A stretch of 64,000 bases of DNA. It comes from Fabrea salina (taxonomy: Eukaryota > Ciliophora > Heterotrichea > Heterotrichida > Fabreidae). Under the pieces are notes generated by a model. The model saw nothing but the letters and a program-made list of their open reading frames with translations, had not been told where the DNA came from and made no database searches. Below, piece after piece: positions 1-64,000 of the stretch; the first letter of the stretch is position 1; the number at the start of each line of letters is the position of its first letter. Location of the stretch: positions 186,001 to 250,000 of the forward strand of contig JALIHJ010000029.1 of assembly GCA_022984795.1 (NCBI GenBank), given 5' to 3'. A program made the position numbers and the translations under genes.

Positions 1-2931
1 TCTGCAAAGTATATTTGGTACTTCAAAGACTTCTTAGCAATAAACAGTACAGAGTCTTCAAAAGGGTTATGCAACATAGCACTTTTAAAGTTGTAGTTTA
101 TGTATTGTCTGTTCTCTTTGTGTACAAGCTTCAAAAAACTTTTAACGCAGAAAAGGTTCATTGTGCTGCAAACAGCATTGATAGCTTCTGGCACGTAAAA
201 AAACTTTACAAGTTTGTTTTTGGTTTTAAAGTGCTCAACTAAGCCTTTAAAAATCACAACTCTTGACTGGAAGTTGCTTAGTTCCCACTGCTTCAGTTTG
301 TTCTTTTCAGTGTCTTGGTAAGTAGCAAGTCCTATAATTGACTGCAGAAAAACCTTAGTTTTAAGTTTAGGTTTCAAAGACATCAGGGCTTCAAAGCACC
401 TTAAGTTAACTGACTTACAAACGTCTATAAGTACTTCCTCAGTAACAGAGTCCACTCTGTAGAACCTGGAGAGTCCCTGCAAGGCGTTTTCAAATAGCTC
501 TTCGCAGTCCTCAAAGTAGCACAGGTAGCACAGGATGTCTTTTCTGCAGATATTTAGTTTTTTAATACTAGAAAACAAGCCCTGGTTTTCCTGGAGTGTT
601 TGTTTTTGCTTTTTTTCAAAGTTACTCAGCACCAATCTAAGAGTTTTGTCTGGGTAAAAGTTTTCAAGAAACAGTTTCAAACACTTTAAACAGCAACTGT
701 TCAAAAGGGACTTTGAATGGGGTTCTTTAATTCTGTCTAGGAAGTCACTGATCTCTTGGGGTTCTTTAAGGCTTAAAGTGTTGCACAGACCTTTGTAGAA
801 CGAACTTAGTACCTGGTGTTTGTGGGTTTTAACTAAGAATGTCAGGGTGTTTTGAACTAACTTTTGGTTCAGTAGTAACTGGGTGTTCCAGAGTTTTTCA
901 GACTTTAAAACGTGTTCTAGAAGGAACAGCAACTTAAGTTCACTCGATATCATCAACATAGCCAAGGCAGTGTCAAAGTCCAGCACCCTAACTTTAGTGA
1001 GGTTTTCGAATCCCTGAGTTGTCTGGTTTTTTGAAAACAAAGTAAGCTGCTGCCTTTAGAGTTGTTTGGGGGTCTGGAGTGGCTTTTAAGAGCTTCGTGA
1101 GTATAAGGTTGTTCGGACACTTACTTGTTAAAGCTGAAAACAAAAAGGAGTTCTTGGAGACTTTAAGTGCGTCTTTCGTGATTGAGAATTCTAAGAAGTT
1201 TAGGTTTTCGCTTATTTCTGGGTGCTCTTCTGAGTCGTTCAATTCAGGGTACTTAGAGTAGCTAAGTAAATACTCAGGGTGTTCTACTGTATGCTTCCTA
1301 GCTTTGCTAACTATTTTAGGACAGTAAAGGGCTAGAAAGCACTTTTCTTTGCCTTTTGAAATGCAGTACTGAACAGTGTTTAGGTAAAAAGTGTTTAGTA
1401 AGTTGTCAGACTCGTGAACTCTGAGTTGGGGGTTAAAGTACACACTCAGAATGCTTGAAACTGCTTGGTGGTTGTCTGAGTCAATACATTTATGCAAGAA
1501 ACTAGTTAAGTTGTAGAGGTAGTTGTTGTAGCTTTGGTACTTGCTAAATATTAAGTCACTGAACTTGCTGCAAAGCACTTCTAAGGACTTGCTTTCAACG
1601 TTACTGGGCAAGTTACTGAATTCAAACTCCCCGTACTGGCACTTCTGGTTCGTGGTTTCAATGTTTTGGCAGTAAAACTTGATTTCGGTAGTTCGAATTG
1701 CTTCAGTGAGTTCAAAACCTGAAGCAAATGCATAGTTAAGTGGGTGTTCTCCACTACTTGTAGGAGTGTTTATGTTCAGGTCTTCTTGAATTAGAAACAG
1801 GAACTTTTCAACAGACTTCGAGTCTACAGCAGCTTCAAAGGGATTCACTGGGAACTTTACCTTTAACCTTTTGCTTAAGTACCTTTTCACTGAGTCTCCT
1901 CTGACTTTAAGTTCTTGGTAAAGGCTTTCGTCAAGGGTGTCTTTGAAAGGCTGGAACTTGCCTCCGCTTTGAGTTAAGTGGATGTTTAGTTCAGGAAAAA
2001 AGTTTTTGTGAACTTGAATCACTTTTTTAATTACTTCGAGTGAGCACATTTGGATGCTTAGACTTAACACAGTTTCACCTAAGAAGTTGACTACTCTAAG
2101 CATGCTTTTTAGGGTTTCTGGAGTTTTTTCCAAGAAGCTGTTGAGAACTTTAACTTTGGCAGTTTCTTTAACTTGGGGATTTTTCATTAAGTAGTGCAGA
2201 GGAGTGTTTGCTCTTGAGTCTGTTAAAAAGCAGTGTTTGGGTATAAGCAAGTCAACTCTTCGAGGCAGGTCACTTAAACTTGACTTAAGAACTTTAGTTA
2301 ACACAGATTCGTTTTCAAAGTCTTGCTTTCCAACAGACTCCCAGTTAAGCTTTGCGAACCTTTTCAAGCAAGCAAACCTAGCATTTAAAAACATGTCTAA
2401 AGCAAAGGAGTACCCTAGTCCTTCGACAGTCCAAACTTTGTCTTCGAGTTCTTTAAGCCACTTTTCTTCAAGCATGCTTGGCTGGCCTTTGTTGACCTTC
2501 TTCAAAACATACTCTCTGAACTTGGTTGTTTTGGAAACCTGACTTACAAACTCAGTCACTTCGGAAACTCTCCTTATGACAAGGAATGATTTTTTAAACG
2601 AGGAGTTTTCTAAAGCAAGTTGGTAGACGCTTCTGTGGGTCTTATCTTCAAGCTGGAACCACTCAAGACGGTCTCCTATTACTTCCAGGAGTTCTTTGAC
2701 CCTTCCTTTCAAAGCTAAGAAATGCAAAGGAGTTTTTCCTGTTAAGTCTCCTTGGCAAAGCATAGACTCCTGAATAACTTGACTGAACTTAGGCAAGTAG
2801 TGTCTCTGCAAAAGGTAGTGAGCAATGTTCAGTCCCAGGTTGTCGGTTCCAAGTGGCAAAGAGTTTTCTAAGTAGTTGAAAAGTTCAGACTCTGTCGGGT
2901 TAGAGTAAAAAAACTCAACAAATTCTTCCAT
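1..2931 (-). CDS. Ankyrin-repeat-type protein, 3' part off the left edge
   Basis: A long protein of at least about 970 aa whose C-terminus lies beyond the left edge. Ankyrin-type signatures are visible: a GKTPLHFLALKGR block near residue 70, an ANTPLHYLM block in the middle, and weaker helix pairs such as CLKCLKLFLEN and LRCFEALMSLKP in the part encoded by 1-990. No transmembrane segment is visible. The start is placed at the ATG at 2931 rather than 24 codons upstream because the divergent gene begins at 2940. The frame changes by one base near the T6 run at 1027-1032 (A6 on the coding strand): one A fewer joins both halves smoothly, and beyond it the frame stays open to base 1. A 16-nt GT..AG intron at 1023-1038 (GTTTTCAAAAAACCAG) would also join them but lacks the GTAA start of the other introns. 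Function unknown; a scaffold or channel N-terminus is possible. Confidence 0.75.
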
Positions 2932-2939
2932 TATAGTAA
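2932..2939. promoter_or_regulatory. 8-bp divergent spacer TATAGTAA
   Basis: These eight bases are the only sequence between two divergent start codons (ATG at 2931 on minus, ATG at 2940 on plus). They read TATAGTAA toward the right gene and TTACTATA toward the left gene. The spacer at 58512-58518 is the same motif minus one base. Any promoter must either be this element or lie inside coding sequence. The regulatory role is inferred. Confidence 0.45.
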
Positions 2940-5900
2940 ATGGTTTTTCTTTTGAGTTTGCTTGTTTTGTGCAGAGCTTGCTCAATGGAAGCTGCTGCTC
3001 CAAGAAGACTCCAAACAGGCACCATAGAGCTTGGAAAAGTCACCCTTGAAGGAACTGACGAACATGGAAATGGCATCTCTAGAACAGTTAGCTTTTCCCA
3101 AGAACTATCAGACCCAGTTGTAGTCTGCATGGTTGCTACGTATAATGACCCCCGCTCAGTTATTTGCAGAATTAAAAGCATTACTTCTTCAGGGTTTGAT
3201 TTACTTTTAGAGGAACTCCACAAACCCAAAGAATCAGGCAACCACTCTCAAGAAGAAGTGACTTACATGGCAGTGGACTTAAGCAATCTGCCTCACGATG
3301 TACAAGCTGGGAAAATAGAACTTACCGGGATTAAGCAATTTCAGGATATTAACTTTGAAAGTATTTACTCTGCAGAACCCTGCTTTTTTGCTTCTATTCA
3401 AACATACAGCAATCAAAAGTCACCTCTTGTAGTGATTAAAAAGGTCGAAAATAACCAATTTACAATTGGACTTGACGAGTATTATGACAACTACTTGTCT
3501 GGCGATGTTTCTGCACTGGTAGGGTGGATTGCTATTCCAAAAGGAAGTTACAACTTTGGGTTTCATGCTGAATTTGATAGAACTGGGTATGCAGTTAACC
3601 ACGACAAAACAGTCTACACAACAACTTACATGGTTAAAGAAATGGGTGTTCTGGGCACTATGATTAGTTTTAGAGGTGGTGATGATGGATATGTAAGGGG
3701 GTACTCTAGTGAAAATAGCAACGAAGTAGCTTTCCACATTGAAGAAGACCAACTAAACAACAATGACAGAGAACATTCAATTCAAGAAGAGGTTTCGTGG
3801 GTCGCATTTTCCACTTACAACTGCTTTTTCATAGAAGGAGTATGTCAAGACATATGCCCAACTGGGTTTCCAGAAGACTGCCAAAAGTCAGACACATTAA
3901 TATTTCACTTAACTTTAGACGCCATTCAAGACACAGTAACTTACCAAGGAATCTCTGTTACAACTGGAGAAGATGGATTCTTTTACCCTGAGTATAGACT
4001 GACAGACCCCAGAGCAGCCTTTGGAAGAGGGTACTATTTTACAGGAACTTCTTACATGACTTTTTCTTCTGGGTTTGTTCTTGCTCCTAGCTTTGTTATT
4101 GCAGCTTGGATAAAGCCTGATTCAGTTACTAGCAGCCAAACACTGTTTTCTAAGGTTGCAAGTGGAGATGAATTTATTGACTTTGCAATAAGCAGTGGAA
4201 AACTAGTTTTAAAGTTGCTTTTGGCAAACGGAAAAGGTTTCATAGTTTATTCAGACCATTCAGTAAATATTGAATCTTGGAACTTAGTTTACTTCAGAGG
4301 ATATATTGATAACACCTACGGAGTAACTCTAGTGGTGAACGGAGAGCAAACTTCAACAAACAGCATCTACAAGTCTTGGTATTACGACACTCAGTTGGAC
4401 TACCAAGTTACTATAGGCACAAACCAGTTGTCTAGTCAAAAATATTTTAAGGGCTTTTTGTACGAACTAAAAATTTACAACGGGGAATACTTCGCTGACG
4501 ATTTAATCTCTTCAAACTGTGGAGAATGTGACTACTGCCCCCAACCTGGCAACTGCATAGTGCTTTGTGGTCTTAGTGAGTTCTGGAACGGATCTGCTTG
4601 CGAACCTTGTGAAGATTACTGTGAAAATGGCTGTGTGACTCTAGGAACCTGCAACCTTTGTGAAGACAAGCTTTGTTACAGATGTACAAGCTTCACAGGT
4701 AGTTGCACTGAGTGCACAACAAACGCTTCAATGACTTCAGGGATTTGTGAGTGCGACTCTGGGTACTATCCTGACGTAGATGAGTGTAAAGTTTGCATTC
4801 AACAAGAAATAAGTGCTTACTACTCAAAGAATTACCTCAACCTAACTATTGAGTCTTCAGAACCTATTCAAGAATCAAAGTGTACTGAAGTGTTTTCGAG
4901 TGCAGCAATTAGTAGTTTTGGACAAGGTCATGAGTGCTTGTTTTCCTTTTATAAAGTGACTGTTGTACTCGGAAACAACTTCGCTGCTTTGGACTCAGTA
5001 GTACTTAAGAGTTTATATAGCAACAATACAGTATGCGGCTTCTATGAAAACCAAATAGAAGTTCAAATAGAAAAACCCCCTGTGCCAAAACCTGTTGCCC
5101 AACTTGAAACTCCTAGCACGGTACTTAAGTGCCAAAACTTAATTGCTACAAGCAAGTCTTACCAAGAGAACTTTCTTTACAAGTGGACTTTAGAAGGCAA
5201 CTCTGCTCTGAGCAAGTACAACCTAGACTTCTCTTTTGCAAGTCAAATACAAATAAACAGTAACGACCTGACTGAAGGACTAGTCAGCATCACTATGGAG
5301 GTTAAAAACGTTTTAGGTGAAGTTGTTTCTACAACTAACTCAGTAGAGGTTTCAGCAAGCTTGATAGTTAACATAGACAGATCTGAATTCCAAGTTAAAC
5401 GCCCAGACTCCCTTAGTATTTCAGTGCCAGTTTCTACATGCGAGGAATCCGCTTTTTTAGAGTATTTTTGGAAAGTTACCTCAATCTCCAACAACCTTAC
5501 TGCTTTTGAAGAGGAATCTTTTTGGGCCAGCCAAAAGTCCTCTGGTCACTTGTACATTGGAGCTTACTCACTTCCTGGGTTAAGTGAAGTAGAGTTCCAA
5601 GTAGAGGTTAAGAACACTCTGTACAGTTTGAAGGGAGAAGCTTCTTTTCTAGTTAAGGTGCTGCCTTCTGTTCCCAAGTTGTTTGTTGACACTGCTGACG
5701 GAAACCACGGAGTCTCCCAAGTTCTTAGAATAGGCGCTGACCGGTCTTATGACCCAGATGGGTTCCAGCTTTTGTTTGAGTGGAACTGCAGTTCTGGAAC
5801 TAATAGCTGCTCCAGTCTGATTTCTAACACCTCTAGTCCTGTGTGTGAAGTTCTGCCTAACTTAATGCAGCCACAGGTCACTTATGCTTTTACAGTCAAA

Positions 5901-8252
5901 GCACTCAAGTCTTTCGATCCTTCAATTTACACAACCACAACTATTAGAATCACAGCTACTCAAGAAACTGTTCCACAAGTTAAGTTTTACCAAAAAAACC
6001 TAGACGGAAACATAGCTAACCCTCAAAAAGCCGTGAGGATTCTAGCTTTGTTCGAAGCCGACTACAAGTTTCTCTGGAGCAAATCTAAAGGAGGAAGTTT
6101 GGTCTATGACTCAGCTATAGACTCGCCCAACTTAGTTATAAGAGAGGGCTCCCTGGACCCAGGAGACACTTACACTATTCAGGTAGAAGTCGACTCATAC
6201 CCCTTCTTTTGGACTTTTTACGTAAACAAGCCACCTGGACCAGGGGCATTCACAGTTACTCCTTCCAAAGGAACTGAGCTCAGCACTGTCTTTAAATTCC
6301 AAGCTAGTAACTGGACAGACCCTGAAAACCACATTCCTCTTACTTACTCTTTTGGAGTGCTTTCAGAAACTCAGACTTTAAGTTTGAGTTCCAAAAACAC
6401 TTCTGCTTTCCTCTACAGCAAACTGCCTTATTTAGGAAAGAACCTAAAAGCTTATGTAGAAGTTTACGACTCTTACGCAACTAAGTCTGAACTAGAGTTC
6501 CCAATACAAGTGGAAATCTCTGAGAACTTTCAAGAACAAAAAGTTGTAGAGGATTTAAAAAATCAACTGGCTAACTCTAATTTTCTAGACATTCCTCAGC
6601 ACGCCAACTCTGCCCTGCAAGCCACTATCAACAGAGAACTGATCTCAGACCACAACTCTAGCTACTACCAAGAAGTTATAGACTTAAGTGTAGGTGCAGC
6701 TAAGGACTACATAGACTCCTTCAACGAAGTAAGCACGCAAACTGCTAGCAACGTGCTAGGAATTCTTAAGTCCTGCTCACTAAACCCTCGAGTCAACACT
6801 CCTGCAAACTTGCAAAAGTTCCAAAGCGTATTTAAAAAACTTGCAGACACAATAGACCCTTTTGAAATCACAGACCAGCTTACAGAAGAATTCTTAGAAG
6901 TTTGCGAAAACAACTTAGCAGAAAGCAACCCCAATGAAAAAACTCTAACACTAGAAATAGTCAACGACAACATTAACGCAGTCAACTCTAAGATTTTCAA
7001 GGAAATGAAACACACAGAAGTTAAGAACTTTTTCAAAGAAAAAATACAAATGAGTTTAGGGTCCTACAATGCTCAAAGCTTGAATTCTAAAAACATCTCA
7101 GTAGACACTGCTTCAGTTCAGTTTTCTAACAATATTTCTAGCACCCTACTTTCTACTCAATACGGAGTCTCAGTAAGCCTTATTCCTGTGAGCGCCGAAA
7201 ACTACTCTTCCATACTCAGTGTTGAATTAATAGGCCAAGCAACCTCCAACTCACCCATTAAACTCAGAATTCCAATTTCCAACCCTTCACAAGACCTAGA
7301 GTGCCAGCAACTTTACCAAAGCATTTGGGAAACCAAAGACTGCAAACTAACTAACCACCAAGACACCTTTGCAGAGTGCGAGTGCAAAAACCCATCAGTG
7401 TTCAGCGTTGCTTTTTCCTCAGCAGTGGACACTTTCACCGATAACAACTTTGATGAAACCTTGGACTTAAGCAACCTCCAAAAATTAAAGTCTGACACCT
7501 TAGGGATTTACTTCTGTGGAGTTGAGATTTTCCTCTACGTAGTGATGCTTATGTGGTCGTGCAAACTTGACTACGACAAACAAGAAACCCCTAAAGCCAG
7601 AAGTAACTGTAAAAGAGCAACCAACACTGAACTAAACGAAAACTATATTGTGGACACTTCCAACAGAACTGGTGTTGAAACTCCTGTTAACACTGCAAGA
7701 GATTACTCAATACCCAAAACCAAAGACTTGATCCAGACTTTCAAAGAAAAACACGAAGTTTTGAGTATCTTTTACTTGGATGACAAAGACAAACCCAGAG
7801 TTGTCAGGTCAACTTTTTTGGCAACAAAACTTTTAGGAGACATGTACTTGATAGGGTTGTTTTACAGGGGCGAAAGCGACTCTGAGGACTCTGAGTTCTG
7901 GGCCACAGTGACAGAGTACTCTTGGAGGGACTTTTGGGTGTTGGTTTTTTCAAACGTTATTATGCTTGTGGTCTTTTTGGTTCTTAAGATTTCTTTTAAG
8001 CTTAGGAAAAAGTACTCCCAGAACCAGTGTAAGAAGTGCCTTGTAACTACTTTGGGACTGGTAGTGTCTTGGGTCTTGATGGCTTACTTCTGCTGGTCCA
8101 TAGTAGTGTTTTCAGCAGTGTTTGACAAAAAAGTTAACTACAAGTGGATTTTTAACTCTGGGATTGACTACTTCTCTGAAGTTCTGTTGTTTTCTTTCGT
8201 CAGAATTCTGATTACTCTGGGCTTCAAAAAGCTGTTCTCTGATGAAGAATAA
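2940..8252 (+). CDS. Polycystin/REJ-like multidomain surface protein with GPS-like site and C-terminal TMs
   Basis: 1,770 aa. The N-terminus is a signal peptide (MVFLLSLLVLCRACS). Residues about 25-200 hold two H-type-lectin-like beta domains, recognised by the QTG..., V.F...L..P.V and GFDL pattern. Residues about 320-520 look like a LamG/concanavalin fold, and about 525-620 is a Cys-rich furin/GCC2-GCC3-like stretch. A long PKD/REJ-type region follows, then a Cys-containing GPS-like site near residue 1479 (ECECKNPSVFS). One TM lies near 1521-1541 and about four more between 1650 and 1765. This layout is typical of large ciliate REJ/polycystin-1-related proteins. It probably acts at the cell surface in adhesion or sensing, but the ligand is unknown. 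The start ATG is 8 bp from the divergent neighbour; the stop is TAA. Confidence 0.8.
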   Translation: MVFLLSLLVLCRACSMEAAAPRRLQTGTIELGKVTLEGTDEHGNGISRTVSFSQELSDPVVVCMVATYNDPRSVICRIKSITSSGFDLLLEELHKPKESGNHSQEEVTYMAVDLSNLPHDVQAGKIELTGIKQFQDINFESIYSAEPCFFASIQTYSNQKSPLVVIKKVENNQFTIGLDEYYDNYLSGDVSALVGWIAIPKGSYNFGFHAEFDRTGYAVNHDKTVYTTTYMVKEMGVLGTMISFRGGDDGYVRGYSSENSNEVAFHIEEDQLNNNDREHSIQEEVSWVAFSTYNCFFIEGVCQDICPTGFPEDCQKSDTLIFHLTLDAIQDTVTYQGISVTTGEDGFFYPEYRLTDPRAAFGRGYYFTGTSYMTFSSGFVLAPSFVIAAWIKPDSVTSSQTLFSKVASGDEFIDFAISSGKLVLKLLLANGKGFIVYSDHSVNIESWNLVYFRGYIDNTYGVTLVVNGEQTSTNSIYKSWYYDTQLDYQVTIGTNQLSSQKYFKGFLYELKIYNGEYFADDLISSNCGECDYCPQPGNCIVLCGLSEFWNGSACEPCEDYCENGCVTLGTCNLCEDKLCYRCTSFTGSCTECTTNASMTSGICECDSGYYPDVDECKVCIQQEISAYYSKNYLNLTIESSEPIQESKCTEVFSSAAISSFGQGHECLFSFYKVTVVLGNNFAALDSVVLKSLYSNNTVCGFYENQIEVQIEKPPVPKPVAQLETPSTVLKCQNLIATSKSYQENFLYKWTLEGNSALSKYNLDFSFASQIQINSNDLTEGLVSITMEVKNVLGEVVSTTNSVEVSASLIVNIDRSEFQVKRPDSLSISVPVSTCEESAFLEYFWKVTSISNNLTAFEEESFWASQKSSGHLYIGAYSLPGLSEVEFQVEVKNTLYSLKGEASFLVKVLPSVPKLFVDTADGNHGVSQVLRIGADRSYDPDGFQLLFEWNCSSGTNSCSSLISNTSSPVCEVLPNLMQPQVTYAFTVKALKSFDPSIYTTTTIRITATQETVPQVKFYQKNLDGNIANPQKAVRILALFEADYKFLWSKSKGGSLVYDSAIDSPNLVIREGSLDPGDTYTIQVEVDSYPFFWTFYVNKPPGPGAFTVTPSKGTELSTVFKFQASNWTDPENHIPLTYSFGVLSETQTLSLSSKNTSAFLYSKLPYLGKNLKAYVEVYDSYATKSELEFPIQVEISENFQEQKVVEDLKNQLANSNFLDIPQHANSALQATINRELISDHNSSYYQEVIDLSVGAAKDYIDSFNEVSTQTASNVLGILKSCSLNPRVNTPANLQKFQSVFKKLADTIDPFEITDQLTEEFLEVCENNLAESNPNEKTLTLEIVNDNINAVNSKIFKEMKHTEVKNFFKEKIQMSLGSYNAQSLNSKNISVDTASVQFSNNISSTLLSTQYGVSVSLIPVSAENYSSILSVELIGQATSNSPIKLRIPISNPSQDLECQQLYQSIWETKDCKLTNHQDTFAECECKNPSVFSVAFSSAVDTFTDNNFDETLDLSNLQKLKSDTLGIYFCGVEIFLYVVMLMWSCKLDYDKQETPKARSNCKRATNTELNENYIVDTSNRTGVETPVNTARDYSIPKTKDLIQTFKEKHEVLSIFYLDDKDKPRVVRSTFLATKLLGDMYLIGLFYRGESDSEDSEFWATVTEYSWRDFWVLVFSNVIMLVVFLVLKISFKLRKKYSQNQCKKCLVTTLGLVVSWVLMAYFCWSIVVFSAVFDKKVNYKWIFNSGIDYFSEVLLFSFVRILITLGFKKLFSDEE

Positions 8253-8367
8253 GTTTAAGTGATAGAATAAATCTTTAGTTTTTAACTAAATGAAGCCATC
8301 TTTATTACAGAGTTTTAGAGTGTAAGTAGAAGTCAGTACTTTAAAGAAATCCATAAGTGGTTAAGCC
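8253..8367. other. Intergenic, 115 nt, convergent
   Basis: Sequence between the 3' ends of two convergent genes. It is one of the longest spacers in the window. I see no gene or clear structure in it. Confidence 0.5.
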
Positions 8368-9561
8368 TTAAAAAAGAAGTTGGAGGACTGATAGAATCAG
8401 TAGCATGCAGAGGTTGGAGGCAATGCTGTCGTCTTGAATGGTCTTATTGAGCGAATAATAAATAGGAGCAAGAGTCTTGACAACTGTTTCGTCTGCACCT
8501 TTTATGTATTGATAGTTTGATGCTAAAATGTGGTAATAGTTGAAGTAATTAGTGAAATTATTGCTTGCATAGTCGTTGACACATGCTATAGTAACGTAAG
8601 TATTGCAGTTCTTAGCTTGACTTGAAAGCAACCATTCCTTAAGGAGTTGTCTATACTTTACCCTATAAGCATCACCTTCAGATAAAGAGCAGTGTTTTTT
8701 GCCACTAAGTCCGCATTGACAAACCTCGGAAAACTCGTCAGTGGTCTTGCAGTCATCATTTGTTTTTCATTCAGCTGCTGGATTCACGCTTTGTGGAGGA
8801 TCTTTGCATTCCCACATTAGTGAAGAATTAGCACTTGGATCTGCATAAAAACTCTCACAACAAATTCCAGCACCACTATCTAGAGAGTCAGGTCCGCTCT
8901 GCTTATTGAATTTGAACTTGGATCCGTTCTTCAAAGAACCCACTTTTATGCACTTACCATTGGCACATGTAAGGCCATTCTGGCATTGGTAGGGGTAGCT
9001 GCAGACATTTCCTTCTTGGTACTGCTTTACACACTCCAGAGTGTTATTTCCTTGATTTTTAGCAAAAAGGCCTGGATCACAAGCTTGCTCTCCAACTAAC
9101 AGAGTCTTAGTGAATGTATATCCCAGATCGTAGCCCTTACAAACTCCATTTGTGCAGTTTCCAAGAAGGCAATCTGAGGCTCCTCTACATTTTGAGCCTG
9201 GGTAGGAAAGTGGAGCATATTCCAGCGAAGGCAAACTTTTAGCACAGTAACTGTCTTTATCAGTCATTATCTTAACGTAATCATCTGAGGTATCGTTGTT
9301 CATGCAAGTAGTAGACCCAGTGCAAACCGAAGTGTCTACTGTGTAAGTGTTGCCTACCAAGTGTCCACATACAGTACCATTTGACTGGACCTTCCCTAGG
9401 ATATATTGATGGCATTCACCTTGGTCCAAAGAAGTTACCAAATTTTCGTAAGCACTCTCTAGCGAGTAGCCTCCTCTTAACTCGTGCACAGTTTTGCGAG
9501 TAACTTCTGCTCCTAAACCGAATAGAGCTAGCAAGCAAATACCCAAAAAGGATTTAACCAT
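8368..9561 (-). CDS. Cys-rich secreted or GPI-anchored protein with an in-frame TGA
   Basis: The frame runs 397 codons from the ATG at 9561 to a TAA at 8370-8368 and is interrupted once, by TGA at 8769-8767. The N-terminus is a signal peptide (MVKSFLGICLLALFGLG). The body is rich in paired cysteines, for example CRGASDCLLGNCTNGVC and CSYPYQCQNGLTC, a pattern like Dickkopf/EGF-type Cys-rich repeats of ciliate surface proteins. After the TGA the frame continues with more Cys pairs and ends in a hydrophobic tail (CMLLILSVLQLLF) typical of a GPI-attachment signal. That the downstream part keeps cysteines and a sensible C-terminus argues that it is still translated. No 15-nt GT..AG intron removes the TGA. 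Alternatives are a nonsense mutation, a sequencing error, or UGA read as an amino acid. No specific function is assigned. Confidence 0.7.
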
Positions 9562-9719
9562 TTATTCGGCCACTTAAGCCAAGGATTCAAGAGTCCGCAA
9601 ATATGGAGAGTCTTTTAGGGTCTTAGGGATTATACAAGCATAACTATATGGGTTTTGGGCTTTTAAAAGTTTGGCATCCAGCTATAAAAAGTGATTTTTA
9701 ATTTTCTCAACAACCTAAA

Positions 9720-9824
9720 ATGGCGTCTAGGAGGTATACCCAGAAGTTGGGAATAAGTTACTGGAACCGTATTAACTTCAATAACTTCCTCCAATTGTTT
9801 CTACACTTAATTAACTACTCCTAA
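9720..9824 (+). CDS. Possible 34-aa small protein
   Basis: A 34-codon frame starting MASRRYTQKLGISYWN and ending in a hydrophobic stretch (FLQLFLHLINYS). The ATG sits in the usual context (CTAAAATGG), and its TAA at 9822-9824 directly abuts the reverse-strand stop of the WD40 gene at 9825-9827. The same TAA-TTA junction occurs between two certain genes at 20711-20716. The product would be a small, basic, single-helix membrane or mitochondrial protein. The rest of the 9562-9824 spacer shows no other gene. It could be a chance frame; no homology is recognised. Confidence 0.35.
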   Translation: MASRRYTQKLGISYWNRINFNNFLQLFLHLINYS

Positions 9825-11015
9825 TTAGATTAGCTTAACTGTCCAAACTCTTCCGCTGTGGCCCTGCAACACCTTAACTTGCTCCCCCGTTAGGGTGCTC
9901 CAGACTCTAATTAGATGGTCTTCACTGCCAGAAGCCACATAATTATCGTCACTTGATATACAAGCTGAAAGTGCCTCCCCGGTATGTCCCTTAAACACTC
10001 TAACAACCTCTCCAGTAGCAAAGCTCCTCAGTTTGAGTCTTTTTTTGTGTTCTCCAACTACTAAGAAGTTTTCGTCGCTTGAAATGCACACAGACAAAAC
10101 TCTAGTCTTGCCCTCCAAAGCCGCAATTTGTTTCCCTGTAGAGAGTTCCCACACCCTTATACAGTTATCTGCGCCTCCAGAAGCCAGAAACTTCTCTGTG
10201 CTCGAAATGTCTACTGAAAATACCAAGTCGGTGTGCCCTTTAAGCACCTGAGTCTGCTGCCCTGTTTCAAGGTTCCAAACCCTAAGAGTGCAGTCTTTGC
10301 TGCCAGAAACCAAAAACTCGTCTTTACTTGAAACAGCTACACTCCAGACTCCTTCAGTGTGGCCTTTAAAAACTCTGTTTTTTTGTGTTCCAAAGTTCCA
10401 CACTATGATGCTTCCATCTCCACTTCCAGAAACAATAAGTTTCTCGTTGTTAGAAATCCCCACTGAGAATACCTTGCTGGTATGGCCCCTTAGCACTTGG
10501 ATTTTTTGTCCAGTGGAGAAACTCCACACTGCAACAGTTTTGTCGTCACTGCCTGAAACTAAGAATTCTTTGTTTCTAGAGATAGCAATTGAGTTAACTG
10601 CTAGGGGGTGCCCTTTTAGTTTGCGAATTTGTTCTCCGGTGAAAAGGTCCCATACTCTGATAGAGTTGTCTTCACTGGCAGAAACCACTGTTGTGGGGCT
10701 GCTCTGCACCTTAATGGCTGGTTTAGGTATTAAGCCTTCAATAAGGTTTTTAAAGTAGCTAAGGTACTTAAATTGGGACTCTCTAATAGAGTGCAGGTCT
10801 TGCACAACTTGTTCTTGGAAGTCCGACTTAGTAGCTTTGGCTTCTAAGTTCTTTAGTTCAGTGAGTTGTTGTGAAGCAAACTTCTCTATTTTGTTCATTA
10901 AGTGGTGTCTCATCTTAATGACTTCTGCTTTGCGGATGTATATTTTAGTGAGGAGTTGGTTGTTCCTAGGTTTAGCCCTAGTTTCTTTGGGTTCTTCACT
11001 AGTTGTGTTGCCCAT
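9825..11015 (-). CDS. WD40-repeat protein with N-myristoylation motif
   Basis: 396 aa. The N-terminus MGNTTSEE fits an N-myristoylation signal (Gly2, Ser6). Residues about 20-95 are helical and charged. About seven regular WD40 repeats follow, each with the GH....V.S...S....L.SGS.D..I.VW pattern (blocks such as VSASEDNSIRVWDLFTGEQ and VSGSKDCTLRVWNLETG). These form a beta-propeller that normally scaffolds protein interactions. The high similarity between repeats suggests recent internal duplication or homogenisation. The partner is unknown. The start context is CATAAATGGG, and the stop TAA abuts that of the convergent 34-codon frame. Confidence 0.85.
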   Translation of the reverse strand: MGNTTSEEPKETRAKPRNNQLLTKIYIRKAEVIKMRHHLMNKIEKFASQQLTELKNLEAKATKSDFQEQVVQDLHSIRESQFKYLSYFKNLIEGLIPKPAIKVQSSPTTVVSASEDNSIRVWDLFTGEQIRKLKGHPLAVNSIAISRNKEFLVSGSDDKTVAVWSFSTGQKIQVLRGHTSKVFSVGISNNEKLIVSGSGDGSIIVWNFGTQKNRVFKGHTEGVWSVAVSSKDEFLVSGSKDCTLRVWNLETGQQTQVLKGHTDLVFSVDISSTEKFLASGGADNCIRVWELSTGKQIAALEGKTRVLSVCISSDENFLVVGEHKKRLKLRSFATGEVVRVFKGHTGEALSACISSDDNYVASGSEDHLIRVWSTLTGEQVKVLQGHSGRVWTVKLI

Positions 11016-11052
11016 TTATGCTTAAGAATGATCCAGTGCAAACTCTTTAAAG

Positions 11053-11733
11053 TTAATGCTGTAAACCAAATTTGGGCCCGGCCATGGGGTACTTGAGGCC
11101 AACGGAGGGGTCCACCCAGCGGTTGATGAAGTTCTGCAGAGCTAACTCAGCTGTTTTGAAGTCACTGGAGTGGTTGTTAGTAGCTTCACGCTTGACTTTG
11201 CCCATGGTTTCTTTGAAGTCGATTCCCCACTTGACGAAGTTCTTTACGCCTTCACTCCTCACAAGGTGTTCGCGCTGAGCTATGAGTTCATCAGCTCTTG
11301 CCTGCACGTACTCGTCGAACAGCATTCCTTTAGTAAGTTGAGTGCGGTAGTACTTGTAGCACGCTTCAAACTGCAACACCATCACAAAGGGCAAGAACCA
11401 CTTCAAGGCGCGATAGTGGTAGTTGTAGTGGATTAAGTGGTGGTTGTAAATGTACATTGCCAAAGGAATTCCGATCTTGATGGCGCAGTGGTTCCAAATC
11501 CATGAGTAGTTGATGTTGATGTAAGTCATCTGATCGTCCCACTCGTCGTCCATGGGGTTGAGCACCAAAGCTTCTACTGGAAAGGGAGGTGCTGACTTGT
11601 AAGCGACTTCAGTCAAGTCCATCATTTTGTCTATTGACTGGTAGCGTCTGTACCTGGGTCCTCTGAAGATTGGCATCCAGGTCTTTTCGTCCCAAAGACC
11701 CAGCAATGATGTTGCAAGGTGGTACCTGTCCAT
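11053..11733 (-). CDS. Unrecognised membrane protein, possibly mitochondrial
   Basis: 226 aa rich in Trp, Tyr and His. Two hydrophobic segments lie near residues 78-98 (WNHCAIKIGIPLAMYIYN) and 108-125 (LKWFLPFVMVLQFEACY), followed by a charged helical tail. There is no N-terminal signal peptide. The composition resembles ciliate-specific subunits of respiratory complexes or ATP synthase, but that is only an impression and no family motif is recognised. It lies 37 nt upstream of the same-strand WD40 gene. Its ATG (CATAAATATGG context) is 58 nt from the divergent SAM gene. Confidence 0.7.
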   Translation of the reverse strand: MDRYHLATSLLGLWDEKTWMPIFRGPRYRRYQSIDKMMDLTEVAYKSAPPFPVEALVLNPMDDEWDDQMTYININYSWIWNHCAIKIGIPLAMYIYNHHLIHYNYHYRALKWFLPFVMVLQFEACYKYYRTQLTKGMLFDEYVQARADELIAQREHLVRSEGVKNFVKWGIDFKETMGKVKREATNNHSSDFKTAELALQNFINRWVDPSVGLKYPMAGPKFGLQH

Positions 11734-11791
11734 ATTTATGGCTTAAGTTCTAACTGGAATTCAAATACCTAGTTAAGTTGTTAGTTTAAAA

Positions 11792-12553
11792 ATGATTTAT
11801 GAGAGGCAGGCAAGAAACTCTTCGAGACTTGCTAGAGGGAAAAGCACCCAGTACCGACCCAACACGCGTTTGAAGCACCTGCGCAGTTCAAGAATTAGGG
11901 AACTAGCTGATGAGTACTTGCACAGTTCTCAAGAAACACCTCGTGAAACACCCCGTGAAACAACCCGTGAAACCTTCCATGGAACACTCAGCGGAACACT
12001 CAGTGGAATACAACGCGAAGCATTTTTCGAAGCCAAGCCGAGCCTAAGCACAAAAACACCCAACTTCACCAAAAAGAAGGAGTCACTTGAGTCCATTCTA
12101 AAAGACATAGGAATGAATGACTACATAGAAGTTTTCCAAGAAAACCAAATAACCCTAGAAGACCTCCCATATTTAACTGAAGAAGACCTAAAAGACCTAG
12201 ACTTGCCTTACTCCTACAGGAAAAGACTACTAGGAGTGATTCAGGGCTTCTCAGAAGAAGAAGAGTACCTAGAAGACCAGAGTTTGGAAGCCAAAGAAAA
12301 CTCCAAACTCCAAGAAGTACAAGAAATCCTTTTAGAAATCTGTGAACAACAAAAAACCATGATGAAAATGATCAGGGCAAACCAAGAAGCCCTTGCAACT
12401 TTGCTTGAAAAAGAAAACAAAACTCCAAGCAACGCTAAGTTCTTCGAACCTACTCTGAGTTCCATTGCCAAGCAGAAAGCAATTCCCAACAAGTATATGA
12501 GGGTTTCACCTTTAAGGGTTTCTTACATGCAGAAGTACAAATCTTCTGAGTAA
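11792..12553 (+). CDS. SAM-domain protein with N-terminal tandem repeats
   Basis: 253 aa. A basic N-terminus (about 1-45) is followed by a short repeat tract of ETPR/ETTR and GTLSG units (about 48-72) and then a SAM domain at about 105-160 (SLESILKDIGMNDYIEVF, ITLEDLPYLTEEDLKDL, YRKRLLGVI). A coiled-coil-like Glu/Lys-rich region follows, then a basic tail. SAM domains mediate homo- or hetero-oligomerisation. Its TAA lies 17 nt before the TRP-like channel gene on the same strand. A functional link to the channel is possible but unproven. Confidence 0.8.
   Translation: MIYERQARNSSRLARGKSTQYRPNTRLKHLRSSRIRELADEYLHSSQETPRETPRETTRETFHGTLSGTLSGIQREAFFEAKPSLSTKTPNFTKKKESLESILKDIGMNDYIEVFQENQITLEDLPYLTEEDLKDLDLPYSYRKRLLGVIQGFSEEEEYLEDQSLEAKENSKLQEVQEILLEICEQQKTMMKMIRANQEALATLLEKENKTPSNAKFFEPTLSSIAKQKAIPNKYMRVSPLRVSYMQKYKSSE
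11933..12004 (+). repeat. Six 12-bp tandem units inside the SAM gene
   Basis: Six consecutive 12-bp units beginning GAAACACCTCGT and drifting to GGAACACTCAGT. They encode ETPR-ETPR-ETTR-ETFH-GTLS-GTLS. The unit is a multiple of three, so length changes keep the frame. Confidence 0.85.
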
Positions 12554-12570
12554 TGTTTAAGTAATAATAA

Positions 12571-15500
12571 ATGTTTGCAGGACTTCTGGGAAACTTAAAC
12601 AAGGCCAACCAAGAACCTAAAGAAGAACTTAAAGAACACCCTGAAGAAGACCCCAAGGAAACCACCCTTATGAGAGCAATGGGCAAAAGAAACACAGTTG
12701 GCCTCAACTTGCTAGCCAACTCTAACTTACTGTCTGACCAAACAATCAAAAAACTCCAACAGTACAAACACCAACCAGAAACTATCAAAGTGACTGAAGC
12801 AGTTAAAAAAGGGAACTTGGAGGTTATAGACAACTTAGCTCTCAGCAAAGAGTTCAAAGAAGACAACAAGAACTTCGTGCAAAACGGACAAATAGTTGTG
12901 ATGGCCTTTGAGTACGACCAGTTCGGAATAGCCAGGAAACTCATTAACTACGGGTACTATATTTCACCCAACATCATTCTGGAAAAACTTAACGAAGAAA
13001 ACTACAGCTTAGTCAAAAGAATAATTTCTGAGAAGTTCTTCAACCCAGAACACATAGTTCTTGAGTTCTGGTACATGCTTTACTTGAACCTTTTCGAACT
13101 AGCTGAACTGCTTAGGAACAAAGAAAGCTCCATCGACTCCCTTGTAAAGCACAGAACCATCTCAGAAACCCAAGAAAACTTAGCAATAGACCCTACTATT
13201 ATGTTCAAAGCACTTGAAAAAGCTATAGAGAGACAACAAGACCCCTTAGCTTGCCTTATGATAAGTTTAAATCCACAACTGGTAAACAAAACTTTGGTTT
13301 ACAGTGCCCTAGAACACTCCTGCATAGAGTTCCTTAAAATGATTTGGACAGGCCACTTAGAGTACAACAGCCTCAAAGAAGTTAAAAAACGCCAAAAAGA
13401 AAGTTTGTTCTGGACTAAACTCGAAGAAGAAGTCCTTGATAGAGAAGAAAGAAAGTTACTGTCTAAGTCTCTTAAACTCAGCTTCATAGTAGACAAACTC
13501 TTGTCTATGGAAAAAGTAACTGAAGCTTACGAAGTACTTAAGTGGCCAGGCGCCATTGAAGAACCTGGAGTTATCAAAGCTATTCTAGTCAACGGCCAAG
13601 AGTCCCTTGCTAAGCACGCACTCTCCCAAGCTAAGGGTGGAGTAGCTTCCCCTGAATTTTGTGCAGCCTTTGAAAAAGGAATGTACCAGATCTGCTTGGA
13701 CATGCTTAGGTTCAAAGAAGCAAGGATTTGCATTTTCAACAAAGACTACCAAAAAACTCTAGTGGGCTTGATAGAGGTAGGAGAGTACTCTTTGACAGCT
13801 TTGGACATGCTAGGCTTCATCCCCAATAAAGAGTGGCACGCTGAGCTAACTAAGGAACTCTGTGACGTTTTAGAAGATCAAGCTAAAAAGAGCCAACAAA
13901 TCTTAGTATGCAGGTCGCCTATACTGTACTGTGCCTTGGCAGCAGAGTTACTAACTAAGTTTTCAGGGTCGTCTTTGTTTTACCAAAGCAGGTGTTTGTC
14001 TGTGGCTGAAGACTTTAAGGAGTTGGGTGCTTACTTAGAAGACAGCATTAAGGACGAAAAGGTACTTAGACACTACGTGCTCCAAGAAGACTCTAAAGGA
14101 AGAAGTGCACTTACTGTGATTGCCAGGAACGACTTTCTCCGAATGCTTGAGTGCGACCTTTTGGGAGTGATTATCAACAAACTCTGGGAAGGACCTGTGA
14201 AGCACTACAGCGCCCACGAAGCCTCTACTTTGCACGTAGCTTTAAAGGCCAGTGCAGGCACTCCGGACTCAATAGCTTTTATGAGCAAAATGGACACTTC
14301 TAAGCCCTACACTTTCCAGTACAGTGTGTGGCCTTATTCGTGTTCCCTTAGGTTCAGGGCGCATGGCTTTGCAACCATTGTGTTGCTTCTGCTTTACACC
14401 TTGTTGATAGAGTACTCAATTAGAGAAAACACTTTTGACAACGTAGCAAACAACTCCACTACAGTGGTGTTTTTAAGGATTTCACAGGTGCTTGTGTGTG
14501 GAATTCTGGTAGACCAGGGTTTGCAGTTCATTTTTGCAGGGCTGACCAACAGGACTTACGAGTTGGACAACTGGAGAGTTCTGGACTTTGTAATGTTTTC
14601 AACTATGATCTTTATAATGGTGGGGTTCGACAAAACCTATATGGGAGAAGGAAACACTTTTGAAAGCATTGAGCCTACTCTGTTCAATGCTCTTTGTTAC
14701 TGCGTGATGTACTTCATTATCTGGGCTAAGTTTTTGTCTGTGCTAGCAGTGTCCATGAGATTTGGGCCTTTTTTGAGGATGCTTTACTTGATGTTTATAG
14801 AGATTTTGGGGTTCTCTGTTATTTACATTTGTGTGCAGATTTGTTTTGCTGCAATTTTTACTTCTTTGTTCAGCACTAGTATTGCGAGTTACAAAAGTTT
14901 CAGCCACTCTTCAAGAACTCTGTACTCTGCAGCTTTGGGTGCTTTTTCTTTTGTGGACTTTGTTGGAAGCAACGAAGCTATGGGGTCTGTTTTGCTAGGG
15001 TTATTTTTGGTCATTGCTAACGTGGTGCTTTTGAACTTGTTGGTGGCTTTGCTGACTAACGTGTACTTAACAGTGACTCAAAAAGTGGAAGCTACTCAAA
15101 GGGCAGTGCTGGTTTCTTACTACAACAGGTGGTTTTGGGATGAAAACTATGGGTTGTTGATATTTGTGCCTACTCCTTTTAACATATTTGTGCTGTTGTT
15201 GTCGCCTTTGTTAGCTTTTAGTAAGAAGAGTTACTACTACAACCAGGTTTTGTTGAGAGTGCTTTACGGCGTATTTGCATTTGTGCAGTTCATAGGGTTT
15301 TTTGTAGCTAGTTTGGCGATGCTGCCTCTTTGCTACTTAAAAGGGTTTTACACCTTTGGAAAAGCAGGCAACAAAAAGGTGATTCAGCTCGAAACCACTG
15401 AACAGGTTTACTACTCTTTTAGTGTTTTGAAGTGGCTAGCTTGGCCTTTTGTAGGAGTTCCGCTTTTGCTCTGGGCTGTTTTTAGGGACTCCTACCACTT

Positions 15501-16083
15501 TTGGAGCATAGTTTACAAAGACAACGCAGAGGTGTCTACTCGCAACACCTCAGACCAGTTCTTGGACTCCGGAGTAATCGAAGACGCCCAGTCAGTGCTT
15601 CAGGAAATACTTAGAGTCCAAGTAACTGTGGAGGAGTTTGTTTCAGTGTGGGCAGTTTACGACAACCTAAGGAACCAAAACACTGACTACTTAGAAACTC
15701 GCCAAGAACAAGCCCAGGAGTTCTTTATGCGCTTTGCAGAGTCACTGAAGAACCCTGTAATTAGCATTGAAAGAATGATTAAGTTGTTGCCTGTGCAGGA
15801 ACACTATGACGAAAACTACCTAAAGTACGTAGAAAACATTAACATTCCTTGGTTGTTGTCAGGACTCAACTCTTACCATGACTACGTAGGCTCTATGGTG
15901 ATCGAAGGAGTAAGCATTCCTAAAGAGCTAGGCAAATCCGGAGGCCCCTTAGATGCTAAGCACGTTTTCCAAGTCAAGCAGAACCTGCAAGTTTTCAGAA
16001 CTAAGTACGGAGAACTCTCAGAAATGCTCCAGAACCTTAAGTCCCAAGCAGCGCTTCAAGAGAAGCTTTCTAGAGGAGTTTAG
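12571..16083 (+). CDS. Ankyrin/TRP-like cation channel
   Basis: 1,170 aa. Residues about 60-590 are helical repeats resembling degenerate ankyrin repeats (CIEFLKMIW, YQICLDMLRFKEARIC). The first TM is near 598-620 (FATIVLLLLYTLLIEYS), and several more precede a pore-helix-like segment near 773-795 (SRTLYSAALGAFSFVDFVG). An S6-type helix follows near 816-832 (NVVLLNLLVALLTNVYL). This order matches the TRP/polycystin ion-transport family. Three further hydrophobic segments follow S6 (about 872-975), then a cytosolic tail of about 190 aa. It is presumed to be a non-selective cation channel of a plasma, ciliary or vacuolar membrane. The stop is TAG. Confidence 0.8.
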   Translation: MFAGLLGNLNKANQEPKEELKEHPEEDPKETTLMRAMGKRNTVGLNLLANSNLLSDQTIKKLQQYKHQPETIKVTEAVKKGNLEVIDNLALSKEFKEDNKNFVQNGQIVVMAFEYDQFGIARKLINYGYYISPNIILEKLNEENYSLVKRIISEKFFNPEHIVLEFWYMLYLNLFELAELLRNKESSIDSLVKHRTISETQENLAIDPTIMFKALEKAIERQQDPLACLMISLNPQLVNKTLVYSALEHSCIEFLKMIWTGHLEYNSLKEVKKRQKESLFWTKLEEEVLDREERKLLSKSLKLSFIVDKLLSMEKVTEAYEVLKWPGAIEEPGVIKAILVNGQESLAKHALSQAKGGVASPEFCAAFEKGMYQICLDMLRFKEARICIFNKDYQKTLVGLIEVGEYSLTALDMLGFIPNKEWHAELTKELCDVLEDQAKKSQQILVCRSPILYCALAAELLTKFSGSSLFYQSRCLSVAEDFKELGAYLEDSIKDEKVLRHYVLQEDSKGRSALTVIARNDFLRMLECDLLGVIINKLWEGPVKHYSAHEASTLHVALKASAGTPDSIAFMSKMDTSKPYTFQYSVWPYSCSLRFRAHGFATIVLLLLYTLLIEYSIRENTFDNVANNSTTVVFLRISQVLVCGILVDQGLQFIFAGLTNRTYELDNWRVLDFVMFSTMIFIMVGFDKTYMGEGNTFESIEPTLFNALCYCVMYFIIWAKFLSVLAVSMRFGPFLRMLYLMFIEILGFSVIYICVQICFAAIFTSLFSTSIASYKSFSHSSRTLYSAALGAFSFVDFVGSNEAMGSVLLGLFLVIANVVLLNLLVALLTNVYLTVTQKVEATQRAVLVSYYNRWFWDENYGLLIFVPTPFNIFVLLLSPLLAFSKKSYYYNQVLLRVLYGVFAFVQFIGFFVASLAMLPLCYLKGFYTFGKAGNKKVIQLETTEQVYYSFSVLKWLAWPFVGVPLLLWAVFRDSYHFWSIVYKDNAEVSTRNTSDQFLDSGVIEDAQSVLQEILRVQVTVEEFVSVWAVYDNLRNQNTDYLETRQEQAQEFFMRFAESLKNPVISIERMIKLLPVQEHYDENYLKYVENINIPWLLSGLNSYHDYVGSMVIEGVSIPKELGKSGGPLDAKHVFQVKQNLQVFRTKYGELSEMLQNLKSQAALQEKLSRGV

Positions 16084-16097
16084 TAACTAAGTGAATA

Positions 16098-18635
16098 ATG
16101 CCATTTATGAACACGTGTATACGACTGCTAAGTGTTCTGAGCGTGCTAAGTTGTGTCTGGGCAACTGTGATAGGAATAGACTACGGAAGCGAAATGTTCA
16201 AGGTAACTCACAGTTAGGTGTCGCTCATCAGGCCAGGCAAAAAGTTCGCAATCGTAGAAAACGAGCAGTCCAAAAGATCCACTCCCAACATAGTAGGGTT
16301 TGCAGATCACTCGCGAGTGTTTGGGTACGACGCTTACAGAGAACAGTCCAAAAGACCAGAGAACGTTTTAGCTTACGCCAAGACCTTCTTAGGAGTGCCT
16401 TACAATGACACAAAAGCACACAGAGCTTTCGAGAAAACTTTCCAAAGCATCGAAATCTCAGGGGAAGAAAACAGCCTCAGAGCAAAACTCAGAGTAAAGG
16501 ACCAGGAGTTGTTTCCCGAAGAGCCTATAGGCATGCTTCTAGAGTACGTTAAAAAGCTTGCTGAAACCCAAAGTGAGTCCTCTGTTAAGGACTGCGTGAT
16601 CACCATCCCTAGCTTCTTCACACGGGCTCAAAGAATAGCTATTCACAACGCTGCTAAACTAGCTAAGTTGAACGTTTTAGCTCTTATGCACGAAAACACT
16701 GCAGCAGCCCTTTACTACGGAATAGACAGACTTGACAACGAAACAGACCACTACGCACTTTTCTACAACCTAGGAGCTTCTCACTTGCAAGTAAGTGTGG
16801 CCAAGTACAGTGTGGCAGAAAGGAAAGTAATGGGAGTTAAAAGACAGCTAGAAAACATTGAGATGCTCTCCCACGTAGAAAACCCTTTTGTAGGCGGGGT
16901 GATGTTTGACTCGTTGATTACTGAGTACTTGCTAGAAGAGTTCCAGAGACAAAAGGGCCAGAGTTTACAAGACTCAGCCAAGGCCAAAGTCAAGTTGTTC
17001 CAGGCTGCCAACTCTGCCAAAAAGACTTTAAGTGCAAGTAAGTTCACTCCTATTCAGATCAACAATATACACAAAGGAATTGACTTCTCGACTTCAATTA
17101 CTCGAGAAAACTTTGAGGAGATGCTGAGTCCTCACTTAGCTGCTTTGGTGGTCCCAGTTCACAAAGCCATTTCTGAGGCTGGACTTAGTCTGTCGCAAAT
17201 CAACAACTTCGAAATAGTAGGAGGTGTTTCAAGGGTTCCTAAAGTTCAGGAGTACCTTAAGCAGGAACTAGGTGTTGAACTTGCTGTGCACCTTAACGGA
17301 GACGAAGCAATGGCACACGGGTCAGCATTGTACGCAGCTAACTTCAGTTCAACTGTGCAAATCAAGCCTATTTGGCTTACAGACATCAGCAACTTTGGAG
17401 TGCAAGCTAAGTTTTACGGTTCGGAGTTTTACCAAGAAAGTGAACTTTTTGGAAAGGAAAGTGCTTTGGGAACTCTTAAGAAGATTAACTTTACTTGTGG
17501 AGAAGACCTAAAGGTAGTGGTTGAGGGTGTGTATAGTGAAGAGTTCCAAGAACTATTGGAGTACCAGGTAACTGGAATCAAAGAACTCAAAGACACCTAC
17601 TTAAATGACCCCGAGGTGAAATTGACCTTTGCACTTGACAGAAGTGGGATTCCTTTTTTAAAGAACGCAGAAGCCCAACTAGAAGTTGAGGTCACAGAAG
17701 TAGTGACTAAAAAGGTCCCTAAAGAACCATCAAAACAAGAAACTGAAGAAGAAACTGCCTCAGAAGAAGAAACTGCCGAAGAAGAAACTGCCGAAGAAAC
17801 TCTCTCAGAAGAAATCACCAAACTCGAAACCAAAAAGTTTGTCTTAAACACCACTTCAACCCAACTAGAGAAGCCTTTCCCCCTGAACGCCACAGAGATA
17901 AAACAAATCCGAGACGGCTTCAAAGCAAGAAGAGACCAAGAAGAAGAAATCAAACGTCTTGTCCAAGTGAAAAACGACATTGAGTCGTACATTTACTACA
18001 TGAAAGAAAAAATCGAAGACGAAGAGTTCCTCAAAGTCACTCAAGAACAAGAAAGGTCTGAGTTCATGGAAGAACTAGTTAAAGCCCAAGACTGGATGGA
18101 AACTGAAGAGTTCGACAAGTTAAAGTCTTGGGAAATCCGCAAAGCCAAAAGAGACCTTGAAAACAAGTTTGTAGATGCCATGGACAGACTCAGCGAACTC
18201 CAAATAAGAGACCAAGTAGTGAAGGAGTCTTTAGCTGGACTTAAAAAACTCGAAACTAAACTTGAAGCAATTAAAGAAAGCAAACCTTGGATCAACGAAG
18301 AAGAACTAGAAAGTGCTAACACTAAGATCCAAGAAGCTAAAGACTGGATTCAGGAAAAAGTCGAGGAACAAGGCTTTAAAGAACTGTGGGAAGCTCCTGC
18401 TTTCAGGTCTAAGGAAGTAGAACTCAAGATACCTCCTATTGAAAGGGAACTAGACAGACTCAAGCGGAAACAAAAACCTAAAGAAAAGAAAAAGGAACCT
18501 GAAACTAAGGATACTCAAGAGAGTCCCAGGAACCTCAAGAAGAGGAACCTCAAGAAGAGCCTCAAGAACCTCAAGAAGAGGAACCTCAAGAAAAACTTCA
18601 AGAACCCCAAAAAGACAAAGACGACCTTTAAATAG
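16098..18635 (+). CDS. HYOU1: GRP170/HYOU1-like ER HSP70 chaperone
   Basis: About 840 aa after removal of one 15-nt intron at 16203-16217. Two in-frame ATGs (16098, 16107) precede a signal peptide (IRLLSVLSVLSCVWA). The HSP70 ATPase start is IGIDYGSEMFK, split by the intron directly before VSLIRPGKKFAIVEN, a layout typical of the GRP170/Lhs1 branch. NBD motifs such as ENTAAALYYGIDR and EIVGGVSRVPKVQ are present. After the beta-sandwich come an acidic low-complexity loop (17740-17815) and long charged helices. As sequenced, the tail turns basic and ends at TAG 18635. In the minus-one frame the same repeats encode EPQEEE units and end KDDL at TAA 18629-18631, a likely ER-retrieval signal, so one base is probably missing within 18509-18530. 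The role is ER protein folding and nucleotide exchange for BiP. Confidence 0.85.
16203..16217 (+). other. 15-nt intron (chaperone gene)
   Basis: GTAACTCACAGTTAG. Removing it joins the signal peptide and IGIDYGSEMFK to VSLIRPGKKF in frame. If retained it gives an in-frame TAG. Confidence 0.93.
18528..18607 (+). repeat. GAACCTCAAGAAG-type tandem repeat at chaperone C-terminus
   Basis: Imperfect units of 9-15 bp (GAACCTCAAGAAGAG and variants). In one phase they encode basic NLKKR units; in the phase ending KDDL they encode acidic EPQEE units. The acidic phase fits the protein's other Glu-rich loop. Confidence 0.8.
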
Positions 18636-18649
18636 TTAAGGCGGTATAA

Positions 18650-20713
18650 ATGAAACTAATTCTCAACGTAGCAGAAAAACCCAGTGTGGCCCGGGAAGTT
18701 GCCAGAATCCTAAGTAACAATACCATGCGTAGAGTGGAAGGAAAAACCAAGTACAACCCTGTATACGAGTTCAAGTACACTGTGAGCGGAGAAGACGTAA
18801 TGATGCGGATGACTTCAGTCCAAGGCCACATCATGAACCTGAACTTCACTGAGCCCCACAGCAACTGGAACCGAGTTCCCCCTGAAGAACTCTTTTTCGC
18901 ACCGTTAAGTAGAGTAATCACAACAGATAAAAAAGAACTAGCTGAAAACTTAGTACACTGTACAAGAAACATCAACCTCCTGGCACTATGGCTTGACTGC
19001 GACCGAGAAGGCGAAAACATTGCTTACGAAGTAATACAAATAGTCAAGAACCACACTAACCTTCCTTGGTCTATGATCCGCAGAGCCCACTTTTCAGCCC
19101 TCACACAAACTGACATCCAAAACGCAGCCCAGAATTTAGGGTACCCTAAACAGGAACTTTCAGAAGCAGTGGACGCTAGACAAGAACTGGACTTGCGCTT
19201 AGGAGCTATTTTCACTAGGTTCCAAACAATAGGACTCAAGCAAAAGATTCCACAACTAGGAAGGAGCCTTATATCTTGGGGGCCTTGCCAGTTCCCTACT
19301 TTGGGGTTCGTAGTTAAAAGGTACTTGGAAATCCTTAACTTCAAGCCTGAGAAGTACTGGACTCTCGACATACAAGTTTCTAAGTCCAACAAAGTAGCTA
19401 AGTTCAAGTGGCAGCGGAAACGACTCTTTGACTTCGAAGCCTGTGCTGTGATTTACCAAAAAGCGTTGGAAAGCCACAAAGGCGTAGTTTTAGAAGTGAA
19501 CAAGTCAGAAAAGTCCAAGTGGAGACCTATCCCACTAGCCACTGTGGCCTTCCAGAAACTAGTTTCCAACAAACTAAAGTTTTCTTCAGACAAAGCTATG
19601 AAGATTGCTGAGAACCTTTACAACAAGGGCTACATCAGTTACCCCAGGACCGAAACTGACTTTTTCAAGACAACTATAAACTTAAGAGAGCTTGTTTCCA
19701 AACAAGTCCACAGTGAAGACTGGGGCAGCTACGCCAACAAACTCGTAGAGTCAGACTTCAACTGGCCTAGGAACGGCAAAAACGACGACCAGTCCCACCC
19801 ACCTATTCACCCTGTTAAACTAGCTACTAAACAGCAACTAGACTCTGACGAGTGGAAAGTTTACGAACTAATTACAAGGCACTTCTTGGCTTCTTGTTCC
19901 AAAGACGCAAAAGGCTTTGAAACCAAAGCAGTGCTTGAGTACGGGTCAGAACTGTTTGACTGCACAGGACTTGCTGTGACTGAGCAGAACTACCTAGAAG
20001 TGTACCCTTACCAAAAGTGGAGTGAAAACGAAATTCCTTACTTCGAACAAAACGAAGAAGTCTTTCCCTCTGAGTTTTTGATGAACGAACACCAAACCCA
20101 GCCTCCTTCTTTGCTGAGTGAAAGCGACTTGATATCTTTGATGGACAAAGCAGGCATTGGAACAGATGCTACTATTCACCAACACATAAAAACTATACAA
20201 GACAGAAACTACGCTGTGAAACTTCCTTCTCAGCAGTTCAAACCTACACCTTTAGGCCTGGCTTTAGTTCAGGCTTACGAAAAAATGGGAACTTCACTGC
20301 ACAACCCAGAACTCAGAGCTAAGATGGAAGCAGGCATGGGAGAAATAGCTAACCGCACCAAAGACAAAGAGTCTGTAATTCAGGAATGCCTTGCTGACAT
20401 GAAAGCTGTGTACGAAGTAGTTAAGTCCAACATTCATGTCCTCATAGAGACCGTTAAAGAAAACCTAGAAAACATCCCTGAAGAAGAAGTAAGAGACACT
20501 GTGACTTGTTACATATGCCAAGAACCAGGCCACATTGCAACTAACTGTCCTACAAGACAACAAGGGCCTAACCAAGCTACCTGTTTCAAGTGTGGGAACC
20601 CTGGACACTACTCCAACAACTGCACCCAAAAAACTTGTTCTGAGTGCGGACAAGTAGGCAGGCACCCTAGAGGAACTAACTGTCCAGCAGTGAGAGGTAA
20701 AAATCGCAAGTAA
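18650..20713 (+). CDS. TOP3A: DNA topoisomerase III (alpha type)
   Basis: 687 aa, a type IA topoisomerase. The Toprim domain is at the N-terminus (AEKPSVAREVARIL near residue 8; acidic DCDREGEN at 116-123). The catalytic tyrosine is about Tyr331 in GYISYPRTETD, and a conserved GIGTDATIHQHI block follows near 500. The C-terminus has two CCHC zinc knuckles (about 620-633 and 645-658) and a third CxxC..H..C element, instead of C4 topoisomerase zinc ribbons. With a RecQ helicase and RMI1, this enzyme normally dissolves double Holliday junctions and decatenates single-stranded links. The start context is TATAAATG, 14 nt after the previous gene, and the TAA abuts the stop of the convergent FYVE gene. 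Confidence 0.95.
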   Translation: MKLILNVAEKPSVAREVARILSNNTMRRVEGKTKYNPVYEFKYTVSGEDVMMRMTSVQGHIMNLNFTEPHSNWNRVPPEELFFAPLSRVITTDKKELAENLVHCTRNINLLALWLDCDREGENIAYEVIQIVKNHTNLPWSMIRRAHFSALTQTDIQNAAQNLGYPKQELSEAVDARQELDLRLGAIFTRFQTIGLKQKIPQLGRSLISWGPCQFPTLGFVVKRYLEILNFKPEKYWTLDIQVSKSNKVAKFKWQRKRLFDFEACAVIYQKALESHKGVVLEVNKSEKSKWRPIPLATVAFQKLVSNKLKFSSDKAMKIAENLYNKGYISYPRTETDFFKTTINLRELVSKQVHSEDWGSYANKLVESDFNWPRNGKNDDQSHPPIHPVKLATKQQLDSDEWKVYELITRHFLASCSKDAKGFETKAVLEYGSELFDCTGLAVTEQNYLEVYPYQKWSENEIPYFEQNEEVFPSEFLMNEHQTQPPSLLSESDLISLMDKAGIGTDATIHQHIKTIQDRNYAVKLPSQQFKPTPLGLALVQAYEKMGTSLHNPELRAKMEAGMGEIANRTKDKESVIQECLADMKAVYEVVKSNIHVLIETVKENLENIPEEEVRDTVTCYICQEPGHIATNCPTRQQGPNQATCFKCGNPGHYSNNCTQKTCSECGQVGRHPRGTNCPAVRGKNRK

Positions 20714-21541
20714 TTAATTTAGGTCTGGTAAGTTGCTAATTACTGACTCTTCATTTTCTTCTTCAATAATGGTTCCAGCACTTGCGAAGGGGTTGCAGGT
20801 TTGGTTGAGTCTTTGAGTGCATCTGTTGCAAAGTATTTCGCGGACTTGGTCCAGAGGCAAGCTGCTTTTTTGTTTGGAAGTCAAGTGTTCTATTTGCGAA
20901 GCAAGTTCTTCTTTTCTTTCACGCAAAGAGTCTGACTGGTCCCTTAGGTTTTCAAGTTCTTCTTCAGCCAATGCGCACTTTTCGGTGTACTCTCTTTCGG
21001 ACTGATTGGTGCTTTCTAAAGCACTTCTTATTTCTTCAAGGTGTTTTCTGGACTCTTCGGCTTTTTTCTGTTCTTTTTCAAGTGCTTCTGTGAGTTCTTG
21101 TTCTTGTTGGGCTTGACTGTGCTCAGCAGTAACTAGTTGGTTTTCAAGTTCGTGGACTTGTTTGGACTTTTCAAAGTGTTCTTCGTAAAGGTTTTGGTTG
21201 GTTTCTTTGGTAGTTTGGATTTCGTTCCTGAGTTTTTGGAGTTCTTGTTGGATTTCTTGGTTGATTTGGGACTTTATTATTTCAATGTCGCAGTTGTCAC
21301 AGATCCTGTGTTTTTCGGAATCGCCTTGTTTGGCTCTTCTTTTGAGGGAGTGTTCGTTGCATACACTTCCTCCGCAGAACCTGCAGTGGTGTCTCCGAGT
21401 GGTTAAGTTAAACTTTTTTTGGCAGATGTAGCACTTGTTGTCGAGTTTCCAATCCTTGGAAGAGTCTTCAGTGTTCGCAAGGCTAGAAGTAGTAGTTAAT
21501 GAACTGCTGAAACTAGAGTACTTTTTCTCCTCTTCAGACAT
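20714..21541 (-). CDS. FYVE zinc-finger coiled-coil protein
   Basis: 275 aa. Residues about 30-90 form a FYVE domain with all hallmarks: WxxD (WKLD), four CxxC pairs, and the basic RRHHCRFCGG motif that binds phosphatidylinositol-3-phosphate. The rest, about 95-240, is a long Glu/Lys/Gln-rich coiled coil. Such proteins tether or organise early endosomes, phagosomes or other PI3P membranes. The start ATG (CTTATAAATG) lies 22 nt from the divergent gene at 21564. The stop TAA directly abuts the TOP3 stop codon with no spacer. Confidence 0.9.
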   Translation of the reverse strand: MSEEEKKYSSFSSSLTTTSSLANTEDSSKDWKLDNKCYICQKKFNLTTRRHHCRFCGGSVCNEHSLKRRAKQGDSEKHRICDNCDIEIIKSQINQEIQQELQKLRNEIQTTKETNQNLYEEHFEKSKQVHELENQLVTAEHSQAQQEQELTEALEKEQKKAEESRKHLEEIRSALESTNQSEREYTEKCALAEEELENLRDQSDSLRERKEELASQIEHLTSKQKSSLPLDQVREILCNRCTQRLNQTCNPFASAGTIIEEENEESVISNLPDLN

Positions 21542-21563
21542 TTATAAGATTTACTGTATCATT
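21542..21563. promoter_or_regulatory. 22-bp divergent spacer
   Basis: The only DNA between the start codons of the FYVE gene and the coiled-coil gene. It contains TATAA next to the FYVE start and TTACTGTAT, one mismatch from the TTACTATA element at 2932. A promoter role is inferred from position only. Confidence 0.35.
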
Positions 21564-22391
21564 ATGGACTACCTTCAAATTCAAGCTAAAGAGCAAAAAG
21601 AAAAACTCAGTGCTTGTCTAGACTACATCCGTTCTTTCAAAGCTTTCCTCAAAACCGTGGCTAAGTCCCACGAAGCCCTAATCAAGCAGTACTTAAAATC
21701 TTTGGTCAAGTTCAAACAGCCTTATGATAAAAGGTGCTTTTCTATGGATTCCAAGTCACGTCTTTACATACAGACTTATGTTAACTTAAACCAAAAAATA
21801 GCAGAGTCTGCCAAAGCTGGGCACTCACGACTTAAGTCTTTAGCAGAAGACATTAAGTCCTACATAACCTCCACTGAAGCCATTCCCAAAAAAATAAGCA
21901 ACATCAAAAAAGCCTACGAAAAAAGCATCAACTGCAAAGAATTCACCCAACTCAAAAAAACAGACGGCAGAGACTCGCCTAACGAAATCCTCCAGAAAAA
22001 AAGCAGTTCTTGCGACTTCGAAACTTCCCAACAAATGCTAGACTGGCTCACCAAAGCTGCAGAGAGTGCCCAAAACCAAACTTACGAAGTGTCTAAAATG
22101 GTGTACTTCAACTACATATCTACACTTTCCAACTCCTTCATCAAAGGCACTGCTAGCCGCAACTCCAGCTTCGCTAGTTCAGACAAAGAAAACTCCAGTC
22201 CTTCTGAGTGCTTCAGAGAACTAAGTCCTATACAAAAACACCCCCAAATGCTTACTGAGCCTAAGCCGCCCAGGCCTCCTAGAAGTCACTCAACAGTTTA
22301 CTCAGACTGCACTTTACTGTCTGACAAAAGTTTTTCAGTTCCCAAACAAACCTTTACCTCCAAAATCAACAGAAAAAAGAGTTTAAGCTAA
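21564..22391 (+). CDS. Helical protein, possibly BAR/F-BAR-like, with Pro-rich tail
   Basis: 275 aa from the ATG at 21564 (MDYLQIQAKEQKEKL). The earlier frame opening lies inside the divergent gene. Residues 1-190 are predicted by eye to be long amphipathic helices, with a DYIRSFKAFLKTVAKSHEAL block that recalls BAR/F-BAR domains. The tail is Ser-rich and carries KPPRPPRS, an SH3-ligand-like motif, then a basic end. No family is recognised with confidence. Its TAA at 22389-22391 lies within the overlap with the convergent gene's stop (22383-22385), so the two coding regions overlap by 9 nt. Confidence 0.75.
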   Translation: MDYLQIQAKEQKEKLSACLDYIRSFKAFLKTVAKSHEALIKQYLKSLVKFKQPYDKRCFSMDSKSRLYIQTYVNLNQKIAESAKAGHSRLKSLAEDIKSYITSTEAIPKKISNIKKAYEKSINCKEFTQLKKTDGRDSPNEILQKKSSSCDFETSQQMLDWLTKAAESAQNQTYEVSKMVYFNYISTLSNSFIKGTASRNSSFASSDKENSSPSECFRELSPIQKHPQMLTEPKPPRPPRSHSTVYSDCTLLSDKSFSVPKQTFTSKINRKKSLS

Positions 22392-24674
22392 CATTTTAGT
22401 AACTACTTCTAAACCTTGGAACTTTGAGTTGGTAGCTTTTATAAGGCTACTTAAGTCTTTTTTTTGGGAAGTTGAAAGTTTAAGTGTTTCTGCAAGTGTT
22501 TTAAGCCAAGTTTCGAGTTCTGGACACTGAGTCTCAGTAGGAGGGAAGATCACTATTTGTTTCAGGATCTTAAAGCAAGTGTTCTGACTAACTAGGTTCT
22601 CTAAAAGCAGAGCTTCTGGGTTGAACAACTTCATTAGTGAGTAAAGTTTTCTGGGGTTGGAAACTACTTTAGAAATAGCTTCTTCGTAGTTTTGTTTAGC
22701 AAGCATTATGCTGATTTCTTCGTGGGAATTGCTTTTGCTTGAAGACCCGCCTAAACTTATCCACCTTTCTTTAAGGTACTCTTCGCAGGTTTTAAGTTTA
22801 GTAATTGACTTCATAAGTTGAGTTTCCAAGTGCTTAACTATTTCGTCCAAAAGTTCTAGTTTTGACTCAGTGTTGCTCTGTATGTACTGTCTTTCCTGGG
22901 AAAGTTCTTCTTGCTTAGCTACAAACTCTTTAATGCCTACTTCAAAGTGCTTACTAGCTTGGAACACTACTTCGTTGAACACACTTTGCAAAGCTGGAAC
23001 TACTTTAGGCCTGATGTCCTGGAAGGTTTGCTCCATCTGAGCAATTGACTTTTGAGTGAACTTGAAGCCTGAAGCACTTTCCTGGATGGCTTTTCTGAAC
23101 CAAGCTAAGTTGCACACTGAGTTGACCTTGTCGGAGACTTTGTCCATGTTTTGGTGGACGCAGTTTGTAAGTACAGAGGGTAGCTGCTCTGCAGTTTCTT
23201 CCTTTTTGCACTCTTCAGTGCTACTTGTAAATATAGCTACTGCGTTTTTATTGCACACTGCAAACATAGACAAACCACACCAGTGAACTAAACCAACCTG
23301 GTAAGTAAGTTTGTAGTCTATGATGCTGCAGAACTTAAGGGAGTTCCTTACTTCGCCTAGCTGCACAATGCTTAGTGTGGAGTTTTGAGGGTCAGCTATG
23401 ATGAGTCCAGAGGGGTTCAGTGAGATCTTTTTGGCGTTAATAGAAGAAATGTGGAGCGTGTGGAGTTGGCTTTGTGACTCCCAGTTCCAAATAGTGAATT
23501 CGTTTTGGGACTTGCCAGAAGTGATTACTGTTTGGGAGTTTAAAAAGTCCACAGTGATCAAAGAAGAATAAATCATAGTGTTGTACGTGTGAGGGTGGCA
23601 CTGGAACAGAGTTTGTTCAGTTTCAAAGTCCAAGACTTTTACTTCGCCTTGTCCGTACGCAACTCCAATAATCTGGTCGTAGTAAGGGTTAAAAGACATG
23701 TAGTGGACTTTTTCAGTGAAGCTCAGGACTTTGTACCACTCTATAGCTTGGAACTTGGAGTTGGTTTTCCAAAGCACTACTTCGTCAGAACAAATGCTGC
23801 TAAAGTACTTTTTGCGGGTTGGGTGCCAGTGGAGTTGCTCTAGAGTGTTGTTTAGAGAAGGGTAGTTTAAAGAGCACTCTTTTGAGTCTAGGTTCCAGAT
23901 TTGGATGCTGGAGTTCCCTTTTAGCACTAACAAGTTGTTGGTTTTTTGGCTTATGCTTAGGTCTTTGACTTCTAAGTCGTTAGCTAGAGTTATAAGTCCG
24001 CCTTCAATGTCTATAACCTGAACTTTCTTTTTGGCGTAGTAACAGACGAAGTTAAAGTTCCCCACTAAAAAAGAAATTTCGTACCTAGAATGCCGGGGAA
24101 TAACAATTAGTGGGTTGATGGGCACTGAGTCAGAAGAAGGCATGTACTTAATGACTTTTTGAGAAGTGTCTAGTTGGTAGAAATTAGAAGGTTGGGTTGG
24201 TTTTTTCCGTATAGCGTTTTTGAGGCTTGAAAACTCAAGTAAACTTGACTCCTGAACTGCTTGGGCCAGCATTTCAGAGTCAGTTGTGATCTTTGTGATG
24301 TTTCCGAGACTAGCAAAGTACTCTAGAGGAGCAAACCCTTCTGGGTCTCTTTCAATGAGTTTTTGGAGCTTCTTGTTGTTTCTGACGCTTTTGTCAGAGA
24401 AAAAGCTTTCGAAGGCCTTAGTTAGTTCTTTGAGTTTGGATTTGTAGTTGTCGTAAACACCCAGAAACTGCTGTATAAAAGCTTCAATAGTTACTTGGTT
24501 GTCTAAAGCTTCTTTGGCAGTAGGAAAGTAACTCAGGGGCATGTCCAGTGACTCCATTACCTTTTTAGTTAGTTCTTCTAAGTTTTGGTCATCAAGCACT
24601 GGTTTTTGGTCTTTTAATAGCGAAAAGCAACGAGTTGCAGTTTCCCTGACTACTTGGCAAAGGTGGTCTTCCAT
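22383..24674 (-). CDS. EDC4: EDC4/Ge-1-like WD40 scaffold of mRNA decapping
   Basis: 763 aa. A helical N-terminal region (1-150) is followed by a WD40-like beta-propeller (about 180-500; blocks such as SSIQIWNLDSKEC and NEFTIWNWESQSQL). A coiled-coil segment (about 540-650) and a compact C-terminal helical domain follow (LAKQNYEEAISKVVS.., LVSQNTCFKILKQIV). A propeller followed by a coiled coil and an alpha-helical end is the layout of EDC4/Ge-1, which scaffolds DCP1-DCP2 in P-bodies. The FNEVVFQASKHFEVGIKEF stretch resembles the region before the Ge-1 C-terminal domain. The assignment rests on layout and short motifs, so another WD40 scaffold remains possible. Its 3' end overlaps the convergent gene by 9 nt. 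Confidence 0.65.
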   Translation of the reverse strand: MEDHLCQVVRETATRCFSLLKDQKPVLDDQNLEELTKKVMESLDMPLSYFPTAKEALDNQVTIEAFIQQFLGVYDNYKSKLKELTKAFESFFSDKSVRNNKKLQKLIERDPEGFAPLEYFASLGNITKITTDSEMLAQAVQESSLLEFSSLKNAIRKKPTQPSNFYQLDTSQKVIKYMPSSDSVPINPLIVIPRHSRYEISFLVGNFNFVCYYAKKKVQVIDIEGGLITLANDLEVKDLSISQKTNNLLVLKGNSSIQIWNLDSKECSLNYPSLNNTLEQLHWHPTRKKYFSSICSDEVVLWKTNSKFQAIEWYKVLSFTEKVHYMSFNPYYDQIIGVAYGQGEVKVLDFETEQTLFQCHPHTYNTMIYSSLITVDFLNSQTVITSGKSQNEFTIWNWESQSQLHTLHISSINAKKISLNPSGLIIADPQNSTLSIVQLGEVRNSLKFCSIIDYKLTYQVGLVHWCGLSMFAVCNKNAVAIFTSSTEECKKEETAEQLPSVLTNCVHQNMDKVSDKVNSVCNLAWFRKAIQESASGFKFTQKSIAQMEQTFQDIRPKVVPALQSVFNEVVFQASKHFEVGIKEFVAKQEELSQERQYIQSNTESKLELLDEIVKHLETQLMKSITKLKTCEEYLKERWISLGGSSSKSNSHEEISIMLAKQNYEEAISKVVSNPRKLYSLMKLFNPEALLLENLVSQNTCFKILKQIVIFPPTETQCPELETWLKTLAETLKLSTSQKKDLSSLIKATNSKFQGLEVVTKMLA

Positions 24675-24737
24675 AATTATCAGTGAGAAGATTAATCGTC
24701 ATTTTTCGGACTAAGAGTTCATCATGCATTCATATTT

Positions 24738-25313
24738 ATGGACAAACTAAGGTGGGTAAGCACTACGATTCTAGCTGTTCAAAGAGGCAACCAAGCTGTC
24801 ATCATGGGTGACGGCCAAGTGTCCTTAGGCAGCACTGTTTTCAAAGGCAACGCCAGAAAAGTCCGCAAACTAGGCGAGAACGTTCTGTGTGGATTTGCTG
24901 GTAAACTCTAAAAAGGAAACGCGGCAGACGCACTGACGCTTGTAGAGCGACTAGAAGGCCAGCTAGAGAAGTACCCTAGTCAAACCATGAGAGCCTGTGT
25001 GAACATTGCAAAGGCTTGGAGGACAGAGAAGTACCTGAGGCACTTAAACGCTTCGTTGATTGTGCTGGACAAACAAACTATGGTAGAACTAGACGGCACA
25101 GGAAACATCATTGAAGTCCCAGAAGGCGTAGTGGGAATTGGTTCTGGAGGACTGTATGCCCTGTGTAAGTTATAAGTAGCTGCAGCTAAGGCCTTGTTAG
25201 GAGAAACCCAACTTTCAGCCGAAGAGATTGCTGAGAGGTCTATGAAGATTGCTGCTGACTTGTGTATCTATACGAACCACAACTTCGTGAAAGAAAAGAT
25301 TGAGTGGGAATAA
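24738..25313 (+). CDS. HslV: HslV-type threonine protease (ClpQ)
   Basis: 181 aa after removal of two 15-nt introns (24901-24915, 25165-25179). Cleavage before TTILAVQRG would expose the catalytic N-terminal Thr. [53 protein letters not shown] and [17 protein letters not shown] are diagnostic HslV blocks. HslV forms a double hexamer that degrades proteins unfolded by HslU. Eukaryotic HslV is normally mitochondrial and of bacterial ancestry. Only eight residues (MDKLRWVS) precede the mature Thr, with no upstream in-frame ATG nearby, so the targeting signal is unusually short or absent. A 6-nt spacer separates it from POLA2. Confidence 0.95.
24901..24915 (+). other. 15-nt intron 1 of HslV
   Basis: GTAAACTCTAAAAAG. 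Splicing restores CGFAGNAADAL. If retained it introduces an in-frame TAA. Confidence 0.95.
25165..25179 (+). other. 15-nt intron 2 of HslV
   Basis: GTAAGTTATAAGTAG. Splicing restores SGGLYALSAAKAL. If retained it introduces an in-frame TAA. Confidence 0.95.
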
Positions 25314-25319
25314 TAATAA

Positions 25320-26714
25320 ATGGCGGACTCAGTTCAAAGTTGGCGGGAGAAAGTAAATCCAAGTGTGCATGCACAAGTAGACAGGATCATTAGTGACTTT
25401 GGAGCAACTCATGAAAGTGCCAGTGAAATAATTGAAGCAATATACTTTCAGTCAGGAACCTTAGAGTAATGCCCACTTAGAGAAAAGCACTTAAACAAAC
25501 TCAAAAAACAAATACAAACTAAACTGGCTAAAAAAGGCAAAGAAAACTTTAAAAGACCCACTAAAAACACCAAAGCCCCTGCACAGCAAGCACTAGAACT
25601 CACAACTAACTACAGAGACTGGGAATACATGCAAGACCAGTACACAGAAACTGTCATTAACGAAGTACTTGAAAAACTAGAAAACAGCCAGGACATGCAA
25701 ACTACTGTAGAAGACGAGCAAACTGTTTACACCTTAGTTGGGTTTGTTTTGGCAGTTAAGAACAGCGACCAAACTGACTACTTTTTAAAAACTAAAAGTG
25801 AAGTGTATGTTTTGGACTTGAAAAGACTTTGTTTCTACAGCATATACCCAGGTCAGTTCATCAAAGTAACTGGGTTCTGTGGAGAAAACACTATTTACGC
25901 GCAAAGTGTACAGAAACTTGGCTTTTCCCAAGAAAAACACTCCCAAGGCACCTGGACCCTAAGTTCCAACCCGAAGATTCTGGTGGCTGGGGGGCCTTAC
26001 TCGGGAAAAGACGACTTGGAGTACGAGTTCCTTCAAACAATAATTGAAGCAGTGCACTCCTCCAACCCCTCCACAGTGGTTCTGATGGGGCCTTTTATTG
26101 AGCAGTCCAACACCCTTATTTCTAAATGCCAAGTGCACAGCAACTACTTCGGAGTCCAAAACGGAACCATAATGGAACTCCAAAACAAAATATTCGAACA
26201 AATAAAAAAAGAAACTCTAGGCAAAGAAGTAGTTGTGCTTCCTTCGCCCAAAGACATAGCCCACCCCTTCCCCATTCCTTCAGTGCCTTTTCAGTGGGCT
26301 TCTGCAGAAGAGTGGTTCAAAATGTGCCCTTCTCCTTCAGTTTTCAAACTGCAGGACTTAACCCTTGCAGTGCTTCCTTACGACATAATTCACCAACTTG
26401 TGAAGAACACAGAAACCCTAAGTGACCGCAAGTCCAACAAAATAGCAACTGCTATGGAAAACCTACTAATTAGTTCCAACTTTGCACCAGTGCTGCCTTC
26501 TGGGCTCCAAGTAGACCCTTTGCTGCTCAAAGAACTCTTCTGGGACTCAGTGCCTGACATCATCTTAACTACTTCCAAAATGCACTTTACCAGACAAGAA
26601 GTGTTTGGAACCCTGTTTTTAAACTCCCAAAAAAGCCCTGACTACTTGCTACTGGAAGTACTGCCCCCAGGACCTCCAATTTCAAGTAGAGTTGAATGCC
26701 TTAATAACCCCTAA
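25320..26714 (+). CDS. POLA2: DNA polymerase alpha subunit B
   Basis: 459 aa after removal of a 15-nt intron at 25466-25480. The N-terminal helical domain (MADSVQSWREKVNPS) is joined by a linker to an OB-fold region (about 135-220; GQFIKVTGFCGENTIYAQ) and a calcineurin-like but inactive phosphoesterase domain (KILVAGGPYS, VVLMGPFIEQSN, VVVLPSPKDIAHPFPIPSVP, and a C-terminal FTRQEVFGTLFLNS block). This is the B subunit of the polymerase alpha-primase complex that starts DNA synthesis at replication origins and on lagging strands. Its ATG (TAATAATAAATGG) is 6 nt after HslV, and its stop is 2 nt before the next ATG. Confidence 0.92.
25466..25480 (+). other. 15-nt intron of POLA2
   Basis: GTAATGCCCACTTAG. 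Splicing joins FQSGTLE to EKHLNKLKK. If retained it gives an immediate in-frame TAA. Confidence 0.93.
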
Positions 26715-26716
26715 AA

Positions 26717-27823
26717 ATGGAATTCACAAGACCTAAAAAAAGACAATTCATTCCTGACTTCGACTCTTACTTCGGAGAAGGAAAACGTTTTAAAACCCAA
26801 CAAGGAAAAAGACCTGTACAGCAAGGGTTTTGCTTGGACATGGACATTGAAGACAAACACGAACTAGAAAGCAAAGCCCAATACCCTTGTCCCGAACGAG
26901 ACCAAATCATGAACTGTGCCTTTTACAACCAAAAGGCCCCTTTTAGGTTCCCCAAAGCCACCAAACCCCAGCCTTTCAATTTCATGACTGACAACCGAGC
27001 TGTGAACAGACAAAAATCCAAAAAAGAGGAAATTGAAAGCCGTCCTAAGTTCAAAGCCAGACCTGTTCCTAAGTCCCTCTACAACCCCTCTGTGGTCTCT
27101 AAGCACTCACACAAACCCCCTACCAAGCCTAACGAGTTCAGCTTTAATTCAAAACACAAGTCGCAACCCCAGCCCCCCCCTAACGACAACTACTTCAAAG
27201 CTCTGCCTTTAAACAAAGAAATACTCGACCGACCTAACTTTGTGCCTAAAAAACACACTAAACAACCCACCAAGCCAGTAGAATTCGACTTTGAAACAAC
27301 AAAGCGTAGTTTGATGAATTCAATGTTTTCTACACAGTCTTCAGTAGACTCCACTGAAGGCCACAAACCCAACTTCTTTAGAAACCAGTTTTCCTCTTTG
27401 GATTTTGCACACAGAGCTTCCATGCCCCCACTTCCCTCCAAAGGCTTCAGTGCTCGGCCAGTGCCTAACTTTTCAAACCCTTTCCAGCCAGTCCACAACT
27501 GCCAGTTCACCGAGCCCCAAGAATTCACACTTAACTCTCAAGAAAGGGCTGAAGACCGGAAACTGTTTGAAGAAGAACTCAGGGAAAAAGAACGCAGACG
27601 TGAAGCCCAAAAACAGGCCCAAGAAGAACAAAAACGCCTCCAAGAAGAAATGGAGTTAAAACAGTTAAGGAAAAACTTAGTTTTCAAAGCCAGACCTGTT
27701 CCTGAGTACCAGTCACTTGTAGGAAAGCCAGGGACTTATTCGCTTACACAGCCCAACCAGCCTCAACTGATGACTTCTAATAGGGCCTCTTTAAAAGCCT
27801 TTAATGACTGGGGTGCATTTTAA
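26717..27823 (+). CDS. TPX2-family microtubule-associated protein
   Basis: 368 aa, basic and Pro/Lys/Phe-rich. It contains repeated F(K/S)ARPVP motifs (FKARPVPKSLY near 115, FSARPVPNF near 250, FKARPVPEY near 325) and PTKP(N/V)EF(S/D)F units. A C-terminal charged helix (ERAEDRKLFEEELREKERR) follows, as in the TPX2 C-terminal domain. TPX2-family proteins nucleate or stabilise microtubules and may activate Aurora kinases. In a ciliate this could concern macronuclear or micronuclear spindles or cortical microtubules. No obvious kinesin-5 or Aurora-binding N-terminus is visible. Only AA separates the POLA2 stop from this ATG. Confidence 0.8.
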   Translation: MEFTRPKKRQFIPDFDSYFGEGKRFKTQQGKRPVQQGFCLDMDIEDKHELESKAQYPCPERDQIMNCAFYNQKAPFRFPKATKPQPFNFMTDNRAVNRQKSKKEEIESRPKFKARPVPKSLYNPSVVSKHSHKPPTKPNEFSFNSKHKSQPQPPPNDNYFKALPLNKEILDRPNFVPKKHTKQPTKPVEFDFETTKRSLMNSMFSTQSSVDSTEGHKPNFFRNQFSSLDFAHRASMPPLPSKGFSARPVPNFSNPFQPVHNCQFTEPQEFTLNSQERAEDRKLFEEELREKERRREAQKQAQEEQKRLQEEMELKQLRKNLVFKARPVPEYQSLVGKPGTYSLTQPNQPQLMTSNRASLKAFNDWGAF

Positions 27824-27849
27824 TGTAATTAAGGTCGTATTTAATTAAT

Positions 27850-29741
27850 ATGGAATTTCCAACAGAGAGTTTTGATATAGACTGCACAACTTCATTTTTA
27901 TCACTGAGTGACATAAACAGCCACACCGACTACAAAGACATCCAGTTTGCGAACTACAAATTAGTTAACTTCGGGAAATCCAGTGACTTACAAAAAAGAA
28001 GTGAGTTTGCAAGTCACTTGCCAGAAACAATACAGGAGTCAAGTAACCTGGAAACAGTGTACAAAACAGTCCTTGCAATGGTAACTTACTAGTAGGCTGA
28101 AGACAAACTTGAAGTTAGATTGAGTTTAGCCAAGAACTTAAGTGACATCTGCACAGCACTTAAGAAGAGAGCAGCAAAGTGGGACTGGATCCTGCCTTTG
28201 CTAGGGAGTTTAACTAGAGACAAAGACTCAGGCGTTAAAGTAGCTTCTATAAATCAACTCTTGGTTTTCTCAGAAACTTGCACTCCCCACGAAAAAGAAA
28301 GTTACTTGTTAGGACTGGTCATAGGCATAACTAGGGCTAAAGAAGTCCAAGTCTACGGAGTCCACTTGCTTTCTAAGTTCGCCAAACACCTTAAACCCCA
28401 GACCTGCGAAAAAATAGTTCTTCCCGAAATAATCAACTCCACCCAAAGTTACATTTTAAAAGTAAAAAAAAAGCCATCAGAGCCCTTCCTAAAGTCTCCA
28501 AAAGCATCCACTGGAAAGCATTTAACAAAAAGGTACTTCCGGTCTTTGTAAAGCTGTGCTCAACTGAAAACTCTATAGTTAAAAAAGAATGCTCGGATGT
28601 TATAGGCAAACTAGCTCACTTTGCTTCTAGCAAAGAAAGAAAAACCAGACTGCTAGAGGTCTTTATAGGCTTGTTGCAGAACTCCTCTAACTTCGTAAGG
28701 GAAGCCAGTCAAAAACAAGTAGGCAGGTTCTTGGCTGAACTAGGCTACTTAGACTGTTTCTTGCTCAAAGAGTACAAACAAGCTGCTATGCAGAACAAAG
28801 AACCTGCTGTTATGTGTGCTTACTACTTCCCAGAAGTACTTAGAACAACCAACAACTGGAGTGAACTGCTCCAGGTCTTCCAAAGCCTAGCTGCGAACCC
28901 CCAGTCCCAAGTAAGAATTATCATTGCTGCAGCTTTTCCTCTGATTTTAAAGAACTTAGCTGACAAAGACGTAAGGATTGTAGTTTCTATCTACAAACAC
29001 TTTTTAAGAGACGTCGACGAAGTCAAGATCAAGGCCCTCAAAGGACTCCCACTTATCCTCCAAAAGATCGACCGAACTAAAAGAATGGAGTTCCTAGACA
29101 TTGTGCGCAGAATACAAAAGTTCAACCTTAACTGGAGAATAAGAAACATAGTTGCGAAGAAACTAGCCAAAATAGCCCAGAACTACAACTTGTCTGTGTG
29201 GGCAGAGCACTTGTGGGAAGTAGGACTGGGACTAGCATATGACGACTTTGCAGCAGTAAGAACAAGTGTTTGTGGCTCTTTGGGGTTTATGTTTAAGTCT
29301 CTTTGGAACATCAGGAGTGACTGGAACTCCCAACTGTTGGAAAGCATTTCTCAGTTAGCACAGAGTCAGAGTTACCAAGACAGAATTACCTTTTTGAAGT
29401 TTGCTAAAAGCTTAACAGAAAGCATTGACAACTTCTCAGAAATAAAAACCCTTATACAAGACCTGTGCACTGACACAGTTGTGAACGTTAGGATTTGTTG
29501 CTCGGAGTTAGTAAAAGAAGGCTTGGGCAAAAACACTTTCTGGAGCACACTTGCAAGTATACTTAACTCAGACTGTGACTGGGACGTAGTCCTGACTCTG
29601 AAAGGAGCCAGTCTTAGCAAAGCCAAAAACAAACAAATACAAGTAGAAGGCCCTATAATGCTAACTTGGAAACCTAAAGGCAAAACAGTGTTGAAGAACC
29701 AGTTGGTAGGGGGTGAGCAAATCCAGTTTCTAATGAGTTAA
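27850..29741 (+). CDS. HEAT-repeat protein, PP2A/PP4 A-subunit-like
   Basis: About 625 aa, made almost entirely of HEAT helix pairs (for example VRIIIAAAFPLILKNLADKD, VRTSVCGSLGFMFKSL, VNVRICCSELVKEGL). The arrangement resembles PP2A scaffold A or PP4 regulatory subunit 1, which hold a phosphatase catalytic subunit. One 15-nt intron lies at 28081-28095. At the A9 run (28464-28472) the frame shifts back one base: ILKVKKK must join AIRALPKVSK, so one A is missing, or slippage occurs on the A-AAA-AAG heptamer. Homopolymer error is the simplest reading. Other HEAT scaffolds cannot be excluded. The stop is 7 nt before the next gene. Confidence 0.75.
28081..28095 (+). other. 15-nt intron of the HEAT gene
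   Basis: GTAACTTACTAGTAG. Splicing joins KTVLAM to AEDKLEVRLSLAKNL. If retained it gives two in-frame TAGs. Confidence 0.92.
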
Positions 29742-29748
29742 TAATAGT

Positions 29749-30084
29749 ATGGAAGAAAAGTTCATGTTCCCCGACACGCAGTTTGTAAGAGTCAAAACAA
29801 CCTCTAACGAAACCTTTTTTGTAACTTGCAGGCCTAAAGACCCCATAGGGTTCCTGAAGACAAACGTTGCTTTGATGAGCGGAAAGACCTCTGAAGACAT
29901 GCGGCTTTATATTAGGAACAGACTTTTGGAAGACGGTTCTTCACTTTACGAACAACAAGTGACCAGTGAGTCTGTGATTTACTTGTGCCAGAAACTTCCC
30001 AACGGAGAATGGGAACCTGTTTCGGACTTTTTGAATAAAGGAAACACTACAGGGAGCTTCAGTCCGTCTAAAACTTTAACCTAA
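29749..30084 (+). CDS. Ubiquitin-like domain protein
   Basis: 111 aa. Residues about 10-85 fit a beta-grasp ubiquitin-like fold: FVRVKTTSNETFFV as the first hairpin, a helix IGFLKTNVALMSGKT, then MRLYIRNRLLEDGSSL and a closing VIYLCQKL strand. The LLEDGSSL segment corresponds to the ubiquitin ..LEDGRTL.. loop. There is no C-terminal Gly-Gly, so it is not a conjugated modifier. It lies 7 nt after the HEAT gene and 4 nt before the TBC gene on the same strand. The exact role is unknown; elongin-B-like or splicing-factor UBLs are distant alternatives. Confidence 0.75.
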   Translation: MEEKFMFPDTQFVRVKTTSNETFFVTCRPKDPIGFLKTNVALMSGKTSEDMRLYIRNRLLEDGSSLYEQQVTSESVIYLCQKLPNGEWEPVSDFLNKGNTTGSFSPSKTLT

Positions 30085-30088
30085 ATAA

Positions 30089-31588
30089 ATGCTGGCAAGT
30101 GATAACATCTTGGTGTTTTTGGGAACCTCGGAAATCTGCAAACTCTACTTAGTGGACAAACAGCACTGCTCTGTGTTGACTCAGAAAAAAGCTATAAAGC
30201 AAAGTATTTGGAGGGGAGACTTAGAACCAAGCATGAGGTCCAAGTTCTGGATCCACGGATTGCCGCTTTACAGAGTACAGCAAGAAACCAAAAAGTGTCT
30301 GGGAGTCAACAGCAACCCTTATGAGTACATCCATTCACAAGTTGAACTTAGTTCAGGCCTTTCTAAAGTGAACGAAGAAATAACTAAGGACCTTACTAGG
30401 ACAGCACTAGTTTCAAAAGACTCCAAAGCCCAAGAACACCTGCGCAGAGTTCTGTTGGGCATAGCTTATGTGAAGCCCAGCATTGGCTACTGCCAAGGCA
30501 TGAACTTCTTAGGGGCAGTTATTCTTAGGTTAGTTAGGAACGAAGAAGTGGCTTTTTGGGTGTTTTTAGGAATGATTAAGAAGTTCGACATGGAAAACAT
30601 GTTTGTGCCAGGAGTTCCAGACATTGCTTTGCGGGAGCATCAGTTCAACTACTACATTGAAAACATGCTTCCTAACCTCTACGCACACTTCCGCAAAATA
30701 GGAGTGCGGAGTGGGTTCTTTATTTCTAGGTGGTACATGACTTTGTACTCGGTGTACTTGCCTTTAGAAACAGTGTTTAGAGTGTGGGACTGCTTTTTCT
30801 TAGACGGCTGGAAAACCATAGTTAAGATAGGAGTGGGCATCCTCAAAGAGAACAAAAACAAACTACTTATCCTTGACTTAGAAGACGTCTCCAACTTGTT
30901 GATGGTACTTCTGAGGGAAACCACTCACGACTACAAACAACTACTTTCTAAAGCCAGCCAACTTAATATCAGCAACAAAGAACTCAAAAGAATCGAGAAC
31001 GACTACTACTCCCAACAAGCCCAACTGAAACTTAAAGCTATAGAAAACACACACTCCTTCACAGACAGAGAAATAGAAGCTCTTAGGTGGGCCAAAGCAG
31101 AAAGTTCTGTGTTTGACTGCTCCACCAAAGAGTGCCTCGAAACCTTCCAAAAAAAGATCGAAAAACTCCACGAAGAACTTGAAACCACCAACAACCACTA
31201 CTTAAGCATTGGAATGGAAATACTTAAACTCCAAAAAGAACTCCAAACTTTGCACGAAAAAAAAGCTATGTACGAAAAGCACCTTAAACAAATGCAAAAA
31301 CACGCTAAGAAAAACAAAAACTTCTTTTCAAAACTTAAAAAAAGCTTTTCTAGTTCCCAAGTTAAGTCTAACCAAATAGGAAAACAAGACATTTTTGTCT
31401 ACCAAACCAAGTTGAACTCCATCCAAGAAGAACTTAAAGAACTCCAAACCCAGTTAGAAGACAAAAACCAAGTGTACAAAGACGCCAAAAAACGAGCTGA
31501 AGACATTAAAGAAAAAAAACTAAACTATTCACAGCAACTCTGCGAGTTCGTTGAAAACTATAAGCAAAAAGTAAATAAACCCCTATAA
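30089..31588 (+). CDS. TBC-domain Rab GTPase-activating protein
   Basis: 499 aa. The TBC domain spans about 35-285. It starts with the RGD-type IWRGDLEPSMRSKFW block and has the arginine finger in ITKDLTR (Arg104) and the glutamine finger in GYCQGMNFL (Gln136), so it should be catalytically competent. A typical RVWDCFFLDGWK block follows. Residues about 290-499 form long coiled coils (KIEKLHEELETTNNH, QEELKELQTQLEDKN). It would stimulate GTP hydrolysis by a Rab in membrane traffic or ciliary transport. Its stop TAA is separated from the next ATG by a single base. Confidence 0.92.
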   Translation: MLASDNILVFLGTSEICKLYLVDKQHCSVLTQKKAIKQSIWRGDLEPSMRSKFWIHGLPLYRVQQETKKCLGVNSNPYEYIHSQVELSSGLSKVNEEITKDLTRTALVSKDSKAQEHLRRVLLGIAYVKPSIGYCQGMNFLGAVILRLVRNEEVAFWVFLGMIKKFDMENMFVPGVPDIALREHQFNYYIENMLPNLYAHFRKIGVRSGFFISRWYMTLYSVYLPLETVFRVWDCFFLDGWKTIVKIGVGILKENKNKLLILDLEDVSNLLMVLLRETTHDYKQLLSKASQLNISNKELKRIENDYYSQQAQLKLKAIENTHSFTDREIEALRWAKAESSVFDCSTKECLETFQKKIEKLHEELETTNNHYLSIGMEILKLQKELQTLHEKKAMYEKHLKQMQKHAKKNKNFFSKLKKSFSSSQVKSNQIGKQDIFVYQTKLNSIQEELKELQTQLEDKNQVYKDAKKRAEDIKEKKLNYSQQLCEFVENYKQKVNKPL

Positions 31589-31589
31589 T

Positions 31590-34500
31590 ATGTTATTGGC
31601 AACTGTTCTTCTGCTGTTTAAGCACTGCTTTTGCTCAGAAATAATACCTGAGTCAACCACTCCCATCAAGATCCTTTGGAACAATCTAGGGGAACTAACT
31701 CCTTACACTTTCCACTTCAAACTTTCCACCGAAATCCTGTCCCAACCTAAACTCTCAATTACTTTCCCTTCTCAGTACCAAAGCGGCTTGGGCATGGGTA
31801 CTTGTTCTGCCTCTGAAACTTTTACTGGAGCCACTGTTCCCTGCTTGGTCTCAGGCAGAGTAGTCACTTTTGAGTTCCAGTCTTTAAAGCGGACAATCTA
31901 CTCTCTGGAGCTAAAAGGAGTCCAGAACCCTTCTGACAGTGGAGGCACTGGAATGTTTGAACTCAGGTCCTGGAGTCACTCAACTCTTGTAGACAGCAAC
32001 TTACTTTTTGGGTCTTTGGGAATTAGTGGTCCACCTGATTCCCTGGAAGTTTCTGTCCAAGTTGAAGGAGCTAACTTAGCCAACTACTCGCCCAAGCACA
32101 AGTTCGGTGTAGAAATGCCTGAATACTACTCAGAGGGCACCTGGCTAAGAGTAGTTTACCCTCAGTCCTTCCAAATTCCAGACCAAGTTAAATGCTTTGT
32201 GCAAGAGTGGCAGAGTTGGATTGACTGCGCAAAGTACAAAGAAACTAGTTACTTGCACCTAACTCCAAACAAAGCAATCTTCCCAGGAAGCTACTCAATA
32301 GAAGTTTATGGAGTCCTGAACCCCTCAACATCAGTTTCCTCGTCCTCAGTCTACTTTGAAGTTATGAGAGCAAACACCTTCACTGTTTTAGCAAAGAACT
32401 CTCAAGTAGAACTACCTAGTGTAGACCCAGGACCACTTTCCCAAACTGAAGTAACAGCTGACCTGCTTATGCAAAATGCCCCTGCTGAGTACAGCATTTC
32501 TTTTGTGCCCTACAACTACATCCCAGAAGGAGGAAGCCTTTCAATAGAGTTCCCTTCTGAGTACAACGGTGTCCTTCCAAACACTTGTCTTGCTTACTCT
32601 GGACTCACTGCTTCGAACAACTACAACTTAGTTACTTGCACTTCTTCAGGCAACTCAGTTACTTTCAGCAACTTCAAAGAAGTCAACCAGCAGTACATCA
32701 CAGTTAAGGTAAAGGTCTACAACCCTTCTTCTCCAGGAGAAACCAACCAGCTCACCATTGCAACCTTCACTCCTTCAGGAGACCTTATTGACAAAGCCCT
32801 GAATGCAGGTTCTGCAACTATTTCTTCTATTCAGTACAGCGAAGGTTTCTCTGTAAACATGCTTCTTCCCAAAGCAGACAACCCCATCGGAAACTACGGA
32901 CCTATAGACTTATTTCTGCACCCCCGAAATCCTCTTTCCTGTGGAAACTCTGCAACCTACCTGGACATTGAACTCGAATTGCCTAGTTCAGTAGAAGTCC
33001 AAACAGGCGAGCTTTATTGCACCTTTGGGAGTGTTGTGGCTGAAAGTTGCACTTACACAACCTCTCCTAAAAAAGTAAGTATTCGCACTCCACAGCAAAC
33101 CCAGTGCTGTCCTTTGGCAATCAAAATCACAACTGTAGGGACTTCTCCGGAAGGCTTTAGGATTCCAAGCACTAGTTACGGAGAGCACACTTTCAAACTA
33201 AAAGTCTTCGACAACACTGCAACCCAAACTGAAGCAGCCCAGTATGTGTACAGAACCAAGCCAGCTTCCTTTAACACTCTAGATATAGACTACCTGCACC
33301 ATACAAGAGACAACTGGAACGTCATCAGACTAACTCTAGACAACTCTGTGGAAATTCCTGCTGACGGAGTGCTTGAGTTTGAGTTTGTGACTAAAGACCA
33401 CAGCTTCCCCAGAGACCTAGGCTGGAACTTGTTATCCTTCCAAACAGAAAGCTTTGCTTGCATCTACAGTAGCACTTGGCCTGATGACCCCACCAATCGC
33501 ATTGAGTGCCAAATTACTGCAGGAACAACCGACGACTCTGCTTTTGTCAGAGTTAAAAACTTCCAAAGCAATGTAGCTGCAGGCACTCAGCGCTGGGTTA
33601 CTCTTCCTAAGGTTAAAAACGCTCCTTACGCAGGCTTTACGCCTAAAATTCACGTAAGAACTAAAGACAACTCCAACACTGTTTTGGAAGAAGGAAGTTA
33701 TGATTTGCCTGCGTTGGAGGAATTCAGTGTGAGTGCTAACTCTGCAAGCGTAACTTCCAGCAGCAACTCAGTAGATGACTCAAACGTGGAAGTAGACGTA
33801 AGCTTAACTATGAGCAGCACTCTGCAAGACACTGGAGAAGTTTACATAATGTTTCCTCTAGGTTACAAGTGGACTTTTGCTCCTCAAGGCACTGGGATTT
33901 CAAACTGCGCTTCCAACACCCTAGAAGGAGGAACCTCTAAGTACACAGTGTTTACTCATGTCAAAACTGCAGGCGTGCTTTACAAACAAAGTTCAGGAGA
34001 CTCTGTTGCTTCGCCCTTACAAACTTGCTTTAAAATCGAAAAGCAGTCTCTTTATGACCAAATTCCCCAAATAGAAATACTAGTTGTGGCTGACAAAGAA
34101 GTAAAGGAGCACTACTTAGTCACTCATGCCTCAATTAGTTCCAGTTCACCTGCTGCCACTCTCACAGGCGTGCATGAGAAAGTAGATGCTTACAACATTG
34201 ACAACACTAACCTGTGGACATTCAGCATAACCACTGGCCAAAGAATCACAGCTGGGGGGTCTATTCAACTGCATCTTCCCAAAACTCACTTCAGCAGTAT
34301 AAGCAGTGAGTGCTACAAAGTAGTTACGTCTGGTGTTTCGTGTAGAGGAGAAAACGACTACGACTCCAACTACCATCGACTAGTTCTTTGGGGCTTTGTA
34401 ACTGGAGATGAGTACAGTGCTGGGGGAAGTATTGAAGTATGGTTCCATGCCACTGCTGGCAGTCTAGCCTCAAATGCAATACTTGAAGTCTTTACTCAGG

Positions 34501-37500
34501 ACGAAGACCTCAACACTGACAAAAAAATAGAGTCTGGACAGATAACAATTGCCTTAGCAGACTTTCCTTACCCTAAGTTCATCCAGATAAACAACTTCAC
34601 CTCTCCTTTAGTTGAAGCTTACAAGTCAACACCTTCAACTACAGAATACGGACCTCTTAAGTTTTACATGAAACCCAACAACTACTACCCAGAAACCACC
34701 ACTCTTTACAACACCAAAGTAAAAGTTACTTTTCCCCATAAGTCAGGAACTAGGTACTTTAAGATGAACCCCTCTGGCAACTTAGAGTGCAGAATGAAAC
34801 TTAAAAATGACCCTAGAGAAAAGGGTTACATGGGACGTGCTTGTTCCTTTACTCAGGGAACCCCTGATATTGTAGAGTTCTACACTCCAAATGAACTCAG
34901 CATTGACCCTTCAAACCTTTATGAAATAGAACTAACCACTGTTGGAGCTCCAGACCCTTCAGAAAATGGCTTTGAGTACCCAGACACTGAAGGCTACTAC
35001 AGGTTCATAGTAGAGCTAAACAAAAACGAAGGCGCACAACAAGAACAAGCCGAACCGTTTATTTACGTGATGGAAAACAGAATGAGTAATGTCTACACTA
35101 CTTCAGAGCACATAGGTGCAGGGCTCTTCAACATTATGAGGTTCCACTTTGAAGTAGGCAACTCCTTGCCTGAAAGTGGGCACTCAACCACTCCTGGAAG
35201 GATTTGGCTAGAGTTTCCTTACGACAGGTCTGGGTCAGGTGAAGGCTGGGAACACGACTTAGGCACTGGACTGAATGACGGCGACCAAATAGACTGCTTC
35301 AGGTACTCTTCTCAGTTCTCTGGAACTCCTAACTACTTAATAGGGTCAGATGAACTCAAGTGCTATTTAAGACACGGGTATAATGACTACGCACGCATTG
35401 AGATTTCCCACTTCGACTCAATTGCTGCAAACGACGTGTTCGACTTTTACATTGCTGGAATCAAAAATCCCTCTGCGAGTATATACGACTTTTCAGTGCA
35501 GATCAGAACTGTTTACGAAGACTTAAATGATTTAGTCGAGCCTAAGTGGGTCACAGTCAGCAGAAAAGTAAACAAGTACATTGACACGACTCAAAGCTTA
35601 ACAACTAATACAGGCAAAACGCCTGGACCAGCCCAACTAGAGTACAATAGAATTTCAGATCCCACTCGCTTTGCGCCTTTAGTAGACCCTGTAACACTGA
35701 GTTTGAACATTGAAAACAGCCAAGAAGTCACAGCTTTAAGTGACATTATTTGGCTAAAGATCCCTACAAGCATCAAACTACCCTACAACTCCCAGGAAAC
35801 CATTACACTTCAACTAGTGGAAGGAGGAGGGAGTTCTTGCTCTGTAACTTGGCCTAACTTTGAAATCTGGCCTTTGCTAGGCTTTGTCAAAATTAAACCA
35901 TGCGCAGACATTCCAGCTAAAACCTACCCAGGCGACACCCCCAACCAAGTCAAGATCCACCCTGTATACTTAAACTCTTGGCCAAGTGGAACTATTCAGT
36001 ACGAAACTTACATTCTAACAGACAGAAGAGCCAGTATGGTAAAAACAAGTACTTTGAACTGGGGCTACTACACACCCAGTGGAACCTGCACAGTGCAAAG
36101 AGCCCGCACTCAGGGCTACGGAGAGTATTCAACTCAAGAAACTTACCACTTTAGGTTCTCTTGCTCAAGCGCAGTGCCTCAGAACGGGGAATATGTTATT
36201 ATGCTGCCTGACGAATTTTCCAATGGAAGCATTGATGGAGCCAGTTGTGTTTTCGGAAGCGACTCTGACGTAGACTCAGGAGTCTCAGCAGCCTGTTCAG
36301 TACTGCGGAACAATGCTTTAAGTATCAGAGGGTTTAACACAGACATAGCAGCTGGGTCCTTAGTAGACTTAAAAGTTAGCATTACCAACCCACCCCAAGG
36401 AACTTTGTCTCAACCCCCACAATGCTTACTGGATTACCATAGCTACCTACACCACTACTAGTGACACTCAGGGTTCTTACCAACTCATAGACGTAGCTAA
36501 AGAAGTAGACTACTGCCACCTAACTTTGAGTTCCAGCATTGCTATAAGGGTTCCTGATTTAGAACAAGACAAACACTATGTATTTTACCGAGGAGTGAGG
36601 CCCTTAGTTTTCCCTGGAATTGCACCCATTGTGTTTGAACTAGAGTCGAGCACTAAAATTGACAAAGAAATTGGCTTAATCATTGTGTCTACCCTGGACA
36701 GCATTTCTATACCTAATAACGGCTGGATAAGGTGTTTGTGGAAAATAGGAACAAGCGAGCACTTAGCACACGACTGCGTCTTCAGTTCAGCGCCTCCCAA
36801 CCAAATTTTAATGTATGCTCCGACTAACCACGATATCCCTGCCAATACTAAGTACGAAGTCTATATTACTTCTCTGTGCTCAGACGGCAGGTACGAAGGC
36901 ATCAGTTTTGACGATAACTTAGTTAGGTACAGAATGGACGTTGGAGTCTATGCTACTGGAATTCCTTTGACGAGCAAGGAAAGAAGGTACCTCAACCAGG
37001 TGGCAGAGCCCTTTAGACTCATGAATATAGACGCCAACCAGTGGACTGAAAACACCTTTACCCGCATAGTAGTTAGTTTAGGAGTAAACACAACCCCTAT
37101 ACCAGCCTCCAACACCAGAATAGTAATTGAGTTTCCTACTCCGCTGTTTGCAGACGATTTGGGGTTGGGAGTTCCTGACAACTCCAGAATAGGGTGTTCA
37201 GGTCAGGATGACATGGACTCGAGTATAGAGTGCTACCTTGCTTTGGGAACTGGCAGTCAAAACATTCCTGCTAAGGTTGTTATTAAGGGTTACACTGCAC
37301 TTAACTCCAACTCAGAAACCTACACAGTCCACCTACCAAAAGTGCATTTGCCCTCTACAGGAGGAGACGACAAACAAGTAGACATCACTGCCTATGCACT
37401 AGACATTTCTTCAGGCTGGCCTGGAACCTTTATTTACTTCAGACAAGTTAAGAATGCTTTCAGAATCAAAACCAACACTCCTACAAGTTCTACTGCCTCT

Positions 37501-40500
37501 GCTGCTCCAACAGCAAGTGACTACACTGTTTCAAATACAGCCACTTACACCTTTGTTGTTGACTGCACTCTTGCTTCAGGGGACTACTACGTTATAAAGT
37601 TTCCTGACAAAATTTCAATATCTTCCACTCCTGACTGTGGAGCCGTCACTTGCTACTACTACTCAATTCCCAACATGCTCATTCTCCATGCCACTGGAAA
37701 CATAAACTCTGTTTCAGTGAGCCCTATAAAAAACCCAACTGAGCACCTAGACCCAGACGAGTACCTTGAGTTCACTGGGTACCACTGGTCAGGCAAAGAA
37801 CTTCTTGAAGTATTTGACTATCCCACACTCTCAAACTCCTTTGGAACCTTTACGCCACTCACTGCTTCAGTAACCATTCCTTACAAACCCGGAGGAAACC
37901 TCTACAAAGACGACTACCTAGAGTACTACTTAAGCTTTACCTCCGGAAGAACAGTTCCATCAGCAGGCAGAATCAAAATAGCCCTTCCGTCTGAGTACCC
38001 AGACTTCCCTGAAAGTGCCTGCTATAACCTTTACGAGGGGCTTAAGTCAGATGTGAAAGGACAAATTACTTGCTCGCTTTCTGGCAAAGAAGCTATCATA
38101 CAGGGCTTCGAAGAAATTGTGGAAGGAGACGTAGGAGTCTTTAGGCTTTACGTCCACCACCCCTCCTCTGCACTCACTACCACTTCAGGAATCAAGGTTT
38201 CTACCTTTGAAACCTCAGACACCTCTTCAGGCAACGAACTCCAGGGACCAGTTGAAACAAGCACCTTCACAATTACTTCCACACAAGCCCCTAGCTACTA
38301 CAGCGTTCCTAGACAATACTTGAAGCCAGTGTTTGTAGAAGAAAGTCAGTACGCGCCTCTGGAACTAGACATTTCTGGCTTTGGAACCTTTGTAAAAGAC
38401 AAGGGCTTTTTAAAGATCACTCTAGACAGCAACTTTGGAAGTCCACCAGCAGGTTCTGAGTTGGTTTGCCTTTGGGAAAACAAAAGAACTAGGTGTTCTT
38501 ATGCCTCTGATGTCTTTACTGTTTTCGCGCCCTACGACTCAAACTGGTCAACATACCCTGCCAAAATAGCCATCACTACCACTAACTCTGACTCAGTTGA
38601 CCAGGTTGGAATACAGTATCCCAGCTCAGCTGGTGAGTACCAAGTATTTGTGCAGGGGGATGTTGATGACGACAGCACCTTTGAAAAAGAAGCTATTGAC
38701 TACGTCCACGTGTGGCCTTCTTCAAAGCTAACTTCGTTTTCAGTAGAACCTTCTCACTACACAGCCAAGGCAACCAACCTTTTCAAGTTTAACATTGGGC
38801 CTTCAACTAACATTCCCCAAAACGGGTATGTGAGAGTTTACTTCAGAACCAAAGACCACTGGGGACACACTATGTTTTCAGACGACTTAGGAACAGGACT
38901 CAGCCACGGAGACTACATTCCTTGCCAAAAGGAACCCGGAGACGCTCAATTGAACCCTTTTGTGGGAAACTCTGTGAAATGCAAACTCTACCACGGCAAC
39001 TCCCACTCTGGCAAGCCATCAGTAGTAGAGATGACTAATTTCCAAGCCATCTCTGGGGCATTCTCCTTTGTAGTTTGGGGAGTCAAGAACCCACCCAACA
39101 CTTTAGCGGATGCCATTAACGTAGACTTTTGGGCACTGACTCTAGACGACACTTACTCAGAACTAGACTACTTCCACCTTAACCATGTATTCACTGTAAA
39201 GGACCCAATAGCCTCAGACCCTGGAACTCCTTCTTCGCCCAATGATGAACCCACTACATCTGGAAGTGTAGGCTCTGCTATAGCACTTAGTATTCCTTTG
39301 ATGGACAACACCAAAGCAATAGTTGCTTCAACGGTTTACTTGCTGGAATTTCCCCAAAGTATTCCTTTGACCGGAGTTTCAAGCATCACTGGAGCCACTG
39401 GAAAGATCTACGAAGTCTTAAATATCATGCAAGTTACAGGTGGGCCTACTGGGTCTGCAGGGTCTCACCCAGCAATCTCCTTTACAACCAACCAAATAAT
39501 TCCTCAACAATGGAGTTCCCCAGTAATAGTTTGCCACCAGTGGGAAAACAACCTGTCAGTAAGGGACTCCAACTCCTACTCCGGAGTAGCTAGCCTTAGT
39601 CTGCCTAGTTTTTCAAGTGTGTCTTTTAGCTCTCCAGACAAGGAAAACCAAATAGCAAGAAGTACCCTGGACTTCACAACATCTGTAGAAATTCCTAGTG
39701 GAGGCCTTATTGAAGTTACTTACCCCAACGATTACAGCATCCACGCAGCAGATTGCGAGCTAACCCAAGTAAGCACTAACTTTGTTTGCAGCATTTCAGG
39801 GAATATGGCTGAAATAAGTGTGCTCCAAAGCATTTCAGACTCTACTGTCCTTCAAGTGGGAATATACTTGCGTGCCAAAGCAGATACATCAGACACCTTA
39901 AAAGTCAAGTCTTTTGCTGACTCGGCCAAGTCCATTGCTCTGGAAGCCCACACACTCACTCCTTCTTCAATAAACGCTAACATTAAGTGGCCTCTTTTAC
40001 TATCAGCACAACACCAGTCAATACTTCAACAAACTGCAGTTGCTGGAGAACACTCCCAAATCAGGTTCAAGTTCAAGTCTTCACTTACTGTTTCTGGCGC
40101 AACCAACCAATTCATCAAAGTCACCCTTTCCACAGCCTTTGCTTCTAAGTCCAGCAATGCAAAGATTTACTGCACTGTAGACAATGATTCAGTGCCCTGT
40201 GAAGAAGTTACTTCCAACAAGGTGTTTAAGGTGTATGCCAACCACCAAAGCTCTATAACTGCCAATTCCTGGCACGAATTAGTTATATACACTCATTCAG
40301 CAGACTCTGACGAAAACGGGTTTGTGCAGCCTTCCAGCACTTCTAACTCAATCACAGTAGAAGTCACTGACAACTCAAGCACCCAAACACAAACTTTAGA
40401 CCTTCCAGTTCCTTCGTCTGTGCTTGCAAACTTAAAAGTGGAACCTCTCCACAGAACAGCTGGGAAACTCAACGTACTGACCTTTACCTTCAAAACTTCG

Positions 40501-43500
40501 AAGGCAGTGGACTTTAACTCAGGTGACTACTTTGCAATAGAGTTTCCTTTAGAGGATTACCAAGGCAATAGCTTATTCGAAGAAGACCTGCTAACTGGAA
40601 AAGTTACAGGCGAAAGAATCGACTGCAAAGGAGAAACTACGTTCAGCAATGCCAAGTGCACACTAGTTAAGGGATACAACACCTATAAAACTCCTGCTAG
40701 AATCAAAATAGAAGACTCAGGCAATCACGCAGCTGGAACTACTTTTAAAGTCTCGATCCCCAAAATAGCCAACCCAGGTTCACACGGAACAAGTGTAAAC
40801 GTGAACTTCAGAGTGTACCATGCTGACAGCTCTGACTTAGTTAAACAGGAAAGAACAGTTGAGTATGCCTTTGTTTCTTTGGCTTCAAGTGCAACAACTG
40901 GGTCTTGCTCTGCACCTACTCTAAGCAGTTACAACACTGGAGAAGGCAGCATAACCATGTCTCTTGATTGTTGCTCTAGCAATGACTTAGTTGCACAAGA
41001 CTCCTTGATTATTGAAATTCCTGAAAACTACCACATGCCTAGTTCCCTTACTCGGACTGGGGGCTTTGACTCAATTACTATTTATCAGTCTGCAAGGTGG
41101 GTTAAACTAAGCACTTCCAGTGGCGAAAGCTGCAACTCAGGAAGTGTCAGCATTAACTTGGCAGCATTCACAAACCCCTCAGTAACAGTCAATGCTAACT
41201 CAATCACTTTAAAAGCCTATGTGGTCCACAACTCAGAAATGATACGAACTGTAACTTATAGCCCCATAGCTACCAAGATCGAACCAAGTAAAACTCCTAC
41301 TACGGTTACCATCAATACATGGCAACTGGTTGACAGCAACATTCCAGACATTTTGACTTATGCTAAACTCAGTTTTAGCTCTAGTGAAGATATTCCTAGT
41401 GGAGGAACAATCCAAATACAACTAACCCATTCTGGCACTCTAAAGTCTGACTCTTACTACTTTGGTCCAATTGAAGGCCAAAGCACAGGGCTAGGGAGTT
41501 ACTACACTCTTAGTTTTTCAGGAAGCACTTATACTATTGCAGACTTCAACACTGTGTCTGGAGGAACTGCTATCAAACTTAAGATTCCAGTGAATAACCC
41601 ACCTAATGGAGGAAATTTAAGAGTGGATGTAACTATCTACGACCAGTATTCAAGGTCTTTGGGTACAGCTCAAAGCACTGCGAGTGCATCTGGTACTTAT
41701 TACACTGTGAGTAACTCGATTTCATCTTTTATGCGTCTTAACTCCTTAGGTGGATCAAGAGAACTTTCTTTTGACTTGTACCTTAATCTAGGCACTTCAA
41801 TATCCTATTACAGTTACTTGTACGTGAAGTTCCCCTTTATAGAAGCCATTAGTAGTGGCTGTACTGATACATCAGCTTCAATCGAAGGAGACACTTGCGA
41901 AAGTGGCTCTGCAACTTACTGTAATTCAGCAATAGTAACTACTTCAGAAGAAATTAGATTTGGATTAGTTAGTAGTTTAGGATCAAATACTTACAAAATA
42001 AGTTTTTCTGGCTGCAACAAGCTGATCATGGACGTTTCAAAAGCTGGGCCTACTTACTATGATGTTTTGTTTGCATATTCTTCTGGAGGAAGTGGAGTGT
42101 TTCACAGGTCTTACATCTACATGCCCTCTTCAACTAGTTCAGTGTCTTCCTGGGAGCAACTGTCAAACAACCGCAATGAAAGGTCAGTTTTAATAGCCAA
42201 TGGATACTCAGGGTCAGGTGAAGGTGTGATGATTGAGTTCGAAAGAGAAATAAGCAATCCAACTTGGACAAGTGACTTAGGAACTGGAGTATCTAACCTA
42301 GAAAGTGTAAGGGCCCTGGTTGAGAGTTCAGGCACGAAGATGGAAAAGTGCTTCCTCAGAACTAGTTCCTACACTTACAAGTCTGCTTTGTTCTGTGCAA
42401 TTGGTTCAGGATCTAGCCATGACATTTACTTGCCCCAACTTATAAACCCAAGCTCTTCTAATGGACGCCTGTCAGTCATGACCTTTTCATTTAGCTCCTC
42501 CCAACTCTCAGGTTTTTCCTCCCAGTCCTTTAACTTCGCATCTGGGTCTGTGACTTCCTCTAGCGGAAGCATCTCAGTAGACAACTCAGAAGTCCAAGCA
42601 AGTGCTAACTGGGACTTTTCAAGTGTTTTTAACTCTGGTTCAAGTGTGAAGGTGCTTATTACTTTTGAAAACCATCTAAGCCAAATAGACTTGTCTGGAG
42701 TTGCTGACTCCGGCCGAAAGGTCATGCCTGAGTCCAGAATGATTCTGTGCACTGTAGGGGGGTCAACTAGTTTAACAGTGCCCATAAAGAACCCCTACCA
42801 CACAGGAACGTTCCAACTTGAAGTGCATTCTTTCGAAAGCAACTCACTAACCCAGTCAAAAGCAGTATCACAAACAATCACTGCAGCTAGTATGCAAAGC
42901 ATTTCGCTTTCAAGTAGAAGTTACGACAGAAAAGAAAACCAAGACTCAATTCTGGACATTACGCTTCAGTTGGCAAAAGATGCCCTTGCTGGGGCTACTG
43001 TTGAGCTTGTTTTCAGCAGTAGCTACTTCAGTAACATAGACTGTTCACAGTGCACTACTGACCTGCCAAACCTAAACTCTGCCAACCCTGTGACCTTTTC
43101 AGTAGCTGGAACCCACAAACTCATTTTAACTTCGATGGGCGACATAACTGCAGGCACTTACTTTATCAATAATATTAGGGCTTACTACTCTAAAAGTGGG
43201 TCTACTTCAATATCTGCAGATGTTTATGTAAGTGCCTCTAAAGAGATCGAATCAGGCTCCCAGTCGCTGTCAATTACTTCTGCATTAACTGACAACTACC
43301 TGGTTAAGTTCCCTAGAGCTTCACTGACTTCAGGCTACAGGATCCTTAAAGCTTCTGAGTTTTCGGAACTCGTTTTCTACTACTCTCCTTCAGTTAATGT
43401 TCCTTTGGGAACCAGCAACTACATTAAAGTTACTACAAATGACTGGCAAAAAGGAACAGCTAACTACCTGTGCTTGATAGACGGAAACGTTTGCTCTTGC

Positions 43501-46500
43501 ACTAGAAGTTCCGACGAAATAACTATAACTCCCCATGCTGCCTTAAGTTCGGGAACTGTGTACACTGTAAAGATCACTGCTAACAACGGAGAACAGGACG
43601 GACTCGGGCTGCCTTCTTCAGATGGCTCCCACACAATCACGGTAGAAACCTACGTAACCAACTCCCAAAAGGACCTTGGCGAACTAGTGATTCCTATATA
43701 CCCACTTTTCTCAACCTTTAGTGTAGAGCCTAACGTTTCAGGCTTCGCAGATGAATCCCTTATAGAAATAACCCTGACTCTTACTACTGCTATTTCAGGT
43801 GCTAACCAAGGCGCTTTAGTAGTTGAGTTTCCGCTTTACAACCTTGACTCAGGTTCATCCGAGTACACTACTTCACTCGGAACTTCCAATCACCAAAACA
43901 CTTACTACGGGTGCGAAATCTTTAGTACTTCAGGAACTAAGTTCTACCCTAGAAGCCAAGTGGAGTGCAAAATAGTGGTGGGCTACAACTACAACAACAA
44001 AAACCTTCAGTCTACCAAGCTAGTGGTTTCTTTAGGGGCTTCAGACAGCATTGCTTCAAGTTCCTCCATAAAGATAGGAGTTCCAGGAGTTGTCTTGCCT
44101 TCCAACTACCGAGGAACTGACTTTGTGGTTTACTCCAGAGAAATATCTGTTTCTGGTGAAGAAATCAAAGACTACTTTGTATACATGAGAGCCCAAGTTG
44201 CCCACGACGACAACACTCTTTCAACTGTTAACAAAGACTTTCCCAGCATCTCCTCAAACTCCATCAGAGAGACCACAGACTACGCCTTTAGTTTGCAGCC
44301 CAGCGACTTGATAAGCACTAGTGACAGGCTTGTCTTTGTTTACAACCCCAACTACTTGTCAGTCAGTCTTTCTTCAGGGGATGCTTCTCCAGGGTACTCT
44401 GCCTTGTACTTCTACCCTAAAGCAGGCTGGATAGTTTACACTCCAGCATCTGGAATTTCTAACTCTAGCCCTACAACAATCACCTTATCCAATCTAGTCA
44501 ACCCTCCTTTTGTGCCTTCTTCTTCAGCACACTACACCTTTGAAGCCAGACACTGGGCTAGTTTCACAAGTGCCTACAAAAGAGGAATTTGGAAGTTCAA
44601 GTATGTGTTTGGGCAAAACATACCCTCTCCCGCTTACTCCAAAGGAACCATCACTCCTTCTTCCTCTGAGTTTGGGTGTTTTAACTGCGGAGGAAGCATG
44701 ACTACTGTTTTAGCTGAACAAGAACCTATGTACAAGCTTACTTTTGACTACAACTTGGACTTGGACCAAGGAGCTATAATTGAAGTGGTTTTTCCTAACT
44801 CCTCCGAAGAGTACCAGTCAGTTTCCCAAGAGTGCGAAGCTTCTTCAGCTGGGTTTAGTTCCAGCAGTACTGTTTCCTGCATCAAAACTGCTTCTTTGAC
44901 GTACAGAGTTTCGAACTTTGGAACATACACCAAGAACAACGACATTTCTATACTAGCAAAAGCCAAAAACCCTCCTAAGCAACACTCCCCCACTTCCAAC
45001 TTTGAAATCAACATTTACTACGACTCAGGACTTTCAAACATAGGCAAAGACACTTCTAAGAGTTTCACAGTCACTGGACCCAGTTCTGTTCCCCAAGGAA
45101 CAGCCAAAACTCATTTGCCCTTTACCAGCGACTTAGTACCTGCACGCACTGGAGACTATGCCCCTTTGAAATTTACCTTCAAGCCTCTAACCAGCATTCC
45201 CCAAAACACTGGCACAGTGAAGTTAACTGTTCCATCAGGAAGTTTCCAAAAGTACTCAGGCACAGACTTGCTGTGCAAGTTCATTGATCCCACAAACAAC
45301 TACAAAGAACACATTGCTAAAGACTGCACTTACTCCTCAGACGTGTACACCTTAACCGCACCAGTCGACACCCAAATATCCAATAGCCACAACTGGATAG
45401 CCGAAATATTTACCTCTGGAAAAGCAACTAACGGACTGCTTTACCCAAGCAACGGACTGGTTAATTTGCATGGAAACCTAAACAACAACCAGGAATTTGA
45501 CATCCACTACAACGTAATGCCCTCAGCCATGACTAAAGCTAAGGTGTACGGATGGTCCCACACTGAAGGATTCCAAAACATATTTGAAGTGAAATTTGAA
45601 ACCCCCCTTGGAACCTATACCTCAGGAACTAGAATTGAAGTAGAGTTTAGCACTGAACAGTTTCTGGCTGACTTAGGACTTGGACTAAGTGACGGACAGG
45701 AAGTTTACTGCACTTCAGACTTAAGTATTGAAAGTGGAAAAGCTCTAAAGTGCACTCTGCACGTTGGTTCAAGCACCTCAGCTTTGCCTTACAGACCCTA
45801 CAAAGCCCTAGTAAGGGTCCACAACCAAGACTCCAACACTGGCTACAAAAACCTTAAACTCTTTAACATAGTCAATCCTTCCTCTGCTGACTTGCACGTG
45901 TCTGTTAAACTCAAGGTATTTACAGTAGATGCTAACTTAGAAGAAGTCACGACTAAAGAAGAGGTTATTCAACATGTTATAGGAACCCAAACTGACCAGT
46001 CTTCCACGGACAACGAAGACTCTTACCTAAATACCATTTCAAACAGAACAGTGTATGCCAGCACTGTGAACTTTGACTTGGACGTAAACTTAGCCTCAGA
46101 AACCCTAAAGGAGTCAGACATCATAATCTGGCATTTCCCCAAAGACCTAAGAAGCGGCTTTACAGTCCAAGAGTCTTCCAGCAACAACAACCAAATCAAA
46201 AAAGCCCTTCTCACAGACGGAATAATAGTTTCCTCTCCTCCCTCTGGAGATTCTTACTCTGGAGCAAAAACCTTCCACTTCGACAACTACGACAACCCCA
46301 AATACCGTCCTTTAAGCAATCCATTAGCTAAGGCTTATGTCATCATCAACAAGCACTTGTTCAAAAAAGTCGTTTACGACCAAAACTCCCTAAACCACAA
46401 ATTGGTTTCAGTAACTCAAACTGTACACGCAGGAGACAGCAGCAATGCAGGCTACAAACAAGGTAGAATTGACTTTAACTTCCAGTTCAGCACTCCAGTA

Positions 46501-49500
46501 GACATGCCCGGAGGTTCAACTATTGAGTTAGAGTTCCCTGCAGGGTTCACTCTAGACAACTACTGCCAAGTAACTTCAACTAACTTGGCTGCTTCTTCTG
46601 GAGACTGGGTGCCTTGCCAAAAGTCAGGAACTACCTTTTTGATAACAGGCTACAATAGCTACACCCAAAACAACCAGGTAAAAGTAAGAGGCTGGGTTAA
46701 TCTTCCTAACTCAGTATCCCAAACACTTTACATTAGGTACTACTGGGACTATCCCAGCTTGCTTACTTCCCAAACTTCAGTGAGTTACAGCTTAAACGAC
46801 ATGCAAGCTATTTCTAGCATTTCTATGGGGCCTTACATCTACACTGCTCCTGACATACCTGTGTTAGTTACTGAGGTTTCTGAAATGAGCTTTAGTCTCA
46901 GCGTACCCTCAACCCTGACCAAAAAACTAGGCTATGTCAAAGTTGAGTTCCCAAGTTCTTCTTGGAGTGTTTCAGGCACTTTAGTTTGTGTTTGGGAAAG
47001 TTCTGGAAATTCCTGGCAGGCTCATGAGTGCACTGAAGCTAGCGGGAAAATTACTGTACTTGCTCCTGAGTACAACGACATAACTCCAGCCACCTGGAAA
47101 GTTGTAATCAGAGGCTTGCAAGGAACTGACCTTGACGGAGTTACCTTCCCAGCCAACCCTTACAGGTACCAAATCAACACTTACTACTGCACAGACGGAA
47201 CCTCAAGCGAAACCCTTATTTCAGAAGAGAAGACCAAAGTTCCTTACGAGTACCTTACAGAGCAGTTTGCATACACTTTTAACAGCATAAAGGACGACTT
47301 TATGCTTCTGGAAGTTTCAATAACTCCTAAAGACGACTACAAAAAGGGAACCCCTGTTAACCCTAGCAAAAGCTACATGACTTTGCACTTCCCAACTAAA
47401 CAAAACTCACTTAACTACTTTTCAGACGACCTAGGTTCAGGCTATTCAGACAAGCAAGAAATTCCCTGCAACGCTCTTCAAAGAATGAGTAACCTCAAGT
47501 GTGGTTTAGCCCACGGTGACAACTCGGAAGGAACTGACACCCTTATTTACCTTTACAACTACTCTGACGACTTAAACACCAACCCTAATTCTTTCATCAT
47601 TCCCAAACTCTTCAACCCTTCAGACTCTGACCGAATAGTTTCTTTCTCACTAGAAATTTGGATGGACGACTCCTCCAACAACTGGTACTTAAAAGTCCAC
47701 AAAGAATTCAAGTACCTTTACGACACTATTACTAAAACTGTGACTGATAACTCAATTACTATGAACCACAACAACCGAAACGCAGGACAAATTGGCAGTG
47801 TAAGTTTTCAAATGGACCTAGCCATTAACTTTGTGGACAACTACGACGAAAAGCTGCTTTGGGAACTTGCTGAGTCAGAGCCTAAGTGGACTCAAGATCT
47901 GTGTACATCTTCCACCCACACTTGCAGTAACCAACTCAACTCTCACTACTTTGTTTTGCATCCAGGGGGCTCTATTTCAGACAACGACTTTATCACAATC
48001 CAGAACGTTCCTAACTACGACAACCCTCACTACTCCCAAACATGGACAGTTTACGCCTACAAAGACTACGAACTCCAAAACAAAATGACTGCAGCTTTTT
48101 CTGTGCCATTCGATGTGCCCAGCCCCACTGACTATTTGGATATAGAATGGAGGAACCTCAATGATGACTTGCCCAACCCCTTAGTTAACAGAAAAGACCA
48201 CTACACCTTTAAGTTCAGGTTATCAGACACCATTCCTAGCGATGGGCATATAGAAATTAGCTTTCCAAGTACCTACACTATTGAAAACTATTGCAAAGTA
48301 CTCCACACTCTTCCTGGGCATAAGTGCCAAAAAACTAACTCGTACACGGCAAAATGCGTTTACTCCAGTGACCTCCACCCTACTATGAACGAAGTCCAAG
48401 TGTCTTGCAAGGCAACTAATCCCTCATCAGCTGGAGTTGTTTCTGGGTTTAGAGTAGTTGGTTTCGACAGCTCAGGAGGGACCATCAAAGATATTTCATC
48501 TGTAGATACATTCACTATTGGCAATGCTCACACTGAACTTGCAGAATCATACATAGGTTGGCCTGAAAGAACCCGTGTTAAAGCACGAATTGGCAAGTTC
48601 ACTGACATTTGGCTCTGGCTTAAAATCCAAAGATCTGATGTTAGTTTCGATTATGGGAACCATATCAGTTTGGAACTTCCTTCAGAAGTTAGCTTAGCGG
48701 CTGGAGGAGTGCTTGAATGCACTTGGCATGACCAGTCCAACACAGTACCTGCGGCCCCGGTAAAAGACGATGGGTCTAGTTTGAGCACCAGTAACCTTTT
48801 GACAGTTCCTATAACTTCCCAAATAGGTTTGAATCCTGGCACTTTGTACACTATTTACTGCTACACTCGGGATGCAACTGCTGGTTTGGAGTCTAACAGC
48901 TTCGAGTTTTATGGAGATGCTAGGTACCAGTCTTGGTACTTCAAAGTGGAAAAGTCTTCTCAAGGCGAGTCTGCTAAGGTTCTAAAAGAAGTGTACCCTG
49001 AATCTTTTAGTGCTATAGACTTAACTCTTTACTCCTTTACTATAGGCAAGTGGAACATCATGGACCTTAGCTTCAACCCAACCGAAAACGTTCCAGTCGG
49101 AGGAGGCATTGTTGTAGAGGTGCCCACTCACAACGAACTTGATCAAGTATTTGAAGAAGACTTAGGACTTGGACTAAGTCCCCTAGAAACCCAAAAACAA
49201 ATAGCATGCTCTGTGCAGTCTGGGTTTGGAGGGCCAACAGGCGCATCAAGCTCAGTAAAGTGCTTCATGGAAAGAGGAAGAACTCAGTCAGTGAACAACC
49301 CAGCTGTCATTAGAATCTACGGCCACACTTCACCTATAACTAGTGGAAGCACTCATGAAATTAGAATTGCCAAGTTTAAAAACCCACCTAAAAAACAGTC
49401 AAGCATCTTAAACGAAAACTTAGTAGCTAACTTTAAGGTTTGGACTTATAAACCACAAAGCTCAACTTACGCAGAAGACATGGCCAGACAAAACTTAGAC

Positions 49501-52500
49501 ACTTTGTGGTACAAGTTCAAAAGGTCAGGACAAAGTGCACTCAAAGATAGCAACCCCTACATAGAAAACCCTGCTCCTCAACCCACTACCTCTGTTTCTG
49601 AAACCTTTACAGAGTTTAGTAGTCCTTTAAATGTTCAGTTCAGCCTACAAAACTCAATAGACGACTCAACTGGCTTTATCATCTTTGAGTTTGACGATGC
49701 ATTTGCACTGCCTGAAACTGGAACCACAATTGACTGTAATACTCCTAATGACTGCGAAGTTTACAGTGAGTCTCAGTGGGTGTTGTGGAGAACTACTAGT
49801 GCTAGCTCTGCTTCCTTTACAGTTGCACTTCAAAACTCAGGAGACAACTTTAAGTCTGCCAACATGGAGTCTACTAGTGGTTACAGCTTTTCAGTCTACG
49901 TGATTGACGAAGGAGAGTGGAAAGAAGAGCACATGTGCACTGAAATTGCTTCATTCACGGGGGGAACTCTAGGAGTAACTATTACCAACTCCTTCAACTC
50001 ATACCATAGAGAAACCTACGATATCTGGACCATAAGCATTGATCCCGAAAAGGACTCTAGTTTCACCAAAAGAATCGACATATACTTCCCAAGTGAGTTC
50101 CAGTGGGTAAGCGAAACCTGCAAAACTACAGGTTTATCCCAGTTAAATGACTTGCCCATTAGTTGTGTCTCGGATTGCAGTAGTAAGTCTTGCAATAACC
50201 ACATCACAATCACTAACTTTACACCTTCTTCAGCTTCAGCATCTATAAGTGTCGAAGTGGGGGCTAAGTCTCCTAGCAACTCAGGCACAACTTCTAACTT
50301 CAGAATTTACTACTACTCCGAAGAATCCGACACCACTAAAATAGTTGAGAAGTACGAAGGAGGAGCCTTAACTATCAGCAGCATATCTTACCCCGACGAC
50401 TTTTGGGTTGAACTACCTACCCAGAGCATCAGTGACCGAGAAGCAACTATCGAAGAAGACGGAGAAGTTTGGATAAGATTCAGAAGCAGAGTGAGCCTAC
50501 CACCTGAGTCTGGTTGGTACCAAGTAGTTTTTCCGCAAGAGTTTGACATTGAAGACTCAAAGCCTTTCTGCAAAATTGTGCACGGAGACATGCCCTTCGA
50601 CAACTTCCCTGGAAAGTGGCAGGGCAACTACCAGCATACCATTGTTCCAAACTGCAACTATAAAAACAGAGTACTTGATGTTATCTTTCCCGGAAATATA
50701 AACAGAGAGTTCCACGGCATTGAATCTGGAAGGTGCACTTATTTAGTTCTCAGTACTTACGGAAGTGGCTTTAGAGCACCTTTTACACAAGGGTGTTACC
50801 AGCTTGAACTATACGCTAAAGACAGCTCCATAACTATGGAAACTACTTTCCCTGAAGTTTGCATCAAAGGAAAAACCATTGACTCCCTTAGTGTGACTGC
50901 AAGCACTGAAGACACCAGCAAAGAAGCAATCTACGAAATCGAGTTTACTACCGACTACTACATTCCTCCTAGTTACTTGCACTACGAAGGAACTTTTCCA
51001 GGCGAAAAGTCCTACATTGCAGTTAAGTTTGAAACCCACAAGTCCTTTGCTGTGGACTTAGGTGGAAATCAGGATTCAAATGGCAATGTAAACTGCCTAG
51101 GAGTTTCAGGACTGCTTTCAGAACTTACTTGTGTGCTAACCCAAGGCTCAGTTACACCCTCGCCTAAGTTTACCCATGAGCCTGCAGTAGTAACTATTTC
51201 TGGTTACGAAAGCATACCTAAAAATACCCAAGTTAAGTTCCACTTGCCCCTCATTAAGAACCCCTCCACTGACACTTGGTTGCCTCAGTTAGAAGTAGAA
51301 GTCTACAAAGAAAACTTTACGGGACAGAAAGTTTGGATCTATAAAGAAACACCAGTGCTGCTAAATGCAGTGAGTGCCTCCGTAGCTTCTGCAGCTTCTG
51401 ATTTGTGTAGCCCTAGTGACTGCAAGTCCTCAAGTACCTTAGTTCTCCAGAGAACCAATTTGGTTCTTCTTTTCACTGCACAAAGTGCTAACCTGAATGC
51501 TGGCTCTAGAATCATCATTAAGTTTCCCCAGTCTTACCAGCACATTCCCAGTTCAGGCGTAACAGCTTACATAACCAAAAAAGGCCTTACAAACATTGCC
51601 ACTCAAACCTACATTGTAGAAAACATTGAAGTTACCAATTACCCCGGAGCTAGAATGGTTTCACTAACAATTCCCTCCGGAAAGTCTGTTATTCAGAGTG
51701 AACAGTGTGAAATAGGACTGCTGAACTTTGTGAACCCTTCCTACATAGACTCAGGACACTCTATTGAGTATTACTCCATTGACTCATCTAAAAAGGTCAG
51801 AGACCAGTACCAGACTTCAGACATTTTTGGGCTATTTAGTTTAAGTCCAGCCAAGTTCAAGGTAAGTGGTGTGGCTTTTTCGAGTTACCTTTCAGAGTCC
51901 ACAGGCGTCCAAGTCCAGTTAGACTTTAAACCCAAATTTACTTTAGAGCAACAAACTTCTACTTACATCCACTTTCCAAGCGGTTTCCCAGACATAAGCA
52001 CTCTCAGTCCCAAACCAGTTTGTGAAACTAACATCCAGGCAAGCTGTTCTTTCCTTACTAACAAAGTGCTTATAGAGAACTACTCTGAAGTACAATCTGG
52101 AACTTTAATTACACTCAAGGTCTTTGGAGTAGTTAACCCCAGTTCAGGAACTTTTGTTTTCAAAGTTGAAACTCTCAACGCAAACTCCAAACAAGTAGCA
52201 TACACTGAATTTCCGTCAGTGACTATATACGAAGGGCCACTTTCCAGCAGCATAGGGGGTTCAATGACTGTTAACTTTCTGAACGCAGGCGTTTTAGCAG
52301 AGTACAACTTCAGTTTGTTTTCTGGGAAAAGCCTTATTAAAGGAACTCAAGTTAAAGTTACTTTTCCCTACAACTACCGAATTGTGTGGAGAAACCAAGT
52401 TTGTGCAGTGGAAGCAATTACTTACACTTCATGCTCTATCCTTGGAAACACCGTTACTGTGGAGTTGGCTGAAGACTTGCCTAGCTACCATACTTTTGGC

Positions 52501-55149
52501 TTGCTTGTTTCTGGAGTTAAGAACCCACCTCAAATGCTCACAGACCATTTCCAGATTGAGACTCACTACTCTGGACAACTAGTTGACCAACTAGACCCTA
52601 ATGATGACACTTTTAAAGCCAACATAAAAGAAGAACCCAAGACTTTGAAAATAGACTCCTACGAACTAAAACCCAGCAACGAGGCTGAAAAGGGACTTTA
52701 CAGCTTCAGCATTGCAACTTCAACAAGCAGCGTGCACTCAGTTTTCATCAGATTCCCAGAAACTTACGCAGATCACCTACTGCAGCCCAGTGCTAACTTA
52801 ATGTGCTCTGCCTCAGTTAACTTTGAAAAATGTCTATTTGAAGGAAACAGACTAGTTAAGTTCCACAACCTAGCAAGTTTCAGCTATAAACTTGACCTGC
52901 ACATTTATGGAGTAATTAACCCTTTCCAAGGGCAAACGGGTGCTTTTAGCATTTATTTGTTTAACAACCTCCAAAACACCATCACTGAGTACTCACACTC
53001 AGTCACTTTCAAAATTACGGAGGTGCCCAGAATCCTAAACATGACATCCGTGACTACTAGCTCTAGCACTTCACACTCAACTGCAGACTACTACTTTAAC
53101 TTTGAGTGCCAACTTTCAGATGAAGAGCTTTGGGTAGAGTGGCCTGATGAGTACCAGTCTCTTCTAGAAAAGTCCTACTTTTCGTGCTACTTCGGAAACA
53201 GTTCTGCGTTTTTAGACTGCAACCCAGTGGCTAACACAAGGAACACAGTTACTTCCGTAGTAAGCACCAGAAACATTCAGGGAGAAAAGAACCTAAAGTT
53301 GACAGGACTTCCTACTTCTGAAGGCTACACTTCTGACTTTGTGCTGAAGATCTACAGTCAAAAAACACTTAGGTCAAGGTCCTTTGCCAACTTAACTCCA
53401 ACCCCTTTTCTTTACTTTGAAAGCAACACCTACAGAGTCTATGTAAACCAAACTGTTGTTCAAGTATACAGAGGTGCTTACTCTTACCCTGTTAGTGTAG
53501 AACTAGAAAAGCCCTCCTTCGAAGAAATTAAGTTCAAGCCTGTTCCATCAACCCCTCTCTTAGGGTTTTCTCCCCCAGAACTCCTTATGCAGTATGCTAC
53601 AAAAGACAAAGGCACCTTTGTGGTCTATGCTCCAATGAGTCTGAAAACTGGAAACTACTCAGTTACTTGGGAACAAACTCCCACTCTGGACTATCAGCCC
53701 TTGAAAGAAATAACTGTGGAAGTGCTTGACCCTGCACAGGACATAACAGTTTACTGTGAAGAAGTTCCAGAACTGCCTGTATCAGGAACTAGTTTCCCAA
53801 TTAAAGTTTACTTGGATAAACCTTCTTACAACAAACTCACTCTGAACTTTTCTACTGAAAACCCACTCCAAGACAAGTATGTTTTGTTCCAGCCCCAGTC
53901 TCTGAGTTTCGACCAAGGAGACCAAGTAAAGTACTTCACTGTGACTCTTATAGAAGGCGCAGTAAGTGGTAGTATCAAATTGTCCTTAGTAGGGGACTCC
54001 TCTGCCTCCTTTAAACTGTTCAGAAACTTGATCCCCTTTGAAACTATAACTTCCGACCTAACCACTCCAAGGATTCGCTCAGTGAGACTCCACAACATTC
54101 AAAGAACCTCAGCTGAAGTTCTTGTTCAGTCTAGCGACTCAGTTAAAGTTCACTACATGTACTCCAGAAAAGGGACTCCTCCCCCCACTCATTCTATGCT
54201 AAAAAGCGGAGAAGCGCCCTGGAGTGATGTCGAAGTAGTATACGGTACTGCTTGGACTCAAAGCCATGAAACTACCCTGTCTATTGAAAAACTCACTGAC
54301 AACACCGAGTACATACTCTACATCTTGGTAGAGAACAGGTTTGGAGAAGCTTCAGTTGAAGTAAAAGAGTTCCAGTTCAAAACCCTAGTAACTCCTCTGC
54401 CTGCCAAGTTCAGAGTTTACGTTACAAAAGCAACAACTCCGGAAAGAATTTGCACAGCAGTAGCCAAAGCACTTTCTTTGCCAGTAGACTGGGTTCTGCA
54501 CACTGGAAGTGACCCAGAGCTAGGTAGGAGACTTACTCAGGACACAAGCCCTTACTATGAACTTACTTTGTTTGTGGAAAGGTCTTTTGACCTAGACAAA
54601 CCTATACACTTAGTCAAACAACTAGACCACAAAACAAATCTGCTCAAAGAACTGGTTCCTTACTACGACTCTACACACCCACTGTCCGAGCACGCTACTG
54701 AGTACAGTTATTTAAAGCCAGAAATAACAAAAGCCCAAGTGGAGTCTAACGACCAGGGAACACTTCAAGCAAACGTAAGTATAAGTGTGGAAGGAACTGT
54801 GTACGCAGTTGCCCTTCCAGCTTACAAGCAAGCACCTTCTTCTGTGCAGATTAGGGACGGACTTGACAGCAACAACCTTAAAGTTCCTAGGCACTCTCAC
54901 CAAAAGGTTAAGTACGGAGAACCAGCACAACTCAACTTCACAGGGTTGCCAGCCCATGCAGAGTTTGTTTTGTATTTGACTGCTGAAAACGCCCTGCCTG
55001 GGAACCCTCAACTCATTGAAGACGAGTTCACCAAAGAAGTTGGTTTTGTAGTAGGCACCCAACTGGACACTTCTTTCCACTTTGAATTCAAAAACCTCAA
55101 CCACGCCTACTTACTATGTCTTGGCCTTCTCCTTTTAACCTTAACTTAA
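31590..55149 (+). CDS. Giant repetitive extracellular protein, about 7,850 aa
   Basis: The frame covers 23.56 kb with one phase change at the C5 run 36414-36418: removing one C fuses two perfectly open frames, with QPHNAYWITIATY at the join. The N-terminus is a signal peptide (MLLATVLLLFKHCFC). The body is a tandem array of beta-sandwich-like modules of three alternating types. One has (F/L)P..Y....C and ends in NPS/NPP. One ends in Y/FPSS.GEY-like motifs. One carries a DDLGTG motif followed by two cysteines. About 11 super-repeats span 33-51 kb. Downstream are more NP-type modules, an FnIII-like segment (about 54.06-54.39 kb) and a hydrophobic C-terminus (HAYLLCLGLLLLTLT), so it is GPI- or tail-anchored. 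No cytosolic domain is present. It is probably a fibrous coat, adhesion or cortical surface protein. I recognise no described family; if the phase change is real there are two genes. Confidence 0.8.
33400..51070 (+). repeat. Eleven super-repeats marked by the DLG motif
   Basis: A (D/E)DLG(T/L)G..-type motif followed by paired cysteines recurs at about 33.41, 35.25, 37.15, 38.88, 40.58, 42.27, 43.87, 45.67, 47.42, 49.15 and 51.05 kb. Spacing is 1.6-1.9 kb (530-630 aa). Examples are FADDLGLG, FSDDLGTGLSHGD, WTSDLGTG, FEEDLGLGLS and FAVDLGG. Units are conserved in motif order but strongly diverged in sequence, which points to old duplication. A weaker echo (WTQDLCT) lies at 47.89 kb. Confidence 0.85.
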
Positions 55150-55158
55150 CTTACAATT

Positions 55159-55614
55159 ATGAGTGACAAATTAAAACTTGACTTAACAAAGACACCCAAA
55201 CCCAAAAAGAGCCCAGAAAAACCTGTGTGGACCTTTTTTTACCCAAAAAAGCCCCTTAAAGTTCTGCAAACGAAGTCTCCTCCCAAAGTGCTTTCAGTTA
55301 AAAGACCGCCTTCAAGGATTCAGTCTGTGGAATCTGAAAAACTTAGGTACAAAACTGCGTCTGGGAAGTTCCACTTAGAAACAGAGTATTCTTCCCCAGA
55401 AAGCCGAGCAAGGTCAATGCACTCTTCTATGAGTTTGAGACCCAAAACCAACATTGCCAGCACCACAAGCACCCCCAAAGAAACCAAAACCCTTATGATC
55501 ACTCCTAAAAAGACCAAAAGCATAAGGATTTACGTAAGGAGTTCCAAAGAAAGAAAATTTGAGCCTCTTTTTTGGAACAGAAAGCTCCAGAAGCATTTTA
55601 ACTCTCTAAAGTAA
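55159..55614 (+). CDS. Small basic Lys/Ser/Pro-rich protein, unknown
   Basis: 151 aa with no recognised domain. It is rich in Lys, Ser, Thr and Pro (KTPKPKKSPEKP, KSPPKVLSVKRPPSR), probably disordered, and ends with a basic-aromatic stretch (FEPLFWNRKLQKHFNS). Many SP/TP sites suggest a phosphorylated, microtubule- or nucleic-acid-associated protein, but that is inference. It lies 9 nt after the giant gene and 27 nt before the channel gene. Codon use resembles its neighbours. Confidence 0.7.
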   Translation: MSDKLKLDLTKTPKPKKSPEKPVWTFFYPKKPLKVLQTKSPPKVLSVKRPPSRIQSVESEKLRYKTASGKFHLETEYSSPESRARSMHSSMSLRPKTNIASTTSTPKETKTLMITPKKTKSIRIYVRSSKERKFEPLFWNRKLQKHFNSLK

Positions 55615-55633
55615 CTCCTATAATTAGTTAATA

Positions 55634-55648
55634 TATGCCTGATGGATA
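55634..55648 (+). promoter_or_regulatory. Possible 4-codon uORF overlapping the channel start
   Basis: ATGCCTGATGGATAA encodes M-P-D-G-stop in another frame. Its ATG sits in the better start context (GTTAATATATG) and its body contains the main ATG at 55642. Initiation here could dampen channel translation. It may not be used if the transcript starts inside it. Confidence 0.3.
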
Positions 55649-57765
55649 AATCAAATAGCTACACTATTGATGAAGTCAGTCTTGCAAAATCTTGTAGGAG
55701 TTCCTGGAGTTCAAGTGATAACTTGCTTAGCTCCAAAAGAAGAGTTCCTCCTTTGGTTATTGAAAACGCTCTCCAGCACCAAGCAGAAGACTCAGAGATC
55801 CCAAGTTCCACTGAAAGGTTCAAAATAGGAATTAGAAACACTCCTGTAGAAAACTCTCTTTACTTAGATGTGTGGAAGCGTGCCTTCATAAAACTCAGGT
55901 GCTTGCTTTACCTTGGCAAACTAGCTAGAGACGCCCACTTGTTTGGCACTGTGCCCAGCACTATTTTCCAGTGCAAAAGACAACCCAGCATGATCAAAGA
56001 ACAAGTAACTCTCAAAGAAAAAACCGAAAACCCCAACGAACAAGTGCCTAGGTTCATTCTGCACCCAAATGGAACCAAGAAGAATGCTTGGAACATGGTT
56101 GTAGCTATTCTGCTCATTTACACGGCTACTGTTATGCCTTTTAGTTTGGCCTTTTGCGAAGCAGAGCCTTGGAACGCTTGGTACATAATAGACATAGTGC
56201 TGGACTGCTTGTTTTTCACGGACCTTGTCATCAACTTGTTCAGTGCTTACTATGACAGTAACAGCAACTTAGTAACTTCCAGAACGAAGATATTCTTCAA
56301 CTATCTGAAGAGTTGGCTTATACTTGACTTGCTGGCTTGCTTTCCGTTTTGGCTTGTAGAAGAGGTTTCAGGAACCAACGCTGGTTCTAGCTACAACAGT
56401 TTGTTAAGACTGATTAGGCTTCCTAGACTATACAGACTCCTGAGGATTTCTAGACTGATCAAGATGTTTAAAAACACCCAAAGTGTTTTTATGGAAAAAC
56501 TCCAGGACTTCTTAAGTATCAAACAAAGCGCAATGCGTTTGTGCAAGTCCTTCGTAACTATTTTGTTGTGTGTGCACTTTGTGTCTTGTCTCTGGTTTTA
56601 CTCTTCAAGACTCGAAGACTTCCACCCAGACACCTGGGTAGTTAAGAACCAACTCATAGACGAAGACCTAGGCACTCTATACCTGTCTTCGTTGTACTGG
56701 ACTTTCACTACACTTGCCACTGTAGGCTACGGAGACATTTCTTCAACAACTAACTCTGAAAAGGTCATTGCTATCATGTGGATGGTGTTTGGGTTGTACT
56801 TTTTTTCTTTTACAATAGGGAGTTTGTCTTCTATGCTTTCGAACATGGAAACCAAAGAAAACGCACTCATAGGCAAACTAGCTGTTGTGGACGAGTTCTC
56901 TAGAGAAGCCAACTTAACTAAAAATTTCCGGCAAAGACTCAGGTATGCTTTGAGGTACTCTTCTGAGAAAACCTTTTCGTGGATTGACAAACAAAACATC
57001 TTTGACGAGCTGCCCAAAGACTTGAGGTACGAAATTGCCCTTGCAATGCACCACGGAGCTATAATGAACTTGGCCTTTTTCAAGGATAAAGACCAAGCTT
57101 TCATAGCTACTGTAGTGCCTTCTCTGCAGCCCATGTTTGTCCAGGGCAAAGAGTACGTGTACAACACAGACGAGTACGCAGACGAAATCTACTTTGTGAC
57201 TAAAGGAAAGGTAGACTACTACACCTTGGGGATTGAAAGGTCGATTAAGGAAACGCAGTCTGGAGGCTACTTTGGGGACATTGAAGTGGTGCTTCAAGTT
57301 AAGCGCAAGTTTAACGCAAAAGCAGCTAGGAACCTTGAGTTGCTGGTGATGAGGAAAAGTGCCTTGAACTTAACTGAGAAAAAGTTTCCTTTGGTTTGGA
57401 ACGAAATAACTAAAGTGGCCAAGAAACGCAACAAAGCAGTGGAAAGGGCTATAATTGAGATTGAGGAACTTTCTAGACTGAAAACTAAACTTCTGAACAA
57501 AGAACAAATCCAAAGACTGAACCAGAAAGTTGAAAGGCGACTGGCCAAGAACCACTTAAAAGAAAAAAAAAGAAGAGCTACTGAAGTAAACAACTTCGCT
57601 GACAACAAAAGCATCGACACCAAAGAACTGTGGCTGAAAATGTGTTACTTGCACTCTTCCTTAATTAAACTCGAAAACGAGGTTAACGAACTGAAACAAC
57701 TACCTGAAAAGAGCTCTTCACTAGTTTCTTGCTCATCAGATTCTCACTCAGAAGGAGAATTGTAA
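55642..57765 (+). CDS. Voltage-gated K+ channel with cyclic-nucleotide-binding-like domain
   Basis: 707 aa. Cytosolic N-terminus (1-150); S1 near 155 (VVAILLIYTATVMPFSLAF), S2 and S3; an Arg-rich S4 (LLRLIRLPRLYRLLRISRLI) as voltage sensor; S5; then the selectivity filter TVGYGD (Gly362-Tyr363-Gly364), so it is K+-selective. After S6 come a C-linker and a CNBD-type roll (about 495-570; YADEIYFVTKGKVDYY, GGYFGDIEVVL). The cNMP-cassette PR(T/S)A signature is replaced by KRKFNAKA, so nucleotide binding is doubtful, as in EAG channels. A coiled basic tail follows. Ciliates use such channels to control membrane potential and ciliary beating. Confidence 0.93.
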   Translation: MDKSNSYTIDEVSLAKSCRSSWSSSDNLLSSKRRVPPLVIENALQHQAEDSEIPSSTERFKIGIRNTPVENSLYLDVWKRAFIKLRCLLYLGKLARDAHLFGTVPSTIFQCKRQPSMIKEQVTLKEKTENPNEQVPRFILHPNGTKKNAWNMVVAILLIYTATVMPFSLAFCEAEPWNAWYIIDIVLDCLFFTDLVINLFSAYYDSNSNLVTSRTKIFFNYLKSWLILDLLACFPFWLVEEVSGTNAGSSYNSLLRLIRLPRLYRLLRISRLIKMFKNTQSVFMEKLQDFLSIKQSAMRLCKSFVTILLCVHFVSCLWFYSSRLEDFHPDTWVVKNQLIDEDLGTLYLSSLYWTFTTLATVGYGDISSTTNSEKVIAIMWMVFGLYFFSFTIGSLSSMLSNMETKENALIGKLAVVDEFSREANLTKNFRQRLRYALRYSSEKTFSWIDKQNIFDELPKDLRYEIALAMHHGAIMNLAFFKDKDQAFIATVVPSLQPMFVQGKEYVYNTDEYADEIYFVTKGKVDYYTLGIERSIKETQSGGYFGDIEVVLQVKRKFNAKAARNLELLVMRKSALNLTEKKFPLVWNEITKVAKKRNKAVERAIIEIEELSRLKTKLLNKEQIQRLNQKVERRLAKNHLKEKKRRATEVNNFADNKSIDTKELWLKMCYLHSSLIKLENEVNELKQLPEKSSSLVSCSSDSHSEGEL

Positions 57766-57795
57766 TTTAATTAAACTGTTGACTTCCATACTTAA

Positions 57796-58074
57796 ATGAA
57801 AGGAGACCCCAAACGAGAAAACCAAGTGATCCTGTACAATCAAACTGCTGACGCAAACAAAGAAGCCACACCTGAGTCCTACCACTTCCTTGTAGTTATG
57901 CTAGCTATGTCTGGCTTCATGCTCCGAGTCAAGTGGGGGCCCTGGGCAGCACTTTTGGTCTTTATGTCAGGAATGAGTTCTTCCCGCATGCAGGACTTCG
58001 GACAAATGATTTCAACCTTCGCTATGCTTCTTGTAAGCTTTATTTCTAACTACGCTTGGGTTTTTAAATCTTAA
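57796..58074 (+). CDS. WDR83OS: PAT complex subunit Asterix
   Basis: 92 aa. It matches Asterix along its length: a polar N-terminus, then two or three hydrophobic helices (FLVVMLAMSGFMLRVKW, AALLVFMSGMSSSRM, ISTFAMLLVSFISNY). The MxGxMLxxKW and SSRxxxxxxQMxSxFxM pattern is diagnostic. Asterix with CCDC47 forms the ER PAT complex, an intramembrane chaperone for multipass proteins with exposed polar TM residues. The small size is normal for the family. Its TAA (58072-58074) overlaps the TTA of the convergent YjbQ gene (58071-58073). Confidence 0.9.
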   Translation: MKGDPKRENQVILYNQTADANKEATPESYHFLVVMLAMSGFMLRVKWGPWAALLVFMSGMSSSRMQDFGQMISTFAMLLVSFISNYAWVFKS

Positions 58075-58511
58075 TTAGTGGTTCCATTGATAGTTATAAC
58101 TACTTGCCGAGAACGAGACCCGTTTCTGTGCTCGCACAGGTAGATTCCTTGCCACGTCCCAAGCACCAAGTTCCCGTTGGTAATCGGAATCGTATGCGAG
58201 GCCCCCATCAAAGAAGACTTCACGTGGGCAGGCATGTCGTCTCTGCCTTCCATGGTGTGTCTGTAAGAGGCGTTTTCAGGCACCAGACGGTTCAAAGAGT
58301 CCTCCATGTCCTTGCGGACGTCTGGATCGTAGTTTTCATTCAGAGTCAAAGAACACGAAGTGTGGGTGATGAAAAGGTGGCACAAACCCACTTTGACCCT
58401 CGAAAGTTCCGAACCCACTTGCTGGAGTATTTCGTCTGTGATCAAGTGGCACCCTCTTCCGCGACTGCGGAGACTCACTACTTTTTGGGCCCAGTAAGAA
58501 GCAGACTCCAT
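58071..58511 (-). CDS. YjbQ/UPF0047 family protein
   Basis: 146 aa, full family length. Diagnostic blocks are FITHTSCSLTLNENYDPDV with the His and Asn/Glu residues lining the pocket, YRHTMEGRDDMPAHVKSSL, and GTWQGIYLCEHRNGSR. The family forms trimers; bacterial YjbQ can replace thiamine-phosphate synthase in tests, but its true cellular role is unclear. This gene has essentially no private flanks: its stop overlaps Asterix by 4 nt and its ATG is 7 nt from the divergent SF-assemblin ATG. Confidence 0.93.
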   Translation of the reverse strand: MESASYWAQKVVSLRSRGRGCHLITDEILQQVGSELSRVKVGLCHLFITHTSCSLTLNENYDPDVRKDMEDSLNRLVPENASYRHTMEGRDDMPAHVKSSLMGASHTIPITNGNLVLGTWQGIYLCEHRNGSRSRQVVITINGTTN

Positions 58512-58518
58512 TTCTATA
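58512..58518. promoter_or_regulatory. 7-bp divergent spacer TTCTATA
   Basis: The whole spacer between the YjbQ and SF-assemblin start codons. Read toward YjbQ it is TATAGAA-ATGG, against TATAGTAA-ATGG at 2932-2942. Read the other way it is TTCTATA-ATG, against TTACTATA-ATG. The two spacers match except for one base. A role in transcription or translation start is inferred. Confidence 0.45.
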
Positions 58519-59277
58519 ATGAACAGGTACGGACAAGAGTTTTCTTACAAAGACAGAATTAGAAGGATCTCGGAAAGACTAAGTTCCATCCAAGTTTCTA
58601 TTGAGGGCGAAAGAGGGTCGCACTTGGAAGAGGTGGACAAAAGACTCAACGCGATTGAAGACCAACTTTACGAGTCCCAAGAGCAAACTACCAAGAAGTT
58701 TGCTACTTTAAAAGACCAAATCAACAAAATACAAAAGTCAGTGGAAGAAGAAAGGTCCAGTCGAGACGTTTACTTTGAACTGAAAACTAGCGAACTGAAC
58801 GAAATCCAAGAAAGAATGGAACAGATCATATCCCAGGCCTCCAACTCGCGCAAAGAGTACGAAAAGAGAATGTACCAATTCATAGACGAACGACTTGAAG
58901 GAGTAAAAACTGAACTGCAGCGCGAAAACAAAGAAAAAGAAGAAAGCATCAAACGGATCAAACTCCTAGGGCAGCAAGAGTTCCCCAAACTCAAAGAACT
59001 TATCCAGAGCTCCGAAACCGAACTCCAAGACGTCAAAAGTAAACTTTCTGGAAAACTCCAAACTGAACTCCAGGAACTCAACAACGTACTTAGCGAAGAA
59101 AAAAAGGCCAGAGAAGAAACTGAAGAAGCAATGCTAGGCATGCTGACTGATGTCGTGGGCAAACTCAAAAACGAACTTGAACAAGAACGCAAGGAAAGAG
59201 AAACCAGTGAAGAAACCCTTTTGTCTTTGTTGGAAGAAACTTGTTCTAAGTTGAATGCTGTCACTACTTACTCCTAG
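58519..59277 (+). CDS. SF-assemblin family protein (striated/kinetodesmal fibre)
   Basis: 252 aa, almost entirely a segmented coiled coil with a short non-helical head, as in SF-assemblin: RISERLSSIQVSIEGERGSHLEEV, then EEERSSRDVYFEL, and a C-terminal EKKAREETEEAMLGMLTDVVGKL block. These proteins polymerise into striated rootlet fibres at basal bodies; in ciliates they build kinetodesmal fibres that anchor ciliary rows. The length is normal. Stop TAG; 17 nt to the convergent proteasome gene. Confidence 0.9.
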   Translation: MNRYGQEFSYKDRIRRISERLSSIQVSIEGERGSHLEEVDKRLNAIEDQLYESQEQTTKKFATLKDQINKIQKSVEEERSSRDVYFELKTSELNEIQERMEQIISQASNSRKEYEKRMYQFIDERLEGVKTELQRENKEKEESIKRIKLLGQQEFPKLKELIQSSETELQDVKSKLSGKLQTELQELNNVLSEEKKAREETEEAMLGMLTDVVGKLKNELEQERKERETSEETLLSLLEETCSKLNAVTTYS

Positions 59278-59294
59278 GCTAAATTAAGACTTAA

Positions 59295-59912
59295 CTAATC
59301 CATTCTGGCTTTCAGAGTTTTGGCTGTAATTCCTTCTGGAGTGATTATGTAAACCACAGCTCCCCAGCCTGAAAAAGCGTCCCTGTCAGTTCCTGAAAGC
59401 ATTGACTGCGCCACTACTTCAAACAAGTCATCCGGCTCCAAGTCTTGCTTGTAAAAGCTTTCACAGGCACCAAGCAATAGTTCCGAAGCAGTTCCAATGC
59501 AGAAAAAGTCGTCTTTGTCAGTCATAGTGCCTATGGAGTCAGTAGTGGCCAAGTAAGGCTCATTGTTCTCGTCCAAACCAGCAAGAACAGGCTCGATGAA
59601 GTAGGGTCCGAATCTTTTCTTGTACAAAGACGTAGCAAGCAACCACCCTAGTGTGCGAGGCTGAATAGACCTGCCTTCTTTCAGAGAGTAAAGGTTGATC
59701 CTGTATTTGAGGAAAGCAGAAAAGGACTGGACGTCTCCACCAAGTCCGATTAACCCCAAAAGGCATCTGTCAGTCATTTTAAAGATTCTTTGGAAGTTCA
59801 TTCCTACAGTCTTGTACTGACTCCCCAGTCTCCGGTCCATTGCAATTGCCACACAGTTCTTGCCCTTCATGCCAATCACTGAACCTCCGTGATACTCAAA
59901 GATGTTCGCCAT
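59295..59912 (-). CDS. PSMB3: 20S proteasome subunit beta type-3
   Basis: 205 aa, the family length. MKGKNCVAIAMDRRLGSQ, FLKYRINLYSLKEGRSIQP, YKKRFGPYFIEPVLAGLD and the C-terminus KTLKARMD are diagnostic of beta-3. Beta-3 is catalytically inactive: it lacks the mature N-terminal Thr (GGSVIGM replaces TT.....). It is a structural member of the beta ring in nucleus and cytosol. The start context is TAATAATGG, 20 nt from the divergent AP-3 gene. The stop is TAG. Confidence 0.95.
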   Translation of the reverse strand: MANIFEYHGGSVIGMKGKNCVAIAMDRRLGSQYKTVGMNFQRIFKMTDRCLLGLIGLGGDVQSFSAFLKYRINLYSLKEGRSIQPRTLGWLLATSLYKKRFGPYFIEPVLAGLDENNEPYLATTDSIGTMTDKDDFFCIGTASELLLGACESFYKQDLEPDDLFEVVAQSMLSGTDRDAFSGWGAVVYIITPEGITAKTLKARMD

Positions 59913-59932
59913 TATTACTATGCCAGATATAA
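59913..59932. promoter_or_regulatory. 20-bp divergent spacer
   Basis: It separates the ATGs of PSMB3 and the AP-3 beta gene. It contains TTACTAT next to the PSMB3 start and ATATAA next to the adaptin start, both resembling the short spacers at 2932 and 58512. Any promoter function is inferred. Confidence 0.35.
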
Positions 59933-61984
59933 ATGAACTTCCTCAACCTCATCAACAGGAAACCTGACCCTTCGCCCCAAAGCAAGTACACAGCTTCCAT
60001 TCCCAACTCAGACGCAGAACTCTTCACACTGTCGACTTCCAAACAACCCATCATTGCTTTGCTCAAAAGCAACTCTGACCAAGACAAGTTAAGGGGAATG
60101 AAAGTAATCACTGCCATGCAAATCACTAGGAAAGACGTCACTCCTTTTCTGCCCTACGTGATCAACATCGTCACCAAAGACTTCAAACTCAAAAAACTCA
60201 TTTACTTCTACCTAGTCAACTGCTGTGGAGTAGCTACAAACGAAATACTCATGAGTATCAATTCTTTCCACAAAGAACTCAATGACTCCAAGCCCCTAAT
60301 TCGTGCAAGTGCCCTCAGGGCCCTCAGCAGCTTGCAGATAGAAGAAATCTTCCCAATCCTGATGATGGCTGTGCAAAGGGCTGTAAGTGACTTTTCAATT
60401 TACGTCAGAAGAGCTGCTGCTTACTCCCTCCAGAAACTCATTGACTGGGAAGAATCAAGCAAGGAAACACTTGTGCAGCTGTTATGCAAGTTACTTGGAG
60501 ATGCCAACCCCTTAGTTGTAGGGCCTGCTATGCTTTCCTTTCAAAGTCTCTGTCCTGAAAGACTGGACTTACTCCACTCTAACTTCAGAAGGTACTGCCG
60601 CTTACTTGAAGAAGTAGAGCAGTTCTTCGTCCCGGTGGTCCTCCACCAGTTACTTAGGTACTCCAGAACTTACTTAGACCAGCAGTTGCTTAACCCTCAA
60701 GCTAAGTTAGACCCTGACCTTAAACTTTTTCTGGACACTTGCACTGAACTGCTTCACTATGACAGTCCAGCTGTTTTAAGCAGTGTTGCGCAGGTGTTTT
60801 TAGTACTTGACCAAACTCATTACTTTCAACAAGTGATTCCTTGTTTGCTTAGTTTCCAGCACCAACCTCAGCATCAAGCTTACTTGTTGCTTTGCTTGTT
60901 GGAAGAGTTTGCTAATAAGGTTCCAGACTGCTTCCAGCCCTTTTACTCTTACTTCTTTGTGTGTGCTTCGGACTCAAGGGACATTGCACTTAAGAAACTC
61001 CAAATTCTCTCTAGCATCGCAACTGAAGCTAACGGCAACAAAATCGTAAAGGAACTTGGTTTGTACTCCCGGAAAGAGTCTGAAGAAGTTTCTGTTGTGA
61101 GCATCGCCACCATCGGCAAAATCGCCGAAAAAAACCAAAGCTTAACCGAAACGGCCACCAAGCAGTTAGTAACCTTGCTGAAGTCCTACTCCCCTCTAGT
61201 TACTGCCCAAGTAATTGTAGTTCTAAGGAAACTTATATCTCAGAACCCCCAAAAATACAGGAAAGTAATTGTGCACTGTGCTAGAGTTGTGGAGAATCTG
61301 CAGTTCCCCAAAGCCAAAGCCAGTGCTGTGTGGATCATTGGGAAGTTTTTTTCCTTGATACCTACTTTGGCTGCTGAAGCCCTTAGAAAGTTAACTTTGG
61401 AGTTCACAAAAGAACAGTCTCCTGTGAAGCACCAAATCCTAAACTCGGCTGTGAAAATGTTCAGTGAAGCTCCAGCTCCCATCAAGCCAAAACTAAACAC
61501 TATTCTCAAGCACTTACTTGACTTGGCTTTTTATGACATCAGTTACGACATAAGGGATAAGGGGAGGGTGTTGTCTTCAGTGTACTTGGGAGGCAACTTG
61601 TCTTTTCTAGAAAACGAGTTCCTTTTCAAAGACTCTGGGGAAGTCACAACTAAGGATAAAAAAAGCTCTGTGTTTGTGCCTCTTTCAGTGTCGTACTTAG
61701 TGGGCTGCAAAGTCAGTGGCTACAGTCGGCTTTGGGAAGACATCAACGACCCAGAGCACTTAAAAGCAACTTTAGAAACAGAAACTTCGGGACTGAGGGA
61801 CCAAGAAGCAGTGCCTACAATCAGAGTTCCCGAAAGTACACACTACTCCTCAGAAGAGGTGACTAGAGTAGCAGGCACAGGACTTGAAGCCCGACTTGCA
61901 GTGAACAACCCCGAAGACCTAGAAGCTTTCTTTGAGGCGTCCGAAGAAAGTGAGTACGAAAGTGAGGAAAGTGAAGAGAACTAA
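59933..61984 (+). CDS. AP3B: AP-3 complex beta subunit (adaptin)
   Basis: 683 aa. Armadillo/HEAT-like adaptin trunk: DLRG-type motif LRGMKVITAMQITRKDV, LKKLIYFYLVN, LIRASALRALSS, YVRRAAAYSLQKL, and CPERLDLLHSNFRRYCRLL followed by LLRYSRTYL, the pattern of AP-3 rather than AP-1/2 beta. Beta-3 helps form the coat that sorts cargo to lysosome-related compartments. The tail ends in an acidic Ser/Glu stretch (SEESEYESEESEEN) and lacks the hinge-ear appendage of the roughly 1,100-aa animal proteins. The convergent kinase gene ends 17 nt away. Confidence 0.85.
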   Translation: MNFLNLINRKPDPSPQSKYTASIPNSDAELFTLSTSKQPIIALLKSNSDQDKLRGMKVITAMQITRKDVTPFLPYVINIVTKDFKLKKLIYFYLVNCCGVATNEILMSINSFHKELNDSKPLIRASALRALSSLQIEEIFPILMMAVQRAVSDFSIYVRRAAAYSLQKLIDWEESSKETLVQLLCKLLGDANPLVVGPAMLSFQSLCPERLDLLHSNFRRYCRLLEEVEQFFVPVVLHQLLRYSRTYLDQQLLNPQAKLDPDLKLFLDTCTELLHYDSPAVLSSVAQVFLVLDQTHYFQQVIPCLLSFQHQPQHQAYLLLCLLEEFANKVPDCFQPFYSYFFVCASDSRDIALKKLQILSSIATEANGNKIVKELGLYSRKESEEVSVVSIATIGKIAEKNQSLTETATKQLVTLLKSYSPLVTAQVIVVLRKLISQNPQKYRKVIVHCARVVENLQFPKAKASAVWIIGKFFSLIPTLAAEALRKLTLEFTKEQSPVKHQILNSAVKMFSEAPAPIKPKLNTILKHLLDLAFYDISYDIRDKGRVLSSVYLGGNLSFLENEFLFKDSGEVTTKDKKSSVFVPLSVSYLVGCKVSGYSRLWEDINDPEHLKATLETETSGLRDQEAVPTIRVPESTHYSSEEVTRVAGTGLEARLAVNNPEDLEAFFEASEESEYESEESEEN

Positions 61985-62001
61985 GTATTAAAACGTTAAA
62001 T

Positions 62002-63276
62002 TTACTCAGGAAGTCTTTTAGAAAGAACTTGGGAGACTCCAGGTCTTTCTTGCGGGTTTTTTTGAGTCATTGAAATAATAAGTTGCGACTCAAAAGGAAA
62101 GCTTTCCTGGAAGTTACTTGGGAGTTGTCTGAACTTGCGCAAGTTAGTGAACAACTGGTACCTTTCGTGGGAAGTTTGGATGTCACACAGAAGCTCCAGC
62201 AAAATAAGTCCCAAGGGGTAAATATCTGCTTTCTCAGTGATTTTGGAGGAGGCCTCTTGTTCTGGCGCTAAGTACAGCGGACTTCCTGCGTTGGAGGAAT
62301 TGGGGCCGTTGAAAGGGCTATGAGGCTCTATGTCTTGCACATTGTTCATGATTGCCAGACCAAAGTCTCCGATTTTTACAGTCATGCTTTCATCAACGAA
62401 AATGTTAGAGGGCTTAAGGTCCCTGTGAATTAGGTTATTTCGGTGGATTTCGAGAACTCCTTTAAGTATTTGACGAAATATCATCCAACTTTCGTCAGCT
62501 TTAATTTGGGCAGCTCTAGTCTCCAGCCAGTCTCTTAGAGTCAGACCTGACCTAAACTCCATTTGGATGTTTAGTTCTAGCAAGTAAAAAGGCTCGAGTT
62601 CTTCTTCAGAGTCTTCACTTTCTGAGTCAGAAGTAGGCATTGAGTCTCTAGAAGCAACTTCCAGCCAGCAGTCGTAGTATCTCAAAAGGTGGCTTGAGTT
62701 TAAGGATTTCATTGAAAGAACTTCCCTCAATGCTTCGTGCTGGCAAAGGTTCTGCTCGAGTCCTACTTTCACTAAAACAACCTTCACTGCGTAGAACTGT
62801 CCGTCTAAATAGCGCTTGACCTTATAAACAGTGCCGAACCCCCCTTTGCCCAAAGTAGAAGCAATCTCGAATTTTTGGGTTCTTCTGCCGTTTTGGACTA
62901 AGTGGTGGTATTTAAATTCTTCTGAGCTTCCAGAAGTAACGCCATTGGGGTATATTGCTTTGAACTCCTTGGTGGGTTTTTTCTCCACAATAGTTATCTT
63001 CAGGGGCTCGGGTCGGTTTTTCCTTTGGATGCTTCCTTCAGTTCTTGACTGGGTCTTTAATTTACTGTACACTTTGTGCATCAAAAGTCCAACTAAGATG
63101 CAACCAATCAAAAGAAACACAAACTTAGAGTCTTTAGGGTTAAATCCCTCTTTAGTAAAACTTTGCGCAGAACTAGTTTCAGGGGAGTTAGTTACTTCCA
63201 AAGGTATGCTTGAAAGCCCCTTTAACAAAGCATCCAGAACACCTTGGCTGTCTGCTCTAGATGGTGCAAGTCTCAT
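62002..63276 (-). CDS. Membrane-anchored eIF2alpha-kinase-like (PEK family) protein kinase
   Basis: 424 aa. Residues 1-50 have no signal peptide or recognised domain. One TM spans about 51-70 (KFVFLLIGCILVGLLMHKVY). A linker precedes the kinase domain at about 137-424, with GKGGFGTV (143-150), Lys165 (YAVKVV), HRDLKPSN (284-291), DFGLA (304-308) and YLAPEQ. An acidic insert (SDSESEDSEEELE) precedes IQMEFRSGLTLRDWL, the signature of eIF2alpha kinases (GCN2/PERK/HRI). It would phosphorylate eIF2alpha under stress. PERK has a large luminal sensor; here at most 50 residues could be luminal, so how it senses stress is unclear. All catalytic residues are present. Confidence 0.87.
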   Translation of the reverse strand: MRLAPSRADSQGVLDALLKGLSSIPLEVTNSPETSSAQSFTKEGFNPKDSKFVFLLIGCILVGLLMHKVYSKLKTQSRTEGSIQRKNRPEPLKITIVEKKPTKEFKAIYPNGVTSGSSEEFKYHHLVQNGRRTQKFEIASTLGKGGFGTVYKVKRYLDGQFYAVKVVLVKVGLEQNLCQHEALREVLSMKSLNSSHLLRYYDCWLEVASRDSMPTSDSESEDSEEELEPFYLLELNIQMEFRSGLTLRDWLETRAAQIKADESWMIFRQILKGVLEIHRNNLIHRDLKPSNIFVDESMTVKIGDFGLAIMNNVQDIEPHSPFNGPNSSNAGSPLYLAPEQEASSKITEKADIYPLGLILLELLCDIQTSHERYQLFTNLRKFRQLPSNFQESFPFESQLIISMTQKNPQERPGVSQVLSKRLPE

Positions 63277-63329
63277 ATTTATGAACCATTGGCACTCTGG
63301 GTCCTAAAAGTTTGGACTCATAAACTGCA

Positions 63330-64000
63330 ATGTCACAACAAGAGTCTAGATTTTCAGTGTCCAAAAAAATTAGCAAGCAGGGAGAAGGAGCTCTTCCTGC
63401 AAGACTCCAGTCTATCTTAACTACTAAGTCAGAACCCACCCAGAAAAAAAAGTTCACTCCAAAAATCCCCAGCACACGAACTCCAAAACTGCAACCCCGA
63501 AGAAAGTCCTCAGAACTCGCAGCAGAACACGGACGCAGTGAAACAGTAGCGGAATTGCAGCACTCACTGCAAAGCACACTTTTAGTTTCCAAACAGGAGC
63601 AGGACCCTCGGTCTTTAATCATCAATCGCAAACCCCGCCCTCCTGCTAAGGTGGCCTTCGGACTCACTAAGCGCGAAGAAGCTGAAAGGGAAATTGAACG
63701 CAAACAGAAAAAAGAACTAGACCAAAACACCTGGCTAGCTAACCAAGACACTACTCAGTACATTCCAATTACTTTGCCATTCTTTGACCTAGAAGTCCAG
63801 AAGTCCAGACTCCAACACTACTCAGACGAGGAAGAAAACCCCGAAGTAAGGTCTTCGACAACAACTAACTCAGAAGTTATTTTGGACCAACAAGGAACCC
63901 CCAAAGAAAACCAACTTTTCTTTATGCAACTTCCAAAAGTTCTGCCACTTGAAGAAGGCAGAGGAGGCTCTGTTGGCAAACTCCAGGTTTTCAAAAGCGG
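63330..64000 (+). CDS. POLR3D: RNA polymerase III subunit RPC4, 3' end off the right edge
   Basis: At least 223 aa, open to the right edge. The N-terminal part is basic and disordered (KKKFTPKIPSTRTPK, INRKPRPPAKVAFG). The C-terminal part shows RPC4 features: ITLPFFDLEVQ, then NQLFFMQLPKVLPLE and GSVGKLQVFKS, matching the beta-barrel region that pairs with RPC5 in the TFIIF-like Pol III subcomplex. The Pol III enzyme makes tRNA and 5S rRNA. The start ATG is 53 nt from the divergent kinase. The end of the domain is not visible. Confidence 0.82.
   Translation, partial: MSQQESRFSVSKKISKQGEGALPARLQSILTTKSEPTQKKKFTPKIPSTRTPKLQPRRKSSELAAEHGRSETVAELQHSLQSTLLVSKQEQDPRSLIINRKPRPPAKVAFGLTKREEAEREIERKQKKELDQNTWLANQDTTQYIPITLPFFDLEVQKSRLQHYSDEEENPEVRSSTTTNSEVILDQQGTPKENQLFFMQLPKVLPLEEGRGGSVGKLQVFKS

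What the first reader, a model, noticed from the sequence alone, without database searches (positions are those of the whole stretch)
31590..55149. A 23.5-kb giant surface-protein gene built of eleven beta-sandwich super-repeats
Seen: a signal peptide, about 7,850 codons, a DLG(T/L)G motif recurring every 1.6-1.9 kb, more than twenty NPS/NPP domain ends, and a hydrophobic tail with no cytosolic domain. I know of no named family with this three-module unit. At full extension it would span hundreds of nanometres, suggesting a coat fibre, holdfast/lorica material, mating or adhesion molecule. This is the best candidate for an undescribed system in the window.
Basis: partly seen in the sequence, partly recalled or inferred. 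Interest (0 to 1): 0.82.

Follow-up and report, generated by a model that had tools for sequence, protein, structure and literature searches.

The report
Fifty-domain giant ciliate surface protein
A single-celled organism, probably a ciliate, carries a gene for a very large protein, a chain of fifty similar folded beads that seems to be held on the cell surface by a lipid anchor and whose bead number has stayed fixed while most of its sequence changed.

Summary
One gene (31590-55149) encodes about 7,850 residues: signal-peptide-like start, module array, hydrophobic tail with no cytosolic part. Five homologs of 7,853-7,993 aa are unbroken, so the one-base frame break near 36.41 kb is probably an assembly error. 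The unit is misread: it is ONE Ig-like domain family (~140 aa, 50 copies) arranged as 2 + 11 x (A-B-C-D) + 4 modules, then ~560 residues with FN3-like domains. No Pfam model reaches its cut-off on the modules. Sixteen further loci of this genome carry the module. One group is receptor-like (furin repeats, membrane helices). Another shares the giant's C-terminal region; most end in a GPI-like tail, and three follow a ten-module plan in the order m1-m2-A-B-C-D-m47-m48-m49-m50 (0 of 100,000 permutations as good; one module of one of them was placed by spacing). The giant therefore looks like a ten-module protein whose four-module cassette was multiplied 1 to 11. All 50 modules keep their order down to 33% identity. 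Best explanation: a GPI-anchored extracellular chain, ~0.2 um if extended, acting as a cell-coat element like the Chlamydomonas ciliary-coat protein FMG1B, with different modules and anchor. Function is inferred; the organism is not proven.

The parts
31590..55149 (+). Whole gene for the giant protein (~7,852 aa, ~865 kDa before processing)
   Evidence: unbroken homologs
31590..31667 (+). Signal-peptide-like start and short N-terminal stretch
   Evidence: hydrophobic start by eye in five of the six proteins (P0003 begins later)
31668..32456 (+). N-terminal modules m1 and m2
   Evidence: matched by modules 1-2 of relatives
32457..34172 (+). Cassette 1 (modules A B C D = m3-m6)
34173..36092 (+). 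Cassette 2 (m7-m10; m10 placed by spacing and alignment)
36093..37884 (+). Cassette 3 (m11-m14), contains the frame break
36400..36430 (+). One-base frame break, probably an assembly or sequencing error
   Evidence: frames differ by one; P0001 (93% identical) is unbroken
37885..39612 (+). Cassette 4 (m15-m18; m18 placed by spacing and alignment), the part modelled by AlphaFold2
39613..41322 (+). Cassette 5 (m19-m22)
41323..42909 (+). Cassette 6 (m23-m26; m24 placed by spacing and alignment), the least conserved
42910..44685 (+). Cassette 7 (m27-m30)
44686..46431 (+). Cassette 8 (m31-m34)
46432..48162 (+). Cassette 9 (m35-m38)
48163..49983 (+). Cassette 10 (m39-m42)
49984..51870 (+). Cassette 11 (m43-m46)
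51871..53460 (+). Membrane-proximal modules m47-m50
   Evidence: matched by the last four modules of relatives
53461..55104 (+). C-terminal region: two beta-sandwich domains, an FN3-fold domain (about 54055-54393), a small alpha/beta domain, a second FN3-like domain (about 54718-55062)
55105..55146 (+). Hydrophobic tail ending the protein, GPI-signal-like, with Asn and small residues just before it
   Evidence: GAA1 transamidase subunit in the genome

Best explanation
The gene encodes a secreted, probably GPI-anchored surface protein made of 50 Ig-like modules, most with a Cys pair: a tip of two modules, a stalk of eleven four-module cassettes, a base of four modules, and a membrane-proximal region with FN3-like domains. 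It arose from a ten-module protein, several relatives of which persist in the genome, by multiplication of its one A-B-C-D cassette to eleven. Extended, it would reach about 0.2 micrometre (recalled 4-4.5 nm per Ig domain). Most likely it is a very long element of the cell coat (glycocalyx) that sets the reach of the coat and of its own tip and keeps particles and other surfaces off the membrane, much as FMG1B does on Chlamydomonas cilia. Shown by computation: one gene, 50 modules, four-module period, conserved order and number, Ig-like model, shared ten-module order in relatives. Inferred: disulfides, GPI anchoring, direction of cassette gain, extended shape, coat function.
For: One domain family and four-module period. 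Five unbroken homologs of 7,853-7,993 aa; each of the 50 modules has a counterpart in order in all of them, 106-187 aa long. Same-position modules are reciprocal best for 50 of 50 (P0002) and 46 of 50 (P0005). Cys is the best-kept of 14 residue types tested: 80% kept to P0005 at 33% overall identity; 93 of 123 in all six proteins. Ig-like AlphaFold2 model. Ten-module relatives in the same order: 0 of 100,000 permutations for each of C62, C61 and C18, 6 for C21. GPI-like tails in all six proteins and in five of six full frames that share the C-terminal region; GAA1 present. FMG1B precedent: 34 Ig-like repeats of about 110 aa, ~22% identity, a conserved Cys pair, adhesion-limiting coat (PMC12021028; abstract, passages and sections 8-9 seen).
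Against: No localisation, expression or mutant data. Conservation is not what a uniform spacer predicts: cassettes 1, 4 and 11 (37-53% mean identity to the four distant homologs, by module) are better kept than modules m23-m27 (22-27%), so some cassettes may bind something. FMG1 repeat number varies between related algae, whereas here it is fixed. The GPI signal has almost no polar spacer. One of the six full frames sharing the C-terminal region (C52) ends in membrane helices and a charged tail instead. Five of 50 modules have fewer than two Cys. The coat role is by analogy only.
Confidence: 0.5

Rival explanations
1. A long adhesive stalk: the tip or certain cassettes bind a mate, food particle or substrate, and the many modules carry that site clear of cilia and coat, like the extender of giant bacterial adhesins.
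Confidence: 0.28
2. A ciliary hair like the Chlamydomonas mastigoneme, tethered to a polycystin channel whose gene lies nearby.
For: Best Foldseek hit of cassette 4 by E-value is mastigoneme MST1 (9b4h_A, 1.8e-5). A PKD channel gene (12571-16083) and a REJ + laminin-G gene (2940-8252) lie in the window.
Against: The match is only tandem Ig-like domains (TM-score 0.12). MST1 has a Cys-rich rod and polyproline helix after its Ig-like domains (PMC11015965, passages); none was seen in the giant. Linkage with polycystin was not tested in other genomes.
Confidence: 0.08
3. Several separate genes, or a pseudogene, misread as one.
For: One frame break in this assembly.
Against: Five homologs are single proteins of nearly equal length; Cys and module order are conserved.
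Confidence: 0.02

Closest known systems
FMG1B/FMG1A, Chlamydomonas ciliary coat (PMC12021028)
   Same: Giant chain of tens of Ig-like repeats with low identity and a conserved Cys pair; membrane-held surface protein
   Different: 34 repeats of ~110 aa, a Cys-rich domain, disordered linker and multi-helix membrane domain; repeat number varies between species. Here 50 repeats of ~140 aa in a four-module period, FN3-like base, GPI-like tail, fixed number in six proteins
Ten-module GPI-like relatives of the same genome (C62, C61, C18; C21 less clearly)
   Same: Same modules in the same order, same C-terminal region, same kind of tail
   Different: One cassette instead of eleven; frames of 1,847-2,014 aa
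Module + Cys-rich + membrane-helix proteins of the same genome (C68, C79, C51 and others)
   Same: Same module family
   Different: 5-7 modules by profile in the intact ones, furin-like repeats (Pfam-tested in C68, C79, C51 only), TM-like stretches by hydropathy; no match to the giant's C-terminal profile
Chlamydomonas mastigoneme MST1 (PMC11015965)
   Same: Tandem Ig-like domains in a surface filament protein
   Different: Nine domains, then Cys-rich rod and polyproline helix; polymerises
Giant bacterial Ig-array adhesins (SiiE)
   Same: About 50 Ig-like domains as a long stalk
   Different: Bacterial Ig domains with Ca-binding sites and type I secretion (abstracts in a listing)

Membership tests
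FMG1-type coat protein | Long chain of Ig-like repeats with low mutual identity | tested here: met
   50 modules; 6-25% identity to a reference module; Ig-like model of one cassette
FMG1-type coat protein | One conserved disulfide pair in every repeat | tested here: inconclusive
   Cys pair in the consensus; 28 of 50 modules have exactly two Cys, 17 have more, three have one, two have none
FMG1-type coat protein | Cys-rich domain, disordered linker and multi-helix membrane domain at the C-terminus | tested here: not met
   FN3-like region and one short hydrophobic tail instead
FMG1-type coat protein | Sequence relationship to FMG1 repeats | tested here: inconclusive
   No significant hit in solved-structure sequences; whether FMG1B is among them was not established
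FMG1-type coat protein | Location in the outer coat | not testable with these tools
   no protein data
GPI-anchored protein | N-terminal signal peptide | tested here: inconclusive
   hydrophobic start by eye only
GPI-anchored protein | Short hydrophobic C-terminus, no cytosolic tail, small-residue site before it | tested here: met
   all six proteins and five of six full frames with the same C-terminal region; at most one charged or His residue in the last 15; site judged by eye
GPI-anchored protein | Transamidase in the genome | tested here: met
   GAA1, PF04114, E 9.6e-17, over the cut-off, positions 2-283 of 497
GPI-anchored protein | Lipid attached | not testable with these tools
   needs phospholipase or mass spectrometry
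Mastigoneme MST1 | Growth-factor-receptor Cys-rich rod after the Ig-like domains | tested here: not met
   no such Pfam hit in the parts scanned and no Cys-rich stretch in the C-terminal region
Bacterial Ig-like (Big) domains | Match to a Big-family Pfam model over its cut-off | tested here: not met
   best seen is Big_5 on module m28, 21.9 bits against 23.6; 14.8 bits in the long frame; Big_5 and Big_8 each in 1 of 49 modules at E 1 or better
Fibronectin type III (C-terminal domain) | FN3 fold | tested here: met
Fibronectin type III (C-terminal domain) | Match to the Pfam FN3 model | tested here: not met
   none at E 0.5 or better
Module family of this genome | Profile match to the module | tested here: met
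   16 of 17 fetched loci besides the giant carry it, one of them broken (C23) and one a fragment (C72)

The most novel reading that the evidence does not exclude
The protein is a molecular ruler: selection holds its module number at exactly 50 because its extended length sets a cell-surface distance such as coat thickness, cilium-to-cilium gap or mating-contact spacing, and it was built by multiplying one four-module cassette eleven-fold.
Probability: 0.22. Interest if true: 0.82.

Novelty: new variant of a known kind. Interest (0 to 1): 0.6.

Why it matters
It gives a domain family that no Pfam model covers above cut-off, a clear case of a giant protein made by multiplying a cassette inside a smaller relative, and an array whose number and order stay fixed while up to two thirds of residues change. 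That makes 'why exactly this long?' testable. It also suggests that very long Ig-like coat proteins, described for green-algal cilia, occur in a second protist lineage with another anchor.
Full report
ORGANISM. The window is contig 25, 186001-250000, of an 18.33-Mb genome in 103 contigs. Neighbouring genes look eukaryotic (TBC, HSP70, adaptin, ion channels). The size fits what I recall of Fabrea salina, a heterotrich ciliate; its genome paper I saw only as a reference in other papers. An rRNA check did not complete, and short-intron counts were not informative. So 'heterotrich' is a likely label, not a result.

THE GENE. Two overlapping frames on the plus strand, 31590-36461 and 36373-55149, hold the protein. 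They differ by one frame near 36.41 kb. A database search with residues 1-5000 of the long frame found five homologs: P0001 (7,853 aa, 93% identical), P0002-P0004 (7,977-7,993 aa, 38%) and P0005 (7,957 aa, 32%). All are unbroken. The search admits only proteins 0.55-1.75 times the query's length and scored 887 candidates, so much shorter or longer relatives would not appear, but within that wide range all five fall within 2% of each other. In a full alignment the identities to the window protein are 93.5, 39.4, 39.3, 39.8 and 33.2%.

MODULES. Profiles started from three different parts of the first frame converged on the same family, 45 hits each; a fourth seed found only itself. On the read-through protein a profile finds 47 modules, and 0 or 1 in each of 20 shuffled versions. 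Three more (m10, m18, m24) fill module-sized gaps and align with the homologs, giving 50 of 106-187 residues. Modules share 6-25% identity with a reference module. Layout: 2 N-terminal modules, 11 cassettes of A-B-C-D, 4 C-terminal modules. For the 44 cassette modules the best within-protein partner has the same register in 40 (window protein), 41 (P0002) and 42 (P0005); about 10 are expected. Similarity peaks at lags 4, 8, 12 and 16 and does not fall steadily with distance between cassettes. The DLG motif is a mark of C modules: 9 of 11 in the window protein and 10 of 11 in P0005, but only 6 of 11 in P0003; a like motif occurs in 0-2 of the other 39 modules.

A FROZEN ARRAY. All 50 modules have a counterpart of similar length in all six proteins. 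Same-position modules are reciprocal best matches for 50 of 50 against P0002, 46 of 50 against P0005, and 48 of 50 between P0002 and P0005. In a tree of C modules, 8 of 11 cassettes form same-cassette trios; cassettes 5-7 do not. So the array was most likely complete before these lineages split. Cysteine is the best-kept of 14 residue types tested (80% kept to P0005; 93 of 123 in all six). Conservation is uneven: the modules of cassettes 1, 4 and 11 stand at 37-53% mean identity to the four distant homologs, m1-m2 at 35%, m47-m50 at 28-31%, m23-m27 at 22-27%.

RELATIVES IN THE SAME GENOME. Searches with a cassette, with a relative and with the C-terminal region found further loci. Of 17 loci fetched, 16 carry the module, among them the broken C23 and the fragment C72; C81 gave no hit in frames of 150 aa or more, though a short stretch there resembles C68. 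One group has 5-7 modules in its intact members and TM-like stretches by hydropathy; furin-like repeats over the Pfam cut-off were shown in the three tested (C68; C79 and C51), the others were not Pfam-tested. A second group shares the giant's C-terminal region: C62, C61, C18, C21, C59b, C52 and C72, with best profile scores of 204, 156, 136, 81, 76, 47 and 53 bits. Five of its six full frames end in a GPI-like hydrophobic tail; C52 ends in a charged tail after TM-like stretches.

ORIGIN BY CASSETTE GAIN. By profile C62 and C61 have ten modules and C18 nine plus one module-sized gap. Scored with position profiles of the giant, the ten modules of C62, C61 and C18 are best assigned, in exact order, to m1, m2, A, B, C, D, m47, m48, m49, m50; 0 of 100,000 permutations of labels score as well in each. 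C21 gives 6 of 100,000, but its best assignment is not fully in order. By raw top score 8, 8, 6 and 4 of 10 modules agree. Two furin-type controls gave 756 and 9,530 of 20,000. The giant thus equals the ten-module plan with the A-B-C-D cassette present eleven times. That the single-cassette form is ancestral is parsimony: several relatives have it, only one gene found here has eleven; the C-module tree does not settle it.

ANCHOR. The tails of all six proteins are hydrophobic to the end, with Asn and small residues just before, and the GPI transamidase subunit GAA1 is encoded. Anchoring by GPI is therefore likely but inferred.

WIDER FAMILY. A search with the modules of C68 found P0006 (95%, same type), P0007 (1,619 aa, 11 modules, bacterial-looking to me, untested), P0008, P0009 (Phytophthora fragariae, with laminin-type domains) and P0010 (Cys-rich repeats, ciliate-looking to me). 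No Pfam model was seen to reach its cut-off on the modules.

FUNCTION. The nearest described thing in build is FMG1B of Chlamydomonas cilia: 34 Ig-like repeats of about 110 residues, ~22% identity, a conserved Cys pair, forming an outer coat that limits adhesion (PMC12021028; abstract, passages and sections 8 and 9 seen). The giant plausibly works like it but is not a member: its base and anchor differ, and sequence relationship could not be shown. FMG1 repeat number varies among related algae; here it is the same in six proteins, which hints that exact length or each position matters. An adhesive stalk is the main rival.

Noticed in passing
31588-31590 and 55149-55159: Extreme packing: the TBC gene ends one base before the giant's start codon, and the next open frame starts nine bases after its stop.
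   Followed up: no
2940-8252 and 12571-16083: A laminin-G + REJ protein and a polycystin channel lie within about 13 kb on one strand, a possible polycystin-1/polycystin-2-like pair.
   Followed up: no
L037 (G000:C23:269500-276032): A module relative at a contig end is split over several frames by five stops, so it is a pseudogene or poorly assembled.
   Followed up: partly
L033 (G000:C49:190000-198500): Another module + Cys-rich relative is split between two frames (425 and 2,061 aa or more), perhaps also an assembly frame break.
   Followed up: no
G000:C81:329118-329458 and C83:11765-12114: Short fragments about 70-75% identical to part of the C68 relative, on two contigs, some with a stop inside.
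   Followed up: partly
P0009 (protein database): A Phytophthora fragariae protein of 3,258 aa combines the same modules with laminin-type domains; its first module weakly resembles the biofilm coat protein BslA, below the cut-off.
   Followed up: no
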